NCBI GenBank assembly: GCA_030568195.1
Contig: JAJLTO010000001.1
Coordinates: 992,001-1,056,000, forward strand
DNA from: Dipodascopsis uninucleata var. uninucleata
Lineage: Eukaryota > Ascomycota > Lipomycetes > Lipomycetales > Lipomycetaceae
Direction of reading: 5' to 3'
Length of the DNA: 64,000 nt
Made by a program: the position numbers and the translations under genes. The notes under the pieces are model-generated. The model was given only the letters and a program-made list of their open reading frames with translations. It was not told where the DNA came from and searched no databases. Positions 1 through 64,000 of this stretch are shown piece by piece (the stretch's first letter is position 1; each line of letters begins with the position of its first letter).

Positions 1-575
1 ATTCTTGCATATAATGGTAGTACTCAAATGTGATTTAAATTATATTTTTATAGAAAAATTTCAGCATGATATGAATTTGAGAGGGTATTACTAGATTTGG
101 TGTAATATTAAAGCATTGGAGTCTGGTTTGGTTATTGTTCAGAACAATTATGTACTATATAGTTAAAAAATCTCACAGTATTTTGGATATTAGAAATATA
201 TTATTGAATTATACAATAGAGCCATAATTTACAGGAATTATACTGTTGAAGATAGCCGTCGGTTTTAAACGTCAGATTCCTTTGAGTTACATATTCAGAG
301 CAGAACATGGAAGTAATCAACTATTGCGATTTATTTTAAGATACGCTGCCCTTTCATCGTGCTTTAATTTTTATCTTATGATAAGTATCATAAACTACTA
401 CTACAGTCCATGCTGGAGAATTCAGTTTAATCGATTGTAGATGCAGTCTTGACATAAACCTATTAAGCCGCACTATACTAATACAAAATGCTGCAGCTGC
501 TGATTCATCGTTCGTTCGAGTTATTCGGCTTGCGACTTCTTGAATTTAATTTAATAACCCAGCGCGTATGATAAA
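1..575. other. Left-edge region without a supported gene
   Basis: This stretch is AT-rich and stop-rich in all frames. The only open stretch of note (246-440, plus strand) starts at a non-ATG codon, is rich in bases typical of noncoding DNA here and resembles no family I know. The last 100 bases should hold the BET4 promoter and 5' leader. I see no RNA gene or repeat. Confidence 0.5.
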
Positions 576-1760
576 ATGGTAATATAACTTTCAAGAGATA
601 ATATACTGGAATTAAAAATAAGCTGATTTTTTATCATCAAGCATAATATCAAAAGAGTCAAGAATAGCGAGGAAGCGAGGCAGGCGCGACTACGACGAGA
701 AGCAGTCAAGATAGTAGAATATCGAGCATTAGTCGACAAAGTTCTCACTCTGGTAAGAATGAAATATAATCTTGGACTATTACATTATAAGCTTGTAGTA
801 TTTGAAGGAATATCAAAAGAACTGACTCATGATAGCGTAAAAATGGAGAATACAACAATGAAGCATTAAATGCTACCACTACGCTACTCAAGCAGAACCC
901 GGAGTACTACTCAATATGGAACTACAGAAGGGAGATTTTTAACGACGGACTCTTCAAGAACACTAATGATGATGAAAGTAAACAGAAGTTAATTGATGAA
1001 GAACTTTCATTCTTATTTGGTCGATTACGAGAGTATCCAAAGTGTTATTGGATTTGGAATCACCGCAAATGGTGTTTTGAAGTTTCGTCCAAGCCAAACT
1101 GGGTCCAAGAATTAGGACTAGTAACAAAAATGCTGGAATACGATGCTAGAAACTGTAAGTATAAATAATATCTCATCTGATTAAGCTGTGTTCTAAGTAT
1201 GAACAATTTTTTTAGATCATGGATGGCATTACCGTCGATATGTTGTTGAGATGATGGAGTCTGAAACAGGAAAATCAATGACGAAGAGTGAATTTGATTA
1301 CACAACATCTAAGATCAATTCAAACTTCTCGAATTTTTCAGCCTGGCATAACAGAACCAAACTTATACCGAGGATGATAGCTGAAGATCCATCATTAAGT
1401 AGTCGAGAACTTCTTAAAAGCGAGGTTGCTCTGATTACTCAGGCTATCTATACTGATCCAGATGATCAAAGCGTCTGGCTCTACCATCGCTGGTTATTGA
1501 CCTCACCCGATATTGTTCCCGATTTCACAAAGGACGAAAAGGAGACTCTGATCAGGAATGAAATTAAATCTATTTTACAGCTTTATGAAGTTGAACCTGA
1601 TAGCAAGTGGTGCCTTCAGTCACTTGTTTTTTATGAAACCTATCTTTCATCTCTTACAAATCAAACAGTCGATGTGTCTGTCAAAGACTATATTGAAAAA
1701 CTTAAAGCGATCGACCCTATGAGAACGATTAGATACAATGATTTAGAACTATCTTTGTAA
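576..1760 (+). CDS. BET4: Geranylgeranyl transferase type II alpha subunit (Rab prenyltransferase)
   Basis: This gene encodes the alpha subunit of Rab geranylgeranyltransferase, which with the beta subunit and Rab escort protein attaches geranylgeranyl groups to Rab GTPases in the cytosol. I read four exons: 576-578, 642-752, 836-1154 and 1216-1760, giving 325 residues, close to yeast Bet4. The join keeps the family N-terminus (M-H-x-x-K-R-V-K, as in mammalian RabGGTA) and the five PFTA helix-pair repeats with their W-x-x-R signatures: NYRREIF, WNHRKWCF, GWHYRRYV, AWHNRTKL and WLYHRWLL. The first exon is only the ATG codon, followed at once by an intron donor (gtaata). Acceptors atcaag, gatag and tttag keep the frame. 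Family assignment is firm; the one-codon exon is inferred from the conserved N-terminus. Confidence 0.88.
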
Positions 1761-1964
1761 CGTGAATGCTTTACTTGGTTGGACGATTTTTAATCCGTTA
1801 CTATAATATGGCATCGCTTGAAATTCTAATAAATATCATAAACAAAATCTCGCATTTCAACTAACAAACAAACCCATACATGTTATGATATAACCAAAAA
1901 AAACAACTCTTAATCAAAAGACTATGACGAAATTAACAATTCATCGCTGAAACAAAACAATATC

Positions 1965-3545
1965 CTACTTCCTATGAATTCTCATTTCATGTTCAGAAAC
2001 TCCATCATATTCGATATGACCATCATCAGGGCTATTTTTAACACTGAGCTGTCTTTCAAGTTCCACAATCTCATTTTTGTTATCAACAATAGGCCGCCTG
2101 TGAAAATTCCACTCGTTAGGCTTCATAAAGAAGCCTGTACTGAAAAGTTCGTCCATATGTTCAAGAGCTACACCAGAAGTTTCTCTTACAACAAAGAAGA
2201 CAAACACAGCAATGCTGCCATTAAAAATCGCGAACATAAGGAAAGTACGCCATCCTATATTAGCAATAGCAATTGGAATAACCTTTGAGATCATGAAATT
2301 GAAACCCCATTGAGTTGCTAAGCCAAGTGCAACACAGTATTCTCGAATCCTGTTTGGATAAATCTCCGAAACTAATGTGAAAGGAACTGGTCCCCAAGAA
2401 CTAGCATATACAACACAATAAACATATACTAGAACAATCATAGCATATGAAGGTGGTGATGGGGAAGTTGCGTCTGCAGCTGGGGGAAACTTTGCAAGAA
2501 CAATACCGATGACAAGCATAATAGATGACATAAGACTGGCACCAACAAACAATGACAAACGTCTTCCTGCACGCTCTGCAAGAAATAGCAGAAAAAGCAT
2601 GGAAAAAACAGTCTTAACAACGCCGTATACACCAGTTGCAAATAACGAAGATGACGTTCCAGTTAAACCAAACGTGTTAAAAAGTAAAGGAGCGTAGTAA
2701 GTTAATGCATTAGTTCCTGTGAGTTGTTGTGCAACCATTACTAAGAATCCGATAAGAACACGCTTTCTGTATGCTTTACCGAACATTTCCTTCCAAGTAA
2801 CACCTTCAGCAATCGCAAACTCCTCTTCAATGGACCTTATAATATCAGTGTACTCTTGTTGTAAAACAGGATCATCTTCATCAAGCATTCTGATATAAGC
2901 AAGATTCTTAAGAGCTTGTTCTCGACGACCGACCTTAGCCAGCCAACGTGGAGATTCTGGCAAAAGTACAGCACCTAGAAACAATAAGGTTCCCGGAACT
3001 AACTGAAGTGCGACAGGAACTCTCCATTGATTATGCCCTTCGGGCGATAAACCCTGTTCACAGCCATAATCGATCCAATATGACACCATAATACCAAAGA
3101 AAATCGAAAATCCATACAAAGTACCAAGTTTTCCTCGAATTTCGCGAGGTGCTGTTTCTGACAAATATGTTGGAGCAAGCATAGAAGCAGCACCGACACC
3201 GAGACCACTTACTACTCGGCCAGCATATAGGAGGTTGAGACTGTGAGTAGTAACTGTCTGAAGAATAGCACCAATAATAAAGACGAAAGAGGCGATGGCC
3301 ATACCCCATTTTCGACCCCATTTAGATGTCATACCCGCCATAATCAATGTTCCGAAGAAACAACCAGCCTGTAATGTAGCAACAATGTTTCCTTTGATGT
3401 TGGCAGCATTTCCGTTCAACATTCCGAAGTCTCTTTGAAACGAGTCAATTGCGACAGCGGATCCAATGAAACCCGTGTCATAACCAAAGAGAAGTCCACC
3501 AACGCAAGCCGTTATGGCTGTGAAATAAATTCTGTAATTAACCAT
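1965..3545 (-). CDS. MFS sugar or sugar-acid transporter (quinate/galacturonate-like)
   Basis: A 526-residue intronless membrane protein of the sugar porter family of the major facilitator superfamily, expected in the plasma membrane as a proton symporter. Visible family signatures are GGLLFGYDTG in helix 1, GRKWG in loop 2-3, GRVVSGLGVG in helix 4, PESPRWL after helix 6, QQLTGTN in helix 7 and AGRR in loop 8-9. About twelve hydrophobic segments can be counted. The C-terminal signature is RETSGVALEHMDELF rather than the classical PETKG form. That feature, with the helix 5 and 6 text, is closer in my memory to fungal quinate and galacturonate carriers than to hexose carriers. The substrate is therefore inferred. 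It lies convergent to BET4 (204 bases apart). Confidence 0.8.
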   Translation of the reverse strand: MVNYRIYFTAITACVGGLLFGYDTGFIGSAVAIDSFQRDFGMLNGNAANIKGNIVATLQAGCFFGTLIMAGMTSKWGRKWGMAIASFVFIIGAILQTVTTHSLNLLYAGRVVSGLGVGAASMLAPTYLSETAPREIRGKLGTLYGFSIFFGIMVSYWIDYGCEQGLSPEGHNQWRVPVALQLVPGTLLFLGAVLLPESPRWLAKVGRREQALKNLAYIRMLDEDDPVLQQEYTDIIRSIEEEFAIAEGVTWKEMFGKAYRKRVLIGFLVMVAQQLTGTNALTYYAPLLFNTFGLTGTSSSLFATGVYGVVKTVFSMLFLLFLAERAGRRLSLFVGASLMSSIMLVIGIVLAKFPPAADATSPSPPSYAMIVLVYVYCVVYASSWGPVPFTLVSEIYPNRIREYCVALGLATQWGFNFMISKVIPIAIANIGWRTFLMFAIFNGSIAVFVFFVVRETSGVALEHMDELFSTGFFMKPNEWNFHRRPIVDNKNEIVELERQLSVKNSPDDGHIEYDGVSEHEMRIHRK

Positions 3546-4844
3546 ACTCGAACTGAGATTTGCTGTACAATTTTATATTTTCTCCGTGACTATTCGTATG
3601 TTTTTCGCTTTTTTCGTCAACGTCACTTGATACAATGCAAATAAAACTATTAAAACGCCTAATAATAGTATAATACAAAATTGTAACTTGGATCAAGATA
3701 AATCCTGTCTAATGAAAGAACACAATTGACGATGGCTATCTTGGTCGTTTTATAGTATTCTGGAGTAATCCAGATTTTGTCAGCCAAAGTAGGCATCTGA
3801 CGGAGTAACATGAGGGCGCTCACCTGGTAACTGCTTACCCCATACTTGCTAAAATACTAGCTGCATTTGATTCAAACTATAACTTTTTACTGGGAAGTTT
3901 TTCGAAACACGGATGTTGAAGCGGCCTAATTTGAAGTTCCATAGCCGTTAATATCGCCCCCCATACATACCATGAATGCCGTTATACGGCTATTGACATA
4001 TGAGAGGCTAAACTATGTGTAGGTAGTCACTCTTTTATTTCTAGCGCTAAGCGCTTATAGCTCTTTATTGGTGACGTGGAAAGAACCGGGTGGCCCCACA
4101 TTTCTGCTCCGAAATGTTATGTGCCAATACCTGACGAACCAATATGGATGTAGATTTATTACTATCTTCTTTCCTAAATGGGTATGCTGCACTTGATTTT
4201 ACAAGTTACCGAAGCAAATTCTCTATAGGTCTTTTTGCATGATATAATAATGTGGCAATGTGGGCTATAGAACATCTACGTGGATATAATTGCGCCTCTG
4301 TACGATCATGAAGAGCTAAAATAAAAATGGAATAGTGTATATGCGAAAGTAGCGGAGCTACTCTTGTATTAAGATCTGGTTTGTGAAACTTTAATTTGCC
4401 ACTATACTTTACCCCACATCAAGCTGGGAGTTCAATAGCCGCTATCTTTCGGATATTCAATCAGAAGCAATTGTAATCAGCACTTGAGATCAAAATAAAG
4501 GACAGAGATTAAAAATGGCTTTTTCGGTAGCAGTGATTCCAACAGCATCGCTCATTACACTTTAATTTCCTCCATGTTTGCACGCACATCTTTTTTTTAT
4601 TACCGTCAATCATCTGACATGTTAAAGTGGTGAAGATATGAATGTCGCAACGTATCACTTACTACTCCAAATGTATTTTTAGTTTCTTGAGCTTAGAAAT
4701 GACCCTCACAATTCTACATCATTAACATACGTCAAGGCAGCTGACTATCGTTATTGTAAAACTATTTTGCTCTTGGATTTATAAAAATAAACAGAAATGT
4801 CTATCTATTTACCGCCCTTTCACAGTCTCTTAATTTACTCAATA
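3546..4844. other. Gene-free region between transporter and hydroxyacid dehydrogenase genes
   Basis: No coding frame is supported over these 1.3 kb. The part next to 3545 should be the promoter of the minus-strand transporter. A perfect 5-base inverted repeat, GCCGT-TAT-ACGGC, sits at 3978-3990; CCG...CGG arrangements of this kind are bound by many Zn2Cys6 regulators, but no specific factor can be named. The segment near 4844 holds the 3' end of the dehydrogenase transcript. Confidence 0.4.
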
Positions 4845-6300
4845 CTAGTAACCCTTCACATCATCGACCTCGTTAACGTACTTTGCTGTAGTCTGCAGTT
4901 GTCGAATATTTTCCATAGTGATGTTGGTCACACGTCCGTCGCAACGATTAGAATGTCCACTAATGTGAGGTGATATCAAAACGTTTGGTGTAGTCCAAAG
5001 TGGGTGGTCCGAAGGCAGTGGTTCAGGGTCAGTGACATCTAGAGCGGCACCAGCAATGTGACCACTGGTGCACGCCTCGATTAACGCATTCGTGTCAATT
5101 GTAGGTCCCCGGCCAACATTAATGATGTATACACCCTTGAGCAACTTCAAAGCATCTGCATTAATGAGTTTAGTAGTAGCTGGTGTAAGTGGTAAAGTGA
5201 CCACAAGGACGTCTAAACCAAAACTGAGAAACTTCTCAAACTGATCAGAACCTCCAAACCACTCGTCTGGCAAGCTTCCGTCTGGATCTCCAGCTCCAGG
5301 AACGGCTACCTCCACACGGGGTCGGCGGGTAACCGGAGAGTTAGTGTGGACAACAACTTTCATTCCGAGCGCCTTGGCAACTCGTGCAGTCTGACGGCCA
5401 ATACCACCATATCCCAAAATTCCACTACATAATTATATTAGTCAATCATCTGCGATCAGGCGACATGTCATCAGACTCAATATGCTTCACAGGTATACTT
5501 ACATAGTACGACCATATGTGTCACTAAGGGGTGTAGAAAGCTCAGGGCTGGAACCCCACTTTTTCATTGCCTGCCATCTAAAAGTATCGTTAGCCGGCTA
5601 CTATACCTTAGTAATATATGATTTGATGATCTGTCAATATAAAAAAACTTTCCCCCCACAATCCAGGCATTGTAAGGGTCTTATCTCCACAAATTGCTCC
5701 GCTCTTCCACCAAGAGAAATTATAGCCGTTGAAAAGCATTTGCCGTTGGCACGAAGCCATTTTACCCTACACATCGGTATAAAAACAAAGAGAAGCTCAT
5801 GACCTACTCGTATGTATCCTTGAGATGTCTGAAATGAGCCAGCATCACTAAAATAACCCATTCGCTAATCTGCGGTCTGCAAAAGAATAAAACTTATCAG
5901 AATGGGACCAAACTAACACGTAAAATTTACATTCAGAAACTAATGATTCAATATCTTACCCGTGCGTTCCACTAGCAGTTGAAAAAAGTACTCCCTTTGC
6001 TTTCCCCAGCTTATAAAAAGGATCAGCAACAAGTGCGTTGCTTCCAGCGGCAAACAGCTGCACGTACTTGAGATTTGGAACGGCGTCAATTGATGGCGGT
6101 AGAGTTCTACCGGTTACAAGGACAGTAGTTTTGGCCCATTCATCGGCCGTAATCTCTCTAGCTGCAGAAACGTCACCAAACAGTCCCTTTCCCGGGACGA
6201 CGGTAACTGACTTCACTGATGGAATCTCGTACATTTTTTCGTACGCGGCTGGATTAAATCCCTCAGGATTAATCACAATTACGTGGTCCTCGTTTGTCAT
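4845..6300 (-). CDS. D-isomer-specific 2-hydroxyacid dehydrogenase (NAD-dependent)
   Basis: A cytosolic oxidoreductase that interconverts 2-hydroxy acids and 2-keto acids; the exact substrate (glyoxylate, hydroxypyruvate or another keto acid) cannot be told. Four exons on the minus strand join in frame: 6300-5960, 5876-5808, 5577-5503 and 5424-4845, 354 residues. The joins restore the family text ASGTHGPQISEWV and the Rossmann motif GILGYGGIGRQ. The catalytic set is visible: Arg in NVGRGPTID, Glu in DVTDPEPLP and His in SPHISGHS. The last intron has a good branch site (TTGACTAAT). I chose the ATG at 6300 because the frame upstream has no other ATG. It is co-oriented with the flanking transporter and reductase genes. 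The family is firm, the substrate unknown. Confidence 0.85.
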
Positions 6301-6708
6301 AGCTGCTGTATATTTAATAATCTTATATAGGTAAGGATTAAAGTAGCAATCCAATATATGTAAGAGCTATAGGGAATTTAGTATAATAGCTATTATATAA
6401 CAAAGGAAATGAACCTATTTAAATAGTGATGTATCCCACACAGAGCGTTTGATTTCATGGAGAAATACTAGGAAATCCCACACAATTTCCCGCTTCATTT
6501 TCCCAACGTGGAAATTCATCAACTTTTTCATACTCTAACCTCCGCTTCTCAGCGGTACAGCGTTATGGAAACTTACAAAAGCACTCTGTAACTCAGTCTA
6601 CGGTACCCTTATTTGCGGTAAATACCATTCAAATAGAGATCCGAAATATTTATAATTCTCTTAAATGGATACAGAATAGAGACTATACAGGATACAAGAC
6701 AGCATTCT
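6301..6708. other. Promoter of the hydroxyacid dehydrogenase gene
   Basis: These 408 bases contain no coding frame. They should hold the promoter of the dehydrogenase gene ending at 6300 and, at the right, the 3' end of the reductase transcript. Nothing distinctive was seen. Confidence 0.4.
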
Positions 6709-7837
6709 TCAGAATTCATCGATCTTGATGACAAGTTTACCGTGGTAACTGCGCTCTTTCAACTTAGCAATCGCATCTTGGTACTTATCCCAGTTGTACA
6801 CGCTATCCACAACTATCTTGATCTGCCCTTGTTTGTAAAGCGACATACACAACTCAAGAGACTCTATGCTAGGCTGCACAGTCTCCAGCTTGTATCGCGG
6901 ACCTACAATGGCACCCATAAGTGATTTTCGTATACTACCAGAGTCAAGGTATGGTAGTGGAATCTGACCATCTTTGCCATCTCCAACAGTAGTAATGAAA
7001 ATACCGCTTTTGGTAGATAGTAGCTCTTTGATGCGGGGTAGCACTTTGGATTCTGTTCCAACTGTATCAATAATAGCATCATATGCGGGCAATGTAGTAT
7101 TACCTGCACTCAGAAGTAAGGGAACAATATCTTCACTTTCCTTATAGTCAAGAGTGACATCTGCTCCTACGTAGCGCACTAGGTTCTCGCTGTCTGGTGA
7201 GCAAGTCGCCACGATTCGTTTGACCTGATAGAACTTGAGAAGCTGAATCAGAAATAGCCCTACGGAACTAGCTCCACCAAGAACGCACACACACGACTCC
7301 GAGTTGAGATTCAAGTTCTTTATGCATTGATGAGCCAATGTAAAACTGAGAGGAAAAGCCGCTGCCTCAATCGTTGGCATTAGATCCGATTCTCTGATTA
7401 TGCTGTCGCGCGACGGATCAACAAGTATATGTGATGCTAAAGTTCCCGCGCCGAACTAAATTCAGTTAGCTTCCAGATACTAATAAAATAACTGTAACTC
7501 ATTTAGATCCGATATGCCAGAGGCAACTTACAGGATGGAAGAACAGGCCGCATACAGTCTCACCCACGTTCCATTGCGAAGCTTGCGCTTCACCCGCAGC
7601 TTCCACAATACCCGCATATTCTCGACCAAATCCTTTTTCGCCAGGCTTTGCCCACAGTGCGGATGTATGTAATATAGCCATGTCCACAGAGCTAAGAGTA
7701 CTAGCCACTACTCGGATAAGAATCAAGTTTTTAGCGATCGGTAGTGGGATTGAATCGTAAGTCCAATGCGGATCTGAGCCAGGGTATGTGAACGTCAATG
7801 ACCGTGTGGCCACTCGTCTCTGATCAGGAGCAAGCAT
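6709..7837 (-). CDS. Zinc-free medium-chain dehydrogenase/reductase (quinone oxidoreductase-like)
   Basis: A 350-residue NADPH-type reductase of the MDR superfamily (quinone oxidoreductase, reticulon-4-interacting or enoyl reductase-like subgroup). Two minus-strand exons, 7837-7532 and 7455-6709, join in phase 0 and restore the segment GLFFHP-FGAGTLASHILVD. The intron (7456-7531) has donor GTAAGT and branch site GCTAAC. The N-terminal GroES-like domain includes GREYAGIVEAAG. The nucleotide-binding motif is VLGGASSVGLFLIQL (a GxxSxG-type variant). The structural zinc cysteines of true alcohol dehydrogenases are not seen. The substrate is unknown. It is co-oriented with the hydroxyacid dehydrogenase and the sugar-type transporter, which suggests but does not prove a shared pathway. 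Confidence 0.82.
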
Positions 7838-8220
7838 ACTGATTTGAATAGAACTTGCAGTGTATAAAAAAGGGCCGCTAGAACTTATCTATTCGCAGAC
7901 TACCGGTATATTTAAATAATTTCTGAACCAGATATCTAAAGCTTTCGGAAGTATCGCAATTTGTTGTTTATCCATCAAAAACCGAAAGGTTGATTTTAAA
8001 ATTTGGGAGTTCACCGACTTCTTCCATACATATTACGATAATGCGTGGTTAGTTGGGATAACTACAAGCACGGTGCTCCTAACTCTCCAAGATAGAGAAA
8101 AATTATTCTAATAATACTAATTATCAAAAAGAAAATATTGCATAAAGTATTATTTAATATTCTAAATTATTCGGATCTATGAGTACAAAGAATTTTACAA
8201 ACCACAAGACACAACAGCAA
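7838..8220. other. Promoter of the reductase gene and 3' region of the permease gene
   Basis: These 383 bases separate two minus-strand genes. They are AT-rich (especially 8100-8180) and hold no coding frame. I see no clear regulatory motif. Confidence 0.4.
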
Positions 8221-9885
8221 TCAGTTCTTAATTGGCTCAGAATCTACACCAACCATCTTCTCCTCACCAGAGAGACCATCAATCTCAAGGACATCAGACG
8301 TGTAGTCAGAGGCAAAAACATCACCTGAAATTCCTTCCTCTAAAAGAGTCTTTGATTCAGGGAACAGTTTACTAAGTCCAACATAGACAACAATTGTGAC
8401 GTAAAAACCATAGAGATAGTTGATATCCCAGACATGAATAATCCCTGCGCTCACATGAACAGTGTCAGGACTGACACTATATGCAAGACCTGGGATGTTG
8501 GGAGTGACTGAAATGAGAAAAGCAATAACAGCCCTCCAGTTGAATCCATGCCAGTATCTGTAGCGACCATGTGGGTCGTACAGGCCTGGAACATCGATTT
8601 TCTTTCTCTTGACAATCCAGAAGTCGGAGGCCAAGATACCGGCGATAGGAGCAAGGAAAATGGCCAATCCAGACATGAAAGTAAGCAACTGTGAAGCTGA
8701 GTTTTCTATTTTCCATGGCTGCATAACCCATCCACCAATGATAGTGATAATAATAGCTCCTCTGCGAATATTAATGTATTTGGGGAAGAGAGAAGTCAAA
8801 TCATTGGCTGCAGTAATTACGTTGGCAGACAAATTAGTACCGATCTGACCCAAGACCCAAGAGAAACCGACAAAGAATGCAGCAGCACGACCCTTTGGTC
8901 CTTCCCACTTCGAAGCAAGAGTCGTAGGATCCCAAATATATTCGTCATATACAACTTTGCTAGCAGAAGTAGCGATAATGGCCATGATGGCAAGGAAAGT
9001 GCTGATAACAGGAAGGAAGAGAGCCTGCCAGTACTGACCCTTACTTCCATGCATATAACGAGTGAAATCAGGGATGTTAGTAGCCATTGTTGCCCAGCCA
9101 CCAGTATTCGACATCATGCAAGACAAAATAAGCCAGTTTCGAGTGCTACCATGGACAGTTGGCTCCTGCTTCCAGATATCACCAGATGATGACGCGAGGT
9201 GGCACATGCCAGCAGCAACGCCAATAGCACTAGCAGTAACAACAACAGCCTTAAACACAAAGAACCATCTGAGCTTGTGTGGAGGAATGAGAAGAACTGG
9301 TAACTGAATTGTCCAAAACAAGAAATGGGAAAGAAGCTGCTGTGACGAAACACCAATTGATTCTGGTATATGATTTGGTATTCTGAGATAAGAAGGCCAG
9401 ATTGCAGCAATGCAGTTGGTCAGGGCAAACGAACCAGAATAAGTCTGGATAGAATGCCAGAAAAGTGCTGTAACCATACGAACAATAACAGCAAACTTAG
9501 CAAATACGAAACCGAAGCCAGAGCGAGCAGCAACTGGATAAGGAACGTGGAGGGCTGCACCGATAGCACCATTGAAAACAAGAGGAACAGCGACAATAAT
9601 CATACCAAGACAAGTACACAGAATAGCTTCTCTCCACGTCAAACCAACAGCAATAATGGAAGATGGACCTTCCCATCCCTGCATATTAAGAGCATCTGAG
9701 AACCAGAAACCAAGAATGGTCCATGAAGTCCATGTTCGACGCTCAGGAGGAGTAACATCATTATCCTTATTGGTCCATACTTCCTCTGGTGCAAAGGACG
9801 CCTTCTCCTTTGGAAGAACCCATGCTGATTTTGAGGTGGCCTTAGCCTTTATGTTGCCAACGATTCTCTGGCGAATGTCTGACAT
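8221..9885 (-). CDS. NCS1-family permease (uracil/allantoin/uridine type)
   Basis: A 554-residue plasma-membrane carrier of the nucleobase-cation-symport-1 family, most like the Fur4/Dal4/Fui1/Thi10 group that brings in uracil, allantoin, uridine or thiamine with protons. Family text includes WFSDALNMQGWEGPSS in helix 1, GAIGAALHVPYPVAARSGFG in helices 2-3 and NIPDFTRYMHG near helix 6, followed by ANDLTSLFPKYINIRRGA. About twelve hydrophobic segments are present, with a cytosolic N-terminus of about 55 residues and an acidic C-tail. The gene is intronless and starts at an ATG with no alternative nearby. It lies upstream of an amidase and an isochorismatase-like hydrolase gene, which favours a nitrogenous substrate such as a ureide or pyrimidine. 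The exact ligand is inference. Confidence 0.85.
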   Translation of the reverse strand: MSDIRQRIVGNIKAKATSKSAWVLPKEKASFAPEEVWTNKDNDVTPPERRTWTSWTILGFWFSDALNMQGWEGPSSIIAVGLTWREAILCTCLGMIIVAVPLVFNGAIGAALHVPYPVAARSGFGFVFAKFAVIVRMVTALFWHSIQTYSGSFALTNCIAAIWPSYLRIPNHIPESIGVSSQQLLSHFLFWTIQLPVLLIPPHKLRWFFVFKAVVVTASAIGVAAGMCHLASSSGDIWKQEPTVHGSTRNWLILSCMMSNTGGWATMATNIPDFTRYMHGSKGQYWQALFLPVISTFLAIMAIIATSASKVVYDEYIWDPTTLASKWEGPKGRAAAFFVGFSWVLGQIGTNLSANVITAANDLTSLFPKYINIRRGAIIITIIGGWVMQPWKIENSASQLLTFMSGLAIFLAPIAGILASDFWIVKRKKIDVPGLYDPHGRYRYWHGFNWRAVIAFLISVTPNIPGLAYSVSPDTVHVSAGIIHVWDINYLYGFYVTIVVYVGLSKLFPESKTLLEEGISGDVFASDYTSDVLEIDGLSGEEKMVGVDSEPIKN

Positions 9886-10105
9886 TGTAGCAGATACTAG
9901 AATACGATTAATTTACAATCGCAAGGTGACAAGATATTAGACTATTGGCACTCTTATACAGTAATACTATAGCCGCTGTGTGTAGAACTACAAACGGACC
10001 AAGAGAAGACTTGGAGGCCCTTTTATACCATCTAGACGATTGTTGTGACATAATTATAGGACCAAGCAATAGTTACAAGGTTGATAGGACACGATATGCC
10101 AAATT

Positions 10106-10221
10106 GATAAGAACAAACTCAGAATTCTTTCTTAATTAAAAGTAAGTGAAATCAGGAGAGTAATCAAACCGTAAAAACTAGTTATATGCTATCCGCTTTG
10201 ATAAGTAAAAAACAGTTTATC
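10106..10221. promoter_or_regulatory. GATA-type sites upstream of the permease gene
   Basis: GATAAG occurs at 10106-10111 and 10200-10205 on the plus strand and GATAA at 10217-10221 on the minus strand, 220 to 335 bases before the permease start. GATA factors (AreA, Gln3, Gat1) bind such clusters in promoters of nitrogen-catabolite-repressed genes. The core is short and common in AT-rich DNA, so this is suggestive only. Confidence 0.3.
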
Positions 10222-10271
10222 AAAATGTAGCGTCAAACACAGATGTAAAAGTTTAAGGATGCGGTATATAC

Positions 10272-10420
10272 TTGAGCAAGTTCGTATCTTAGTATCTCAG
10301 TTGATCTACAGAAAGCTCTTTCTTTGGTGGTTAGATCCATCTTTGGAGCAAATAATGCTGCAAAAATTGTCAAGACAAAATTCTTCACAGCAATAGGAAT
10401 CGATTCAACCACACAGTCCA
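10272..10420 (-). other. Possible orphan exon with consensus branch site (uncertain)
   Basis: Read on the minus strand, a consensus branch site (TACTAAC) followed 11 bases later by an acceptor (aatag) precedes an open stretch beginning DCVVESIPIAVK and containing MDLTTKERAFC; it ends at a possible donor (CAA|GTATAT). Just upstream (minus strand, from about 10555) is an ATG-led frame starting MDPINPKSG. I could not join the two in a convincing phase and recognise no family. It may be chance or the remains of a gene. Confidence 0.15.
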
Positions 10421-11511
10421 CTATTATATTTGGTTAGTAGTTAAATTTAGCTGCGGAGCGTTTAACTGCATATAATGCGTTTACTGCTAGAATGCTAGTC
10501 CTTTTAAGGTAATGCGCCGATGGTGGCACTCCACTTTTGGGATTAATAGGGTCCATAGACTTTAAGATTAAAGCTTATATATCCTTATCTCTTCGGGAAT
10601 CCTGCCCTTTGAGGTATAACTCGCGCTAATAGAGAATGCCCGGCAGAACACCAACATTGAAGGCTCAACTATGCTGCCACAGAGGCGTTAATGGCTGCAG
10701 TTAGCGTTGAAACAGAACAGGCGAGTCCGCGAAAAGGCCTATGAGTCAATGTGGCAAAGGCTTGTCATTCTAGAGTAGAGACGCCTAATAAGCAAAAGGC
10801 GACGGATTCTGACAGTAGCTTTTCTCACTGTCCGCCCATGTATCAGCCATCTATTAGCCAAGAAGCCATATAGCTAAAATCACCATATTTGACATCTCTG
10901 AGCAAAATAGTTTCTAGCGCATTGACCTAAGTGAGCGATAGCCGTGCTTGCATTGCTACTTACTAGCACTTCTCGCAATTGCAAATTTAACAGCATTAAG
11001 ATTTACTGTTGGTTATTTTGCTGAAGCTATCTGGTCAAGTATTAGGAACCGTGAGTGGCGAGAACAAAGATAAGGATTATGACCGGAGGAGCATGATAGA
11101 TTTTAAAGTCAACTTAAATTTTTTGACTTCATCTGCTGAGTCGTACCATCAGAAATTGAGATCTTACGTCTCTAAATCTCCCCATTATGTGGCAGAATAA
11201 ACTACCCGAAGCTAGATGATTTTCAGCTACTGGCGGTTTCCTCAGAGGGAGGCAACAGCATTTCACTCTGCTTTCAGCATAGCCAAAACGCCTCTTTTAC
11301 TTTTGGTAATGCTAGTCAACCTCGCTCCTTTCGATGGCTTGACTCTAATTTCAAAGACTATGGAAAGCGGCATTCATAAACCGCGATTAAATATTGCAGT
11401 GTAAAATATGAGAAAATATTTTTTCCTACAGCTTATATTGTCAAAATCATATATTAATAGAACGATCATAGTAAAGAGTCATTATAAAATTTAAACAAAA
11501 TATTTAGCTTT

Positions 11512-13249
11512 TTAGACCATGTGGACACCAGCAATACCTGCGAAAGTTTTAGAAGCTTCAATGACAGATTCCTCAAATTGACGGCGGCCGATGACCTGTA
11601 TACCAACGTGGAATCCGTCATATGACTTGCTTCTGTCTTCAGGGAACATAGCTTCTAACTGATGCTCGTACGGTGTAACCGGTTTTGGAAATTCGAACTT
11701 GTAAGTCTTCTTGGCAAGATCAATCTTCTCGATCGGAACAACAGATGCAGGATAGTCAAGAGTATTCCAGGCTAAAATACAGTCGTTTGAAGTTAGTGGC
11801 TCCTTTGGCCGGGGTAAAGCGGGCTGCGACGGGCAGATAATTAAATCTATGGGCTCTTTAGTAGTGGTCTTAGAAGCAGTAGAGTTCCAGTACTCGAGCC
11901 ACTCCTTCTGCATCTTCTGACGGTTGTCAGTAAGTTGGAAGAACTCAGCCATATCCACTGGCTCAGACGGATACAAGCCACCATTCTGGACAGCATTAGT
12001 GAGAGGTTCGCCAGTCTCTTCGCATTGCTTAAGTAAAAATTTTCCACCATCGGCCTGGTAGAATCGGCTGGCATTAGCAGCCAACTCAGAAGACTTAAGC
12101 AATTCAACATCAACCAATTCATAGCCTGCTGCAGTAAGTTTCTGAATAAATTCCTCATAAATAGACTTGATAGGCTCATAGAGGGTGATATCCTTAACAA
12201 CACCGATCTTGATCTTATTCGTTGAGAACTCAGATGCGTCAACCCAAGGCAAACGAGCACACGTAGGATCACTCAGCCATGGCTTTGTGTTGACAATGGA
12301 CTTAACGATTAGCTCTAAATCTCTAGCAGATGTTGTAATCGGTCCATCAACACAGAGAATTCCAGTAGCCTCTTCTCCGTCGGGCCAATAGTTTTTAATG
12401 TTATAGTAAGGAAGACGACCGGAAGAAGGCTTCATTCCAAAAGCGCCAGCACAGTAAGCTGGAACACGAATAGATCCTCCAATATCAGTAGCCATTCCAA
12501 CTAAAGATCCACGAAAGGCGACAATGGATCCAGCTCCACCAGAAGAACCGGCAGCAGTTAAGTACTTTGAGTGTGGATTTCTCGCAGGCCCGATCAAATT
12601 ATTCTCAGTGTCAAGAACCATCATAGACTGGGGAACAACAGTCTTAACATAAAGAACTGCACCTGCTTCCTCCAAAGCTTCAACAATAGTTGAGGAGGCA
12701 GGCTCAGGCTTGAAAGCATTAGCAGGAATACCAATGGCAGATTCAACACCCTTCAAGTTATAAGAGTCTTTAATTGATACCGGCAAACCATGAAGTGGAC
12801 CAATCGGCTTTCCATGTTCAGCAAAGTAACTATCAAGCTTCTTTGCAGTTTCGTAAGCGCGATCAAAGAACATCTCAGCGACACAGTTGACGCATTGAGA
12901 TGCAAGTGCAGCTCTCTGTAATAAGATGGCATGTGTTAGAATTATTTTGTATAAATAATACTGCTTATCCAACAGCTATAAACAGTCTATATGTAATACA
13001 TACCTTACAGAAAGCAATTGTGACCTGCAGAGCGGTATATTCTCCTTTATGGATACGCTCCAGGAGACCGACAGCATCATACTTTCCAGTGATTTCAATT
13101 TCTTCAGCGCTCAAGACTCCTGTAGTTTCAGCAAACTTCGTGAAATTATCAACATCTTCTGGAACAGAGATCTTCCATTCTGCAGGAATGGCATCTGCCA
13201 ACTGCTGTTTCTTTTTGGCTGAGATTGACTTGTACAATGGCTCTGACAT
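11512..13249 (-). CDS. Amidase-signature hydrolase (acetamidase/fatty-acid amidase-like)
   Basis: A 549-residue amidase that hydrolyses a carboxamide to acid and ammonia. Two minus-strand exons, 13249-13004 and 12915-11512, join in phase 0 (AFCK-RAALASQ); the intron has donor GTATGT, branch TCTAAC and acceptor tacag. The Ser-cisSer-Lys triad is intact: Lys131 in PVSIKDS, cis-Ser206 in AGSSGGAGS and nucleophile Ser230 in TDIGGSIRVPA. The spacing (75 and 24 residues) equals that of mammalian FAAH. Fungal relatives are acetamidase (amdS) and general amidases. The N-terminal 80 residues (SAKKKQQLADAIPAEW) are typical of the fungal subgroup. It is divergent from the isochorismatase fusion gene across 1 kb and lies next to an NCS1 permease. 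Substrate unknown. Confidence 0.88.
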
Positions 13250-14268
13250 TTTGAATTTATTTGCTGTCTCTATGGTTAAGAAAGTACGTTATGTAATAAA
13301 ATATCTGTAGGAGAAAAAATAATAGCAGACTAAGAGCTAGTCGGCGGAAGGCTTGACGTCCTGCTGGGTCATCCTTCAGCAGCCTATTGAGGCGCTCAAA
13401 GGTTCAGTCTTTCGACGTGTCCATGCTCTAGAGAAAACATTAGGCTTTTTAAGATTACCTTTGAGACTCCACTAAGTGCCGAACTTTAAAGTTCACATAC
13501 ATAATCTTATCTGGCATTTTGACTAAGTAAATTCGATGCTTTTTTGTGAGATATGCGGCTTAGCAGTTCTGCAACAGATTTCATTTTAATAAGGGTATTG
13601 TAGTGTATTTCCCCTGATGGCCTCCGGCAATTAATCTTTTTAATGACAGATAAGAATTATCTTAAAATTTTTTTGACAGTCCGCTGAAGGTGACATGAGA
13701 TGACTTGCTAAAAGACGCAGTGAACTTGGACTACGAAGAATAGAAATATTGTCGTTTCCTTATTAGGTGCTTTCTTAGGTCTATACATTTCTGTAAATGA
13801 GAATTTTAATCGTTGATAGCTGATGTTATGGCTATATCCAGGTATCGAAAGATGCGCATGCAAAAGCCCTAAATCCAGATTCACTTGAAATATACGTTGT
13901 AGTGATAGAGAAGAGATTATCTCTGTCATTGACGAACTGTAGCCAAAATAAAGCACTCAAGAGTCCACAATATTCGCAAGCAAAACAACTAGTATTATTG
14001 ATCCAATTTATATAACTATCGTAATCAAGATCATCATAAGGAAGACTGCAGATACTGTTTTTGGGAGTTTTGGCGGAGCTGACCGAACATAGTTCTCGCC
14101 AGTATCTCGACTAATGCTAAAAAAGCCCATACATAAGTTCTGCATAGTTAACTGTAATTATAATCGATAGACTAACTATTTGTACTTTATCAGTTCCAGC
14201 TTCAAATAATTTGTCGCTATTTATCACGATATATTAAAGACAGTATATTCATCTACGAAGTTATTGAA
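13250..14268. promoter_or_regulatory. Shared divergent promoter of two amide-hydrolase genes
   Basis: This 1019-base interval separates the minus-strand amidase from the plus-strand isochorismatase fusion gene. GATA-type hexamers lie at 13649-13654 (plus) and 13506-13511 (minus), with further GATAA cores on the minus strand at 13657-13661, 13917-13921, 14187-14191 and 14221-14225. The number of pentamer cores is not clearly above chance for such AT-rich DNA. The divergent layout itself is the stronger sign of joint control. Confidence 0.35.
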
Positions 14269-16140
14269 ATGCCAACTGCAACATTTTCACCCACCATTCA
14301 AATTACGAATGCTAGACCGGCAGCATTCCCGCTGCCAGTCGGTCGCACGGCATTAGTCATTGTCGATATGCAACGTGATTTCGTTCTTCCACAGGGTTAT
14401 GGAGCAGTTCAGTGCCCATCGCCAGAGATATTTGCTCAGGTGGCTTCTTTAATTGGTCCTTGTTTGACGGCCCTGAGGTCTGCTCGAAAACTAGGCATGA
14501 CAATTGTCCACACTCGTGAAGGACACCCTCCAGATCTGTCCGATTGTCCACAAACCAAGCTCGACCGTCAATTGAATGCTAATAAGAGACATGTCTTATG
14601 TATCGGCGATGAAGGTCCTATGGGTAGACTATTGGTACAGGGATCATATGGCCATGATATAGTTGATGAACTTACACCTCGTAAAGATGAAATTATTCTA
14701 GACAAGCCGGGAAAAGGCTCATTTTACAACACCGATTTACACGAGATTTTAGTGTCTCGTGGTGTCACACATATCCTGGTGTGCGGTGTCACTGCTGAAT
14801 GCTGCGTTGCTACAACATTTAGAGAAGCTAATGACCACGGCTTTGAATCTTGTGTATTGACTGACTGCACCGGTGGATTCAACGGTAGTATTGTATCTGC
14901 TACCTTAGATATGTTTTGTGCCTATGATGGTCTCCTTGGATACGCGACTACTTCCACTGAACTAGCTGCGATTGCGGATTTGGTAGAGCCAGGTGCTTTG
15001 GCTCTTAAGGAGCCTACCCCGACCAGCAGACTAGAGATTAAATCATTACATGATTCTTATATGTCAGGATCTTTAATTGTTTCAGAAGTCATTTCTCGAG
15101 TTTATGAGATGTTCGATGAATCTCGGTTTGAGCGCTTGATTCCAGTGGAGGATAATCTAGGAATCACTGCAAAATTAGACGATGATAAAAGCGTTGACGT
15201 TGATGGCGTGAAAGACATATCTCCTCTTTTTGGCGTCCCATTTGCTACCACTGCAGAATTTAATCCGTCAGCAGTAATTATTAAACAAGCAACTTCTATT
15301 GGAGCTGTCTATATTGGTGAGACAGTTTCATTAGATACTGCTATTGCTCTCATTGATGCTGGCGCTATATCGTTTGCTTTTACCTCTATGCCACCTCCAA
15401 TCAGTCTCCCGGGAAGTGTCATAGCATATACTACGACAAAGGGATCTCTTGCGTCTTTTGGTGTGTCGTTACCGTCTCCAAGCACATCTTCTATCACAAT
15501 TCTCTCAAGTACGGTCTTTGATGCTAGAACCATTTGGTCAACATTGGTTCGCATCAAGAATCCTGAAGTTGAACCATATTATCAGAAGTTTAGTCAAAGA
15601 CCAATAATAAGTATTGACTACAGAGGCTTCGAGCATGGTGGCATAAGATATGCTGTTCCTTCTATTACAGAGCTCTCTAAGCTTCTTTCAAGCGATGATG
15701 CTGCATCCGAATTTGAAAATATGGTAAAGAAGATTTTTACCCAGAAACTTTCCGGTAGATTGATTGAAACTGCACCGGTCGCTGAGACGCTCTTTTCAGC
15801 ATCAGTACTAGCAGCTCAAGAATGTAGTATGCTGTCAATTGAGACTGGAATGTCCAAAGGTTCTGGTAATTCTATTGCTGCTACAGAACTCATTATAAAC
15901 AATCAAGCTTTAGAGGCATTATATGCGAAGACAATTGCAATGTTCAATTCTGGAATCGACAGTCCAGATGTGGTCATTGTACCCTTGGCAGCTAAAGAAA
16001 CGCAAGACAAAGAGGTATTTGTAAGAGCTATTCAGGCGTTGAAACTTCCTGCTCTGGCTATTGATAACTTACTTTACGTCTGTCAAACTGGCGCCGACGT
16101 ACGTATACTGGACCTTGGTGTTATAATTCAAATGGATTGA
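14269..16140 (+). CDS. Isochorismatase-like hydrolase fused to a degenerate amidase domain
   Basis: A 623-residue intronless two-domain protein. Residues 1 to about 228 form a cysteine hydrolase of the isochorismatase superfamily with the expected triad: Asp33 (VIVDMQRDF), Lys146 (LDKPGKGSFYNTDL) and Cys179 (GVTAECCV). The spacing and the motif REANDHGFE are like biuret hydrolase and ureidoacrylate hydrolase. Residues about 245-623 align in my reading with the amidase part of allophanate hydrolase: a leading helical segment, PLFGVPFA, AGA and a region resembling its SLDCVSIFA..DA stretch. The amidase catalytic Lys (FATT instead of FAVK), the Ser-Ser-Gly motif and the GTDTAGS nucleophile loop are all missing. 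I infer an active biuret/ureide-type hydrolase carrying a pseudoenzyme amidase module. It sits opposite a complete amidase and near an NCS1 permease. Confidence 0.75.
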   Translation: MPTATFSPTIQITNARPAAFPLPVGRTALVIVDMQRDFVLPQGYGAVQCPSPEIFAQVASLIGPCLTALRSARKLGMTIVHTREGHPPDLSDCPQTKLDRQLNANKRHVLCIGDEGPMGRLLVQGSYGHDIVDELTPRKDEIILDKPGKGSFYNTDLHEILVSRGVTHILVCGVTAECCVATTFREANDHGFESCVLTDCTGGFNGSIVSATLDMFCAYDGLLGYATTSTELAAIADLVEPGALALKEPTPTSRLEIKSLHDSYMSGSLIVSEVISRVYEMFDESRFERLIPVEDNLGITAKLDDDKSVDVDGVKDISPLFGVPFATTAEFNPSAVIIKQATSIGAVYIGETVSLDTAIALIDAGAISFAFTSMPPPISLPGSVIAYTTTKGSLASFGVSLPSPSTSSITILSSTVFDARTIWSTLVRIKNPEVEPYYQKFSQRPIISIDYRGFEHGGIRYAVPSITELSKLLSSDDAASEFENMVKKIFTQKLSGRLIETAPVAETLFSASVLAAQECSMLSIETGMSKGSGNSIAATELIINNQALEALYAKTIAMFNSGIDSPDVVIVPLAAKETQDKEVFVRAIQALKLPALAIDNLLYVCQTGADVRILDLGVIIQMD

Positions 16141-16558
16141 GTTATGAGCCGTTATAGACTTATGAGCTAGCCTGACTTGTAAATTAGAGGCAACAATCAG
16201 TGTGTCATTCTAAGTAGTTTTCAGAAATAGGCAGGAATTCAATACATTAGTATTTATTTATTTTAAAGATATTCAGCGACTTCTAAAACAAATAAAACTT
16301 TTTTCTAGTCAAAAAATGTAATAGACCAAAATCATTAAGCTAACAAAGTGCTGCCTCCAAAAACCATTAACAAACTAAAGATCGGTAAACGTAGAACTGT
16401 CTAATGCGTTGAATACTTCTCATATTTAGTAGTAAAAAATCCAAAAATTCCATCGTTTTTAAACATGTATTAATTTAATCAAATTCTTGTCACTCATTAA
16501 ATTCGCTGTCATTAGTTAAACATGCAGTGACAACATGATGAAAGTGTTATAAACTTCT
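16141..16558. other. Convergent 3' regions
   Basis: These 418 bases lie between two convergent genes and are AT-rich with poly-A/poly-T tracts, as expected of 3' untranslated regions and terminators. No coding frame or RNA gene was seen. Confidence 0.4.
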
Positions 16559-19500
16559 TTAAGTACCATTAGTTCCTTCTTTTCCAGTTGCAGTACCACT
16601 TTTTGGTGTGGCTTTCACAACCTTGCCTACAATCCCGGACGAAGATGATTGTACAGCGGGTGTTGCTGGCGAGTCACTTTGATCCCTTTGGGGTGATAAA
16701 CTGATATCAGCCGTAAGATTTTCAGTATCTATCCAAGGATGAGAAAGCATCCGCATGTTGAAAATCTCTAGATTGTCCAATTCATCAATACCATTGCTAG
16801 CATGTTGAGAAATGACATGTGAGCGTCCTCCGGAAGCGAGACTCGAAAAGAAAATATCTCCATTATTTTCGCTAGTAGTGCTATCAGCTGCCATTGATTG
16901 GATGTTATGGTGCATATTTTGTTGACCAAGAAAACCAGGATTATGTAGCACAGGACCATGAGCCGAAGGTAGAATCACGGCTTGATCATTAATTAGACTA
17001 TTATCGCCAATATACTGAGAAATATCAGACATAGACATTTGTTGCAGATAATCTGCTGGAAGGTGCTGCTGTTGCAAATGATGATACTGCTGCATTGCGA
17101 CATTCTGAACCATGTGGCTATTGTTTCCAACTCCATGTTGATGCATCATAACAGGGACTTGTAAATCCTGGGATTGTACTTGAGACATCATCATTTGGTT
17201 TTCTACAGTATGGCTTTGATTTGTTAATAGTACATGCTGATCACTTGTAATCTGATTCTGCTGTCGTGATTGCGGAAACTCCGAAGGATATTGGAATCGC
17301 GGTTGTGACAATAGATGTGCCTGGTCTTGCATTTGTGGATGTACTTGCTGGCTATTATTCAATTGTGATGGATTAGAGTGATTCTGAGAACCAGAAGTTT
17401 GCATTGATTGTGGCATCTGCTGAGATTGTTGACTTTGCTGCTGTTTCATATTCTTCTTGCCAAGTTCTGATTTCAACAAGTATTTACATTCTTCAGCCCA
17501 AAGTATTGCATGTTGTAAGAATTCTGCACCACGAATATTAACCTTTAATGTCCATTGATATTCTGCAATCTTGTCGCTACACAGCTGTCTCTCAGCATCT
17601 GTACGAGCAGTTAAAAGAAGGAGAAAGCCAAATGTGACAATAACAGCGAAATTATTCTTAGAAGCGGCATACCAAAAAGTCTGGATATGCTGAGGTCTCA
17701 TACTGCTTGCAAAATCGACAGCAGCTACAAGCTCTGCCAGCGCGGAGCGATATACAAGATCATATATCTCCTCCAACATAGGAGATTGACTTACGTCAAT
17801 GTGTGAAAATGCCCTTAAAATAGGTCTAAACAATGCTATCTGCGCTGCATGACAACCAAGATGTAGATTACCATTTGCTGAAAGCTCTCCTAGAGTGATA
17901 TTCTCCATTTTAAGACAGTCGGGTAAATTCTCCATCCAATCTTTGATGCGTATCTGAAGGGGTCTTGCTCTTAATAATAGCTTCTTAATTCTTATCTCGT
18001 CAGAGTTTTCAGTCTCGTCTCCCAAGCTTTCGATATTAAAGTCAACAGGAACTTCCGGTGGCGGTAGAGGTTCACCTGACTTAACGTTTGAGCCTGTCGC
18101 CTTAGCCTGCGCTGAGGAACCTGATTCCCCAGCGGATGGTTTATCAGTAGATGATGAACTTGAATCGTCAGTCGGAAATCTGGAAAACAATTCGATCATA
18201 CTTCTGGCACTATGGAATTCGTCCAAGATATCGGATAGAATCTTGGTCAGCTTTACAAGCTCAAGAAACATGATTTTTCCAGTCTCACGATTAACACTTC
18301 CATGGCTGTCTATAGTACTAGCAATAACTTCGTCATCAGAATCATCAGGATTGTTCCCTGACATACTTAGATTATCTTCGTTGGGAAAATTTTCATCCGT
18401 AAGATCGGAAACAGTCCAATTAATTTTATCGATTTTTGAAGGACGTCCAAATGTCAATGCCATCCATTTATCTTGAATATAAAGTCCCCAAGCTAAGCGC
18501 TTTCGTAAACCTATCTCCCACTCTGGAATAGACCACTGCGTTGGGTCCATATGAAGACCAACCTCTTGCGCAATTGCAATTACTTCCCCCAGCATTGCCC
18601 AAGAATGACTTGGTCGAGTGACTTGATTACGAAATGTCTGATGTTGTAGTAATAGAATTCCTGCTTGAACAGTAGAAAGTGTGGGCCTGTCTATCTCACG
18701 ATAAAGATTGATTTGAGCTAGTGCTTCAAGTGTTGCTTGAGGTGGCCTGGGAAACGGAACAAGATCCGGATCGTATGTCCACCAATTAATGGCAAAAACA
18801 TAGAGGCCTGCTAATAGGGAAGGAGATAGCTCATATGGGTTCCTGTAGTATTTTTCTAAGAATTCTTCTTTATGTAAGATAGGTAAAGAGGGATGCATCA
18901 TACTGAAATATAAACCGATCAACTGACGACCGAATTTACCGATAATACTCTGTATTTTTCTGACTTCAACCAGATTTCCGCCAATGGTGTCGTCTCTACC
19001 AGATGGATTTGGATGGCCAGTCTTAAATAAATCCTCCGACTCGAACACAACAAATGATATCTGACTGTTTGCAGTTTCTTCTTGAATATTAGACTGTACC
19101 CGTCTGACTTGACGCTTTGTCTTGAAATCTGGTCCGACAACAGGCAAGCTTGCACGATCACGCGAATCAAAACCATAATGATCCATAAGGATTGGGTCAT
19201 GCTCGGCCGATGTACCAATGTACGAAATATACCTACGGCATTGCAAACCTAGAGTATTTCTCAGCAAGCTGTGCGGCAAGAAATCGTAATCTGGAAAGGG
19301 TGAGTCCGGAGTACCTGCAGACTGTGTGCCAGCGGCAGCGGCGGATCCATCACCTGCAGTTACATTTACCCCGTTTCCGGTAACATTAGCAGACGAAGAC
19401 CCAGTCGGTGTATTTCCAGAAGAAGTTTTTCTACTAAGTGCTCTATTTCTTACTCTCTTTCCCGTCGACGGGTCAACCTTAGGATCCTTTCTATCCGTAC

Positions 19501-19906
19501 CCAAGCTCAAAACACTGGACATCGATTGCATAGACGGTACTCCAGGCGATCCAGTAGCACCTCCAATGATTCCATCTGCCGCTGCAGACGGAGAAGTAGT
19601 ACCAGAAACTGCAGAGACGACATTTAAAGTATTAGTTAACTCATCTTTGTCTTTAGAATCTTTCTCTTTCTGACTGTCTTTGTCCCTATCCTTGTTGGCA
19701 TCATTTCCGTTACTATTTCTACGCTGTCTCTTTCTAGGTGCAGGGCTTTCACTGAAAATGCACTCATAATTATGAAACCGACATAAAAAACAGACAGTAT
19801 CATTCTCTGAAAAGACGCATCGGCTCTTTCGTCGGCGACAGGAATCACACGGCCGGTCTGGCCGCTTTAGACCAGTCTTGCTATGTGTCTTTTGTACAAC
19901 AAACAT
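16559..19906 (-). CDS. Zn2Cys6 transcription factor, DAL81/TamA-like
   Basis: A 1115-residue nuclear regulator without introns. The Zn2Cys6 cluster is at residues 20-49 (Cys20, 23, 30, 39, 42 and 49), preceded by GLKRPDRP and followed by a basic stretch (PRKRQRR). A Ser/Thr-rich linker with poly-acidic runs follows to about residue 200. RRYISYIGTSAEHDPILMD opens the middle region. The fungal-specific factor domain spans roughly 330-800 (MHPSLPILHKEEF, WGLYIQDKWMALTFGRPSKI). The last 250 residues are rich in Gln, His, Ser and Asn, a typical activation region. The zinc-finger flanks and the YIG..AEHDP segment recall A. nidulans TamA and yeast Dal81, co-activators of GABA, urea and allantoin catabolism. 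Its place beside a permease and two amide hydrolases fits that role. Orthology is inferred from memory of motifs. Confidence 0.72.
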   Translation of the reverse strand: MFVVQKTHSKTGLKRPDRPCDSCRRRKSRCVFSENDTVCFLCRFHNYECIFSESPAPRKRQRRNSNGNDANKDRDKDSQKEKDSKDKDELTNTLNVVSAVSGTTSPSAAADGIIGGATGSPGVPSMQSMSSVLSLGTDRKDPKVDPSTGKRVRNRALSRKTSSGNTPTGSSSANVTGNGVNVTAGDGSAAAAGTQSAGTPDSPFPDYDFLPHSLLRNTLGLQCRRYISYIGTSAEHDPILMDHYGFDSRDRASLPVVGPDFKTKRQVRRVQSNIQEETANSQISFVVFESEDLFKTGHPNPSGRDDTIGGNLVEVRKIQSIIGKFGRQLIGLYFSMMHPSLPILHKEEFLEKYYRNPYELSPSLLAGLYVFAINWWTYDPDLVPFPRPPQATLEALAQINLYREIDRPTLSTVQAGILLLQHQTFRNQVTRPSHSWAMLGEVIAIAQEVGLHMDPTQWSIPEWEIGLRKRLAWGLYIQDKWMALTFGRPSKIDKINWTVSDLTDENFPNEDNLSMSGNNPDDSDDEVIASTIDSHGSVNRETGKIMFLELVKLTKILSDILDEFHSARSMIELFSRFPTDDSSSSSTDKPSAGESGSSAQAKATGSNVKSGEPLPPPEVPVDFNIESLGDETENSDEIRIKKLLLRARPLQIRIKDWMENLPDCLKMENITLGELSANGNLHLGCHAAQIALFRPILRAFSHIDVSQSPMLEEIYDLVYRSALAELVAAVDFASSMRPQHIQTFWYAASKNNFAVIVTFGFLLLLTARTDAERQLCSDKIAEYQWTLKVNIRGAEFLQHAILWAEECKYLLKSELGKKNMKQQQSQQSQQMPQSMQTSGSQNHSNPSQLNNSQQVHPQMQDQAHLLSQPRFQYPSEFPQSRQQNQITSDQHVLLTNQSHTVENQMMMSQVQSQDLQVPVMMHQHGVGNNSHMVQNVAMQQYHHLQQQHLPADYLQQMSMSDISQYIGDNSLINDQAVILPSAHGPVLHNPGFLGQQNMHHNIQSMAADSTTSENNGDIFFSSLASGGRSHVISQHASNGIDELDNLEIFNMRMLSHPWIDTENLTADISLSPQRDQSDSPATPAVQSSSSGIVGKVVKATPKSGTATGKEGTNGT

Positions 19907-22834
19907 CTATGATTATTCTCCAGACATATAGGACAAGCAAGTATTCTGTTTTGCTCCAGAAAAGCTGGTCAATAATTATACGAACAGAAGATCGATTACT
20001 CTGTGGATAACTCAAAAGGTATATCAAACGCTTCAAACCCCACAGAGTTTATTGCCCACAAACAGATACTCGCGAACAAATATCGATTAAAGATAAAAAT
20101 AATTTGTCAGGTCGATAAGGAGCAGTTGATAAAGAACTATTTTGTGTGATTAAGAAGTTGCTTCAATATAATGAAAGTCGCTTCACAAACAGACCGTTTT
20201 ACGCCGTAATATCTCGTCTAGAATGACCTTCCGAAAGACCTTGCCGGTTCAGATAATACGTATATATCAGTTATATTTCGTCAAGCTCACTGCTCATCAA
20301 GAGCCAATAGTAGCACTATGCTCGAAGATACAATATCTATAGTTGAATTTGGCAACACGACTGAAAAAACCCACGAAACTCCAAACTTCTCTACTCTCGC
20401 TCTCAACTTCACACCCACTCTTTAGAAAGGATATACCCCCACCTGTAGATTAATTCGTAACTGGTTCGCTCAAACTACACTTGTCCAATTGCTATATGCT
20501 TGAAAAAGATCCATAAACTAAACGAATGATAGATGTTCAGCAAACCTTTCGCCAAAAGGTGTGTCAGAAGTTTACGATAGAAAGAAATTCCTCTAAAATT
20601 TCCTAAGAAATCCTTCTTACATTGGACCGTAGTGTATAGTATTACTCTTGCGAGGCTGAATTATTTGGTCCAAAATGTCCCATTTTTTCGCTCTAGGTTT
20701 GGTGTGGGTCAGCACGTGACTAATATATTTCAACCAGCGGACTTAAGGTCCAACAGGAGCACGTCATATTAGGGCTATTAGTATAGAAATGCACTGTGAT
20801 TAGGTATTGCCAAACAACATAATACAATCGAGTCTGGATCTTGTAGATAGTTGAGGAATAAGCAGATCAACTTAGCAGAGCAGAGACGCCACTCCCTCAT
20901 TGGAATAGCCGACTCTGCCATGCGCAGTGAGTCTTCGTGGCGTCAACCACAAGTGCACTTAGCGTGCTGTCCTGGTCGAATGTAAGAAGTCATATAATCC
21001 CACATTGAAGAATGACTACAAGGCTCTTAACCAGAATCCGACGCAAAGGATCATAACAGACTAATCAACGTATACAGCGCAAAGAATTTCGCACAATGTT
21101 TCATAGCCATAGATGAGCCACTTGCCCTGTGCGCGTGGTGGAGAGAATTGTCGATTCGAAAAATGCGAACAGATCAATTTTATTATGTAGAGAGAAAGTA
21201 TCAGTTAATCAGTGCAAGTAATCACTTATGGAAAACTTGGGTATATGATCTACCTCTGCACCCTTACATTCACAATTTCTTTATGCCTGTAGGCACCATC
21301 TGATAATCGCTACGTGCAGGCCTCCTTAGTCTTAAGAAGCACCTATTCTATTTATATTACAAGCTTTCCGCACCATGAAGACAGGACTTCATAGTGCTAC
21401 ATTTATAGTAAGAGAATGCACGAGCAGCATCGGGCCAGTATTAGCTATATGAGCTCCGGCCTAAGCTTGTCGTATATCTCCCGTACCTGGTTGGCATTAC
21501 GTTTAATTTACCCTTGGCTTCACCTTCAACTTTCAACAGGTCGATGATTAAGAATTAGCTTAAGCTTATTAATAATAGTAGTGTGAAGCAAGCCGGATTA
21601 ATAAGGTAAGGGTTTAAAGTGCCGTACAGTTGTCGTTATGCAGGTCGACAAAGTGACTTAGTACTCTCGTGGCCACAAAGTCCTCCATGAAGGAGGACGG
21701 GTTGTCCAAGGGCTACTTTGCTTTTGAATAATTGGCCAGTTCCTTGCTTATCTCTGAAAGGCAATAATACCACAGAATTGCTTCTATTTTATTTTCATTT
21801 GTTCATTTTGTGTTCGACAAGAGCATAACTATCACTACTCCGCTGTGCGGAGACCTTGACACTAATCCACAGAAACCTTACTCGCAAAACATGGTCGGTA
21901 GTCATGCGTTACTGCATAATGTAAGTGACAAACTAGGCAAGTCACAAGTGCCTTTGGACATTTTGTAACCCCGCCAAACCATGGGATCAAGACCTTATTG
22001 CCCACGTTCATGTAGAGTGTTACTGTATTGATTAAACGACACCTACATCTAGTGGACATTGCCAGAGCAAGTCATCTCACAGTCCGATAGTGGCAGTATA
22101 TTTGCCATCGTATGATCTAGAATGGAAATAGTGAACAAAATGTATACCGCCAAAATTATAGCGGCTTCTTGGCTAGATACGCAGCTTCTCAGTAGTAACG
22201 GAATAACTATGACGTAGGGTAACCCTCTTCGTCCAAAGTGCGTCCGATGTACGCTCATTTAGGGTTAAGCGCTAGCGCCCACTTTCCGCATCTGTATTCT
22301 GGTGTATAATGGAGATCATCATTAAGCTCTGTCAGCCGGAAAAGATCTCTCGATGAATACATTATTTCATGCAAATGCACTCTTCTTCAACTGAGCGACA
22401 TATGAGCGAATATCGAATGTTTTCTTCCATAAATGATCCATTCGTTTCTAGCTTAAGTACAATCTAATGCTGGATCTATAATGTAGGACTAAGATTTTAT
22501 TCCTCATGACAAGGTCTCCAGGACACAAAATTCGTTCTACTTCGTAATCTAGGCTTGCTTTCTTCTATATAGTTAATACATTCTGTAGTCAAGGGCACGA
22601 TAATAAGATTGTTGATATTCTTAGTATAAGAAGAGGTGTAATTCGCTGTCAATTTATTGTTCACTTAGATCAGTTTCAAATTGTTAATAATACATACGAA
22701 CATTTCTACCTACTACAATTACAGCTATAGTATTTGCATGCTGTTTCGCAGATATACAATATAAGTATACAACAAATCAATAAGTATTCAGTTGTTATAT
22801 TGGTCATTAGTACACTGGAGGTGAATTAAACACA
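19907..22834. other. 2.9 kb gene-free divergent region
   Basis: No coding frame is supported between the regulator gene (minus) and the glucose transporter gene (plus). The first 500 bases are probably promoter and 5' leader of the regulator. The last 500 bases, AT-rich, should be the transporter promoter. A perfect hairpin lies at 21680-21698. No tRNA internal promoter boxes, terminal repeats or transposase remnants were seen. The small open stretches at 21862-22258 (minus) look like chance. Confidence 0.45.
21680..21698. repeat. Perfect 7-base hairpin
   Basis: GTCCTCC and GGAGGAC form a perfect inverted repeat around a 5-base loop (ATGAA). It lies in noncoding DNA about 1.1 kb upstream of the glucose transporter gene. 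No function can be given. Confidence 0.4.
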
Positions 22835-24436
22835 ATGCTGAAAGTGTACAATGTTTACTTAGTGGCTCTTTCTGCCACTGTAGGTGGTATGCTGTTTGGA
22901 TTCGATATCTCGTCTGTTTCTGCATTTGTCGATAATGCGCAGTACCTAAACTACTTCAACCACCCTGACTCCACAAGACAAGGCGGTATAACAGCTGCAA
23001 TGTCTGGTGGCTCTTTCATGGGCTCCTTGGCTTCTGGTGCAATTTCGGATAGACTAGGTAGAAAGTATGCTATCCAGATCGGTGCTATTATTTGGATGGT
23101 CGGTGCTGCTGTTCAGTGTTCTTCGCAGAATGTTGCCCAACTTGTCTGTGGTAGAATCATTTCTGGTGTTGCTATCGGTATTTGCTCGAGTCAAGTGCCA
23201 GTCTATTTGGCTGAACTTGCACCTAAAAGAATTCGAGGTAGACTCGTGGGTCTTTTTCAATGGGCAGTTACCTGGGGTATCATGATTATGTTCTACATTT
23301 CGTATGGATGCAGTTTCATAAATGGTCCAGCAGCTTTTCGAACTGCCTGGGGTCTACAAATGGTACCCGGTCTTGTTTTATTCTCGACTCTCATGTTGTT
23401 TCCAGAATCACCTCGTTGGCTGGCCACTCACGATAGATGGGATGAGTGCTTAAACATCATCAGGCATGTTCAAGGCGATGGTTCAGAAAGTGACACACCC
23501 GAAATCCAGCTTGAGATTTCAGAGATCAGAGAAGCTGTGAGGATAGAGAAACTTTCCAAAGATGTCTCTTTGCTTGACCTCTTCGCAAAGGGCTCTCGAC
23601 TGAGGACTTTGGCTGGCGTCTCAGGACAAATATGGCAGCAGATGTGCGGTATGAATGTTATGATGTACTATGTCGTGTATACGTTTGCTATGGCTGGCTA
23701 TCAAGGAAACGCGAACTTAGTAGCTTCTTCTATTCAATATGTTATAAATGTGGTCATGACTATTCCAGCTCTGCTATTCATTGATAGATGGGGAAGACGT
23801 CCTTTATTGATATATGGAGGCGTGATCATGGCTACGTTCTTATTCCTTGTAGGAGGTATTATGGCTGCTCATGGCCACTATGTTCCCGAAGTTAATGGAA
23901 ACGAAAACATTCGCTGGATTGTTCCAAATTCACAAGCCGCGAAGGCAGTAATTGCTTTCAACTATCTTTTTGTCGCTACTTTCTCGCCAACTTGGGGTCC
24001 AGGAATTTGGATTTATGTTTCTGAAATCTTTCCGTTGAAACAGCGAGCAGTGGCTAATGGTTTTTGTGCATCATTCAACTGGATCTTCAACTTTGCACTT
24101 GCATTCTTTGTTCCACCGGCATTCAGAAACATTCAATGGAAAACATTCATAATATTCGGTGTTATGTGTATTGCGATGGTCATTAACGTTTATTTCTTGT
24201 TCCCTGAGACTATGGGAAAGAGTTTAGAAGAGATTGACCTGATCTGGAGTGAACATATTCCAGCATGGAAATCAAAAAATGTTGATCTCTCGGCTTATGC
24301 TGCTAATAGGAACTTATTGAAGGAAGATGAGAAAGACACGAAGGTGCATGAGCATCATGAGAATACTGATGCTAATTCAACGACTGCTCCAACAATTTCT
24401 GAGCAAGATGCTAACCACGAGAAGCATTCACCATAA
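22835..24436 (+). CDS. High-affinity glucose transporter (HGT1-like MFS sugar porter)
   Basis: A 533-residue intronless plasma-membrane sugar:proton symporter. It shows the sugar-porter signatures GGMLFGFDISSVSAF in helix 1, SDRLGRK in loop 2-3, GRIISGVAIGICSSQVPVYLAE in pieces across helix 4, PESPRWL after helix 6, QQMCGMNVMMYY in helix 7, DRWGRRP in loop 8-9 and PETMGKSLEEID after helix 12. The helix 1 text FDISS, the following NDQ-like loop with YFNHPDSTRQGGITA, and WQQMCGMN closely match the HGT1/high-affinity glucose transporter group of Kluyveromyces and Candida. The C-tail of about 60 residues is hydrophilic, with KDTK and His/Glu-rich text, and may carry ubiquitylation sites. It has a long upstream region, as usual for regulated hexose transporter genes. 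Confidence 0.88.
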   Translation: MLKVYNVYLVALSATVGGMLFGFDISSVSAFVDNAQYLNYFNHPDSTRQGGITAAMSGGSFMGSLASGAISDRLGRKYAIQIGAIIWMVGAAVQCSSQNVAQLVCGRIISGVAIGICSSQVPVYLAELAPKRIRGRLVGLFQWAVTWGIMIMFYISYGCSFINGPAAFRTAWGLQMVPGLVLFSTLMLFPESPRWLATHDRWDECLNIIRHVQGDGSESDTPEIQLEISEIREAVRIEKLSKDVSLLDLFAKGSRLRTLAGVSGQIWQQMCGMNVMMYYVVYTFAMAGYQGNANLVASSIQYVINVVMTIPALLFIDRWGRRPLLIYGGVIMATFLFLVGGIMAAHGHYVPEVNGNENIRWIVPNSQAAKAVIAFNYLFVATFSPTWGPGIWIYVSEIFPLKQRAVANGFCASFNWIFNFALAFFVPPAFRNIQWKTFIIFGVMCIAMVINVYFLFPETMGKSLEEIDLIWSEHIPAWKSKNVDLSAYAANRNLLKEDEKDTKVHEHHENTDANSTTAPTISEQDANHEKHSP

Positions 24437-24857
24437 TCGAAGATTCTTCAAATATGTTTGCATAATTGTAAATATTTAATTATATGAAACTCAGCATTTA
24501 ATTAGTATAATGCTTAGTACTAATTTGACATAACTTTGTTGTCTGAGTTTTTTAGCGACTAGGAGTCACTTTGTTGTCTAACAGAATATTCTAGTGAATA
24601 TATACTTACATAATTATTGAATTCACACTCGACTACGAAATTAATTTAGACGAATAAAAAGTTATTTCAATTATCTAACACTATAAAGTCATACTTGTAA
24701 AATATTCCAAGATGTACTGTAATCAATAGAAATGTGCAATGAAACGTTTCAATTCCATTTAAAATGTCAACCTGTACTCCTATACCTTCGAGAAATAAAC
24801 AAAAATAACGTAGTATATCAGAATTAATCATCTTTTTGACTTATTCTAGTATCCATA
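24437..24857. other. Convergent 3' regions
   Basis: AT-rich 421-base interval between the glucose transporter gene and the PNGase-A-like gene, which converge. I see nothing beyond likely 3' untranslated sequence. Confidence 0.4.
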
Positions 24858-26879
24858 TCAAATCGGACCACGTCCTAACATCTGCCGAATACAAGCCTTA
24901 ATGCTCGGATCATTTTCTTCGTCATGTCCCTGATACTGCTGCAACATGACCTTTTCATTATAGGTTCGAAGACATCCTGATAATAGCGTCTTAAGTTTCG
25001 CCTCTTCACTATCTGAATTCATCGTCGATAATGTGTTCTTTTCTTCTGTTGTGCCATCTTCCCGTACTTGTAAATCTCGGACAACATATCCATTCACTGC
25101 CCGGACTGAACGCCAATACTGATCCTTACCCTGGACAGAGATGAATCCTTGTTCGGTCTCACCTCCACCATAAGGGCCATTTCCTTTTGAATCCTGGCCA
25201 ATATAATATGAAGTTCCTGACTGATGAGTCCATAGCTCAGTAGAATCTTTCTTCTCATCCGCGGATCGACCGTGAGAAACAGCAGCCGAAATTCTGAAAA
25301 CAGGCTCAAATTCATACATCGAATCAACTATGAGAGGATACGTATATTCACGGCTACCAAGCATTGTCGACTCTTCAATTACAACAATTCTTGCATGCAC
25401 TTTTTGACGAGCACCTTTATTTATAAACTCTTGTTCATTCATTGACTGTATATTAGTCATGGATTCATAGTCCTGAGCCTCACCATCACCAAAACTCAAC
25501 GAGCTAGTAACTTTGATAGTCCGAGCTGCAATTGAAGAAACGTTTAAGCTGGTGTGGTCATTGCTCAAACTGGCCGTAGTGGTCACATTGAACTCCGAAA
25601 CATCAAACTGAGTTATCTCACCAGAACCCTCTGCTAATCCAGACCATCCAAATATATTAGCTGAAACAATCCAATCATTTTCTATACCGGCTTCGTCTGG
25701 ATCGTTGCTATCCACTTTAATTTCTACTTTAGAGCCCTTCCAAAGAAGGGGAAGAAATGGAGTCAGATCGACTTCATACATTGGAAGGTCATATGCACTG
25801 ATTCCAACGATCGGTCTCCAAAGACCAGGAGCTATTCCGCCTGTAAAAATAATAGGAAATGGAAAAGTTACACCTGCTAATTTCCCATCAATGTAGAGCT
25901 GTAGTTCACGATGAGGTCCATGTGCAGGCAAATATGTGTTTGGAAAAGACTGCTTATATTGAGATACAACATTAGTATACCAGAATTCTTCGCCTGCATT
26001 ACCACTAGCTGATATAAGTGCAACAGCTTTTCTTGTTGTTTTCGGCAAAATTATCGTGGCTTCTGCTTTGTCTTGGGGTATTGAGAAGTGCGACGGCTTG
26101 CCTTCTTTGCTTCTCTTAGTAGAGACTGGAATTATGATATCTGCATCATCACCAGTTTGATCAGGTGCGTAGTAAAATTCAGCAGTTAATTTTATCGCAA
26201 ATTTCCCAGTATAAGTATCGTCTACCAAATTGCCCATCTCGAATACGAAAGGCTGTTCTTGTCGTAAGAGCGAAATAAATCGAGTAACATCCTTAGTATA
26301 TCCAAAATGAATTCCTGAATAAGTTGGTTCTGCGGTGGAAGTCCTCCAAACTTCAGAATCAGCTACAAATATTAATGCCAAGCGATCAAATTGTCGGCCC
26401 GCAGACGTTGCAGAAAGAGTGAAATGCACATGAGTGAAATCGACTGGTGCCGGAACATATTTTCCAACGAAGGGCTTACCATAGGAAAACCCGAACGTAT
26501 GCTCCATAATAATGGACGAGTAGACTGGCTCTCCATACTTTCTAGGCGTCGCATAAACTTGAAACACTTCTAAAGCATCTGCTTGGTCAACAACACAATG
26601 GTGGTTTGTATTGTTTTCTAGAGCCGAACCTCCATCGCCTAAGTCTCTATTCAAGCCTTCATCTGTCGCTTTATGAACCACGACCGAACAGTGCACAAAG
26701 AGCATACAAGCAATAAATATAACAATAAATTTCTTAGATCTGTAAGTAGCATTTCTCCACAATACTCTTGACTTGCTCCGGAAGCTCGTTTCTTCCAATT
26801 CGATTTTATCAGATAACGAGATCGTGATACCCGATTCTATTCGTTCTTCATCTGATAACAGACTTTTCTCATACTCCAT
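24858..26879 (-). CDS. PNGase-A-like protein (peptide N-glycosidase A family), membrane-anchored
   Basis: A 673-residue protein of the family named for almond peptide N-glycanase A, which releases N-glycans from glycopeptides. The family text begins near residue 105 (VFQVYATPRKYGEP) and runs through the conserved blocks HVHFTLSATSAGRQFDRLALIF, in pieces, then RTSTAEPT, and PIIFTGGIAPGLWRPI. The N-terminus is different from the secreted plant enzyme: about 50 cytosolic residues, then one hydrophobic segment (FIVIFIACMLFVHCSVVV), so it should be a type II membrane protein facing the ER, Golgi or vacuole lumen. The lumenal part contains several Asn-x-Ser/Thr sequons. The promoter carries UPRE- and CRE-like sites. 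The enzyme activity is inferred from family; no catalytic residue was confirmed. Confidence 0.83.
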   Translation of the reverse strand: MEYEKSLLSDEERIESGITISLSDKIELEETSFRSKSRVLWRNATYRSKKFIVIFIACMLFVHCSVVVHKATDEGLNRDLGDGGSALENNTNHHCVVDQADALEVFQVYATPRKYGEPVYSSIIMEHTFGFSYGKPFVGKYVPAPVDFTHVHFTLSATSAGRQFDRLALIFVADSEVWRTSTAEPTYSGIHFGYTKDVTRFISLLRQEQPFVFEMGNLVDDTYTGKFAIKLTAEFYYAPDQTGDDADIIIPVSTKRSKEGKPSHFSIPQDKAEATIILPKTTRKAVALISASGNAGEEFWYTNVVSQYKQSFPNTYLPAHGPHRELQLYIDGKLAGVTFPFPIIFTGGIAPGLWRPIVGISAYDLPMYEVDLTPFLPLLWKGSKVEIKVDSNDPDEAGIENDWIVSANIFGWSGLAEGSGEITQFDVSEFNVTTTASLSNDHTSLNVSSIAARTIKVTSSLSFGDGEAQDYESMTNIQSMNEQEFINKGARQKVHARIVVIEESTMLGSREYTYPLIVDSMYEFEPVFRISAAVSHGRSADEKKDSTELWTHQSGTSYYIGQDSKGNGPYGGGETEQGFISVQGKDQYWRSVRAVNGYVVRDLQVREDGTTEEKNTLSTMNSDSEEAKLKTLLSGCLRTYNEKVMLQQYQGHDEENDPSIKACIRQMLGRGPI

Positions 26880-27162
26880 CTTTTTATGCGTTAGCGAGGT
26901 GTACCTGTACTATCGAAAGACTGAGAAAGCAAAATGAAATTCAATTAGTCAAATCAATCTAAATCTTCTATAAAATGGAACAAATTAACTTGGATTGTCT
27001 ATAATGCTAAACTCTCTCAGTAATAGATTTCATAGTAGCCTTATTATTATCTCTACCTCATTATTCTATTCCTGGTCCGCTATCATTGCCATATCTCATT
27101 CAAGCCAGTATCAATTCAAATTAGCGACGCACAAGACCGATTACACGTCACCTAATCCTAAT

Positions 27163-27174
27163 AATCACGTGATT
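27163..27174. promoter_or_regulatory. Palindromic CACGTG element
   Basis: AATCACGTGATT is a perfect 12-base palindrome centred on the CACGTG core bound by bHLH factors such as Cbf1/Pho4 types. It lies about 285 bases upstream of the PNGase-A-like start codon. Which factor binds is not known. Confidence 0.4.
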
Positions 27175-27218
27175 GAATTGTGTAATAACAGATATATCAT
27201 GTGACTTTTTAATATCTA

Positions 27219-27236
27219 TGACGTGGAATGACGTCA
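27219..27236. promoter_or_regulatory. UPRE-like TGACGTGG next to a full CRE TGACGTCA
   Basis: TGACGTGG (27219-27226) and the perfect CRE palindrome TGACGTCA (27229-27236) are separated by two bases, about 340 bases upstream of the PNGase-A-like start. TGACGTGG matches the unfolded-protein-response element of animals, and fungal Hac1/HacA sites are related. CRE sites bind ATF/CREB-type bZIP factors. Stress control of the gene is an inference. Confidence 0.4.
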
Positions 27237-27801
27237 AACTTCATCGGAAAGCAAAACGCTGAACTACAGAATTTAACAGTTAACATGAACCTTGTTTGTT
27301 CCATTAGAAACTATATACTTTCTAAGAATGTATGACATAAAAATGCAGAATATATACAAATGTCCGCCTTATTCGGATGAACATTCTGATGAAAAGAGCT
27401 TCAAAAAATAAAAGTACAACAGGCGAAAAAATTAAAACAAGCTAGAAAATTAAGTACCAGGGGCCTGTATATTTTGTGGTACAGAGAGCCAATAAGACCT
27501 CGGTTCCATGCAGTTCTAACGACCATTTCAAAAAGAAATGAAAGAAGAAAAATAAAATAAATAAAAACAAACTCATAATTAGAAGGAAAATTCATTAGTA
27601 GTATCAAAATTGAGCATAACACCTAAAATAAGAACCTGAACATCACTCACGATCTGACTATACAAGTATGCTTCACACATTTTTTTGTCAAGGCGACTAG
27701 AGATCCCATCCTCATCAATAGTTAAATGGACAATTGTAATATGCGTCCTTAGTGATATATATATATACAATATATTTGATGCCATTAAAAAAATCACTTC
27801 C

Positions 27802-29202
27802 CTATGGTGATGCTGTACCTTGACTGCCATAAGACTCGAGCGAAGACGACATGTTTTCGGCTTCGTCCTCTACTTCCGCTTCAGCTTCGTTGACACTGGA
27901 TGATGAATGGTTCTCACTATCTTCACGAGATGAGCCTTCTGGTCTCGGAGTTAAGATAGTCCGAGGTAACGGAGGAGGAAGCATCGGAAATGACGGATTC
28001 CAAGCACTCGAGAAGCTGCCAAAGTTCGGCAGACCAGATTCCAGACTTCTAGACCATGCCTCTGATGAATCTGCAAGTCGTATGATCATCACCAATCCGT
28101 CAGAAGTTGAAAATACAATAGCTTGAAGGCGAATAGCAGGAGCCACTGATTCAGAGCTTCCAGTACTTCGCCGAGTCGTGGCGCTAGCAATCACTCTGTC
28201 GGAGTCACCATCGTAGGCAGTTGCAGTTGCAGTCGCAGCAGGTTCCGTTTGCATTCTAGTATCATTAGAGGTTTCTTCCGAAAGTGAGCTATCTGCAGAC
28301 GTATCGCCATCCGAAAGTGAAGTTGGATCACGCCAGTTGAACTGAAGATAAGCAACGGAGTCGTTCTCTTGAACCCGACGAATAGTGAGCTGTGCGGCTT
28401 CCAAACTTTCTCGGTCCAAACAATTCCAAAAAGAGCAGCCCCTTACGGATTCTGGCGTTGTCTGCGTCAGTTGTGTAAGAGAGCTCGTGGCATATAGGAT
28501 TGGTAAGGAAAGAGATGATCGGTTGATAATAAATAAAGTACGTAGTTCATGCTGGGGATTATTAGATACCTCATAGAGTGGCAGAGTATTTTCCTGATCG
28601 TTTCCACCAATGAGGTCAATCGGAGAATCGGTATCCAAAACACCCGTATGAGTAGAGGTCTCGCTAATACTCCTTCTCTCCTGTCTGCTACTATTCTGAC
28701 CACCTGTACGGTGGGTATGATTTATGTGCCTCTCACTAACATCACCGAGAGGAACACTGGCTTTTGGTTCATTCTCACTGGTAACTGCAACATCTGCATT
28801 TGAGCATTCGACATCTTCCGACTCGAATGAGTTGAATATCTTACTGATAGCTACCGCTGCTCGTCGCCGTGCTTCAGAATTAGTTGTGTCCTTGTGTACA
28901 CCTATGATGGACACAAGGATGTCGTAAACAGTCGTAAAGATCAAGTAACAAACTACCGAATCGCCATTCTTTTTCTGCATACGGCAGTGCACCATAATTG
29001 CAGCCCTATCACCTGTCACGCATTCACCTAATGCCTCACGAATAGAATAAAGATCATCCTGGTATATATGGTTGAAGAAGGAAGTACCTACTACCTCTTC
29101 AATCTCGTATCCCATTATATACTCCACAGACGGTGAAGCATACAGGATTCGCGATTCTGGAGTTAGATCATGGATCCCCAAAAAGGATCTAGATACATGC
29201 AT
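27802..29202 (-). CDS. Two-PAS-domain protein without a visible DNA-binding domain
   Basis: A 466-residue intronless protein. The first PAS domain fills residues 1-105 (LGIHDLTPESRILYASPSVEYIMGY in pieces, then EEVVGTSFFNHIYQDD and HCRMQKKNGDSVVCYL). A second PAS-like segment spans about 210-295 (LRTLFIINRSSLSLPILYATSS, in pieces, GCSFWNCLDRESLEAA). The layout recalls the fungal PAS proteins related to white-collar-type sensors. The GATA zinc finger of white collar proteins and the flavin-binding LOV cysteine motif are not present. The rest is Ser/Thr/Glu-rich and probably disordered, with a proline patch (PPPLPRTILTPRP) and an acidic tail. It probably acts as a sensor or partner protein; ligand unknown. 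Confidence 0.72.
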   Translation of the reverse strand: MHVSRSFLGIHDLTPESRILYASPSVEYIMGYEIEEVVGTSFFNHIYQDDLYSIREALGECVTGDRAAIMVHCRMQKKNGDSVVCYLIFTTVYDILVSIIGVHKDTTNSEARRRAAVAISKIFNSFESEDVECSNADVAVTSENEPKASVPLGDVSERHINHTHRTGGQNSSRQERRSISETSTHTGVLDTDSPIDLIGGNDQENTLPLYEVSNNPQHELRTLFIINRSSLSLPILYATSSLTQLTQTTPESVRGCSFWNCLDRESLEAAQLTIRRVQENDSVAYLQFNWRDPTSLSDGDTSADSSLSEETSNDTRMQTEPAATATATAYDGDSDRVIASATTRRSTGSSESVAPAIRLQAIVFSTSDGLVMIIRLADSSEAWSRSLESGLPNFGSFSSAWNPSFPMLPPPLPRTILTPRPEGSSREDSENHSSSSVNEAEAEVEDEAENMSSSLESYGSQGTASP

Positions 29203-29755
29203 TGTTAACTATCTGTTACTAAAGCTATCTTGATACGCAGGATGCGTCGAAAGAATTAAGACGGAAATATAAAAAATATTGATGTCTCTGCTTTAGAAAT
29301 TACCAGAAAACTCTTTAACAGATACTCACTGCTGCGAGGATCAATTTACTCAAAAGGAGCTTAAATAAAGGACTACTTACAGGTCCATCGATGCATAGAT
29401 ACTATTAAAAGACATCTCTAAGGCGCTCTGAGAGCATAAAGCGTCTTCATGAATATAGATTGTAAATAGAATTCAGATTTGTTCTCGACCTAAATGAGCT
29501 ATATTTCTGCTATAGCTAATACAAATAGATTCCACCAAACTCGAGTAGCATGTATCGACATAAGAGAACACAAAAGACTATCCGCCTCCTGGACCCTTGC
29601 ACACTGCTTTATCGTTTCCCCGATGCTCTCAAAATGTACTAAAGGAACAAACGGATCGGTAGAGTAGTAGTTGTGCTGTGTGCCTAACAAATTTTAGACT
29701 CTCCTATAGAACTTTGATCTGCCAAACACCAGAAGATTGTATACATATATCTATT

Positions 29756-29770
29756 TATATATATATATAT
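29756..29770. repeat. TA dinucleotide repeat
   Basis: A run of about seven TA units in noncoding DNA about 550 bases upstream of the PAS gene. Simple-sequence repeat, no function inferred. Confidence 0.7.
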
Positions 29771-30117
29771 TTGCGTGTAAGAGACAGATGAGCCAATTAA
29801 GCATACGTGCAGAACAATTGTTTAAGTTTCCTACCGGTGTTTTCGCAGCAAGAGATATGATGGATAGTGCAGTGGTTTATTTTGAACGCTGATGACTAAG
29901 AAAAATAAAAGTTTCAGTCCCTTTTCACATCCACAAAATAGAAGTAGTAGAAACCGAGCAGCAGTAGCTTATAAAAAAGCAAAGATTTTTCGGTCGACTT
30001 ATGACTCCTCCTAACAATCTAGAAGAAGGTATAGGTGAAATAATACTATTTCAATAGGATGCCGCAAATATTTATACCTAGCTGTTGCTGGAGTACGTTG
30101 GAGAGCACATGCCAGGG

Positions 30118-30139
30118 TTGGACACATGTACATGTCCAA
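30118..30139. repeat. Inverted repeat TTGGACA-N8-TGTCCAA
   Basis: Perfect 7-base arms flank an 8-base centre (CATGTACA), so the whole site is nearly symmetric. It resembles a dimeric transcription-factor site, about 0.9 kb upstream of the PAS gene start. No factor is known for it. Confidence 0.4.
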
Positions 30140-31213
30140 ACACAAGTGCGCAGGTATGCGCTCATAGGTACGTAAATGTACAAAGATGGCAGAGCCGCCT
30201 GGATCTCGGTTAGTCTGGAAAGGCTGTTATTTTTAGCTTCAGTGATAGCTGAATAAAGAAAACTTGCGAATTAGTGTTCTGCGGGATGCTGTTTGCCATT
30301 GGGAAAGACTGTAAAATTTTTGGGATTGGCTATAATGTGGTACCTTAGGCGATTAGCACTGGATGTGTAAACTGCTAAGATCTCAAGTTTGACTGCGGCG
30401 TGGCCCGCCAAAGCCTTGCGCTAGTCAGCAGTCTAGTAGTTTTTAGCATTTTCAAACTCAATAGCCTCAGAGAGATATTAGAGTTTGTACGCAATTCCAG
30501 AAGCCTTCCACTTAAAAGCTTAGTCGATTCGATATGAATCATGCGAATAATACCTATTACGTTTAGAGCAGAGGAAGCTCAGACCTACATATGGGTAGTT
30601 AGTTACTTTTTGTGGATTAAATGTGCGAAAACCCGCATAAGTATGGACAGCAGTTTGCGCAGAAGGGCAGCAAAAGTCAACGTCATATTACTATTTTAAG
30701 CGAACCTTTCTTTCCCAGACTAAAACGCTGCTTGTCCCGGCACTCTGGTACGCTACAGACCCCTCTTTTAATGTGCTCAAACCACAGATATTACGTTGAC
30801 CTTAATAAGCAAGCGCGAACAGCATTTTTAGGCGGCGAGCAGGGAACGTCGCTACATGGCACACGTAGCGGGATAGCGTGTTTGCAGGGAGATAGGTTGG
30901 GTGGCTAGCTTCTGGTATCCGCGGCAAGTGCGGGTGCAGTATGCTGGAGAGAACCCGGAGAGCAGGAAAGCGAGCGCAAAAAGATAAAACACGCGCTAAG
31001 CCCTTGAAAAATGCGAGCGGCATATGCACAATAGCTTCATACGGCCGGCCTCTTGCGCGCCGGCTTGTCACACACCAGTTATAGTCACTGAATCGGCCGC
31101 GATGAGCTTTTGGCGATGTAATTTCCGCACTTCAGATAGCGCACAGAAGGCGACGACCTTGGAGCCATGCTAGTCGCCGCACTAAACGCATTGTTCTAGT
31201 CTCGTTTATGCGA

Positions 31214-31286
31214 GTGCTAGCAAGCTCAGTCGGTAGATCGCCGTGTAATTACGGTGTATGCGCGCATGATATATGGGCTAGCACCA
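31214..31286 (+). other. tRNA-like remnant (not a functional tRNA)
   Basis: A 7-base pair GTGCTAG/CTAGCAC encloses 57 bases and is followed by CA. Inside is AGCTCAGTCGGTAGA, which matches the D-arm and A box of tRNAs, and a 4-base stem CCGT/ACGG at the anticodon-arm position. The T arm and B box (GTTCRANNC) are absent, and the anticodon loop has the wrong length. It is either a decayed tRNA or chance. Confidence 0.2.
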
Positions 31287-32321
31287 AGAAGCAAGATATT
31301 TGCGGAATACTAGTGGGTGCTGGTCCTAGCTAACCGCCGGCCGCTTGGCGACAGCGCTTACAATCGGTAAATTAGAGCGATGCTGGGGCCCTCCAGTAGG
31401 AAATCAAACACGGCTAGATCTGCTGTGGTGAAGCGTTAGGTAAAACTCCATCTGACAAACCATGAATAGGCGCTTATGTATGGTAATATGCAGCGGCGAT
31501 GATGATCAGCAACGGTGGCTATCTGTTCTTTCTTCTTTCCGTGAGTTTTCCATGCTGAAATATGGGCGGGATGGAGCGTAATTATTGGTATTGCGGTTGT
31601 TCTGGTATTTTCGGTTACTGTTTAACTATAATATTGCTTTTTTTTATTGTAGTCTTGTATACTCACCTTTCTTTTTCTTCGCTCTTCCATCCTGGTTAAT
31701 TTTCCATATACTTTTTTAAACACCAAGTTTATTCCATTCCTGGCACTCCTTGGTCCACTACCAGAATTACATTATCTCCTATTTGTGACCTATGGTTCCT
31801 GGAAATAACTCGAGTGAGGAGTGGGCACCATTACTTTTGCAGCTCTAATTTCGCTTAATTAGGGCTGGCTAGCGTATTTTGTCGATTTAGGGTCATTCTT
31901 CCTGTTGCGACTCTTCCTGAACCTTCAACAAAGAAAAAGTTAACAACCTTTTATTTTTTTGCCTCCTTTTGTTGCGGTCACCGATCGTATTCTTAAGCAC
32001 ATTCACAAATGCTAGCTTACCAAAACGGTAAATCCACGAGTCATTGATGTCGCTTTCTGAATGACGTGAAGCGGTTAAATCGAGAGACTGCTAGCTGTCC
32101 TGAACACTATAGAAACTGTTATGCTGCTAGTGCTAGCGATTCAACTATAGCTATAGAGTAAGATTACACACACGAAACCCCTCCGCTGGTCTTGCTTCAA
32201 TCGCCAGTCACCGCCTATACCGCATTATTATAGTTAAACTTCTTATTTGACGATGAGAACTAGCCAAAGTATCTTCGTCGTATTAGGTCTATCAGCAGTT
32301 TAGCCTCTTTCGATTGCAGCT

Positions 32322-34526
32322 ATGAGATCATACAAAATAGAGAGTCTTGCTCGGGTGAGTAGTCAAAGGGAGTTTGTGCTCTGAGCAGCAGTTGCATGTG
32401 ATGTGTACACTAAGTGTATCCCTGTGAGCTTGCGATTTATCTTCCTAAAACAGAAAGTGTCTTTTGATAGACTTGTTGGACTTTGGTGTCCATAGGGAAG
32501 GTCATTCGACTACTACACAATTAGAACGTACCGTATTTCATGAGATCCAAATAAGCTAACGTAACTTTTCACACAGACAACTAATGTATCCATTTTCTAC
32601 TCGGTATCGTTTTGTCCGTTCCAGAACAGTAATAGTACACAAATATTTGCTACCATTGGCGATACATTTGTGATAGTTGGGGCCTGTGGACCCGGAATTT
32701 CTGGCGACGGGTCTGGTGATGCAGATCAGAAGCTTGAAATTCTCTCAACCTATTCTGACGACAACTCAGAAGAAAGTTTGTGTTCTGTATGTTGGCTGAA
32801 GAGTCCGGTAGATGGGAAGCCATTACTAGCCATTGGAGGCAAGTCTGGCGTCGTTAAGATTATTGATTGTTCTACTGGTAAGCTGGTCGCATCTATGAGA
32901 GGTCACGGCGACGAGATTCTTGATCTCCAGACTTCTCCCACGCACCCCCATATATTTGCATCGACGTCAGGTGATCATACCGTGAGAGTCTGGACTTTAG
33001 ACCCGATATACTCATCACAGCCTTGTATAGTCATTTGCGGAGGGGATTGCCATCGTGAGCAGGTCTTAACTTTGGCATTTCACGATTCAGGAAGGTTTAT
33101 CCTCTCCGGAGGAATGGACAACCAAGTTCATCTCTGGGCTCTGCCAAATCTTGACAGTCATCCGACAGGCTGCGACGAGCCACTTCTTCTGCATTGGTCT
33201 CACTTTTCTACGAGTGTTTTACACTCCAATTATGTAGATTGCGTAGCATTTTATGGTGACTTGATTCTTTCTAAGGCAGCTAATGAACACCGCATCGTTT
33301 TATGGAGGATAGATGGGTTCTCCTCGTCTATTGCGGATAGTCTAAGGCAAGACAATGCGCCCACGAACCATGACAAGTCGAAGGACACGCTGTCTGCTTT
33401 CGGATCAGGCTTTACCCGACTATTGCAATTCAGTATACCGAATACAGCACCGTGGTATATGCGTTTTGGCAAAATAACTGGTAGCACAGAATGCCCACCG
33501 CTAATTGGAATGGGTAGTGATTCGGCAAAAATTTATCTCTTCAACTTACGGTCCCTTGAGCCTGACAGCGTTGATGAGTCTTTCGACGGTCCTATATACA
33601 GCGATGACGAAAGCACATTGCATCCGTCAATTCGACAGGGAGCGGATGACCAGACACAGCAGCAAGATATCAAAGCGAGGCGTAAAAGAAAGCGAAGAGG
33701 TGCATCTTATTTTAGACCAACGAGAAGATATCAATCTCGGCAATCACGATCTTCTACTACTGCTATTAAAGAGTCATTCGTCGAAGAAGGAGGCATAGAA
33801 AGTGGTAGTGCGTCGGAAGATCGATTTGGTTCGCCTGACATGACGATTAAAACAGAAGATCAAGATGAATACACAGATATTATAGACTCCCAGAAAGCAG
33901 AGATGGCCAAGAAAGATAATCATGTCCATAGACGTGCAGATGATATTGTTGATGATAATGAAATAAACAAAGGAGATATTGTGGAAGATGAGGAGGTAAA
34001 GGAACAAGAAGGAAGCGAATACAGTTCAAGTGGGCACCATGATCACAGATTAGATATGGAGCGTAGCGTCTACATAGATGGAAATGCGGATATAGATATT
34101 AATTCTATCACCTCGAAGCAAAACGAAGAATTAAAAAACCTGTTTTCAGATGAGGATGATAATGGTATAATGTCTAAGAATTCGCTATCTCTCGAAGATG
34201 CCGATATTGAAAACACGATATCGTCAGAAATTCAGGCCACAGGAGTAGCATTGGAAGGCGCATTGTCATCCGTAAATCAAGCAGGGTTGAACGTTCAATT
34301 AGCCCCCTCTGCGTCCGTTGTGATAAATGAGGGTACAAGTGTCATCTCCGATCAATTTCAGGGCATTAGGCCGCATATGACCCTAGAAATATCAAAGTCC
34401 AAGAAGCTCATTCGTCATATTGCTTTCAGCCCTGGAGGACGTTATCTTATAGCTGTTGGCGACGGAGGAGTAATCTGTGTTTGGAGGGCCATCAAATCAG
34501 GTAATGGTCAGTCAGCAAAACGCTAA
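32322..34526 (+). CDS. EED/ESC-type WD40 subunit of Polycomb repressive complex 2
   Basis: A 660-residue WD40 protein read from two exons, 32322-32354 and 32577-34526, joined in phase 0; the 222-base intron has donor GTGAGT, branch GCTAAC and acceptor cacag. EED is the PRC2 subunit that supports EZH2-type methylation of histone H3 Lys27 and reads H3K27me3. Diagnostic text is present: FYSVSFCPF...IFATIG (blade 1), CSVCWLKSPVDGKPLLAIGG, NYVDCVAFYGDLILSKAANE followed by HRIVLWRIDGF (compare NYVDCVRWLGDLILSK in human EED), APWYMRFG with the conserved cage Trp, and AFSPGGRYLIAVGDGGVICVW in the last blade. A charged insertion of about 260 residues (basic KARRKRKRRG, then acidic) separates the last two blades. 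PRC2 is missing from S. cerevisiae and S. pombe, so this is notable. Family assignment by motif is strong. Confidence 0.85.
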
Positions 34527-34920
34527 CAAGTGTAGAGTAGTCTAGAAATCTATAAGAGTACTTCTTTGGTACACATAAACTTGATAATTGGATGATATTT
34601 AAAAAGCAACATATCTTTAGAATAGAAAACACAAGATCAAACAAATAAGATAAGCAGAAGACAATATCAAAGGGTAGCAGAAAAAATACCATGGACCAAC
34701 ACTCTGGTCAATAAACGAACTAAAAGACATAATTATGGCTATCTCCAAGATCTCATATTTAAGTTTTTTTAGAACATAAAAGAATATGAATAACGGTCGC
34801 AAATGCTCGAAAACTTTTGTTATATATCAATTACACTTGACATACATTTTCCGTCTTCCAGATGTCAACTTTTGTTTGCAAAAGCAATTGATTAAGCATA
34901 CAGATACAGCATCACAGCGA
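34527..34920. other. Convergent 3' regions
   Basis: These 394 AT-rich bases lie between the convergent EED-like and acidic-protein genes. I see only likely 3' untranslated sequence. Confidence 0.4.
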
Positions 34921-35587
34921 TTAGGCCTCGGTCTCGTCAGCTTTTGGTTCAGCTTTAGAAGACTCTACCTTCTGCTTCTTTGCTGGTGGTGCTTCCTCAT
35001 CCTCTTTATCCTCTTTCTCATCGTGCTTATCGTCAGCAGTTTCCTTTTCAACCTTCTTGGTTCCATTTTTCTTTGCAGCTATAACATGACACGTGTTAAC
35101 ACAATACTCGAATAGCCAACAAGTCAATCACATAGCTTATATCAACAAATTCTATTTCTTACCTGGCTTCTTTGCATCAGTCTCTGCTTCAGCCTTATCG
35201 GCATCCTCAGTCTCCTCATCCTCGTCTTCCTCTTCATCCTCTTCTTCCTCAAAGTCTTCTTCTTCTTCCTCTTCTTCCTCATCATCAGACCCCGCCTCTG
35301 GATCGGTGTCTTCGTATTCTTCTTCTTCTTCCTCCTCGTCAGAAGGCAGAGCCTAATATCGTACAAAATCCCTGTCAGTAATCCATTGAGCTTACCATGG
35401 CATGATGGCCAATATCCATTTCCCAGACCTCTTTTCTCTATTTTTTGTCTACTTCTCCGCATTGACACAGGTACAATTGAACACCAGTAGATATATTATC
35501 ACTCCCATGCTTGCATTAGATGCAATCACTATATTGAATATCACTTACCTGCAACTCCTCATCTGGATCACCTCTTCGTCGAGACAT
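34921..35587 (-). CDS. Small acidic three-exon protein, probably nuclear
   Basis: Three minus-strand exons, 35587-35549, 35352-35163 and 35078-34921, join to a 128-residue protein. It starts MSRRRGDPDEELQ, continues with a central run dominated by Glu and Asp, and ends with a mixed Lys/Glu tail containing PAAKKNGTKKVEKE and a nuclear-signal-like PPAKKQKVE. Donors are GTAAGT and GTAAGA; acceptors are attag and tatag. The frame closes exactly across both joins, which supports the model. The composition is like histone-binding acidic chaperones, but I see no conserved CHZ, NAP or other motif, so the function is unknown. It diverges from PAN6 across 1.1 kb. Confidence 0.68.
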
Positions 35588-36686
35588 GTTTGCTTGTTTT
35601 ACGGATTATTTATTATTAAAAACGCGTCTGATTTGGTCGGACCACCGGTCACTATTCACTCAAGCAATTTCAGTGGGATCGTTAAGATCGGCTTGTTTCC
35701 CCAATAGATGTGGTGCTGCAACGTACAGTGGATACGTACTCTTGAGCAATACTATGCGGAGATATTCAACGATATATCTCCAGATGCGCGTTATTCTTTT
35801 TTTGGAATAAAATAGAGAGCTCTTAGCAATAAGAGCAATAACTGAAATAGAATGCTAAGAGAAAAATGGAAGAATGGAAGAACGGCAAGGGATGATGGGC
35901 CTATTTGAACGGTGGATGCGATGACTTGCCTCTTGTGGAATATTCTTGTAAGGAAATTGTATTGCCGATTTCTCTACTGTATGTGGTTTTTTTACTTTTT
36001 TGATCCATGTACGAACAACAAGCAATGCTGCATACAAGCACGAAGCCAACGTCAGAATTACTGGTCATTACGAGTAGCCCGTGTTCACCAATCCAAATTA
36101 ATTGGAACAAAAATACATAGCGGCAGGCCTTTATCAAAATGGAAGTTTTACTGGTTCAATTTATAACCTATAAATATCCTTTGCAAGCAATACTTTACTG
36201 TGCTACCCCCAAAAAAAGCTCGGGAAAGAGATAAATGAACTAGAACTAATTTCCTATTAATATACAACCCTAATATGTATTTGAAACCTCGCTTTAACTC
36301 TGCGAGTATTTTTTTTCTTTTGGCTCTTTCCGACACACTAAGAACCTGGCCCAACGGAGACTCTCAATCAAGCAACTCTTGTCATATAAGGGTCTTGTAT
36401 ATCTGCATACTTCTGATTACAAATATAATTGTGTAAGATGAAGTAATGTTAACGCTACACAAAATAGTTAAAAATTTATTAGTGAGCAATAGAATTACGG
36501 CGCTACAAAAGAAACTGTGAGCTATATCAACAATCGGTATCCGAAGTAGAGCCGGTTTAAAACCTACCGTAAGCACAATTATACCTACCGTCATTACTAC
36601 CGTCATTACTACTGTATTCTGTCCTACAGACTGGCCGTAACGACTGCTGCATCTTTAATAGTCAGGCTAGTCGAAAACCGCTCGTA
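35588..36686. other. Divergent region between acidic-protein gene and PAN6
   Basis: These 1.1 kb hold no supported gene; the overlapping short open stretches at 35855-36606 lie in AT-rich, homopolymer-rich DNA. The interval should contain both promoters. A 12-base tandem duplication next to PAN6 is listed separately. Confidence 0.4.
36587..36610. repeat. Tandem duplication of a 12-base unit upstream of PAN6
   Basis: ACCGTCATTACT is present twice head to tail, ending 76 bases before the first ATG of PAN6; related ACCGT units occur just upstream (36567-36571). It may lie in the promoter or 5' leader. A regulatory role is possible but unproven. Confidence 0.5.
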
Positions 36687-37676
36687 ATGGTACGGCAGTT
36701 GAACAGAAGCGCGAACTGGTTATATCTACATTTTGGTCAGCAGACTCGTCAGTACACCATGAACAACATCGCAGATATAAAGCAGTCGACTCATGTCATC
36801 AAGACTATACCAGAGCTGCGTGCTTGGAGACGATCAAAGCTTCTGCAAGGTAAATCTGTGGGATTTGTGCCTACTATGGGTGCACTACATGATGGGCATC
36901 TATCATTGATGAAGAGCTCTATGCGCACGACAGATGCATCAATTGTGTCAATATTCGTTAATCCTTCCCAATTCTCACCAAGCGAAGATCTCGAGTCCTA
37001 CCCGAGGACATTCGAGAACGATCTTGCGGCGATCACTGACCTAGGTGTAGATGTCGTGTTTGTTCCGTCCGTGGATGAGATGTATCCCAGTGGGATCACG
37101 ACGCAGTTAAGTAAGCAAACAGGTGCATTCGTGGAAGTTAAGGGTGTATCAGAGCAATTAGAAGGTAGTATACGACCACATTTCTTCAGAGGAGTTGCTA
37201 CTGTTGTTACAAAGCTGCTTAACATTGTTCAGCCTGAGAGAGCATTTTTTGGGCAGAAAGACATCCAGCAGACAGTTGTCGTAAAGCGTCTAGTTAAAGA
37301 TCTACATATTGACACAGTCATCCACGTGGTTCCTACTGTTCGAGAGAAAAATGGTCTCGCCATGAGTTCTCGAAACTGGTACTTGTCAGAGAAGGTTAGA
37401 GCAGACGCAAGTGTTATTAATGCTGCTCTTGAAGCTGCAACCGAGAAGTACAGATCAGGCATAACTACAAGCTCTGAACTGATTGATTTGATTCGCAACA
37501 CTATTGCTACCAAGTTCAATCCAGAAGACATAGAATATATCAGTGTGTCTGATCCTATAAGTTTGGATGACATTGATAGTATCCAGCCGTTAAAAGGTGC
37601 TATTATCAGTCTTGCAATTAGAGTACCAAACAGATTTGGAGGCTCAACAAGATTAATTGACAACACATTACTATAA
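36687..37676 (+). CDS. PAN6: Pantothenate synthetase (pantoate-beta-alanine ligase)
   Basis: Joins pantoate and beta-alanine with ATP to make pantothenate (vitamin B5), the precursor of coenzyme A. The intronless frame gives 329 residues. Key family motifs are VGFVPTMGALHDGHLSL (the HIGH-like site), FVNPSQFSPSEDLESYPR, GAFVEVKGVSEQLEGSIRP followed by HFFRGVATVV, FGQKDIQQ and NGLAMSSRN (the KMSKS-like loop). The core starts near residue 40. The first ATG at 36687 adds an Arg-rich, acid-poor leader (MVRQLNRSANWLYLHFGQQ) before a second in-frame Met at residue 25 (36759). The longer form could be mitochondrial, the shorter cytosolic. Function is certain, location inferred. Confidence 0.95.
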   Translation: MVRQLNRSANWLYLHFGQQTRQYTMNNIADIKQSTHVIKTIPELRAWRRSKLLQGKSVGFVPTMGALHDGHLSLMKSSMRTTDASIVSIFVNPSQFSPSEDLESYPRTFENDLAAITDLGVDVVFVPSVDEMYPSGITTQLSKQTGAFVEVKGVSEQLEGSIRPHFFRGVATVVTKLLNIVQPERAFFGQKDIQQTVVVKRLVKDLHIDTVIHVVPTVREKNGLAMSSRNWYLSEKVRADASVINAALEAATEKYRSGITTSSELIDLIRNTIATKFNPEDIEYISVSDPISLDDIDSIQPLKGAIISLAIRVPNRFGGSTRLIDNTLL

Positions 37677-37930
37677 AAAGTTAAACAAGTATTCAAACAA
37701 TATTAATATTGATATTAGCATTTATCTTTCCTTTATATTATCATTCTCTTATCTCCTGTAAAGATGCTCTTTTATATATAGATAATTTTGATTGATTTTA
37801 GTCAAGCTCCTAATTGTCTCGTTCAATAGAAATTTATCCTGTAAGTACTATGAACTCATCAAGTCTCCTGATTCTGATGTATATAATGTTCACTGTTTAA
37901 TCGCTCTAAATTTTATGTTGCTCTCCGTTA

Positions 37931-38741
37931 TCATGACACAAAATCTCCAAATTCATCCGCATCTGTATCGGCACTTTCTGTTATATTCTTTGATCGCATC
38001 TGTTGCTTAACTAGTTTCGCTGATGGAGGTGGTGGCAAAAAAGGAAATGGCACTCCAAACGAATTCTCAGCTTGAGATTCATCTGTCGTTGTACTTGTTG
38101 TACTTCCTTCTGCTGAATGCCTACTACGTCGATTTCCTATGCTCTATGCGTTTAAGAAGTTAGAAGATTGAATTAGTGTATAAATAAAGAAACGCCTTTT
38201 CTTGACTTCAATCTACCTTTAATGAAATCGTAATGGTTTTTCCATCTTCGAGTGAATAATCCTTCAATTCTGGCTCCTTTTTGTCAGCCGGTTTACTATT
38301 ACCAAATGAGGCTGTAGTGTCCAAGGGTGCTGCATGCCGCTTGAAATCTTGTAAAGCGATGTTAAAGTCAAACGCGTCGCTGCGCTCTTGGAAGCCCATT
38401 CCAAGGTATGCATGTCGATTACCATCGACAACTCTAATAACGAAGAATCGAGTCGAATCCAATACTTGTTCAACACCCTTACCATTTTCAAAGTATGGTG
38501 CACAGGCGAAAAGTTCGCCAGTATCCACATCTTCCAATCTAATTTCACATTTTAGATAGGATCCTGATCTGGACGATGTAGTAGGTGAGATTTCTAATAT
38601 TCTCATTCGACCACGCCATAATGGATTGTCCACTGACCATTCTGCTGCGCGGTAGCCTTTCGACGATCGAAGAGGTGGTATTTGGTATACAAGAACTTCT
38701 CTAGCGATATAGGTTACGGATTCTACGTAATCCATATTCAT
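37931..38741 (-). CDS. NECAP-family endocytosis protein
   Basis: NECAP proteins bind the AP-2 clathrin adaptor and regulate coated-vesicle formation. Two minus-strand exons, 38741-38217 and 38143-37931, give 245 residues. The PH-like NECAP domain fills residues 1-165: ESVTYIAREVLVYQIPPL, GYRAAEWSVDNPLWRGR, EDVDTGELFACAPY and LGMGFQERSDAFDFNIALQDF are close to the animal family. The second exon is a disordered tail with PFPFLPPPP and ends DADEFGDFVS, reminiscent of the C-terminal W/F-x-x-F adaptor-binding motif. The intron (38144-38216) has donor GTAGAT. The family is absent from S. cerevisiae. Family assignment is secure. Confidence 0.9.
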
Positions 38742-39688
38742 GAAGTACTTCCTTGTTGAGATTGATCACTTATATTTACAAGAACTCCAGTCTGATTAAT
38801 CGCAAACTGAAATTGTGTATTGAATATCTTCCCCGCTCTCTGCGTAATGTTAAATGCGGTCAATTTGTAAAATAAATTGTCTTTTCAATAATTAATGTAG
38901 AGGATAACAAGAGTAGACAGACAGACACCCACGCGAGAATATTGTATAATTAATTCTAATAGTACAGCTATTTATTTTTGGGTTAAATAGAACCTCTAAA
39001 CTATTCGTGGTCGTTTAATAACAAGAACAAGTCTCATCACGCATCGAATCAAGACTACAGTGCTCTGCTTAGTTCTACCTATTTCTACTCTGAATCTAAT
39101 AATAAATCATTTGAATAGTTATAACTTGGATATCGTACATTATTTTCATAGGCCCAATGCTCCTAAATGAGCCTGAGGAAACCACAACCTGCTGTAAAAC
39201 ATAATTAAATATCTCGTAACCCTGCACACTGCATGAGGCACGGTATTATCTGCACCTACGAATACCTGGTTTATATGGAATCCTATATAAGCAGCAAAAA
39301 CTTGTAATGCCAACTCTAGCATCATGATAAGGACTGGATTGGGAGCCCAACGATGAACTAGAACTCGCTTTCGTGCGATCGTGTCTAATGTGGAAGCTTA
39401 GCAAGTTAGCTGCAAAGGTAATCGAAATATATTAAAGCAAATAATGACTATGCACAAATTAAATGTATGGGATTTCAGAATAATCTATAATAACTGCAGT
39501 ATAAACCTATATTAATTTACATAATATACGCTAGAGACAACGTTCTAGTTGCGGTCATGAAGCTATTCATGTCCTTAAGTACCTTGATGCCTTAATCAGA
39601 AACTGGACCATAAAATTTTAATAATAGTATCAAATGTAAATTATTAATGCTTGAGCAAGTATATTTTGATGTATATTATTGCTAAAGC
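38742..39688. other. Region between NECAP and PRP2 genes
   Basis: A 947-base interval between two minus-strand genes. The left part is the NECAP promoter. A possible short exon of an unidentified membrane protein is listed separately (39146-39384). Otherwise AT-rich noncoding sequence. Confidence 0.4.
39146..39384 (-). CDS. Possible terminal exon of an unrecognised small membrane protein
   Basis: On the minus strand a branch-like CTAAC and acceptor (cattag) precede 78 open codons ending in TGA. The text (RKRVLVHRWAPNPVLIMM, a hydrophobic run LELALQVFAAYIGF, then YLIMFYSRLWFPQAHLG) looks like a membrane-associated protein. A possible first exon starting MNSFMTATRTLSLAYI lies at about 39572-39520, but its donor does not give a matching phase. 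If translation starts at the internal ATG-ATG, 54 residues result. I do not recognise a family; it may be chance. Confidence 0.25.
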
Positions 39689-42370
39689 TTACTTAGCCTT
39701 TACTTGTTCGCCACTGTTTGCAGTTTCGAGATCCTTCGTCTTGTAAAAATGAGGTGATACTTCCAAGAGCCATTGAGGTTCTATTGGCATACAGTTTCTC
39801 ATGTATTCTTTACTCGTAAGAACTAGTTCATGGTACAAAATCCATTTTGGCTTCTTTTTGAATAGCACACTTGAAGGGTGTATATAGACTGTCTGAGAAG
39901 TTTTAACTGTTCTATAGCTATCTCCACTTCGAGTGAGTCGCGCAGAGTTAGAGAAGAATCCAGAAGCAATGGCTTTCTGTATATTAATGAAACCATTTCC
40001 TTGCGTACCAGATGAGGAAAGCTTGATTCCGACGCGCTCGCATAGTTTGGCTAGTTGGTCACGTACATCTCGGGCACGACATAGACTCTTGTATTGTAAG
40101 AAGTTCTCTGCAGCCCATATATTAGAGAAATCCGTATCAACCCATTCATTCCAAATCTCTAATAACGATAAATGATCACCACCTGGTCTAGTGAAGGCCT
40201 CACGCGCCTTATCGGCGTACAGCTTTTTGTCTTTGGGTCTGTAGAAAAGGGCTGATGCTTCACCTAACATTGAGATAATAGAGAGAACTTCTTCGACGCA
40301 ACTATATTTATCGCTAGCTATAATTGCCTTCGAAAACATGGGGTCCGTAGGAAATTCTGCCATTTGCCTACCAATCTTTGTAAGTTCACCACGATCATTT
40401 AGCGCTCCAAGAGCATATAAATGCTCTAGCGACCGTACAAGAGTTTCCGTAGGCGGAGGATCCATAAAGTCGAAATTTATAAGATCATTAATTCCTAGCG
40501 ACATGAGCGTCAGGACAACGCTTTCTAGATTAGTTCTCAGAATTTCTGGTTGCGTACTTGGAGGTAATTCATTATAAAATGCCCATTGAGTAAATAATCT
40601 GAAACACTTTCCAGGACCAACTCTACCTGCTCTTCCCGCACGTTGATTGGCAGAAGCTTGAGAACACTGAGTCACAACTAAACTCGACATTCCTGTTCTG
40701 GGATTGTATACATTTTCCTTCACATATCCTGGGTCTATGACATAAACTATCCCATCGATGGTAATAGATGTCTCAGCAATATTTGTCGCTAAAACTACCT
40801 TTCGCGCTTTCTTTGGAGTTGGCTCGAAAATCTTAGATTGTTGCTCCGGCGGTAAATTGGCATAAATTGGGCAAATTATCATTTCCTGGATCTTGTTTCC
40901 CAATTTATAACAGGTATCTGCCAGTGTCTCACTCATAGTTTCGATTTCGTCTTGTCCGGTCAAGAATACCAGAATGTCGCCGCTCTGTTTAGAAGTGTGT
41001 ATCTGGAACACCGTATTGATTGCAGCCTGAATGTAATTGGCTTCTGGTTGCTGGGTGTAGAATATATCAACTGGATATCGCCGACCAGGAATCTCAAATA
41101 TCGGAGCGTCATCAAAAAATTGCGAAAACTTTTCCGCATCCATCGTTGCTGAAGCAATTAAGAGCCGTAAGTCTTTTCTGTATCGAGCTATATCTTTAAG
41201 AAGTCCTAGCAAGATATCTGTATGTAAAGTTCGCTCGTGAGCTTCATCAATAATGAGAGCCGAATAGCCTGATAGCTCCGGATCTGTTAAAAATTCTCGT
41301 AGAAGCATACCATCTGTCATATACTTGATAACTGTACGATCTGAAGATTTATCCTCAAACCGAATCGAATAGCCGACTTCGTTTCCCAGTTTCACTCCCA
41401 TCTCTTCTGATACTCTTTGAGCCACAGACATTGCAGCCACTCGTCGAGGTTGTGTACAACCGACCTTTTTTCCGTCTCTAGTGTACCCAGCTTCATGCAA
41501 ATACTGAGGAAGTTGAGTAGTCTTACCCGAACCAGTTTGACCAACGATAATAAGAACTTGATAGTTATTAAAAGCGTCTAGCAGTTCATCTCTGTATTCA
41601 TAAATAGGAAGTGATTTTCTACTTTCCTCAATAGACCTTGCATGCATCTCAGCTTCTTTCAGTTTAGCATTGATTTCTTCTTGTTCCTTGCTCAGTATCT
41701 CGCCAACCTCTTCCAGAAAATCAATTCTTTGACTCTCGTCAACAACAAAATCATAGTCCCTTTCGGCACTAGCAGCTGCTTTTGCTCTTGCAGCGGATCG
41801 TCTACTCTGCTCTTCTTCCCATTGCGACTCATCAGTAACAAGTTTGCGCCGCTTATCGACTGGCATATCACTATATCGCTGGTACAGGAGCTCTTCCTTC
41901 TTCTTTCGGTTGATTTTTCCCTTTTCCTCCAGATAGTCTTCAGGCATTTGATATCCTACATAGCCGGTGTCAATCTGCAATCGTTCTTCTGCAATCCTCA
42001 GAATCTCTTTGTTATATTCTATCTGTTCAAGCTCCTCTTTAGTAAGTTTCATGCCTTTAGATAGCAGTTCGTCATCCTTGACTTGTTGTCTGAGCTCCTC
42101 TAACTTTTTTTGCTCGCGCCGTCCAAGATAGACCTCGCGAGATCTGATTCTGAGATCTGGAAGTGCGGCGTCCCTTGCATCCGCATTTTCTGCTAGCATA
42201 CTTCTCTTTCTCATCTCGGATGTCTTTTTAGAAGATTTATCTTCGATCATATGGGCATCCTTTTCTCTCAGTCTCCTAGAGAGCTCATCGCGTTCTTCTC
42301 TGTCTCGACGACGCTCATATTCTGCTCTTTCACTTTCATCTTGTTGGTCACTTTTTCTGTTGTCTGACAT
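39689..42370 (-). CDS. PRP2: DEAH-box spliceosomal RNA helicase Prp2/DHX16
   Basis: An ATP-dependent helicase that remodels the spliceosome before the first transesterification step (Prp2 in budding yeast, cdc28 in fission yeast, DHX16 in man). The ATG at 42370 gives 893 residues; an in-frame TTG 15 bases upstream is not used as start. Residues 1-260 are charged, with REVYLGRREQKKLEELRQQ typical of this member. The helicase core shows GQTGSGKTTQLPQ (about 275), DEAH (about 375), SAT (about 408), TNIAETSITIDGIVYVIDPG and QRAGRAGRVGPG (about 575). The winged-helix, ratchet and OB-fold regions follow to SKEYMRNCMPIEPQWL. No intron is seen. Related DEAH factors (Prp22, Prp16) have different N-termini. 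Confidence 0.93.
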   Translation of the reverse strand: MSDNRKSDQQDESERAEYERRRDREERDELSRRLREKDAHMIEDKSSKKTSEMRKRSMLAENADARDAALPDLRIRSREVYLGRREQKKLEELRQQVKDDELLSKGMKLTKEELEQIEYNKEILRIAEERLQIDTGYVGYQMPEDYLEEKGKINRKKKEELLYQRYSDMPVDKRRKLVTDESQWEEEQSRRSAARAKAAASAERDYDFVVDESQRIDFLEEVGEILSKEQEEINAKLKEAEMHARSIEESRKSLPIYEYRDELLDAFNNYQVLIIVGQTGSGKTTQLPQYLHEAGYTRDGKKVGCTQPRRVAAMSVAQRVSEEMGVKLGNEVGYSIRFEDKSSDRTVIKYMTDGMLLREFLTDPELSGYSALIIDEAHERTLHTDILLGLLKDIARYRKDLRLLIASATMDAEKFSQFFDDAPIFEIPGRRYPVDIFYTQQPEANYIQAAINTVFQIHTSKQSGDILVFLTGQDEIETMSETLADTCYKLGNKIQEMIICPIYANLPPEQQSKIFEPTPKKARKVVLATNIAETSITIDGIVYVIDPGYVKENVYNPRTGMSSLVVTQCSQASANQRAGRAGRVGPGKCFRLFTQWAFYNELPPSTQPEILRTNLESVVLTLMSLGINDLINFDFMDPPPTETLVRSLEHLYALGALNDRGELTKIGRQMAEFPTDPMFSKAIIASDKYSCVEEVLSIISMLGEASALFYRPKDKKLYADKAREAFTRPGGDHLSLLEIWNEWVDTDFSNIWAAENFLQYKSLCRARDVRDQLAKLCERVGIKLSSSGTQGNGFINIQKAIASGFFSNSARLTRSGDSYRTVKTSQTVYIHPSSVLFKKKPKWILYHELVLTSKEYMRNCMPIEPQWLLEVSPHFYKTKDLETANSGEQVKAK

Positions 42371-43016
42371 TTTGGCGTAAATCAAGATCAGGAGCTATCT
42401 ATGCATAGTATAATAGCTCCCTCAAGCACTTTCCACTAATTTATTTAGATCCGTCTCTGAATTCCTACAACTGATACTATCGCGAAGTTGTTATGGAAAG
42501 TCATTTTTCTCCAGCTTGATACTGTTCTTAAAAACTTCACTTAGCAAACCTAAACCAAAGAGACAAAACCTCGATATCTGGCATACACTAATGTCATGTG
42601 CTACATATTGCTGGATTGGTGCGGATTAAATGTCAATTATAAGAAAGCAAAAGATATTTGACTGTTATATTATGGCAATTAATTAAACAGCCTGAAATGT
42701 AGTCCGTCGTAGAGCTGAATGGCTGTCACATAAAAGACGTCCAAACTTTAGATTGTCATGGTACTCAAAATTTATTACAATGTTAGAACAATTAGACATT
42801 AGAGTATTAATAACCACGACAAGATGCTTCTAATGAAATCTCAAAAATAATTATCATTAAATATAGACATTTTAATCTAACTTAAAATTGACAGTCATAC
42901 AATCCCATATCTCAAAACCATGCATCAAACAAAAAAGAGTAAAATAAAATCTGAAGAATGGGTACATCAATACATTACCTTCCATATAGCACATACAAAG
43001 AGCTGATGTCAAAATA
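42371..43016. other. Promoter of PRP2 and 3' region of the RabGAP gene
   Basis: These 646 AT-rich bases lie between two minus-strand genes. No coding frame, RNA gene or repeat is visible. Confidence 0.4.
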
Positions 43017-45566
43017 TTACAAATCAGACGCTAAATTACCAGAGGAGTCGCTATCATCATGTGCTGTTCCAAAATAGTCATTTCTAGCGGTCAAGGACAG
43101 CATATTAGTAGATCCAAGGCGGAGCATCTGCATGCGTCTTCCAAAATTACTGGTCTTTGAATGATACGTTCCTGTTATTGAATCATAATGATGATATTTC
43201 GAAGAAGACCTTAAGTTATTCAGAACATGAGAAGGCATTCGTGCGTTACGACCTTTAGCATCCATAGGCTCAAGATTGTCAGATGAATACTTTCGTCGTT
43301 CTGCAACAAACTTTCTTCTCTCATTGATTTCCTCTTGCGTGATATGACCAAATCCATTGAGACGCCTAAAGCAGGCTTGCAATAAGGCATTGGTATCCAA
43401 AAGTTGTCGTGGAATGGTCTGAACTACTTGGAATATTTCCATAGGATCGCGAACACTATTGAACTGAGGCTCTCCAAGCTTTAAAATAGTCAAAGCAATT
43501 CGAAAGAATACTTTAGGACCTTCATAAAAAAAACAGTCCCATACTCTAACCACACTTTCAATTGGTAGAACTCCAATAAATCCGCTCATAAACCAAGCAG
43601 CAGTGCAAAGAGTTACAGGTGGAAGTTTTAGTATCATGTCATCGTGATGATAACCATCCAAGCCTGCTCCAATTTTATTCCATACTGAAGGTAGTGATTC
43701 TTTAACACACATCATTAAAACACCTTGATCAACATTAGCGCCTTCCAGATTTATATCGTGCATTCCTGGTAGATACTTTTGAGTTATAATAACTAGCATC
43801 CAAAATGTTTTCTCTTCGTCTAGAAAGAGCAATAGAAGGCCAGTCAGAAAATTCAGACTCTGACAATATCCAATCTTAGGTACATAGAGAGAGAAAGCAA
43901 TAAGAACTCTTCTCAAAGCCTGAACAATTGGTGTATCCGGAACTGTAGAATTACGTCTGCTAGTACCTGAGCCAGAAGAACCGGGCGTCGTTGTTGAACC
44001 AGGAGTACCAGGAGTACCAGGAGTACCAGGTGCAGATAATTGTGCATCTGGATTTCTAAAATAAATATTATCAGGAAACGTACGATGCAAATCTCTTTCT
44101 ATTAACTCTGCATCAGGAGTAGGCTCTGCCATTCCTTGCTGCCATAGTCGGTCATAAAGACCAGGGTTATCACGGAGATAGTCTCCACCTTTGGCATAAA
44201 AGAACCAAGCCGCTCCACGCCAGTCTGCGGGAATGCCCTTCCGAATATATCGCTTAACTTTCTTCGACTTCGCTGGGAAAGCAGTTGGCACTCCCTCTGG
44301 TCCAAAAGCTATTCCAGCATCTCTTATTAGAAGCTCCCATTTCTTTCGCCTCCTTGCAAGGTGTTTTTCATACTTTGCATACCATTCGTCATATTGTTGT
44401 AGAGTGATATATTGATTTTGCTTGCGAAAACCATATCTGTCACGAGCATCATTCACGTTCTGGGACGTTCTAACCCCAAATGCACCAACTTTGAAGCTCG
44501 GATGCTGCGTTCTATTGCTATTTTCCGAGCTACCATATTTTACAGGTGAATTCCCAGTAGGCCATATACCACCTTTCCTCAGTGATGGAGGATGAGTCTG
44601 TAACCCGGGGATCGAGTTGCCAATTCGAACATTACTGCGTCGACTTGTCTGAGGAATATAAAAAGCAGGTGAACTCTCAAACACCCCGGACGAATGCGCA
44701 CTCGCTACACTAGCCGTTTCTGAATTCTCATAGAGGCCAATGACTTCCATAGCCAAGTCGTCGCTATCCAAGGATATATCTTCTTTAATTAGAGAGTTTA
44801 GCTCGGGTGCACTCCTGCGTGCTGTGAGCATGTAATTTGGAAATATATCTTCGAATGATAGCTGCGATAATGGATCAGCAGGTAAATCTTTCTTCGAAGT
44901 CTTGCTAAGTGGTCTCACTAAAGGCTCTTCTTCCAGGAGAACAACTTCCTTGTTAATTTGTTGGTGTGGGTGAATGTACTGGTGGTACACCATTTTGTCT
45001 TGTGCGTTGGACGGATCCATGTGATCGCTTCTATTTTGCTGATTTACTTTAGTATAATATGGTTGACTATCATCGACGGCACCTGTTTCGTCCTCGTTCT
45101 GAGATTGATTCTTTACTTTCTGCTGAAGAAATCGCTTATGCGGTTTTGCTTGCTTCTGCTCTTGCTCGATCGTTTCAGGGATGGAAACTTGAGTGGCTGA
45201 GGTTGTCGGACGAAGTTTTGCTTTGCGCTTGCTTGCCTTTATTTTAGACCATAAAGGAATATCAAGCTCTGGCGGAGGAATACCCGAAACAGTATAATTA
45301 CTAGAGTTCAGTATTGAAGAGGTCGAAATCGTTGACGACGACGAAGATGACTGAAGTTCTGCTCTTATCCGCTGAGTAGTATTATCAGGTCGTGATCCGT
45401 GTGAGCTCTCATTTTCGAAGAAAGTGTGATCCTGACTATTATTTATCTTTGGAACTCTCTTATTAACCGCCAGAACACCACAGTTCACATCCAACTCATA
45501 CTTGCTGGAGGCTGACAAAGACATAGCCTCATCCACTGTATAGGATTCGTTAGTCGTAGTAGCCAT
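43017..45566 (-). CDS. TBC-domain Rab GTPase-activating protein, MSB3/MSB4-like
   Basis: An 849-residue GAP for Rab GTPases; Msb3 and Msb4 in yeast act on Sec4 and other Rabs in polarised secretion. The ATG at 45566 is used, since the upstream in-frame codons start with TTG. Residues 1 to about 435 are low-complexity and Ser/Gln-rich. The TBC domain spans about 440-700: RKGIPADWRGAAWFFYAKGG, IERDLHRTFPDN with the catalytic Arg (IxxDxxR), GYCQSLNFLTGLLLLFLDEE with the catalytic Gln (YxQ), EGANVDQGVLMMC and RVWDCFFYEG. These strings are very close to Msb3. An unusual Gly/Thr/Pro/Ser insert (about 510-535) interrupts the domain. The C-tail is basic and Ser-rich. Confidence 0.9.
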   Translation of the reverse strand: MATTTNESYTVDEAMSLSASSKYELDVNCGVLAVNKRVPKINNSQDHTFFENESSHGSRPDNTTQRIRAELQSSSSSSTISTSSILNSSNYTVSGIPPPELDIPLWSKIKASKRKAKLRPTTSATQVSIPETIEQEQKQAKPHKRFLQQKVKNQSQNEDETGAVDDSQPYYTKVNQQNRSDHMDPSNAQDKMVYHQYIHPHQQINKEVVLLEEEPLVRPLSKTSKKDLPADPLSQLSFEDIFPNYMLTARRSAPELNSLIKEDISLDSDDLAMEVIGLYENSETASVASAHSSGVFESSPAFYIPQTSRRSNVRIGNSIPGLQTHPPSLRKGGIWPTGNSPVKYGSSENSNRTQHPSFKVGAFGVRTSQNVNDARDRYGFRKQNQYITLQQYDEWYAKYEKHLARRRKKWELLIRDAGIAFGPEGVPTAFPAKSKKVKRYIRKGIPADWRGAAWFFYAKGGDYLRDNPGLYDRLWQQGMAEPTPDAELIERDLHRTFPDNIYFRNPDAQLSAPGTPGTPGTPGSTTTPGSSGSGTSRRNSTVPDTPIVQALRRVLIAFSLYVPKIGYCQSLNFLTGLLLLFLDEEKTFWMLVIITQKYLPGMHDINLEGANVDQGVLMMCVKESLPSVWNKIGAGLDGYHHDDMILKLPPVTLCTAAWFMSGFIGVLPIESVVRVWDCFFYEGPKVFFRIALTILKLGEPQFNSVRDPMEIFQVVQTIPRQLLDTNALLQACFRRLNGFGHITQEEINERRKFVAERRKYSSDNLEPMDAKGRNARMPSHVLNNLRSSSKYHHYDSITGTYHSKTSNFGRRMQMLRLGSTNMLSLTARNDYFGTAHDDSDSSGNLASDL
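43999..44025. repeat. 9-base in-frame tandem repeat in the TBC insert
   Basis: CCAGGAGTA is repeated three times on the plus strand, encoding repeated Gly-Thr-Pro on the minus strand within the TBC-domain gene. It keeps the frame and lies in a surface-loop insert, a place likely to vary in length between strains. Confidence 0.75.
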
Positions 45567-46787
45567 CCTTTGTTTGCATACCAACAAAAATAAAAGCTGC
45601 TCACAGCTATAAAGTGTCTATCTAGTGACTCAGACACATCTCAAGATTTGATGGTGATGTGGTAGTCTCCGGACCTCTCAGCCTCTAATAAGCTAACTAA
45701 TGTATAGGAGGCTGGATATGGCACTGCTATTATTTACACAGCACGAACAATGAAATCCTAGCAAAGGATTGTAGCTTACTACTATATCTCTTAAATCTCT
45801 ATGCCACACTGTTTAGATGTATAATCAAGTACTGGAAATCTTTTTAGTACATATGGGGTAACTGACTGGCTGATACGTCCGTACCTTAACGCAAATTCTC
45901 CTTTACTTTTTTTCTTTGTCAACTTGTCGCAAGATGGGCGACAAAATACAATCTTCAATGTCTTTATAATTTTTAAATAGCTCCTCTATATCTATCTCAT
46001 TCGAATGTTGAAAATAGTTTAGTGTTCTCAGCAGGCAAGCTAAATTGGTTTCTGAAAACTACTACTAGTAATGAAATTAGGTAGTAGCCTTACGCTTCAG
46101 TAGACCACATTGCTTGTTTTTTATTTCGCCTTTACTAGCGTTTACCTCTCTCTACAAACCCCTAACCATTATCTGTGTTACTACACCCTTCGATATATGA
46201 CAGACTGCATATCCTCGGCGCCGCATTATCCGAGTTCTCATGCGCCACACATTGGCGGTGCTAAGTAAAAACAAGAATATGGGTATTGTAATTTCAGGGT
46301 TCTGCACAGGACATCTCCATTAAAAAATTATTTGCCCAAGGCAGGTTTTGTAAATAGTTGTAAATGAGATGCCGATATTTCTCATCAGTAAAAAAAGCTG
46401 TCTGAATATACTCAATACCTTGCAGCCACGACAGCGTTCAGAAAAATTATTTATGTGTCAGGGCACACTTATCTCATTCTACTATCTGTAATTTTCTCCT
46501 TTTTCGAGCTACTTGCCAGAAAAAGGTGACAACTATACGAACGAAAAGGATTTAAAGCGTTACACAAACAACCGAGCACAGCTTATTGCTCACGTACTAT
46601 TTCTTACGTTACAGTTATCTATAGGATATAGTAACGGTGATAGTCGGCTGTGAATTTGGCTTGTATACAGGTTCACAGCTTGTATTGCAGAGTCCACCAA
46701 AAAAGGCATTAGATTAAGCAGCACAGTGAATGTGGTCAGCACGATCCTGTCAAGGTGTCGATTCTTGTCATAATTCAGCGATAACCA
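45567..46787. other. Divergent region between RabGAP and SAP30 genes
   Basis: These 1.2 kb should contain both promoters. I see no coding frame longer than chance and no RNA-gene signature. Confidence 0.4.
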
Positions 46788-47427
46788 ATGGCTTCGTCAC
46801 AGTCAAATTCCAAAACGTCGACTGGAGGCAACAACTATTCCAATCAATCCGGTAATAAGCGAGGAGGAAGCAGCTCGACAAACTCTGCGGCAAATAGTAC
46901 TAGCAATAGCCACACAAATACCAATGCCAGTCAGAATGCGACCAGCGAGGATGTGCCGAGCCAGGATCCAGTAAGTGAAGCTAGCAATTACGCGAGAACC
47001 GGTTTCTCGCTATAAATTTATATGGCGAATTTGAGATACTAACGTTTTTCAAATAATTCAGCTGAACTTTGAGAGTTTCCCTGTTAGAGCGCTGAGAAAA
47101 TACAAAACTACTTATAATATGCCTGGGTTATCGTCGATCTCGGAAGCTGGTGCGCTCCTTAACGGATCGGTAGGGAAAAAAACGTACTCTTACAAACACA
47201 GGAACAGAATATCGAAGGAGGAGCTTGCAGGAAATGTCAAAAAGCATTTTACGGCTCAGACCACAAGAGAAACTGAGATGATCGCGTGCTTTTTGTATGC
47301 TACTAATAACCAAAGTGAGTATTTTGAGAGGGCAACTAGTGGTTTAGGCTGGCTATCATGGATACAGTACTAACGAAGGATCTAATCTACAGAGAACGCC
47401 TTTAAGCTCCACTTCCCCTTATCATAA
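46788..47427 (+). CDS. SAP30: Sap30-like subunit of the Sin3-Rpd3 histone deacetylase complex
   Basis: Three exons, 46788-46970, 47062-47314 and 47393-47427, give 156 residues. Sap30 bridges Sin3 and the Rpd3 deacetylase in the large corepressor complex. The N-terminal 60 residues are Ser/Asn/Gly-rich, as in yeast Sap30. The conserved part begins LNFESFPVRALRKYKTTYNM, continues with GALLNGSVGKKTYSYKHRNR and ISKEELAGNVKKHF, then IACFLYATNNQ, and is completed only by the 11-codon last exon (KNAFKLHFPLS), which matches the KNQKKKFKM end of the yeast protein. The second intron has a consensus TACTAAC branch site. The frame closes across both joins. Assignment is strong. Confidence 0.9.
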
Positions 47428-47938
47428 TAAAGAAAAGGGCTATACATTATGTACCTATATAAATGTATATAATAGTGATTTCGACATAATGTTGGGTTGT
47501 AAGAATTAATTAGGCGTAGGATGAGAAAACATTTTACGTACGACGTAGCTATTAAGTCGTCATTGATTAGTTTGTATAAACAGCATTAATTGCAATGAAA
47601 AGCAAGTTGTTGCAAAACAAGATTTATTGTAAGAATGAGATGTATATAATACATACAGATACACACGAAATTTATGTACAGATAGCTACACCAACAAAAT
47701 TATTGTCTATATTCATTTGACGCAAGTAGACGGTGCTTTTTATATAAATATTAAAATTTAACGATAGAATATTTAAAAGAAAATATACTTGTTCAATAGA
47801 AGAAAAGGGATTGTCAAATTCTCATGTTCTTCGTCTAAGATGTAAGAGAAGAGGTTAAAGGTGATGTTGTTATGTACAAAATAATGCTGAAGTAAATAGA
47901 ATCGACCAAAAATGACAAATCACTTGACCAGTGGTGCC
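47428..47938. other. Convergent 3' regions
   Basis: These 511 AT-rich bases lie between the convergent SAP30 and MDJ1 genes. Only likely 3' untranslated sequence is seen. Confidence 0.4.
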
Positions 47939-49857
47939 TCACTTTTTTTCATCGTCTTGATGAAAGATCTTTTTCATCGTCCTTTTCAAAAATCCTCCAG
48001 AACTATCAGAATCAGAACTTGAAGATGTAGAAGACGTAGAATCATTCTTATCCTGGTCAGTTGATGTAGAAGTCGGTGAAGACTCTGACGTAGACGAGTC
48101 CGACTTCGAGGATGTTGAGTTGGTTGATGTAGAAGATGATGGTTTCGGTCTATGACAAAAATAAGCATTAAATCGACATACGATATGCAATGGATAAAGA
48201 GAAAGTAAAGACACACAAGACAAAACACAATTACACCAAATAATGAACATAGACTTAAAATTATCCTTATGTATATAAAATACATCCCATAGAAAAAAGA
48301 GCAAGATAGGAAAATGGGGCAACTGTCACTCACTTGTCAGGACTAGGCGACTGTGTCTTTCTTGCAGTAGTATCATTAAAACTATCAGCCAACAGTTCAA
48401 GAAGTCTAGTTTGCTCCGCAGTAGTAGGCCTATAATCATCATAAGGGTTGTTAGTAATTGACCAATAAGTCAATCGAGCTCAAAATAGGAATATCAACTT
48501 ACCTTAGTGTCTTGACCTTAAATGTTATTTTATAATCTCCATTACGACCAGTGCGCTCCAACATTGGCAACCCCTTACCAGTCATAGTAATGACGGCTCC
48601 AGTCTGAGTGGCAGATGGAACATTGAGCTCAGCCTGACCCTCAAGAGTGGGAATTCTGACACGTCCACCGAGAGCAGCAGTAGTCATTGGAATTTCACAA
48701 TTATAGAAGAGAGTAGCACCCTTTCTACTAAATTCTGGGTGAGGTTGCACACGAACTCGAACATAGAGGTCACCACGATGTGTTCTAGTATTCTTATCGG
48801 CACGCACGCTTGGAGAATCACCTTCTCCAACAACCCTGAGACGCATTCCATCATCAATACCTCCTGGAATGTCAACAGTTGTTGTTTGAGACGATTTTAC
48901 TACACCTTCACCCGCACAAGACGAGCAAGATGAACTAGGATCTATATATACACCACTACCATTACAAGTCATGCAAGTAGTGGCGATTGTAAATCCACCT
49001 TGAGTCATCTGAACTTGTGTACCAGAGCCTCTGCATCGGGGACAAGTAGATCTCTTATGACCTGGCTTCAATCCACTGCCACTGCAGGTGTTACACACGA
49101 CTAGAGGATTGTATTTAACCTCAACCGATTTTCCCTTGGCTGCATCCATAAATGACAAAGTGAGAAGGACCTCAATATCGTCACCACGGAATTCCTGAAC
49201 CGTATCCTTGCGTCTTCCAGATCGACGGCCATTACCACCCCCAAACGCTGCATCAAATAAATCCTCGAAATCAAATGGCTCAGATTGATTAAAACCTCCA
49301 AAACCTCCAGAGAAATTGCTAAAAGGATTAAACGGACCGCCGTCTCCATTAGCACCTCCCGCAGCAGAGGGATCAAATGAGCTTGCGCCAAAAGTATCAA
49401 ACTGCTGCTTCTTTTGGGGATCAGATAAAATCTCATATGCAGCTTGGATGTCATGGAATTTCTTCTCAGCACCTGGCTCTTTGTTAACATCCGGATGATA
49501 TTTCTTAGCGAGCGAATAATAGGTTTTCTTAATTTCGGCAGTTGATGCAGTCTTACTCAGACCTAAAGTACCGTATGGATCAGTTTTTCCATCAAAAGCA
49601 ACATCACTTGTATGAAAACTTCGGGACCGGCTAAATTCGCCGAACTCATATATGAACTGGCCGTTAGTAGTCTTTCGGACTTGTGGTCTCTTAGACCCGT
49701 TTTGACCACCCGAATTGCTCAGATTCGAGCCTGTCGAGAAGCTATGAGCCCAGCCAGATCCTACTGATGGTCCAGTAGACTGCCAACATTGTACGATCTG
49801 TTTCAGACGGGGCCGAACAACCAATGATACCCTTGAATAGGCAGCGTTGAACGGCAT
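47939..49857 (-). CDS. MDJ1: Mitochondrial DnaJ chaperone Mdj1
   Basis: A type I J-protein that stimulates mitochondrial Hsp70 (Ssc1) in protein folding in the matrix. Three minus-strand exons, 49857-48503, 48429-48334 and 48149-47939, give 553 residues. Residues 1 to about 85 form an Arg/Ser-rich presequence. The J domain begins at about 93 (DPYGTLGL) with the HPD triad at 121-123. A Gly/Phe-rich region follows, then the four zinc-binding repeats CNTCSGSG, CPRCRGSG, CMTCNGSG and CSSCAGEG, and the substrate-binding C-terminal domains. The two small last exons add a Ser/Thr-rich linker and the tail GGFLKRTMKKIF, like the Mdj1 end. Donors GTAAGT and GTGAGT and a TTACTAAC branch support the joins. 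Confidence 0.92.
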
Positions 49858-50544
49858 ATTTGGGTGTCGAATTATTATAGTTCAATAATTAAATGTGACA
49901 AAATATAAAAGACTCTGATTGTTCTTGTTTATACTCTAGATAATCAAACTTTTTGTAAGAAGACGCTCTGTTTTCTAATTGAGTGTTTTTGAAGTCGTCG
50001 TTCTCAGTTCTTTCTTTAAATTTCTACTTAAACAATATTCAGCCCGTCTCTACAGAAAAATTCTGGAAACTCGCAAAATTTATTCCTATATGAAGCCATT
50101 TGCAGGCGTACTGTTACCCTGATGAATGTCCCGACCATGGACAAATGATTACTAATTTATGGCATATACTTCGCGATTTTATAGCGATATTATGCCACAG
50201 CCTTCTGGAAGTTTCGTGTCAATTTCGTTGGGAGATCTATGCGGTGTATGTCAGCAATGGTAGTAAATTAGTCAGTGATACAAGCGTTCGTCGTCACGGA
50301 AGGAGTAAGTGGAAAGGCAAAAAAGGATAACTGGACTTAAGCTTGCAAGGACATACGGAGACGGAAGTATTCGAGGATAGTAGACGGCACATTAAGCCAA
50401 CGAGTTGATTTGCAGCAGATTAGTAGACGAAGGCAATACTAAGATAGATGAAAGAGCAAAAAGAGTTGTAAAATTGGTCAGAACAAGAAAAATAGAGAGA
50501 AAGTTGCTTTCACGATCTGTTTACAGACAAGTTAGACATTCGAC
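49858..50544. other. Divergent region between MDJ1 and CUE1
   Basis: These 687 bases should hold both promoters. The open stretch at 50100-50330 begins at a non-ATG codon and has no protein-like features, so I do not call it. Confidence 0.4.
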
Positions 50545-51318
50545 ATGGCATCAGACAACACAACAACAACTTTTATTGCGTGCATCATAGTAGGATTCTT
50601 GCTCATAAGATGGCTGATATCGCCATCATCTAGTGGATCACCAAACACTACCAATTCTGGTATTTCCACGGCAGCAAATAACAGTGCGCAGTACAGACGA
50701 AGGCGTCAGGTGACGCAAGGAATGATAGAAGTTGTACAGAGTGTAGCACCAAACTTGTCCGTCGAGCAAATCAGATATGATTTGGAGAGAAGTGGATCTG
50801 TGGAACTGACCATTGACCGCATCCTTGCTGAGGGCAGTCTGCCTTATGTAAGTACTACTAGAACTAGATGATCGCAGGAACTGGCAATACTGTGAGCGAA
50901 TTGACTAATCAGAAATTTTCAATGTATTTTGCAGCCACCAGATTACCAGCCTAACGCTGTCTCAAGTTCATCTGCGCGAGCAGGCACAGGACCTGCTACA
51001 AATTTAACTGGCCAGTCGACTTCATCACAGTCACAGTATACAGATCTTATAACCAGATACAATTTGAAGTCGCGTCTTAGTGGCAAATCTTCAAACAAGC
51101 CCACTGAACCTACTACGATTGAGACTTTGGAGGAATCCGCTACGGTACCTGCTAATGGAAAGAAACCATCCAAATGGAGTCAGTCGAAAGAAGAAAGACA
51201 GAGGATTCTGAAGAAGCAACGAGAAGAAATGATTCTGAGAGCTCGTCAGAAACTTGAAGCAGAGTCCATAGATACAAAATCAGTGACCTCTGTTCAGGCA
51301 TCAGCTACCTCTTCCTAA
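50545..51318 (+). CDS. CUE1: ER-membrane CUE-domain protein Cue1 (ERAD ubiquitylation cofactor)
   Basis: Cue1 anchors and activates the E2 enzyme Ubc7 at the ER membrane for ER-associated degradation. Two exons, 50545-50847 and 50935-51318, join in phase 0 to 228 residues. One N-terminal membrane segment ([16 protein letters not shown], residues 10-25) is followed by a polar linker. The CUE domain spans about 56-103 ([38 protein letters not shown]), crossing the exon join at LPY-PPDYQP. Near the C-terminus [20 protein letters not shown] is like the Ubc7-binding helix of Cue1 and gp78/AUP1 proteins. The intron carries a TTGACTAATC branch site. Assignment is strong from the domain order. Confidence 0.88.
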
Positions 51319-52018
51319 ATTGACATGATATAACACCTATAACAGTGACGTCTCGACTGCCATGAATTTAATTCATACCATATACGTATTACAAATTTAT
51401 ACAATTTTGGGCGTCAAATTCTACATGCAATGCTTTATACCATTCTGACGAAGTAGTAGCTTCTAATAATAATAATAGCTTTTATATTTGTTCTTTTCAT
51501 CTCTATAGTACTTTATACGCTGTCATGCAATCTTACATGTCTGGTATTTCAGAAGGCTTTCTTGTATCTTCAGGATGTTCTATAATTCTATTGAATTTTA
51601 GTTTCGCGGTATTTTTGGCTCTATTATTTCATGGACGTGTAATGTTTATACTCCCGTAAGAATAATCTTGAATCATCTATTGATGACCATTCCAATTACT
51701 TAGACTCATGATGCACTTATAATTTTATTCGGAGAAAAATCTTTGTTTTGGAACGTTCGTTATAAGAATTAATGAAAATACCTTACACTAGTGATCGGTG
51801 CCGGGTTTTTACTATTATAAAGGAAAATTTCGAGATCATTCATATCATTGACGAAAGCAGAAATCTTAAAATTGTCATCCACCGTTATTGAAATTCAAAG
51901 AAGCGCTTAAAATATAGTAATCATAGATTGTCCAAGCGGACACTCAACTCATGTGCAATGCAATCACTTTCAAAACTATTATACAGCTTACAAACACGCA
52001 ATCATTGTCAAGCAAAGT
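51319..52018. other. Convergent 3' regions
   Basis: These 700 AT-rich bases lie between the convergent CUE1 and SMC2 genes. No coding frame or RNA gene is visible. Confidence 0.4.
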
Positions 52019-55000
52019 TCACATAACAGATACTACCGAAGTACCTTCTTGGAATCTCGCTCGGAATACCCGGTTTGCATTTGAAAAGAATCCTTCCTTT
52101 AAGCTAACAACGATAAATTGAGATCTGTTAAACATATTAGTAATGTTACGTCTAAGATATAATTTTTGCAAGATATCTTACCCTTTGAACCGTGTCTTAA
52201 TAAGTCTACCAATGTTCTGAGTATGACTAAGATCCAGTGCTGCGTCGACTTCGTCAAGGATATACATTGGTGCAGGCTTGAACTGAAGGAGAGCCATGAT
52301 CAAAGATAGTGCTACTAGAGATCTTTGGCCACCACTAAGTTCTGTGAGACTCTCTTTCCAGATCTTTCCAAGGCAAACCTTCACTTCAAGACCTTCAGAT
52401 ACATCTTTTTCATTTGATGGCTCAAGTTTTGCAAAACTTCCAGGTAGCATATCCGCAAATATCTGGCCAAAATCACTATACAGTCATATTAGTAAGGGAA
52501 GTTCATGAATCAATGATTCTTTAACTTTAACTTACACATTGACTTTATGCCATGTCTTTATGAGAGCTTCTTTTTTGTATTGATCAAGAGTTACAATCGT
52601 TTCTTCGATCTTGAGCTTGTCTTTTTCAATTGTGCGGAGCATGCCTCTTAGAGACTTATCTTTCTTCTCAACGTTGTCAATCATATTCATCACTTTGGCG
52701 TTGACAGTCTTCTTCATTTCATTAAACCTCTCCGATAGCTTCTTCATACTCTTTTTTGATTCTTCAATGTTATATCCTGAGTAATCATAAGGTGTTCCAG
52801 ATCGACCAAACGAACTATACTATGTTAATTCCTATAATACGATGAAAATCTGGACAATCTACTCACTCTTTTTCTTCTGATATCCACGAATATTGATTTA
52901 AAAGGTCATTTAGACGGCCATGTACTTTGGAGGCTTCTGTCTTCAAGTTGTCGAGTTCATGGGTCGCCTTCTGCTTTTTCAAGTCTAGATCTTCTATAAC
53001 CTGCGACCTTTCTTTCTCAACCTTCTCAAGTTGCAAGAGTTCTTCATCTAGTCCCATTAATTTGGCTTTTTCTTTTTCAAAAACTTCAGAGATCTCCTGA
53101 TGACGCTTCTTTGACTCTTCTTGAGTATTAAGTAACACACTGATCTCATCATTGAGCTGATTCCAAGCTAGCTTAGCATCTTCTAAGCTTTGGCGAGCTG
53201 CAATGATATCACTGTCAATTTGTTCTTTGTCCATCTTTACAGATTGATATTTCTTCTGAGCAGTCTTCATAATCTGCTGTTGCTCGTCACTCTTCCTCTT
53301 GAGAGAAGAAACTTGGGCTCTCAATTCATCTAATTTTGATGTTTTGTTTTTCTTGAAATCTGAAAGGTCCTTTTGAAGTTTCGAGACCTCTTGCTCTGCT
53401 TTCAGTTGTTCTTCGTAAGCGACAGCAATTTCTGCGTTAGCATTCTTAATGTCTTCTTGAAGTTTGGAAAGTTCGTTAATTACCGAAGTAGCGGAGTTAT
53501 TAGCTATTTGTTCCTTCAATAAATTTGTTTCGTGTTTCTTCAAATCCAAAGATTGACTAAGCTTAGTTCCCTGAGCTATTTTGTCCTTCTCTTTTATCAT
53601 TATTGCACGCATATGCTCCAACTTTTCTTTCTCCTGATTACGCTCGGCAATAAGATTGTTCAGATCTTGTATGGTAATGAGAGCATCGGAAGAGCGAGAT
53701 GCACTACCACCAGAAAGAGTACCGCTGGGATCATAAGTGTCACCTTCCAAAGTTACACTCTTCATCTGTACAGCAGGGTCGAATGTGACTCGTTTAGCGG
53801 TTTCGGCATCTTGACATACCAGTGTATTACCAAAGACATATTCCATGGCTTTTGCTACTTCAACGTCATATCCAACCAAAGACAATGCAAGATTAACCTT
53901 ACCTGGAGCAATCTTTTTAGCAGCGGAAATTTTTTCGGCGGATGCTTTGAAGACGGAAATTTTGTTCAAAGGAATGATTGTCACCCTCTTCTGTAGCTTT
54001 CCCTTTTCAAGAAGTTGTGAACCGGTTATTTCTGTGTCCACAACTACGTTGTATAATCTTCCACCTGCACAAATTTCCAAAGCAGTAGCAGCTGGATATT
54101 TATCAGGCTCAATTGAAAACAATTGGGCAATCAATCCTTTAACCTTACTTCTATCAAAGTTAGAGACCGGGTCGCTGTACGTGAAGTCAATGTTACTAAT
54201 CCTTCTTTTCATGGTATCAATTTTAGCGGTAAGCTCACGCACTTTCGCATCACCAAGCTTCTCTTGTTCAACCATTGCCATGTGAGATCTGGGCTCAAAT
54301 TTCAATAAGCGCAGGCTCTCTTCAATTTGATGACACTCAATTTCAAGTGACTCTACTTTAGCAAACATACTCTTGTTCTGCTTCTGTGCCTTCTGTGCCT
54401 TGGGTTGAAGCTCTTCTGCTCTCTTCTCCATATGATTTATTTGTAGTTTAAGTTGCTCTTGCTTTGTGATGGTCCTGCTTACTCGCTCACGCATATCCTC
54501 TATTTTGTCCATGAATCCATTTTTCTGACCCTCTTTGGCTGATACACCAGTAAGAAGTGATTCTAAGAGTTCGGAACTTTCATTGGTATTTAAGAGAACA
54601 GAATCATACATATCTTTTTGTTGTTCATACTCATACTTAGAACTCTGGAGCTCATTCTCGTTTGATTGTAAGTTCTGCTCAAGTTCAGAAATATTTTTCT
54701 GAAGAGCTTTTCCTCTTTCTTCCTCTTCAGAGAGATTTGACTTTTTTAAGTCAAGCAATGTATTAATTCGGACAATCTCATGAGACAAGTCTTTCAACTC
54801 CTGTTCTAGTTTATGATACTTCTTGCCTCCCTGAATTTCGTTCTCTTTCAGCTGTCGAACTCTCGTAAGATCCTCTTTTATTAATTCAAGCTCAGCCTTT
54901 GATTTACTGATATCGGCTTCCATATTATCTAGTTTTGTTTTTTTCTGATTCATTAACTGATCAAAATTGTTAGCTAATTCGCTATATCTGACAAAGTCAT

Positions 55001-55779
55001 GGGCAACAACTACTCTAGTCAATCTCTCTAAGTCCGACTGGGTTTGCTGCAATTCCAGAAATGACCGCTTTTCCACCCGAAGTTTGCTTAATTTTGGTTC
55101 AATCTCCTCACGAAGAAGGCCATTAATCTCTTCGACTTTTTTGTCCTTTTTTGCCATAGTTTTGAATGCTTTATCTCGCCTCTCCTCGAACATTCTAGTT
55201 CCAGAGGCTTCTTCAATCATAGCCAAAATTTCTGATGGTTTCATATTCAAGACTTTGGTTATTCGACCTTGCATAATCAAGAAGTTTGGGTTATTTATAT
55301 TCAGCTGAATCGACTGGAAAAGATTCTGCACAGCCTGTTGCTGAGCTCGATGACCATTAATCAGGTATTTACTGGTACCACCCATAACGATCTACTTAGA
55401 AAATATTTATGAGTCAATAACTAGACAAAAGACCTTCTGTCTTATAGAAAAATCTACTTACCTGGCGGGTGATACTGATCTGAGGGCATCTTTCGAATCC
55501 AATAGGGCTTTTGCTGGTGTCTCGATTGTCAAACACTATCGTCACACTGGCTTTCGTGACCCCAGCTTGACCACGCTTATAAATCAGATCTTGCAGGTTA
55601 TGCGCTCTCACAGTGTTCATAGAGGTAATGCCAAGAACAAAGCATATAGCGTCCAATATATTCGATTTTCCAGACCCATTCAGACCTGTAATACAGTTAA
55701 ATTCGTCATCCCAATTACTGATGACTGTTCGAGTCGCATAGGACTTGAATCCGTCAATGATAAGCTCTTCGAGCTTCAT
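52019..55779 (-). CDS. SMC2: Condensin subunit Smc2
   Basis: The SMC2 ATPase of condensin, which with SMC4 compacts mitotic chromosomes. Five minus-strand exons, 55779-55462, 55391-52867, 52814-52536, 52475-52182 and 52124-52019, join in frame to 1173 residues, about the length of the yeast protein. The head opens with [18 protein letters not shown] and Walker [10 protein letters not shown] (31-39), then SMC2-specific [19 protein letters not shown] and [12 protein letters not shown]. Long coiled coils flank the hinge (about 510-680, with [12 protein letters not shown]). The C-terminal head has [20 protein letters not shown] and Walker [13 protein letters not shown], and ends with [12 protein letters not shown]. 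All four introns have GT donors and AG acceptors and keep the known protein text, so the model is reliable. Confidence 0.95.
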
Positions 55780-56520
55780 TATCTTTTATTCGTGCGGATG
55801 AGTTTTGTGTTTGCTAATAGAGCAGTAATAAGGTCAGACCTGTCTATAAACGAGATTATTTAATGATTCACCTTCAAATTCACTACTTAAATGACTTGAG
55901 CCTGTCTCCGGAATGAACTACAGAATATCAACAAAATGAAAAGGAGCAAAACATACATTAAAAAGCGCGTATTGTTTTCATTTTTCATTACCATGGCAAC
56001 CACGTGCCGTTTAATTTTACTCGGAGAGTGTACCACGATCGTCGTATCATGTTCTTGAGTTCTCCCAACATGCATAGGTTTAGGTTATATATGCACCAGA
56101 CCCTCACAAGTGATCGTTTGCCAGCACCTCACAAGCTGTCAAATTATTTAGAGACATATTTTCTTGTTTTTTGGCTCTATTCGATTGGATGTGATTTTAC
56201 TCTGCCGTATGGGTTGTTCAACAGCGTCTTGTTTATGACTATTTCGACTCAAAAAGTTTGGAGGATTAATATATTCTTCGAGTCACTTGGCCAAAGTGAC
56301 ATTTATTAGATTGGTAGGCGTTGGCTAAGAAATTTTGTCAGTATCCCGAGTAAGAAGTCAGGTTTTCAATACGCATGTCTTTCAGCTTTAAGAGATCTTA
56401 AATGCGATAAAGATTTTAAGCCACAGAAATCTATACTTAAATAGAATATCTGCGTCTTGAAGACGTTAAAGATTCCTTCCATCGTTTTTGTTTTGGATTG
56501 CATGTCTATGATTTATCGAA
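55780..56520. other. Divergent region between SMC2 and the AGC kinase gene
   Basis: These 741 bases should hold both promoters. The 101-codon open stretch at 56004-56309 starts at a GTG, shows no domain and is AT-biased, so I treat it as chance. Confidence 0.4.
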
Positions 56521-58001
56521 ATGGCGACTGTATTTGCGTTTGACGAACCTGAAATAAATGGGGATTTTCGTTTAATGCGATCTAGATCCATTTCTTCGGT
56601 AATATCTAAAGAGGATATGAATGTTTACGGTGAAAGCTCTGTTGGTACTGTTGCTATTCCTGAAACTCCTGGTAAATACAAGGTTATTGAAGAAGGTGTG
56701 AGCATAGATCTTAGAGACGATATCACAGAGAAGGAAGATACCAACGGAAGTTCGCTGAAGGACCAGAAGTTCAAGGACGAAGAGCAAATGGCAACATCTT
56801 ATAGAATTAATATTGAGTCTGACTATGTGGCATCATATGCAGAAGACGTGACTGCTATCTCTTCTGCACGTAAGTTGAGCCCTAGTGACTTCGAATCTTT
56901 AAAAGTCCTGGGAAAAGGAGCGTAAGTGATTTTTCCAGTATATATCTAATGAGTTTCACATACTGATAGCATATACTTGATGTTTATAGATATGGTAAAG
57001 TACTGTTAGTGCGTGAGAGAGCTACTGGTAGACTATTTGCACAAAAGCAGCTTAAAAAGGCCTCTATGATTGTACACAAAAAGAGTGCAGAACAGACTCA
57101 GACGGAGCGTGCTATTTTGGAGTCAGTGCGACATCCATATATCGTGAAATTATTCTATGCCTTGCAAGATAAGCATAAACTATACCTTCTGCTTGAATAC
57201 GCTCAGGGTGGTGAACTATTTCATCATCTTATGACTGAAAGAATGCTCTCGGAGGATACAGTTTCATTTTATGTTGCTGAACTGGTTCTGGCTCTGTCTC
57301 ATCTTCATACTGTTGTTGGAGTAGTTTATCGTGATCTGAAGCCAGAAAACTGCTTGCTCGATTCCAAAGGGCATCTTGTACTAACGGATTTCGGCTTAAG
57401 CAAGGTTGCAAATGATGATGGAACCTGTAGAACGTTTCTAGGCACGCCTGAGTATATGGCTCCTGAAGTACTCCTCGGCAAGCCTTATGATTTTGCTGTG
57501 GATTGGTGGTCACTTGGCGCTCTTTGTTACGATCTTCTCACAGGATCACCTCCTTTTACTGGAAATAACCATAAGCGAATAATCGAGAAAATCTTGAAGA
57601 CAAAATTAAGTCTTCCTTATTATTTATCGCCGGATGCTAAGGATTTTCTGACGAGGTTGTTGCGTAAGGAGCCGAAGAAGAGACTCGGTGGAAAATTACC
57701 GCATGATATACAGATTATTAAAAAACACAGATTTTTCAGGAAGCTTGATTGGAAACGTCTTGAGGCACGAGACTCGGATTTGATTCCACCTATTGTTCCC
57801 ATCATTACTGACCCAATCCTTGCTGAAAATTTCTCTGAGGAATTTACCAACATGGCCATGACACCTCCTGTAGATGAATTTTCTATGGGACAGCCTTCCC
57901 CGAATGATTTGACGTTCGAAAACTTTACATTTACTGCTAGTAAGAGCTTTTTTGAAGACGCCATTCGTGATATGAGTATTGGCGTACTGCGAGATGAGTG
58001 A
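56521..58001 (+). CDS. AGC protein kinase, S6-kinase type (Psk1/Ypk3-like)
   Basis: A 470-residue Ser/Thr kinase like fission-yeast Psk1 and budding-yeast Ypk3, which phosphorylate ribosomal protein S6 downstream of TORC1. Two exons, 56521-56921 and 56990-58001, split the glycine loop (GKGA-YGKV). The kinase domain (about 124-385) shows the catalytic Lys in FAQKQLKKA, VYRDLKPEN, DFGLSK, the activation loop TCRTFLGTPEYMAPE with the PDK1-site Thr, and VDWWSLGALCYDLLTG. The C-terminal extension has the turn-type TPPVDEF and the hydrophobic motif FENFTF, a TOR-complex phosphorylation site in this family. The N-terminal 120 residues are acidic and Ser-rich with a SRSIS site. S6 kinase subgroup is likely; Ypk1/Sch9 types are longer. 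Confidence 0.87.
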
Positions 58002-58710
58002 TTCGTTAGTCATCTTGTTCTTTTATATTGATGAGTTTTTATTAACTCCATGTTTGCATTCTTTGCGATAAAGAACGCATTCTCATTTTGTATTTGACTT
58101 ACCAATCTTTATGTTTTTTCTAGACAGCGTGTTTTGGTTTCTATAGATGAAGTGGATATTATAGAGTGCGCAAATGGTCTCTACTTTCAAGTATCAGGAA
58201 ATAATAAATAGACGGGTATCACAGAGTATTAAGGAAAAATTCGTTTTGTTAGTTAATAGTTTTGCTGCATTTTGTTTAATAGTACTTGTTTTTTAGAAGA
58301 TTGCAATAATTCTAAGTATATCGTTGGAATAAGTTAGTCTGCATCGAATTCGCGAGATACTTTATTTAGAGCATATGAAATTTATACGAAGTTAACTAAA
58401 AGTCTGATTTGATATCGGAGCAAAGGCTACTTTGGAACCTTGCTACTTATTGTAAATACGATACATCTTTTGAGAAGTTAGATATATATCGTCACCTAAT
58501 CTTATTTGAACATGCGTCCGGAAAACAACTTAGCCATATGTGTAGCTCTACAAGATTGTTAGCTCCACATAACACCAAACTAGTAAACAGTTCCCTAGAG
58601 ACTCAGCATACAGCATATAACTTACTCTTCTTTTGTAATCTCAATTCCGTTTCTATCCATAGTTTCTCTTACTATATAATAGCATGAGTCGTTAGTCTTC
58701 CATGTATTAA
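58002..58710. other. Convergent 3' regions
   Basis: These 709 AT-rich bases separate the kinase gene and a small mitochondrial gene, which converge. The open stretch at 58409-58687 starts at a TTG and is not protein-like. Nothing else is seen. Confidence 0.4.
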
Positions 58711-59184
58711 TTACAATTGAAATAAATATTGTAGCTTACGATCAGCCATGGACGCTTGGATCTCTTTGTCTCTCATCATTTTGAAAACAGAAATTGCACC
58801 GCCAATACCTGTTCGATTGTCAAACAGGCCCTTCTCTTGCATAAGAGTCATAACACTGGCGAGCTTCTCCATGACCTGCATCAATTGAACACCCTCCATC
58901 ATGCGATGGAGATGACGTCTTCATGTTAGTGAACTAGGAATTTAAACATATAAACACTACTTTATCCTTACCTCCGGTGACGAAGCCATTTTACGCATCA
59001 TAGGTGAGTTCAAAATATTGTCAGAAAATGGGGAATCATCCGCAGATGCATAAGATCTCTGTTGTAGCATCGATTGCTGGAACTTATCTGTGACGGTTGT
59101 ATTTCTCTTCGGCAAGCCATTCTGTACGGCAAATCGTATAACCCGGCTCCCACTAATGAGCTTCTGTCTCCTTAAAAATGACAT
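58711..59184 (-). CDS. Small unknown protein with a mitochondrial-type leader
   Basis: Two minus-strand exons, 59184-58972 and 58893-58711, give 131 residues. The start MSFLRRQKLISGSRVIRFAV is basic, free of acid residues and amphipathic, like a mitochondrial presequence. The rest is helical and Met-rich: NSPMMRKMASSPE joins EGVQLMQVMEKLASVM, then LMQEKGLFDNRTGIGGAISVF. The intron has donor GTAAGG and branch ACTAAC. The first AG after the branch is very close (7 bases) and gives a poor frame, so I use the next one, ggag. I do not recognise the family. It diverges from the CoA-transferase gene across 439 bases. Confidence 0.6.
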
Positions 59185-59623
59185 TGGTATAAGATTTCTT
59201 ATGTGTGAAATTGGAAGGTTTTATTCTCTTCGTTCCGAAAGTAAAATGTTCGGGAGCATGTTAAAGAGAGACTTAAGAGTTATGGAGAATTAATATGGAC
59301 TTGAAATTTTGGCTTGGGAAAGGGCGTCATCCACTATAAGAATTTGCGATGCATCTACAAGCTCTTAATTGAACTGAATTCACAAGTCCTAAACAATTTG
59401 ATCTGTCCTACATACTATATATTCTACTTTGTTCATACAGTCCATTTTAATAGTAGCTCTTCAATTGCTACTCAGTGGTCGAAATCTATTAATTTTATCG
59501 CTACTAGCGTATTTCGAGTAAAAATAATAGCCGTTGACCTCCGAAAATCCGAAAATCTGGAGTATCCTTGAGTGAAGCAATTAAAAATTATTTGCTTTCT
59601 ATAGTCGTAAGTTAAATTGAAAA
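59185..59623. other. Divergent promoter region
   Basis: These 439 bases lie between two divergently transcribed genes for proteins with mitochondrial-type leaders. I see no coding frame and no clear motif. Confidence 0.4.
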
Positions 59624-61399
59624 ATGAGAGTGCTACTTCGAGGTAATAGAACAGTGATTACAGGCTGTCAAAAGCATGTAAGGTCAATCTGGAATCAGAA
59701 TCCCAGCCGTCAGTGGCTACAAGAGCGCCGGATGACTAGCTCTCATCCAAATATAGCGCTTCCTCTCACAGGAGTGAAAATAGTTGATCTTACGCGGGTA
59801 CTTGCAGGACCTTATGCGACTCAAATATTAGCAGATCTTGGGTAAGTATTAAGAGCTTTTCGTGCGAAATATGAGGATATCTTACTGAAGTCTTGAATAA
59901 GCGCTGAGGTTGTCAAGATCGAGCATCCTATCAGAGGAGACGATACGAGAAGTTGGGGTCCTCCTTTCGCGAAAGCCGAAAGTAGGCCAGATCATCCCGG
60001 TGAAAGTGCATACTATTTATCAGTAAGTGTACACTTCTAAAATTAGCATGGTGACAGGACTAACTAGTATAAAGGTCAATAGGTATACACGCTAATTAAT
60101 TGCGTATGCTAGTCATACTGTTACTGATGCAGTATATAGAAACAAGAAGTCTATAGGGCTTAATTTCAAAGAAGAGAAGGGAAGAGAAATCCTTAAGAAA
60201 CTTATTGCGGGTAGCGATGTAGTAATCGAGAACTATCTACCAGGTGCTTTGGCCAAGTACGGCCTGTCGTACGAGCAGATAGGAGATGATAGGATCATAT
60301 ACGCAAGTATTACTGGATATGGGCAGACAGGTCCTTACAGGTGAGATATTAAGAAATGTACGTTTAACTAGAATACTGACATAGAATAACGTACAGAAAC
60401 CGAGCAGGATACGATGTTATGGTGGAAGCTGAGATGGGCTTGATGCACATTACGGGAGAACCGGATAGACCACCAGTAAAAGTCGGCGTAGCTGTCACAG
60501 GTACTAAATACCTATATGAGTACAACTTACTGTCAAGAATACTAATACTGGGCCATTATGGTTGTTTTTAGATCTAACCACTGGTCTCTACGCGGCTAGC
60601 TCTATATTGGCTGCTCTATATGCTCGTGAGCAAACTGGGCTTGGACAGTATATTGACATTGCTTTATCTGACTGCCAGGTGAGCTTCTAGTTATTAAGGA
60701 AATATACGTACGTGCGATATATTTCTAACAATTGTTTTTTATTTTTTACAGGTTGCAACGTTGTCGAACATCGCTTCATCTTGCCTCATTTCTGGCGAGC
60801 CCGACGCTGGCCGACAGGGGACATCGCATCCATCAATCTGCCCATATCAAGCATTCCCTACCAAAGATGGCAGTGTAATGATAGGTGGAGCTAATGATAG
60901 GCTTTTTGGAGTATTGTGCAGTCTCATAAAGAAAGAAGAACTAGCAACTGACGAACGATTTAAGACTAATGCGTTGAGGGTGAAGCACCGTTCGATTTTG
61001 GTCCCTATGATCATTGAGGAGACGCAGAAAAGGACTACTCAGGTAAACTAATCTAGTAACATTTAACGTAATTTGTATGCTTTAACTAAGAATTCCATTT
61101 GACTGCAGGACTGGCTCGATATATTTGACGGCAGTGGACTTGCATATGCTGCGGTCAATGACGTCCAGACCACTCTCAATCATCCTCAAATTAAAGCAAG
61201 AGATATGATTACCACGTTCGAGCACCCTACTTGTGGATCTATGAAGTTTGTTTCACCGCCCGTTAAATACTCTAAAGCTAAGCCATCTGTACGTTCTGCG
61301 CCACCGGCACTTGGTGAACACACTGATAGTATTTTACACGATCTTGGGTATTCAACAAAAGATATAGATGGTATGCGACTAAGCGGTGTTATTGGCTGA
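59624..61399 (+). CDS. Class III CoA-transferase, SUGCT-like (succinyl-CoA:glutarate CoA-transferase family)
   Basis: A family III (CaiB/BaiF) CoA-transferase most like human SUGCT, which moves CoA from succinyl-CoA to glutarate and related dicarboxylates in mitochondria. Seven exons join in frame: 59624-59841, 59902-60026, 60133-60340, 60397-60500, 60572-60678, 60752-61042 and 61109-61399, 447 residues. Residues 1-36 are basic and mitochondrial-leader-like, with a second Met at 37. Family text includes [23 protein letters not shown], in pieces, then [43 protein letters not shown] and [23 protein letters not shown]; and [11 protein letters not shown]. The Asp of LTDL-type [10 protein letters not shown] is present. 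The donor of intron 2 is uncertain: GTAAGT at 60023 leaves the wrong phase, whereas GTGTAC at 60027 keeps the frame. Confidence 0.87.
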
Positions 61400-61944
61400 T
61401 CTGATATTACATGCCTTTGTGAGATAATTTTTTTCCATCATCGCATATTAAAATACATATAGATTTATCTTAAATTACACAAAGTTCTACAATATACTTG
61501 GATGTCGAGCTCTTTCGCTTGATCTATACTGTAGAAAGGACTTCGAGAACTCGAGCTCACTGCGTAGTAACTTCTGTCACTCTAAAATTGACCTAACCTG
61601 ACATTCTCGAGAATCTTCATTAGAAGCATCGCTATATCCTATTCTATCTAAATTTCCGCCGCCAATTAATGAATAGATCGGTCAAAAGTTGCAGAGAAGT
61701 GATCCTTACTTATCTGATTAACTGTATCTTGTACCAACGATACAACGACTAGATGTCTATGTGTGTTACAGGTGCAGATGATAAATAATGTTAATATTTT
61801 ATTCTAAATTAGACTTCTATACGTGATACTGGTAGAAGCACTAGAGAAATCTGTTCGTGTTGCAATTTGGCATATCATCAACATTATAAGCTCATATGCG
61901 AATTTATTTGGATTAATTTAATAGACTATATTTTTCATATAACA
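61400..61944. other. Region between CoA-transferase and PHD-finger genes
   Basis: These 545 bases lie between two plus-strand genes. They hold the 3' end of the first and the promoter of the second. The in-frame extension from 61867 starts at a TTG and is not used. Nothing distinctive was seen. Confidence 0.4.
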
Positions 61945-63362
61945 ATGTCAGGATTGACGAGTGCTGGATTTATGTCGTCTCAGGTCTCTACCGCAACATC
62001 CGCTGGTTCTGGACACGTCCAACGTGTGGTACAGCATCAACAATCAATGAATTTAACGAGCGTTAACGCCAATAATAAAAACGGCTCTACGACTAGTGCA
62101 ATAGCCTCAACCTCAGGAAAGTCGATGTCAACCGCTCTGCAAGAGTCTTCCAATGCGTCAGGAGATGCAACCGGAGCAGGCAGGAGGAAGAGACGCAAGC
62201 GTGGTCGCTCAAAGAAAAATGATGTACTATTTTCTCCTTGTATTTGCTGCTATAAGTTTCTGGCTTGCTGCTTGTATTTCCCTTGGACTAACATGTAATC
62301 TTTACAGGACTCTGATACAGATGAGGGATTTTCCTTCGAGGGTATGAAAACTAAATCTGGTCGAAAGGTTCATAAACCTCAGACATTTGATGCTATAGAT
62401 GTACTTCCAGACAGTAAGTGGCAATTTGCAGTTACCTCTGATTTCAAATAATCGAGCATTACCTAACGTATTTTTGCTGTTTTGATCTACAAGATAAGCG
62501 ACGCTCTCTAAGGCAGCGAAGAGATTTGCAGACTTGTAGGATATGTCTTCGAGGTCACAGTCCTGATTCAAATCTGATTGTATTCTGTGATGGATGCAAC
62601 GATCCGTATCATCAATTATGTCACGATCCTCCTATTGATCGAGTGTTCATTCAAATAGCTGAAGCTCAATGGTTTTGTGCTCAGTGCCAATCAAAAATGT
62701 CCGAACGGCCGTTACAAACGGGCTTGTCGGGTCAAAATCTAAGCGAGACAGAGGTATGCATACTCAGTAAATGCGCCCGCTGATAAATGTAAACTGACAA
62801 TATCCATATAGAAGCGAACTTATTTACTCTCGCTGCCGGTTAAGCAGCTCGTTGAATTAATTTTAATGTGCGAGAGAGAGCATCCTGATCTAAAGATATA
62901 CTCTCCTAATATAAAAAATCCTATTAAAGCTTCAACTTCTAGTGATAGTTCACAGCTACTGCCTAAACAGAAGAAGGTAGTCCTAGATGTATGTTATTTT
63001 CAATTGATGCTGTCCTATATATCGTTGTGTTACATAAACAGGTTAACATTTACTAGGACGTCACTCCTCTACCGGGAGCTGGTTCACAAATTGGTCAACC
63101 ATCGGAAGCAGATATGCAATATATGCTAGATGATAACAACACAGTGTTCAGTCACAAGATATATGATATGCCTAATATAAATCTACCTCAACAACCACAG
63201 CAGATGCAAATGTCTCCAAATAATTTCCATCAACAGCAATACCAGCTCTCGCCGCATCAGCAACAGCAGCAACCGTATCAAATAAATCCTCCATACGATC
63301 TGTATCAATGTGCTCCCACACACCCACAAGCTATAGGACAAAATCTATATATTAATTCCTAA
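61945..63362 (+). CDS. PHD-finger protein, probably chromatin-associated
   Basis: Five exons, 61945-62223, 62308-62413, 62494-62753, 62812-62988 and 63057-63362, join to 375 residues. The N-terminus is Ser/Thr-rich and ends in a basic cluster (GRRKRRKRGRSKKN). Then comes SGRKVHKPQTFD, and a canonical PHD finger at about 140-190 with Cys4-His-Cys3 order: CRIC, CDGC, then YHQLCHDPP, and WFCAQC. A conserved block follows (RTYLLSLPVKQLVELILMCE, then EHPDLKIY). The tail is rich in Gln, Pro and Met. The same order, PHD finger then YL.SLP..QLVELI, occurs in other ascomycete proteins of unknown role. It may read histone H3 tails. Every join closes the frame. Confidence 0.82.
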
Positions 63363-63639
63363 AGTTTTCATTCATTCACTTATGCTATATCGTCTTATAG
63401 AAAGTCGAGCGGATTGTAAGTTAGATATGAGATTCATCTTATAGTGTATATAACTGGAGTAAAGGAATTAGAATCTGGATTTTTCTTGTATACAACGCCA
63501 ATAAACTTAAATGTAATATAGTACTGTATTTACGTCTGTTATATATATATTTCAATCAAATTATTAAAAAATCATTCGTTCAGACGATTCACTATTAAAT
63601 AAAATACATTTTCAATGATGTGTATCATCTGACCTCGAA

Positions 63640-64000
63640 CTAATCGTTTTCCTCGGTATTCTTGCTTGTGCTCTCGCGATCATCTTCGTCAACTCTAGTT
63701 CCTGCTTCTTGAGATGGTTTAGAAGAATCTGACGTCTTTGTGGCTGTCTTTTCATTTTGTTCGTTACCTTCTTTAAGATCTTCACCATCGACTGAACTAG
63801 CAGTAGCAGTAGGTTTATCTGGTTTAACGACAGATTTATCTTTAGCAGCAATTGCCTTCTCTTTAGCTTCTGCGGCGATAAATGGCTTCAGAAGAGCATT
63901 TGCCTTTGAAAGCACCTCTTTGCGTGTAACCCTTGCTGTTCTCGCTTTCACAGGAGGCACAGGAGTGCTAGCTTCTGTACCAGCAAAGGATGATGGAGTA
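63640..64000 (-). CDS. 3' part of an acidic, Lys/Glu/Thr-rich protein (cut by window edge)
   Basis: About 120 C-terminal codons are open from the right edge to the stop at 63640. The text has no in-frame ATG at its beginning, so the gene continues beyond 64000. It contains a short ordered-looking segment (TRVTRKEVLSKANALLKPFI in part) followed by a Lys/Glu/Asp/Ser/Thr-rich tail ending NTEEND. I do not recognise it; such tails are common in nuclear and cell-division proteins. Confidence 0.55.
   Translation of the reverse strand, partial: TPSSFAGTEASTPVPPVKARTARVTRKEVLSKANALLKPFIAAEAKEKAIAAKDKSVVKPDKPTATASSVDGEDLKEGNEQNEKTATKTSDSSKPSQEAGTRVDEDDRESTSKNTEEND

What the first reader, a model, noticed from the sequence alone, without database searches (positions are those of the whole stretch)
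32322..34526. EED/ESC-type PRC2 subunit in a yeast-like ascomycete
The sequence shows EED-specific strings, not only generic WD repeats: NYVDCVAFYGDLILSK, RIVLWRIDGF, APWYMRFG. PRC2 is lost in S. cerevisiae and S. pombe, so its presence in a compact, intron-bearing yeast-like genome is informative. I infer that this lineage keeps, or has only partly lost, H3K27 methylation.
Basis: partly seen in the sequence, partly recalled or inferred. Interest (0 to 1): 0.75.

Follow-up and report, generated by a model that had tools for sequence, protein, structure and literature searches.

The report
EED Polycomb subunit in an unplaced fungus
This stretch holds an intact fungal gene for EED, a core part of the gene-silencing Polycomb complex PRC2; it is ordinary for many fungi but would be noteworthy if, as some features hint but do not prove, the organism is a yeast from a group thought to have lost Polycomb.

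Summary
Window 32322-34526 (+) reads as one intact gene: an 11-codon exon, a 222-nt intron and a long exon, 660 residues. Of 60 PDB sequences shown, the 25 best are all EED: 230 bits to Chaetomium EED, about 107 to human EED, 68.7 for the best non-EED protein. Identity is 125/311 to Chaetomium, 92/282 to human. The H3K27me3 cage maps to Y19, C80, W304, Y305; the Cys is shared with Chaetomium EED, which binds H3K27me3. A 273-residue insertion precedes the last blade, as recorded for fungal EED. So it is a new member of a known family, most likely a PRC2 subunit. Taxonomy is unresolved: SMC2 is about equally far from Saccharomyces and Chaetomium, a quartet had four informative sites, and PRP2 scores better to Chaetomium than to Saccharomyces. 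An early-branching yeast is plausible but unproven; an atypical Pezizomycotina fungus, where EED is routine, remains possible.

The parts
32322..32354 (+). EED exon 1, 11 codons (MRSYKIESLAR)
   Evidence: the only solution in the scan; no EED alignment reaches it
32355..32576 (+). GT-AG intron of 222 nt; a branch-like CTAAC ends 16 nt before the intron end
   Evidence: predicted, no transcript data
32577..34526 (+). EED exon 2, residues 12-660 and stop
32577..33545 (+). WD40 propeller region before the insertion (residues 12-334); residues 14-334 match Chaetomium EED 76-396
   Evidence: (230 bits Chaetomium, about 107 human), identities
32598..32600 (+). Cage position Y19 (human F97, Chaetomium F81)
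   Evidence: rows mapped; human F97 is the residue just before the printed human block
32781..32783 (+). Cage position C80 (human Y148; Chaetomium also Cys)
   Evidence: rows
33453..33458 (+). Cage positions W304-Y305 (human W364-Y365; Chaetomium F367-F368)
   Evidence: rows
33546..34364 (+). Insertion of 273 residues (335-607), rich in Ser, Asp and Glu, with a basic patch KARRKRKRRGASYFRPTRRYQSRQSR
   Evidence: a long insertion in fungal EED is described in PMC8788455 and PMC7348808
34365..34526 (+). Putative last WD blade (residues 608-660) and stop
   Evidence: aligned to Chaetomium 551-590 but at only -0.2 bits; partial beta-propeller match in Pfam below its cut-off

Best explanation
The gene encodes the fungal EED/ESC subunit of PRC2. 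SHOWN: an intact EED-family WD40 protein with a fungal-type insertion before the last blade and cage positions compatible with methyl-lysine binding. INFERRED, from PRC2 biology: it folds into the propeller that binds an E(z)/KMT6 methyltransferase (which part of E(z) it holds is recalled, not tested), reads H3K27me3 in its cage and so stimulates E(z) to spread H3K27me3 over silenced regions; the insertion is a flexible, taxon-specific arm that may contact DNA or partners through its basic patch. INFERRED: because an intact EED is kept and EED and EZH genes coevolve, the genome probably still has an E(z) gene and H3K27 methylation.
For: PDB phmmer: the 25 top-ranked distinct sequences are EED, 230 bits Chaetomium, 107.5 to 103.6 for the other EED entries, 68.7 best non-EED. 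40.2% identity over 311 aligned residues to Chaetomium EED, 32.6% over 282 to human. Cage: Y19, C80, W304, Y305; Chaetomium EED also has Cys at the Tyr148 position, and its structure binds H3K27me3 in a mode called identical to human EED (PMC13068663 passages); peptide in the EED cage of humanised Chaetomium PRC2 too (PMC6002473 passages). A long insertion near the C-terminus is recorded for fungal EED (PMC8788455, PMC7348808 passages). EZH1/2 and EED show significant coevolution in a 180-species panel (PMC10538959 passages). Intact frame of 660 codons.
Against: No E(z), SUZ12 or RbAp48 homologue could be looked for outside the window. The single-sequence fold was useless (pLDDT 35.1), so propeller and cage geometry are not modelled. 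No EED-specific Pfam model matched. The last blade aligns to Chaetomium EED only at -0.2 bits. The first 132 residues alone do not rank EED first. In PMC10538959 SUZ12 showed no significant linkage to the other subunits, which its authors put down to missed divergent orthologs. No expression data; no test of selection.
Confidence: 0.75

Rival explanations
1. It is a true EED, but the rest of PRC2 has been lost or altered; the protein is a leftover or has taken another role, for example as a reader of other methyl-lysines with a different partner.
For: Its partners cannot be checked. Fungal PRC2 loss is repeated, and SUZ12 can be missing while EED stays, as in Cryptococcus (PMC8788455 and PMC7348808 passages).
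Against: The frame is intact, the cage resembles Chaetomium apart from aromatic swaps, and EED and EZH coevolve (PMC10538959 passages).
Confidence: 0.18
2. The organism is a Pezizomycotina fungus with few introns rather than a yeast, so the gene is a routine occurrence. (This concerns the host and can hold together with the best explanation.)
For: PRP2 scores 920.5 bits to the Chaetomium construct (residues 235-878) against 755.7 to S. cerevisiae Prp2 (186-893). SMC2 pieces score better to Chaetomium than to S. cerevisiae in 2 of 3; in 117 SMC2 residues the window matches Chaetomium at 95 and S. cerevisiae at 87, and the quartet sites run 3 to 1 for Chaetomium. The best EED match is Chaetomium, but it is the only fungal EED among the 60 matches shown.
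Against: Over 323 SMC2 head residues the identities are nearly equal: window-Sc 261, window-Ct 266, Sc-Ct 262; a close relative of Chaetomium should stand out. S. cerevisiae proteins may simply evolve faster (general knowledge). Several ORFs of 500 to 1115 codons run uninterrupted.
Confidence: 0.35
3. It is a WD40 protein of another family that only resembles EED.
For: Pfam lists only generic or other propeller families; the first 132 residues alone do not rank EED first.
Against: With the whole protein the 25 top PDB sequences are EED, with a gap from 103.6 bits (lowest of the 25) to 68.7; EED-type motifs and the fungal insertion are present.
Confidence: 0.02

Closest known systems
Chaetomium thermophilum EED (PDB 5bjs, 5kjh, 5kkl and others)
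   Same: Propeller sequence (40.2% over 311), Cys at the human Tyr148 position, insertion before the last blade
   Different: Insertion 273 residues here against 154 between the two aligned stretches in Chaetomium; W304-Y305 here (as in human) against Phe-Phe; no partner known here
Human EED (PDB 3iiw, 3jzn, 6c23 and others)
   Same: NYVDC...GDLILSK and WYMRF motifs, cage Trp364-Tyr365
   Different: Animal EED lacks the long insertion (PMC8788455 passages); Phe97 is Tyr and Tyr148 is Cys here
Cryptococcus neoformans Eed1, a PRC2 in a yeast-form fungus
   Same: PRC2 retained in a yeast-form fungus (PMC8788455, PMC7348808 passages)
   Different: Cryptococcus is a basidiomycete without SUZ12; its sequence was not compared here
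Lipomyces starkeyi HP1 and H3K9me heterochromatin
   Same: A Saccharomycotina yeast keeping a silencing system lost in most others (PMC7397231 passages)
   Different: That is H3K9; the term H3K27 occurs 0 times in that paper's main text. A relation of this window to Lipomyces is a guess

Membership tests
EED/ESC family of PRC2 subunits | WD40 propeller more similar to EED proteins than to any other WD40 family | tested here: met
   whole protein: the 25 top-ranked of 60 shown are EED; next family at 68.7 bits. PDB sequences only; no phylogeny was built, and the first 132 residues alone do not rank EED first
EED/ESC family of PRC2 subunits | Aromatic cage for trimethyl-lysine (human F97, Y148, W364, Y365) | tested here: inconclusive
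   Y19, C80, W304, Y305; three aromatic, one Cys as in Chaetomium EED, which binds the peptide; no binding test
EED/ESC family of PRC2 subunits | Fungal-type long insertion near the C-terminus | tested here: met
   residues 335-607; described for fungal EED in PMC8788455 and PMC7348808
EED/ESC family of PRC2 subunits | Complete seven-bladed propeller | tested here: inconclusive
   Residues 14-334 align; last blade only -0.2 bits to Chaetomium; model unusable
EED/ESC family of PRC2 subunits | Binds E(z)/EZH2 and is needed for H3K27 methylation | not testable with these tools
   No genome held; needs experiment
Functional PRC2 in this organism | E(z) CXC-SET gene, SUZ12 VEFS gene, RbAp48 gene present | not testable with these tools
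   Inside the window, 30 ORF pieces besides EED were scanned with Pfam (E 1e-5, 0.001); 24 matched something, none a SET, VEFS or further WD40 family. The rest of the 64 kb was not scanned
Yeast of Saccharomycotina or Taphrinomycotina | Gene trees place the contig there | tested here: inconclusive
   SMC2 head distances nearly equal; 4 informative quartet sites (1 with S. cerevisiae, 3 with Chaetomium, 0 with human); PRP2 nearer Chaetomium by score. No tree was built

The most novel reading that the evidence does not exclude
The window comes from an early-branching ascomycete yeast (for example a Lipomyces-type budding yeast or a Taphrinomycotina yeast) that still has PRC2 and H3K27 methylation. 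Polycomb would then have been lost after these yeast lineages arose, in several separate events, and not once before Saccharomycotina and Taphrinomycotina split, as one SET-domain survey suggested (PMC9692433 passages).
Probability: 0.45. Interest if true: 0.6.

Novelty: new member of a known kind. Interest (0 to 1): 0.4.

Why it matters
Passages seen here state that PRC2 subunits seem absent from Saccharomycotina and Schizosaccharomycetales (PMC8788455) and that no E(z) gene was found in the yeast-like fungi of one survey (PMC9692433). If the organism is such a yeast, it would help date the loss of Polycomb and give a simple system in which to ask what PRC2 does in a unicellular ascomycete. 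If it is a Pezizomycotina fungus, the gene is routine.

Tried and rejected
Another WD40 family: rejected on the gap, although the first 132 residues alone do not rank EED first. Loss of the cage through Tyr148 to Cys: rejected as a sign of lost function because Chaetomium EED has Cys there too and binds H3K27me3. A second donor (GTGAGC, 153-nt intron) seen did not survive the stop-free in-frame scan. Structure prediction from the single sequence: pLDDT 35.1, pTM 0.21, not used and not searched. Relatives in the prokaryote genome and viral collections: 25 and 6 pattern matches, none confirmed as a relative; these collections are not expected to hold fungi. NCBIfam, a prokaryote library: no family. 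Organism by tRNA or Rfam: no match in the window (ARAGORN ran with the bacterial code). Intron pattern at 9 gene junctions: matched at 4 (EED, prenyltransferase, one of three in SMC2, kinase), not at 5; not used for placement. CTG in EED: 2 of 6 codons face Leu in Chaetomium, the rest face Ser, Ile or Arg or are unaligned; in the SMC2 head 7 of 7 face Leu. SMC2 quartet: too few informative sites. Literature: PRC2 with Lipomyces 0 papers; Polycomb with Lipomyces 1 and H3K27 with Lipomyces 1, both seen as listings, unrelated by title. Searches (20 of 353 listed; 15 of 18,635; 12 of 15; 1 of 1) listed no title on an EED in an ascomycete yeast; one search listed 8 of 8, of which two were looked into. 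These searches cover open-licence PMC papers only, so absence from print is not claimed.

Full report
OBSERVATION. With exon 1 at 32322-32354 and a 222-nt GT-AG intron at 32355-32576 (GTGAGT donor, CTAAC branch-like site, CACACAG acceptor), the gene reads as 660 residues from the finding's exact start to its exact end. In a scan of ATGs in 32151-32420 and GTRNG donors, with one intron onto this one acceptor, this was the only in-frame, stop-free solution; without splicing the first Met is at codon 111 of the ORF, inside the propeller. No EED alignment listed reaches exon 1, so exon 1 is a prediction.

IDENTITY. phmmer against 177635 distinct PDB sequences gave 258 matches at E up to 1e-5, of which 60 were shown. 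The 25 best are all EED: Chaetomium EED 230 bits (E 6.7e-67), the other EED entries 107.5 to 103.6 bits; the best non-EED WD40 protein scores 68.7. From the printed rows, identity is 125 of 311 aligned residues to Chaetomium EED and 92 of 282 to human EED. A result on the other side: the first 132 residues alone do not rank EED first; three designed propellers score 61.2, 52.7 and 52.6 bits against 52.3 for Chaetomium EED, by adding up weak repeats, and several natural WD40 proteins score above human EED at 32.2 (60 of 94 shown). Pfam returns 24 families, generic or other beta-propeller models; only WD40 and ANAPC4_WD40 pass their curated cut-offs. No phylogeny was built.

ANATOMY. The four cage positions of human EED (F97, Y148, W364, Y365) map to Y19, C80, W304 and Y305. 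F97 lies one residue before the printed human block, so that mapping is by adjacency and by the Chaetomium row. Chaetomium EED also has Cys at the Tyr148 position, and Phe-Phe at the Trp-Tyr positions; its crystal structure binds H3K27me3 in a mode described as identical to human EED (PMC13068663, passages). So the Cys is no clear sign of lost reading. Between the two stretches that align to Chaetomium EED lie 273 residues (335-607), against 154 in Chaetomium. The part analysed (338-604) is 22% Asp/Glu and 11% Lys/Arg. A large insertion, conserved in place but not in sequence, is recorded for fungal EED (PMC8788455 and PMC7348808, passages). The putative last blade (IRHIAFSPGGRYLIAVGDGGVICVWR) aligns to Chaetomium EED only at -0.2 bits, with a partial, below-cut-off propeller match in Pfam. 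A single-sequence AlphaFold run failed (pLDDT 35.1).

SURROUNDINGS. Besides EED, 30 ORF pieces were scanned with Pfam; 24 matched a family, one of these (47942-48325) a low-complexity match. With the PDB searches they show an ordinary fungal neighbourhood: a prenyltransferase alpha subunit, two sugar transporters, dehydrogenases, a cytosine/purine-type permease, an amidase, an isochorismatase protein, a Fungal_trans regulator (its Zn-cluster read by eye), a PNGase A, a PAS protein, pantoate-beta-alanine ligase, a DUF1681 protein (NECAP-like, recalled), a DHX16/PRP2-type helicase, a RabGAP, a SAP30-type protein, a DnaJ, a CUE protein, SMC2, a protein kinase (AGC-type by eye), a CoA transferase and a PHD-finger protein. 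None of the matched pieces is a SET, VEFS or further WD40 protein.

ORGANISM. No whole genome is held. CTG faces Leu in both S. cerevisiae and Chaetomium rows at 7 of 7 sites of the SMC2 head; in EED 2 of 6 CTG codons face Leu in Chaetomium. Over 323 SMC2 head residues the window matches S. cerevisiae at 261 and Chaetomium at 266, while these two match each other at 262. Human SMC2 is further: 140.5, 131.1 and 131.7 bits in the three pieces, against 183.3, 174.3 and 164.7 for S. cerevisiae and about 180, 198 and 177 for Chaetomium. In a 117-residue quartet the window matches Chaetomium at 95, S. cerevisiae at 87 and human at 69, and only 4 sites are informative: 1 for window+S. cerevisiae, 3 for window+Chaetomium, 0 for window+human. 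PRP2 scores 920.5 bits to the Chaetomium construct and 755.7 to S. cerevisiae Prp2, over somewhat different spans; this leans away from S. cerevisiae, or reflects faster change in S. cerevisiae. Organism names of the SMC2 and PRP2 chains are recalled. Together this fits an ascomycete that is not close to Chaetomium, but it does not choose between early Saccharomycotina, Taphrinomycotina and an early Pezizomycotina lineage. Long uninterrupted ORFs lean towards a yeast; gene models were not built. No Taphrinomycotina or early-branching yeast sequence could be compared.

MECHANISM. Shown: an intact EED-family protein of fungal type. Inferred from established PRC2 biology: it binds E(z), reads H3K27me3 and stimulates further methylation. 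EZH1/2 and EED showed significant coevolution in a 180-species analysis, SUZ12 did not (PMC10538959, passages); so an intact EED makes an E(z) gene elsewhere likely, but nothing here shows it.

LITERATURE. A review states that PRC2 subunits seem absent in Schizosaccharomycetales, Saccharomycotina and Eurotiomycetidae (PMC8788455, passages). A SET-domain survey found no E(z) gene in its yeast-like fungi and suggested loss before the Saccharomycotina-Taphrinomycotina split (PMC9692433, passages). Lipomyces starkeyi, a Saccharomycotina yeast, keeps HP1 and H3K9 methylation (PMC7397231, passages), so retention of older silencing machinery in such a yeast has a precedent. Searches joining Lipomyces with PRC2, Polycomb or H3K27 found nothing on point by title.

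VERDICT. A real EED, a new member of a known family, probably part of a working PRC2. The evolutionary claim is interesting only if the host is a yeast of a group thought to lack Polycomb, which these data allow but do not establish.

Noticed in passing
window 8224-19906: A purine/cytosine-type permease, an amidase, an isochorismatase protein with a long C-terminal half that Pfam does not match at 1e-5, and a fungal Zn-cluster-type regulator lie together; possibly a nitrogen-scavenging cluster.
   Followed up: partly
window 62442-62780: A PHD-finger piece about 28 kb from EED; of this gene's neighbourhood only 62442-62780 and 62812-63126 were scanned, without a BAH match, so an EPR-1-type H3K27me3 reader is neither shown nor excluded.
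   Followed up: partly
window 47035-47370: A SAP30-type Sin3-binding domain, 46.8 bits to a PDB SAP30, a further chromatin-silencing component nearby.
   Followed up: partly
window 27805-29208: A PAS-domain protein piece of 468 residues; partners and function unknown.
   Followed up: no
window 34921-35352 (-): Two very acidic, low-complexity ORF pieces just downstream of EED on the other strand, convergent with it; no Pfam match for either.
   Followed up: no
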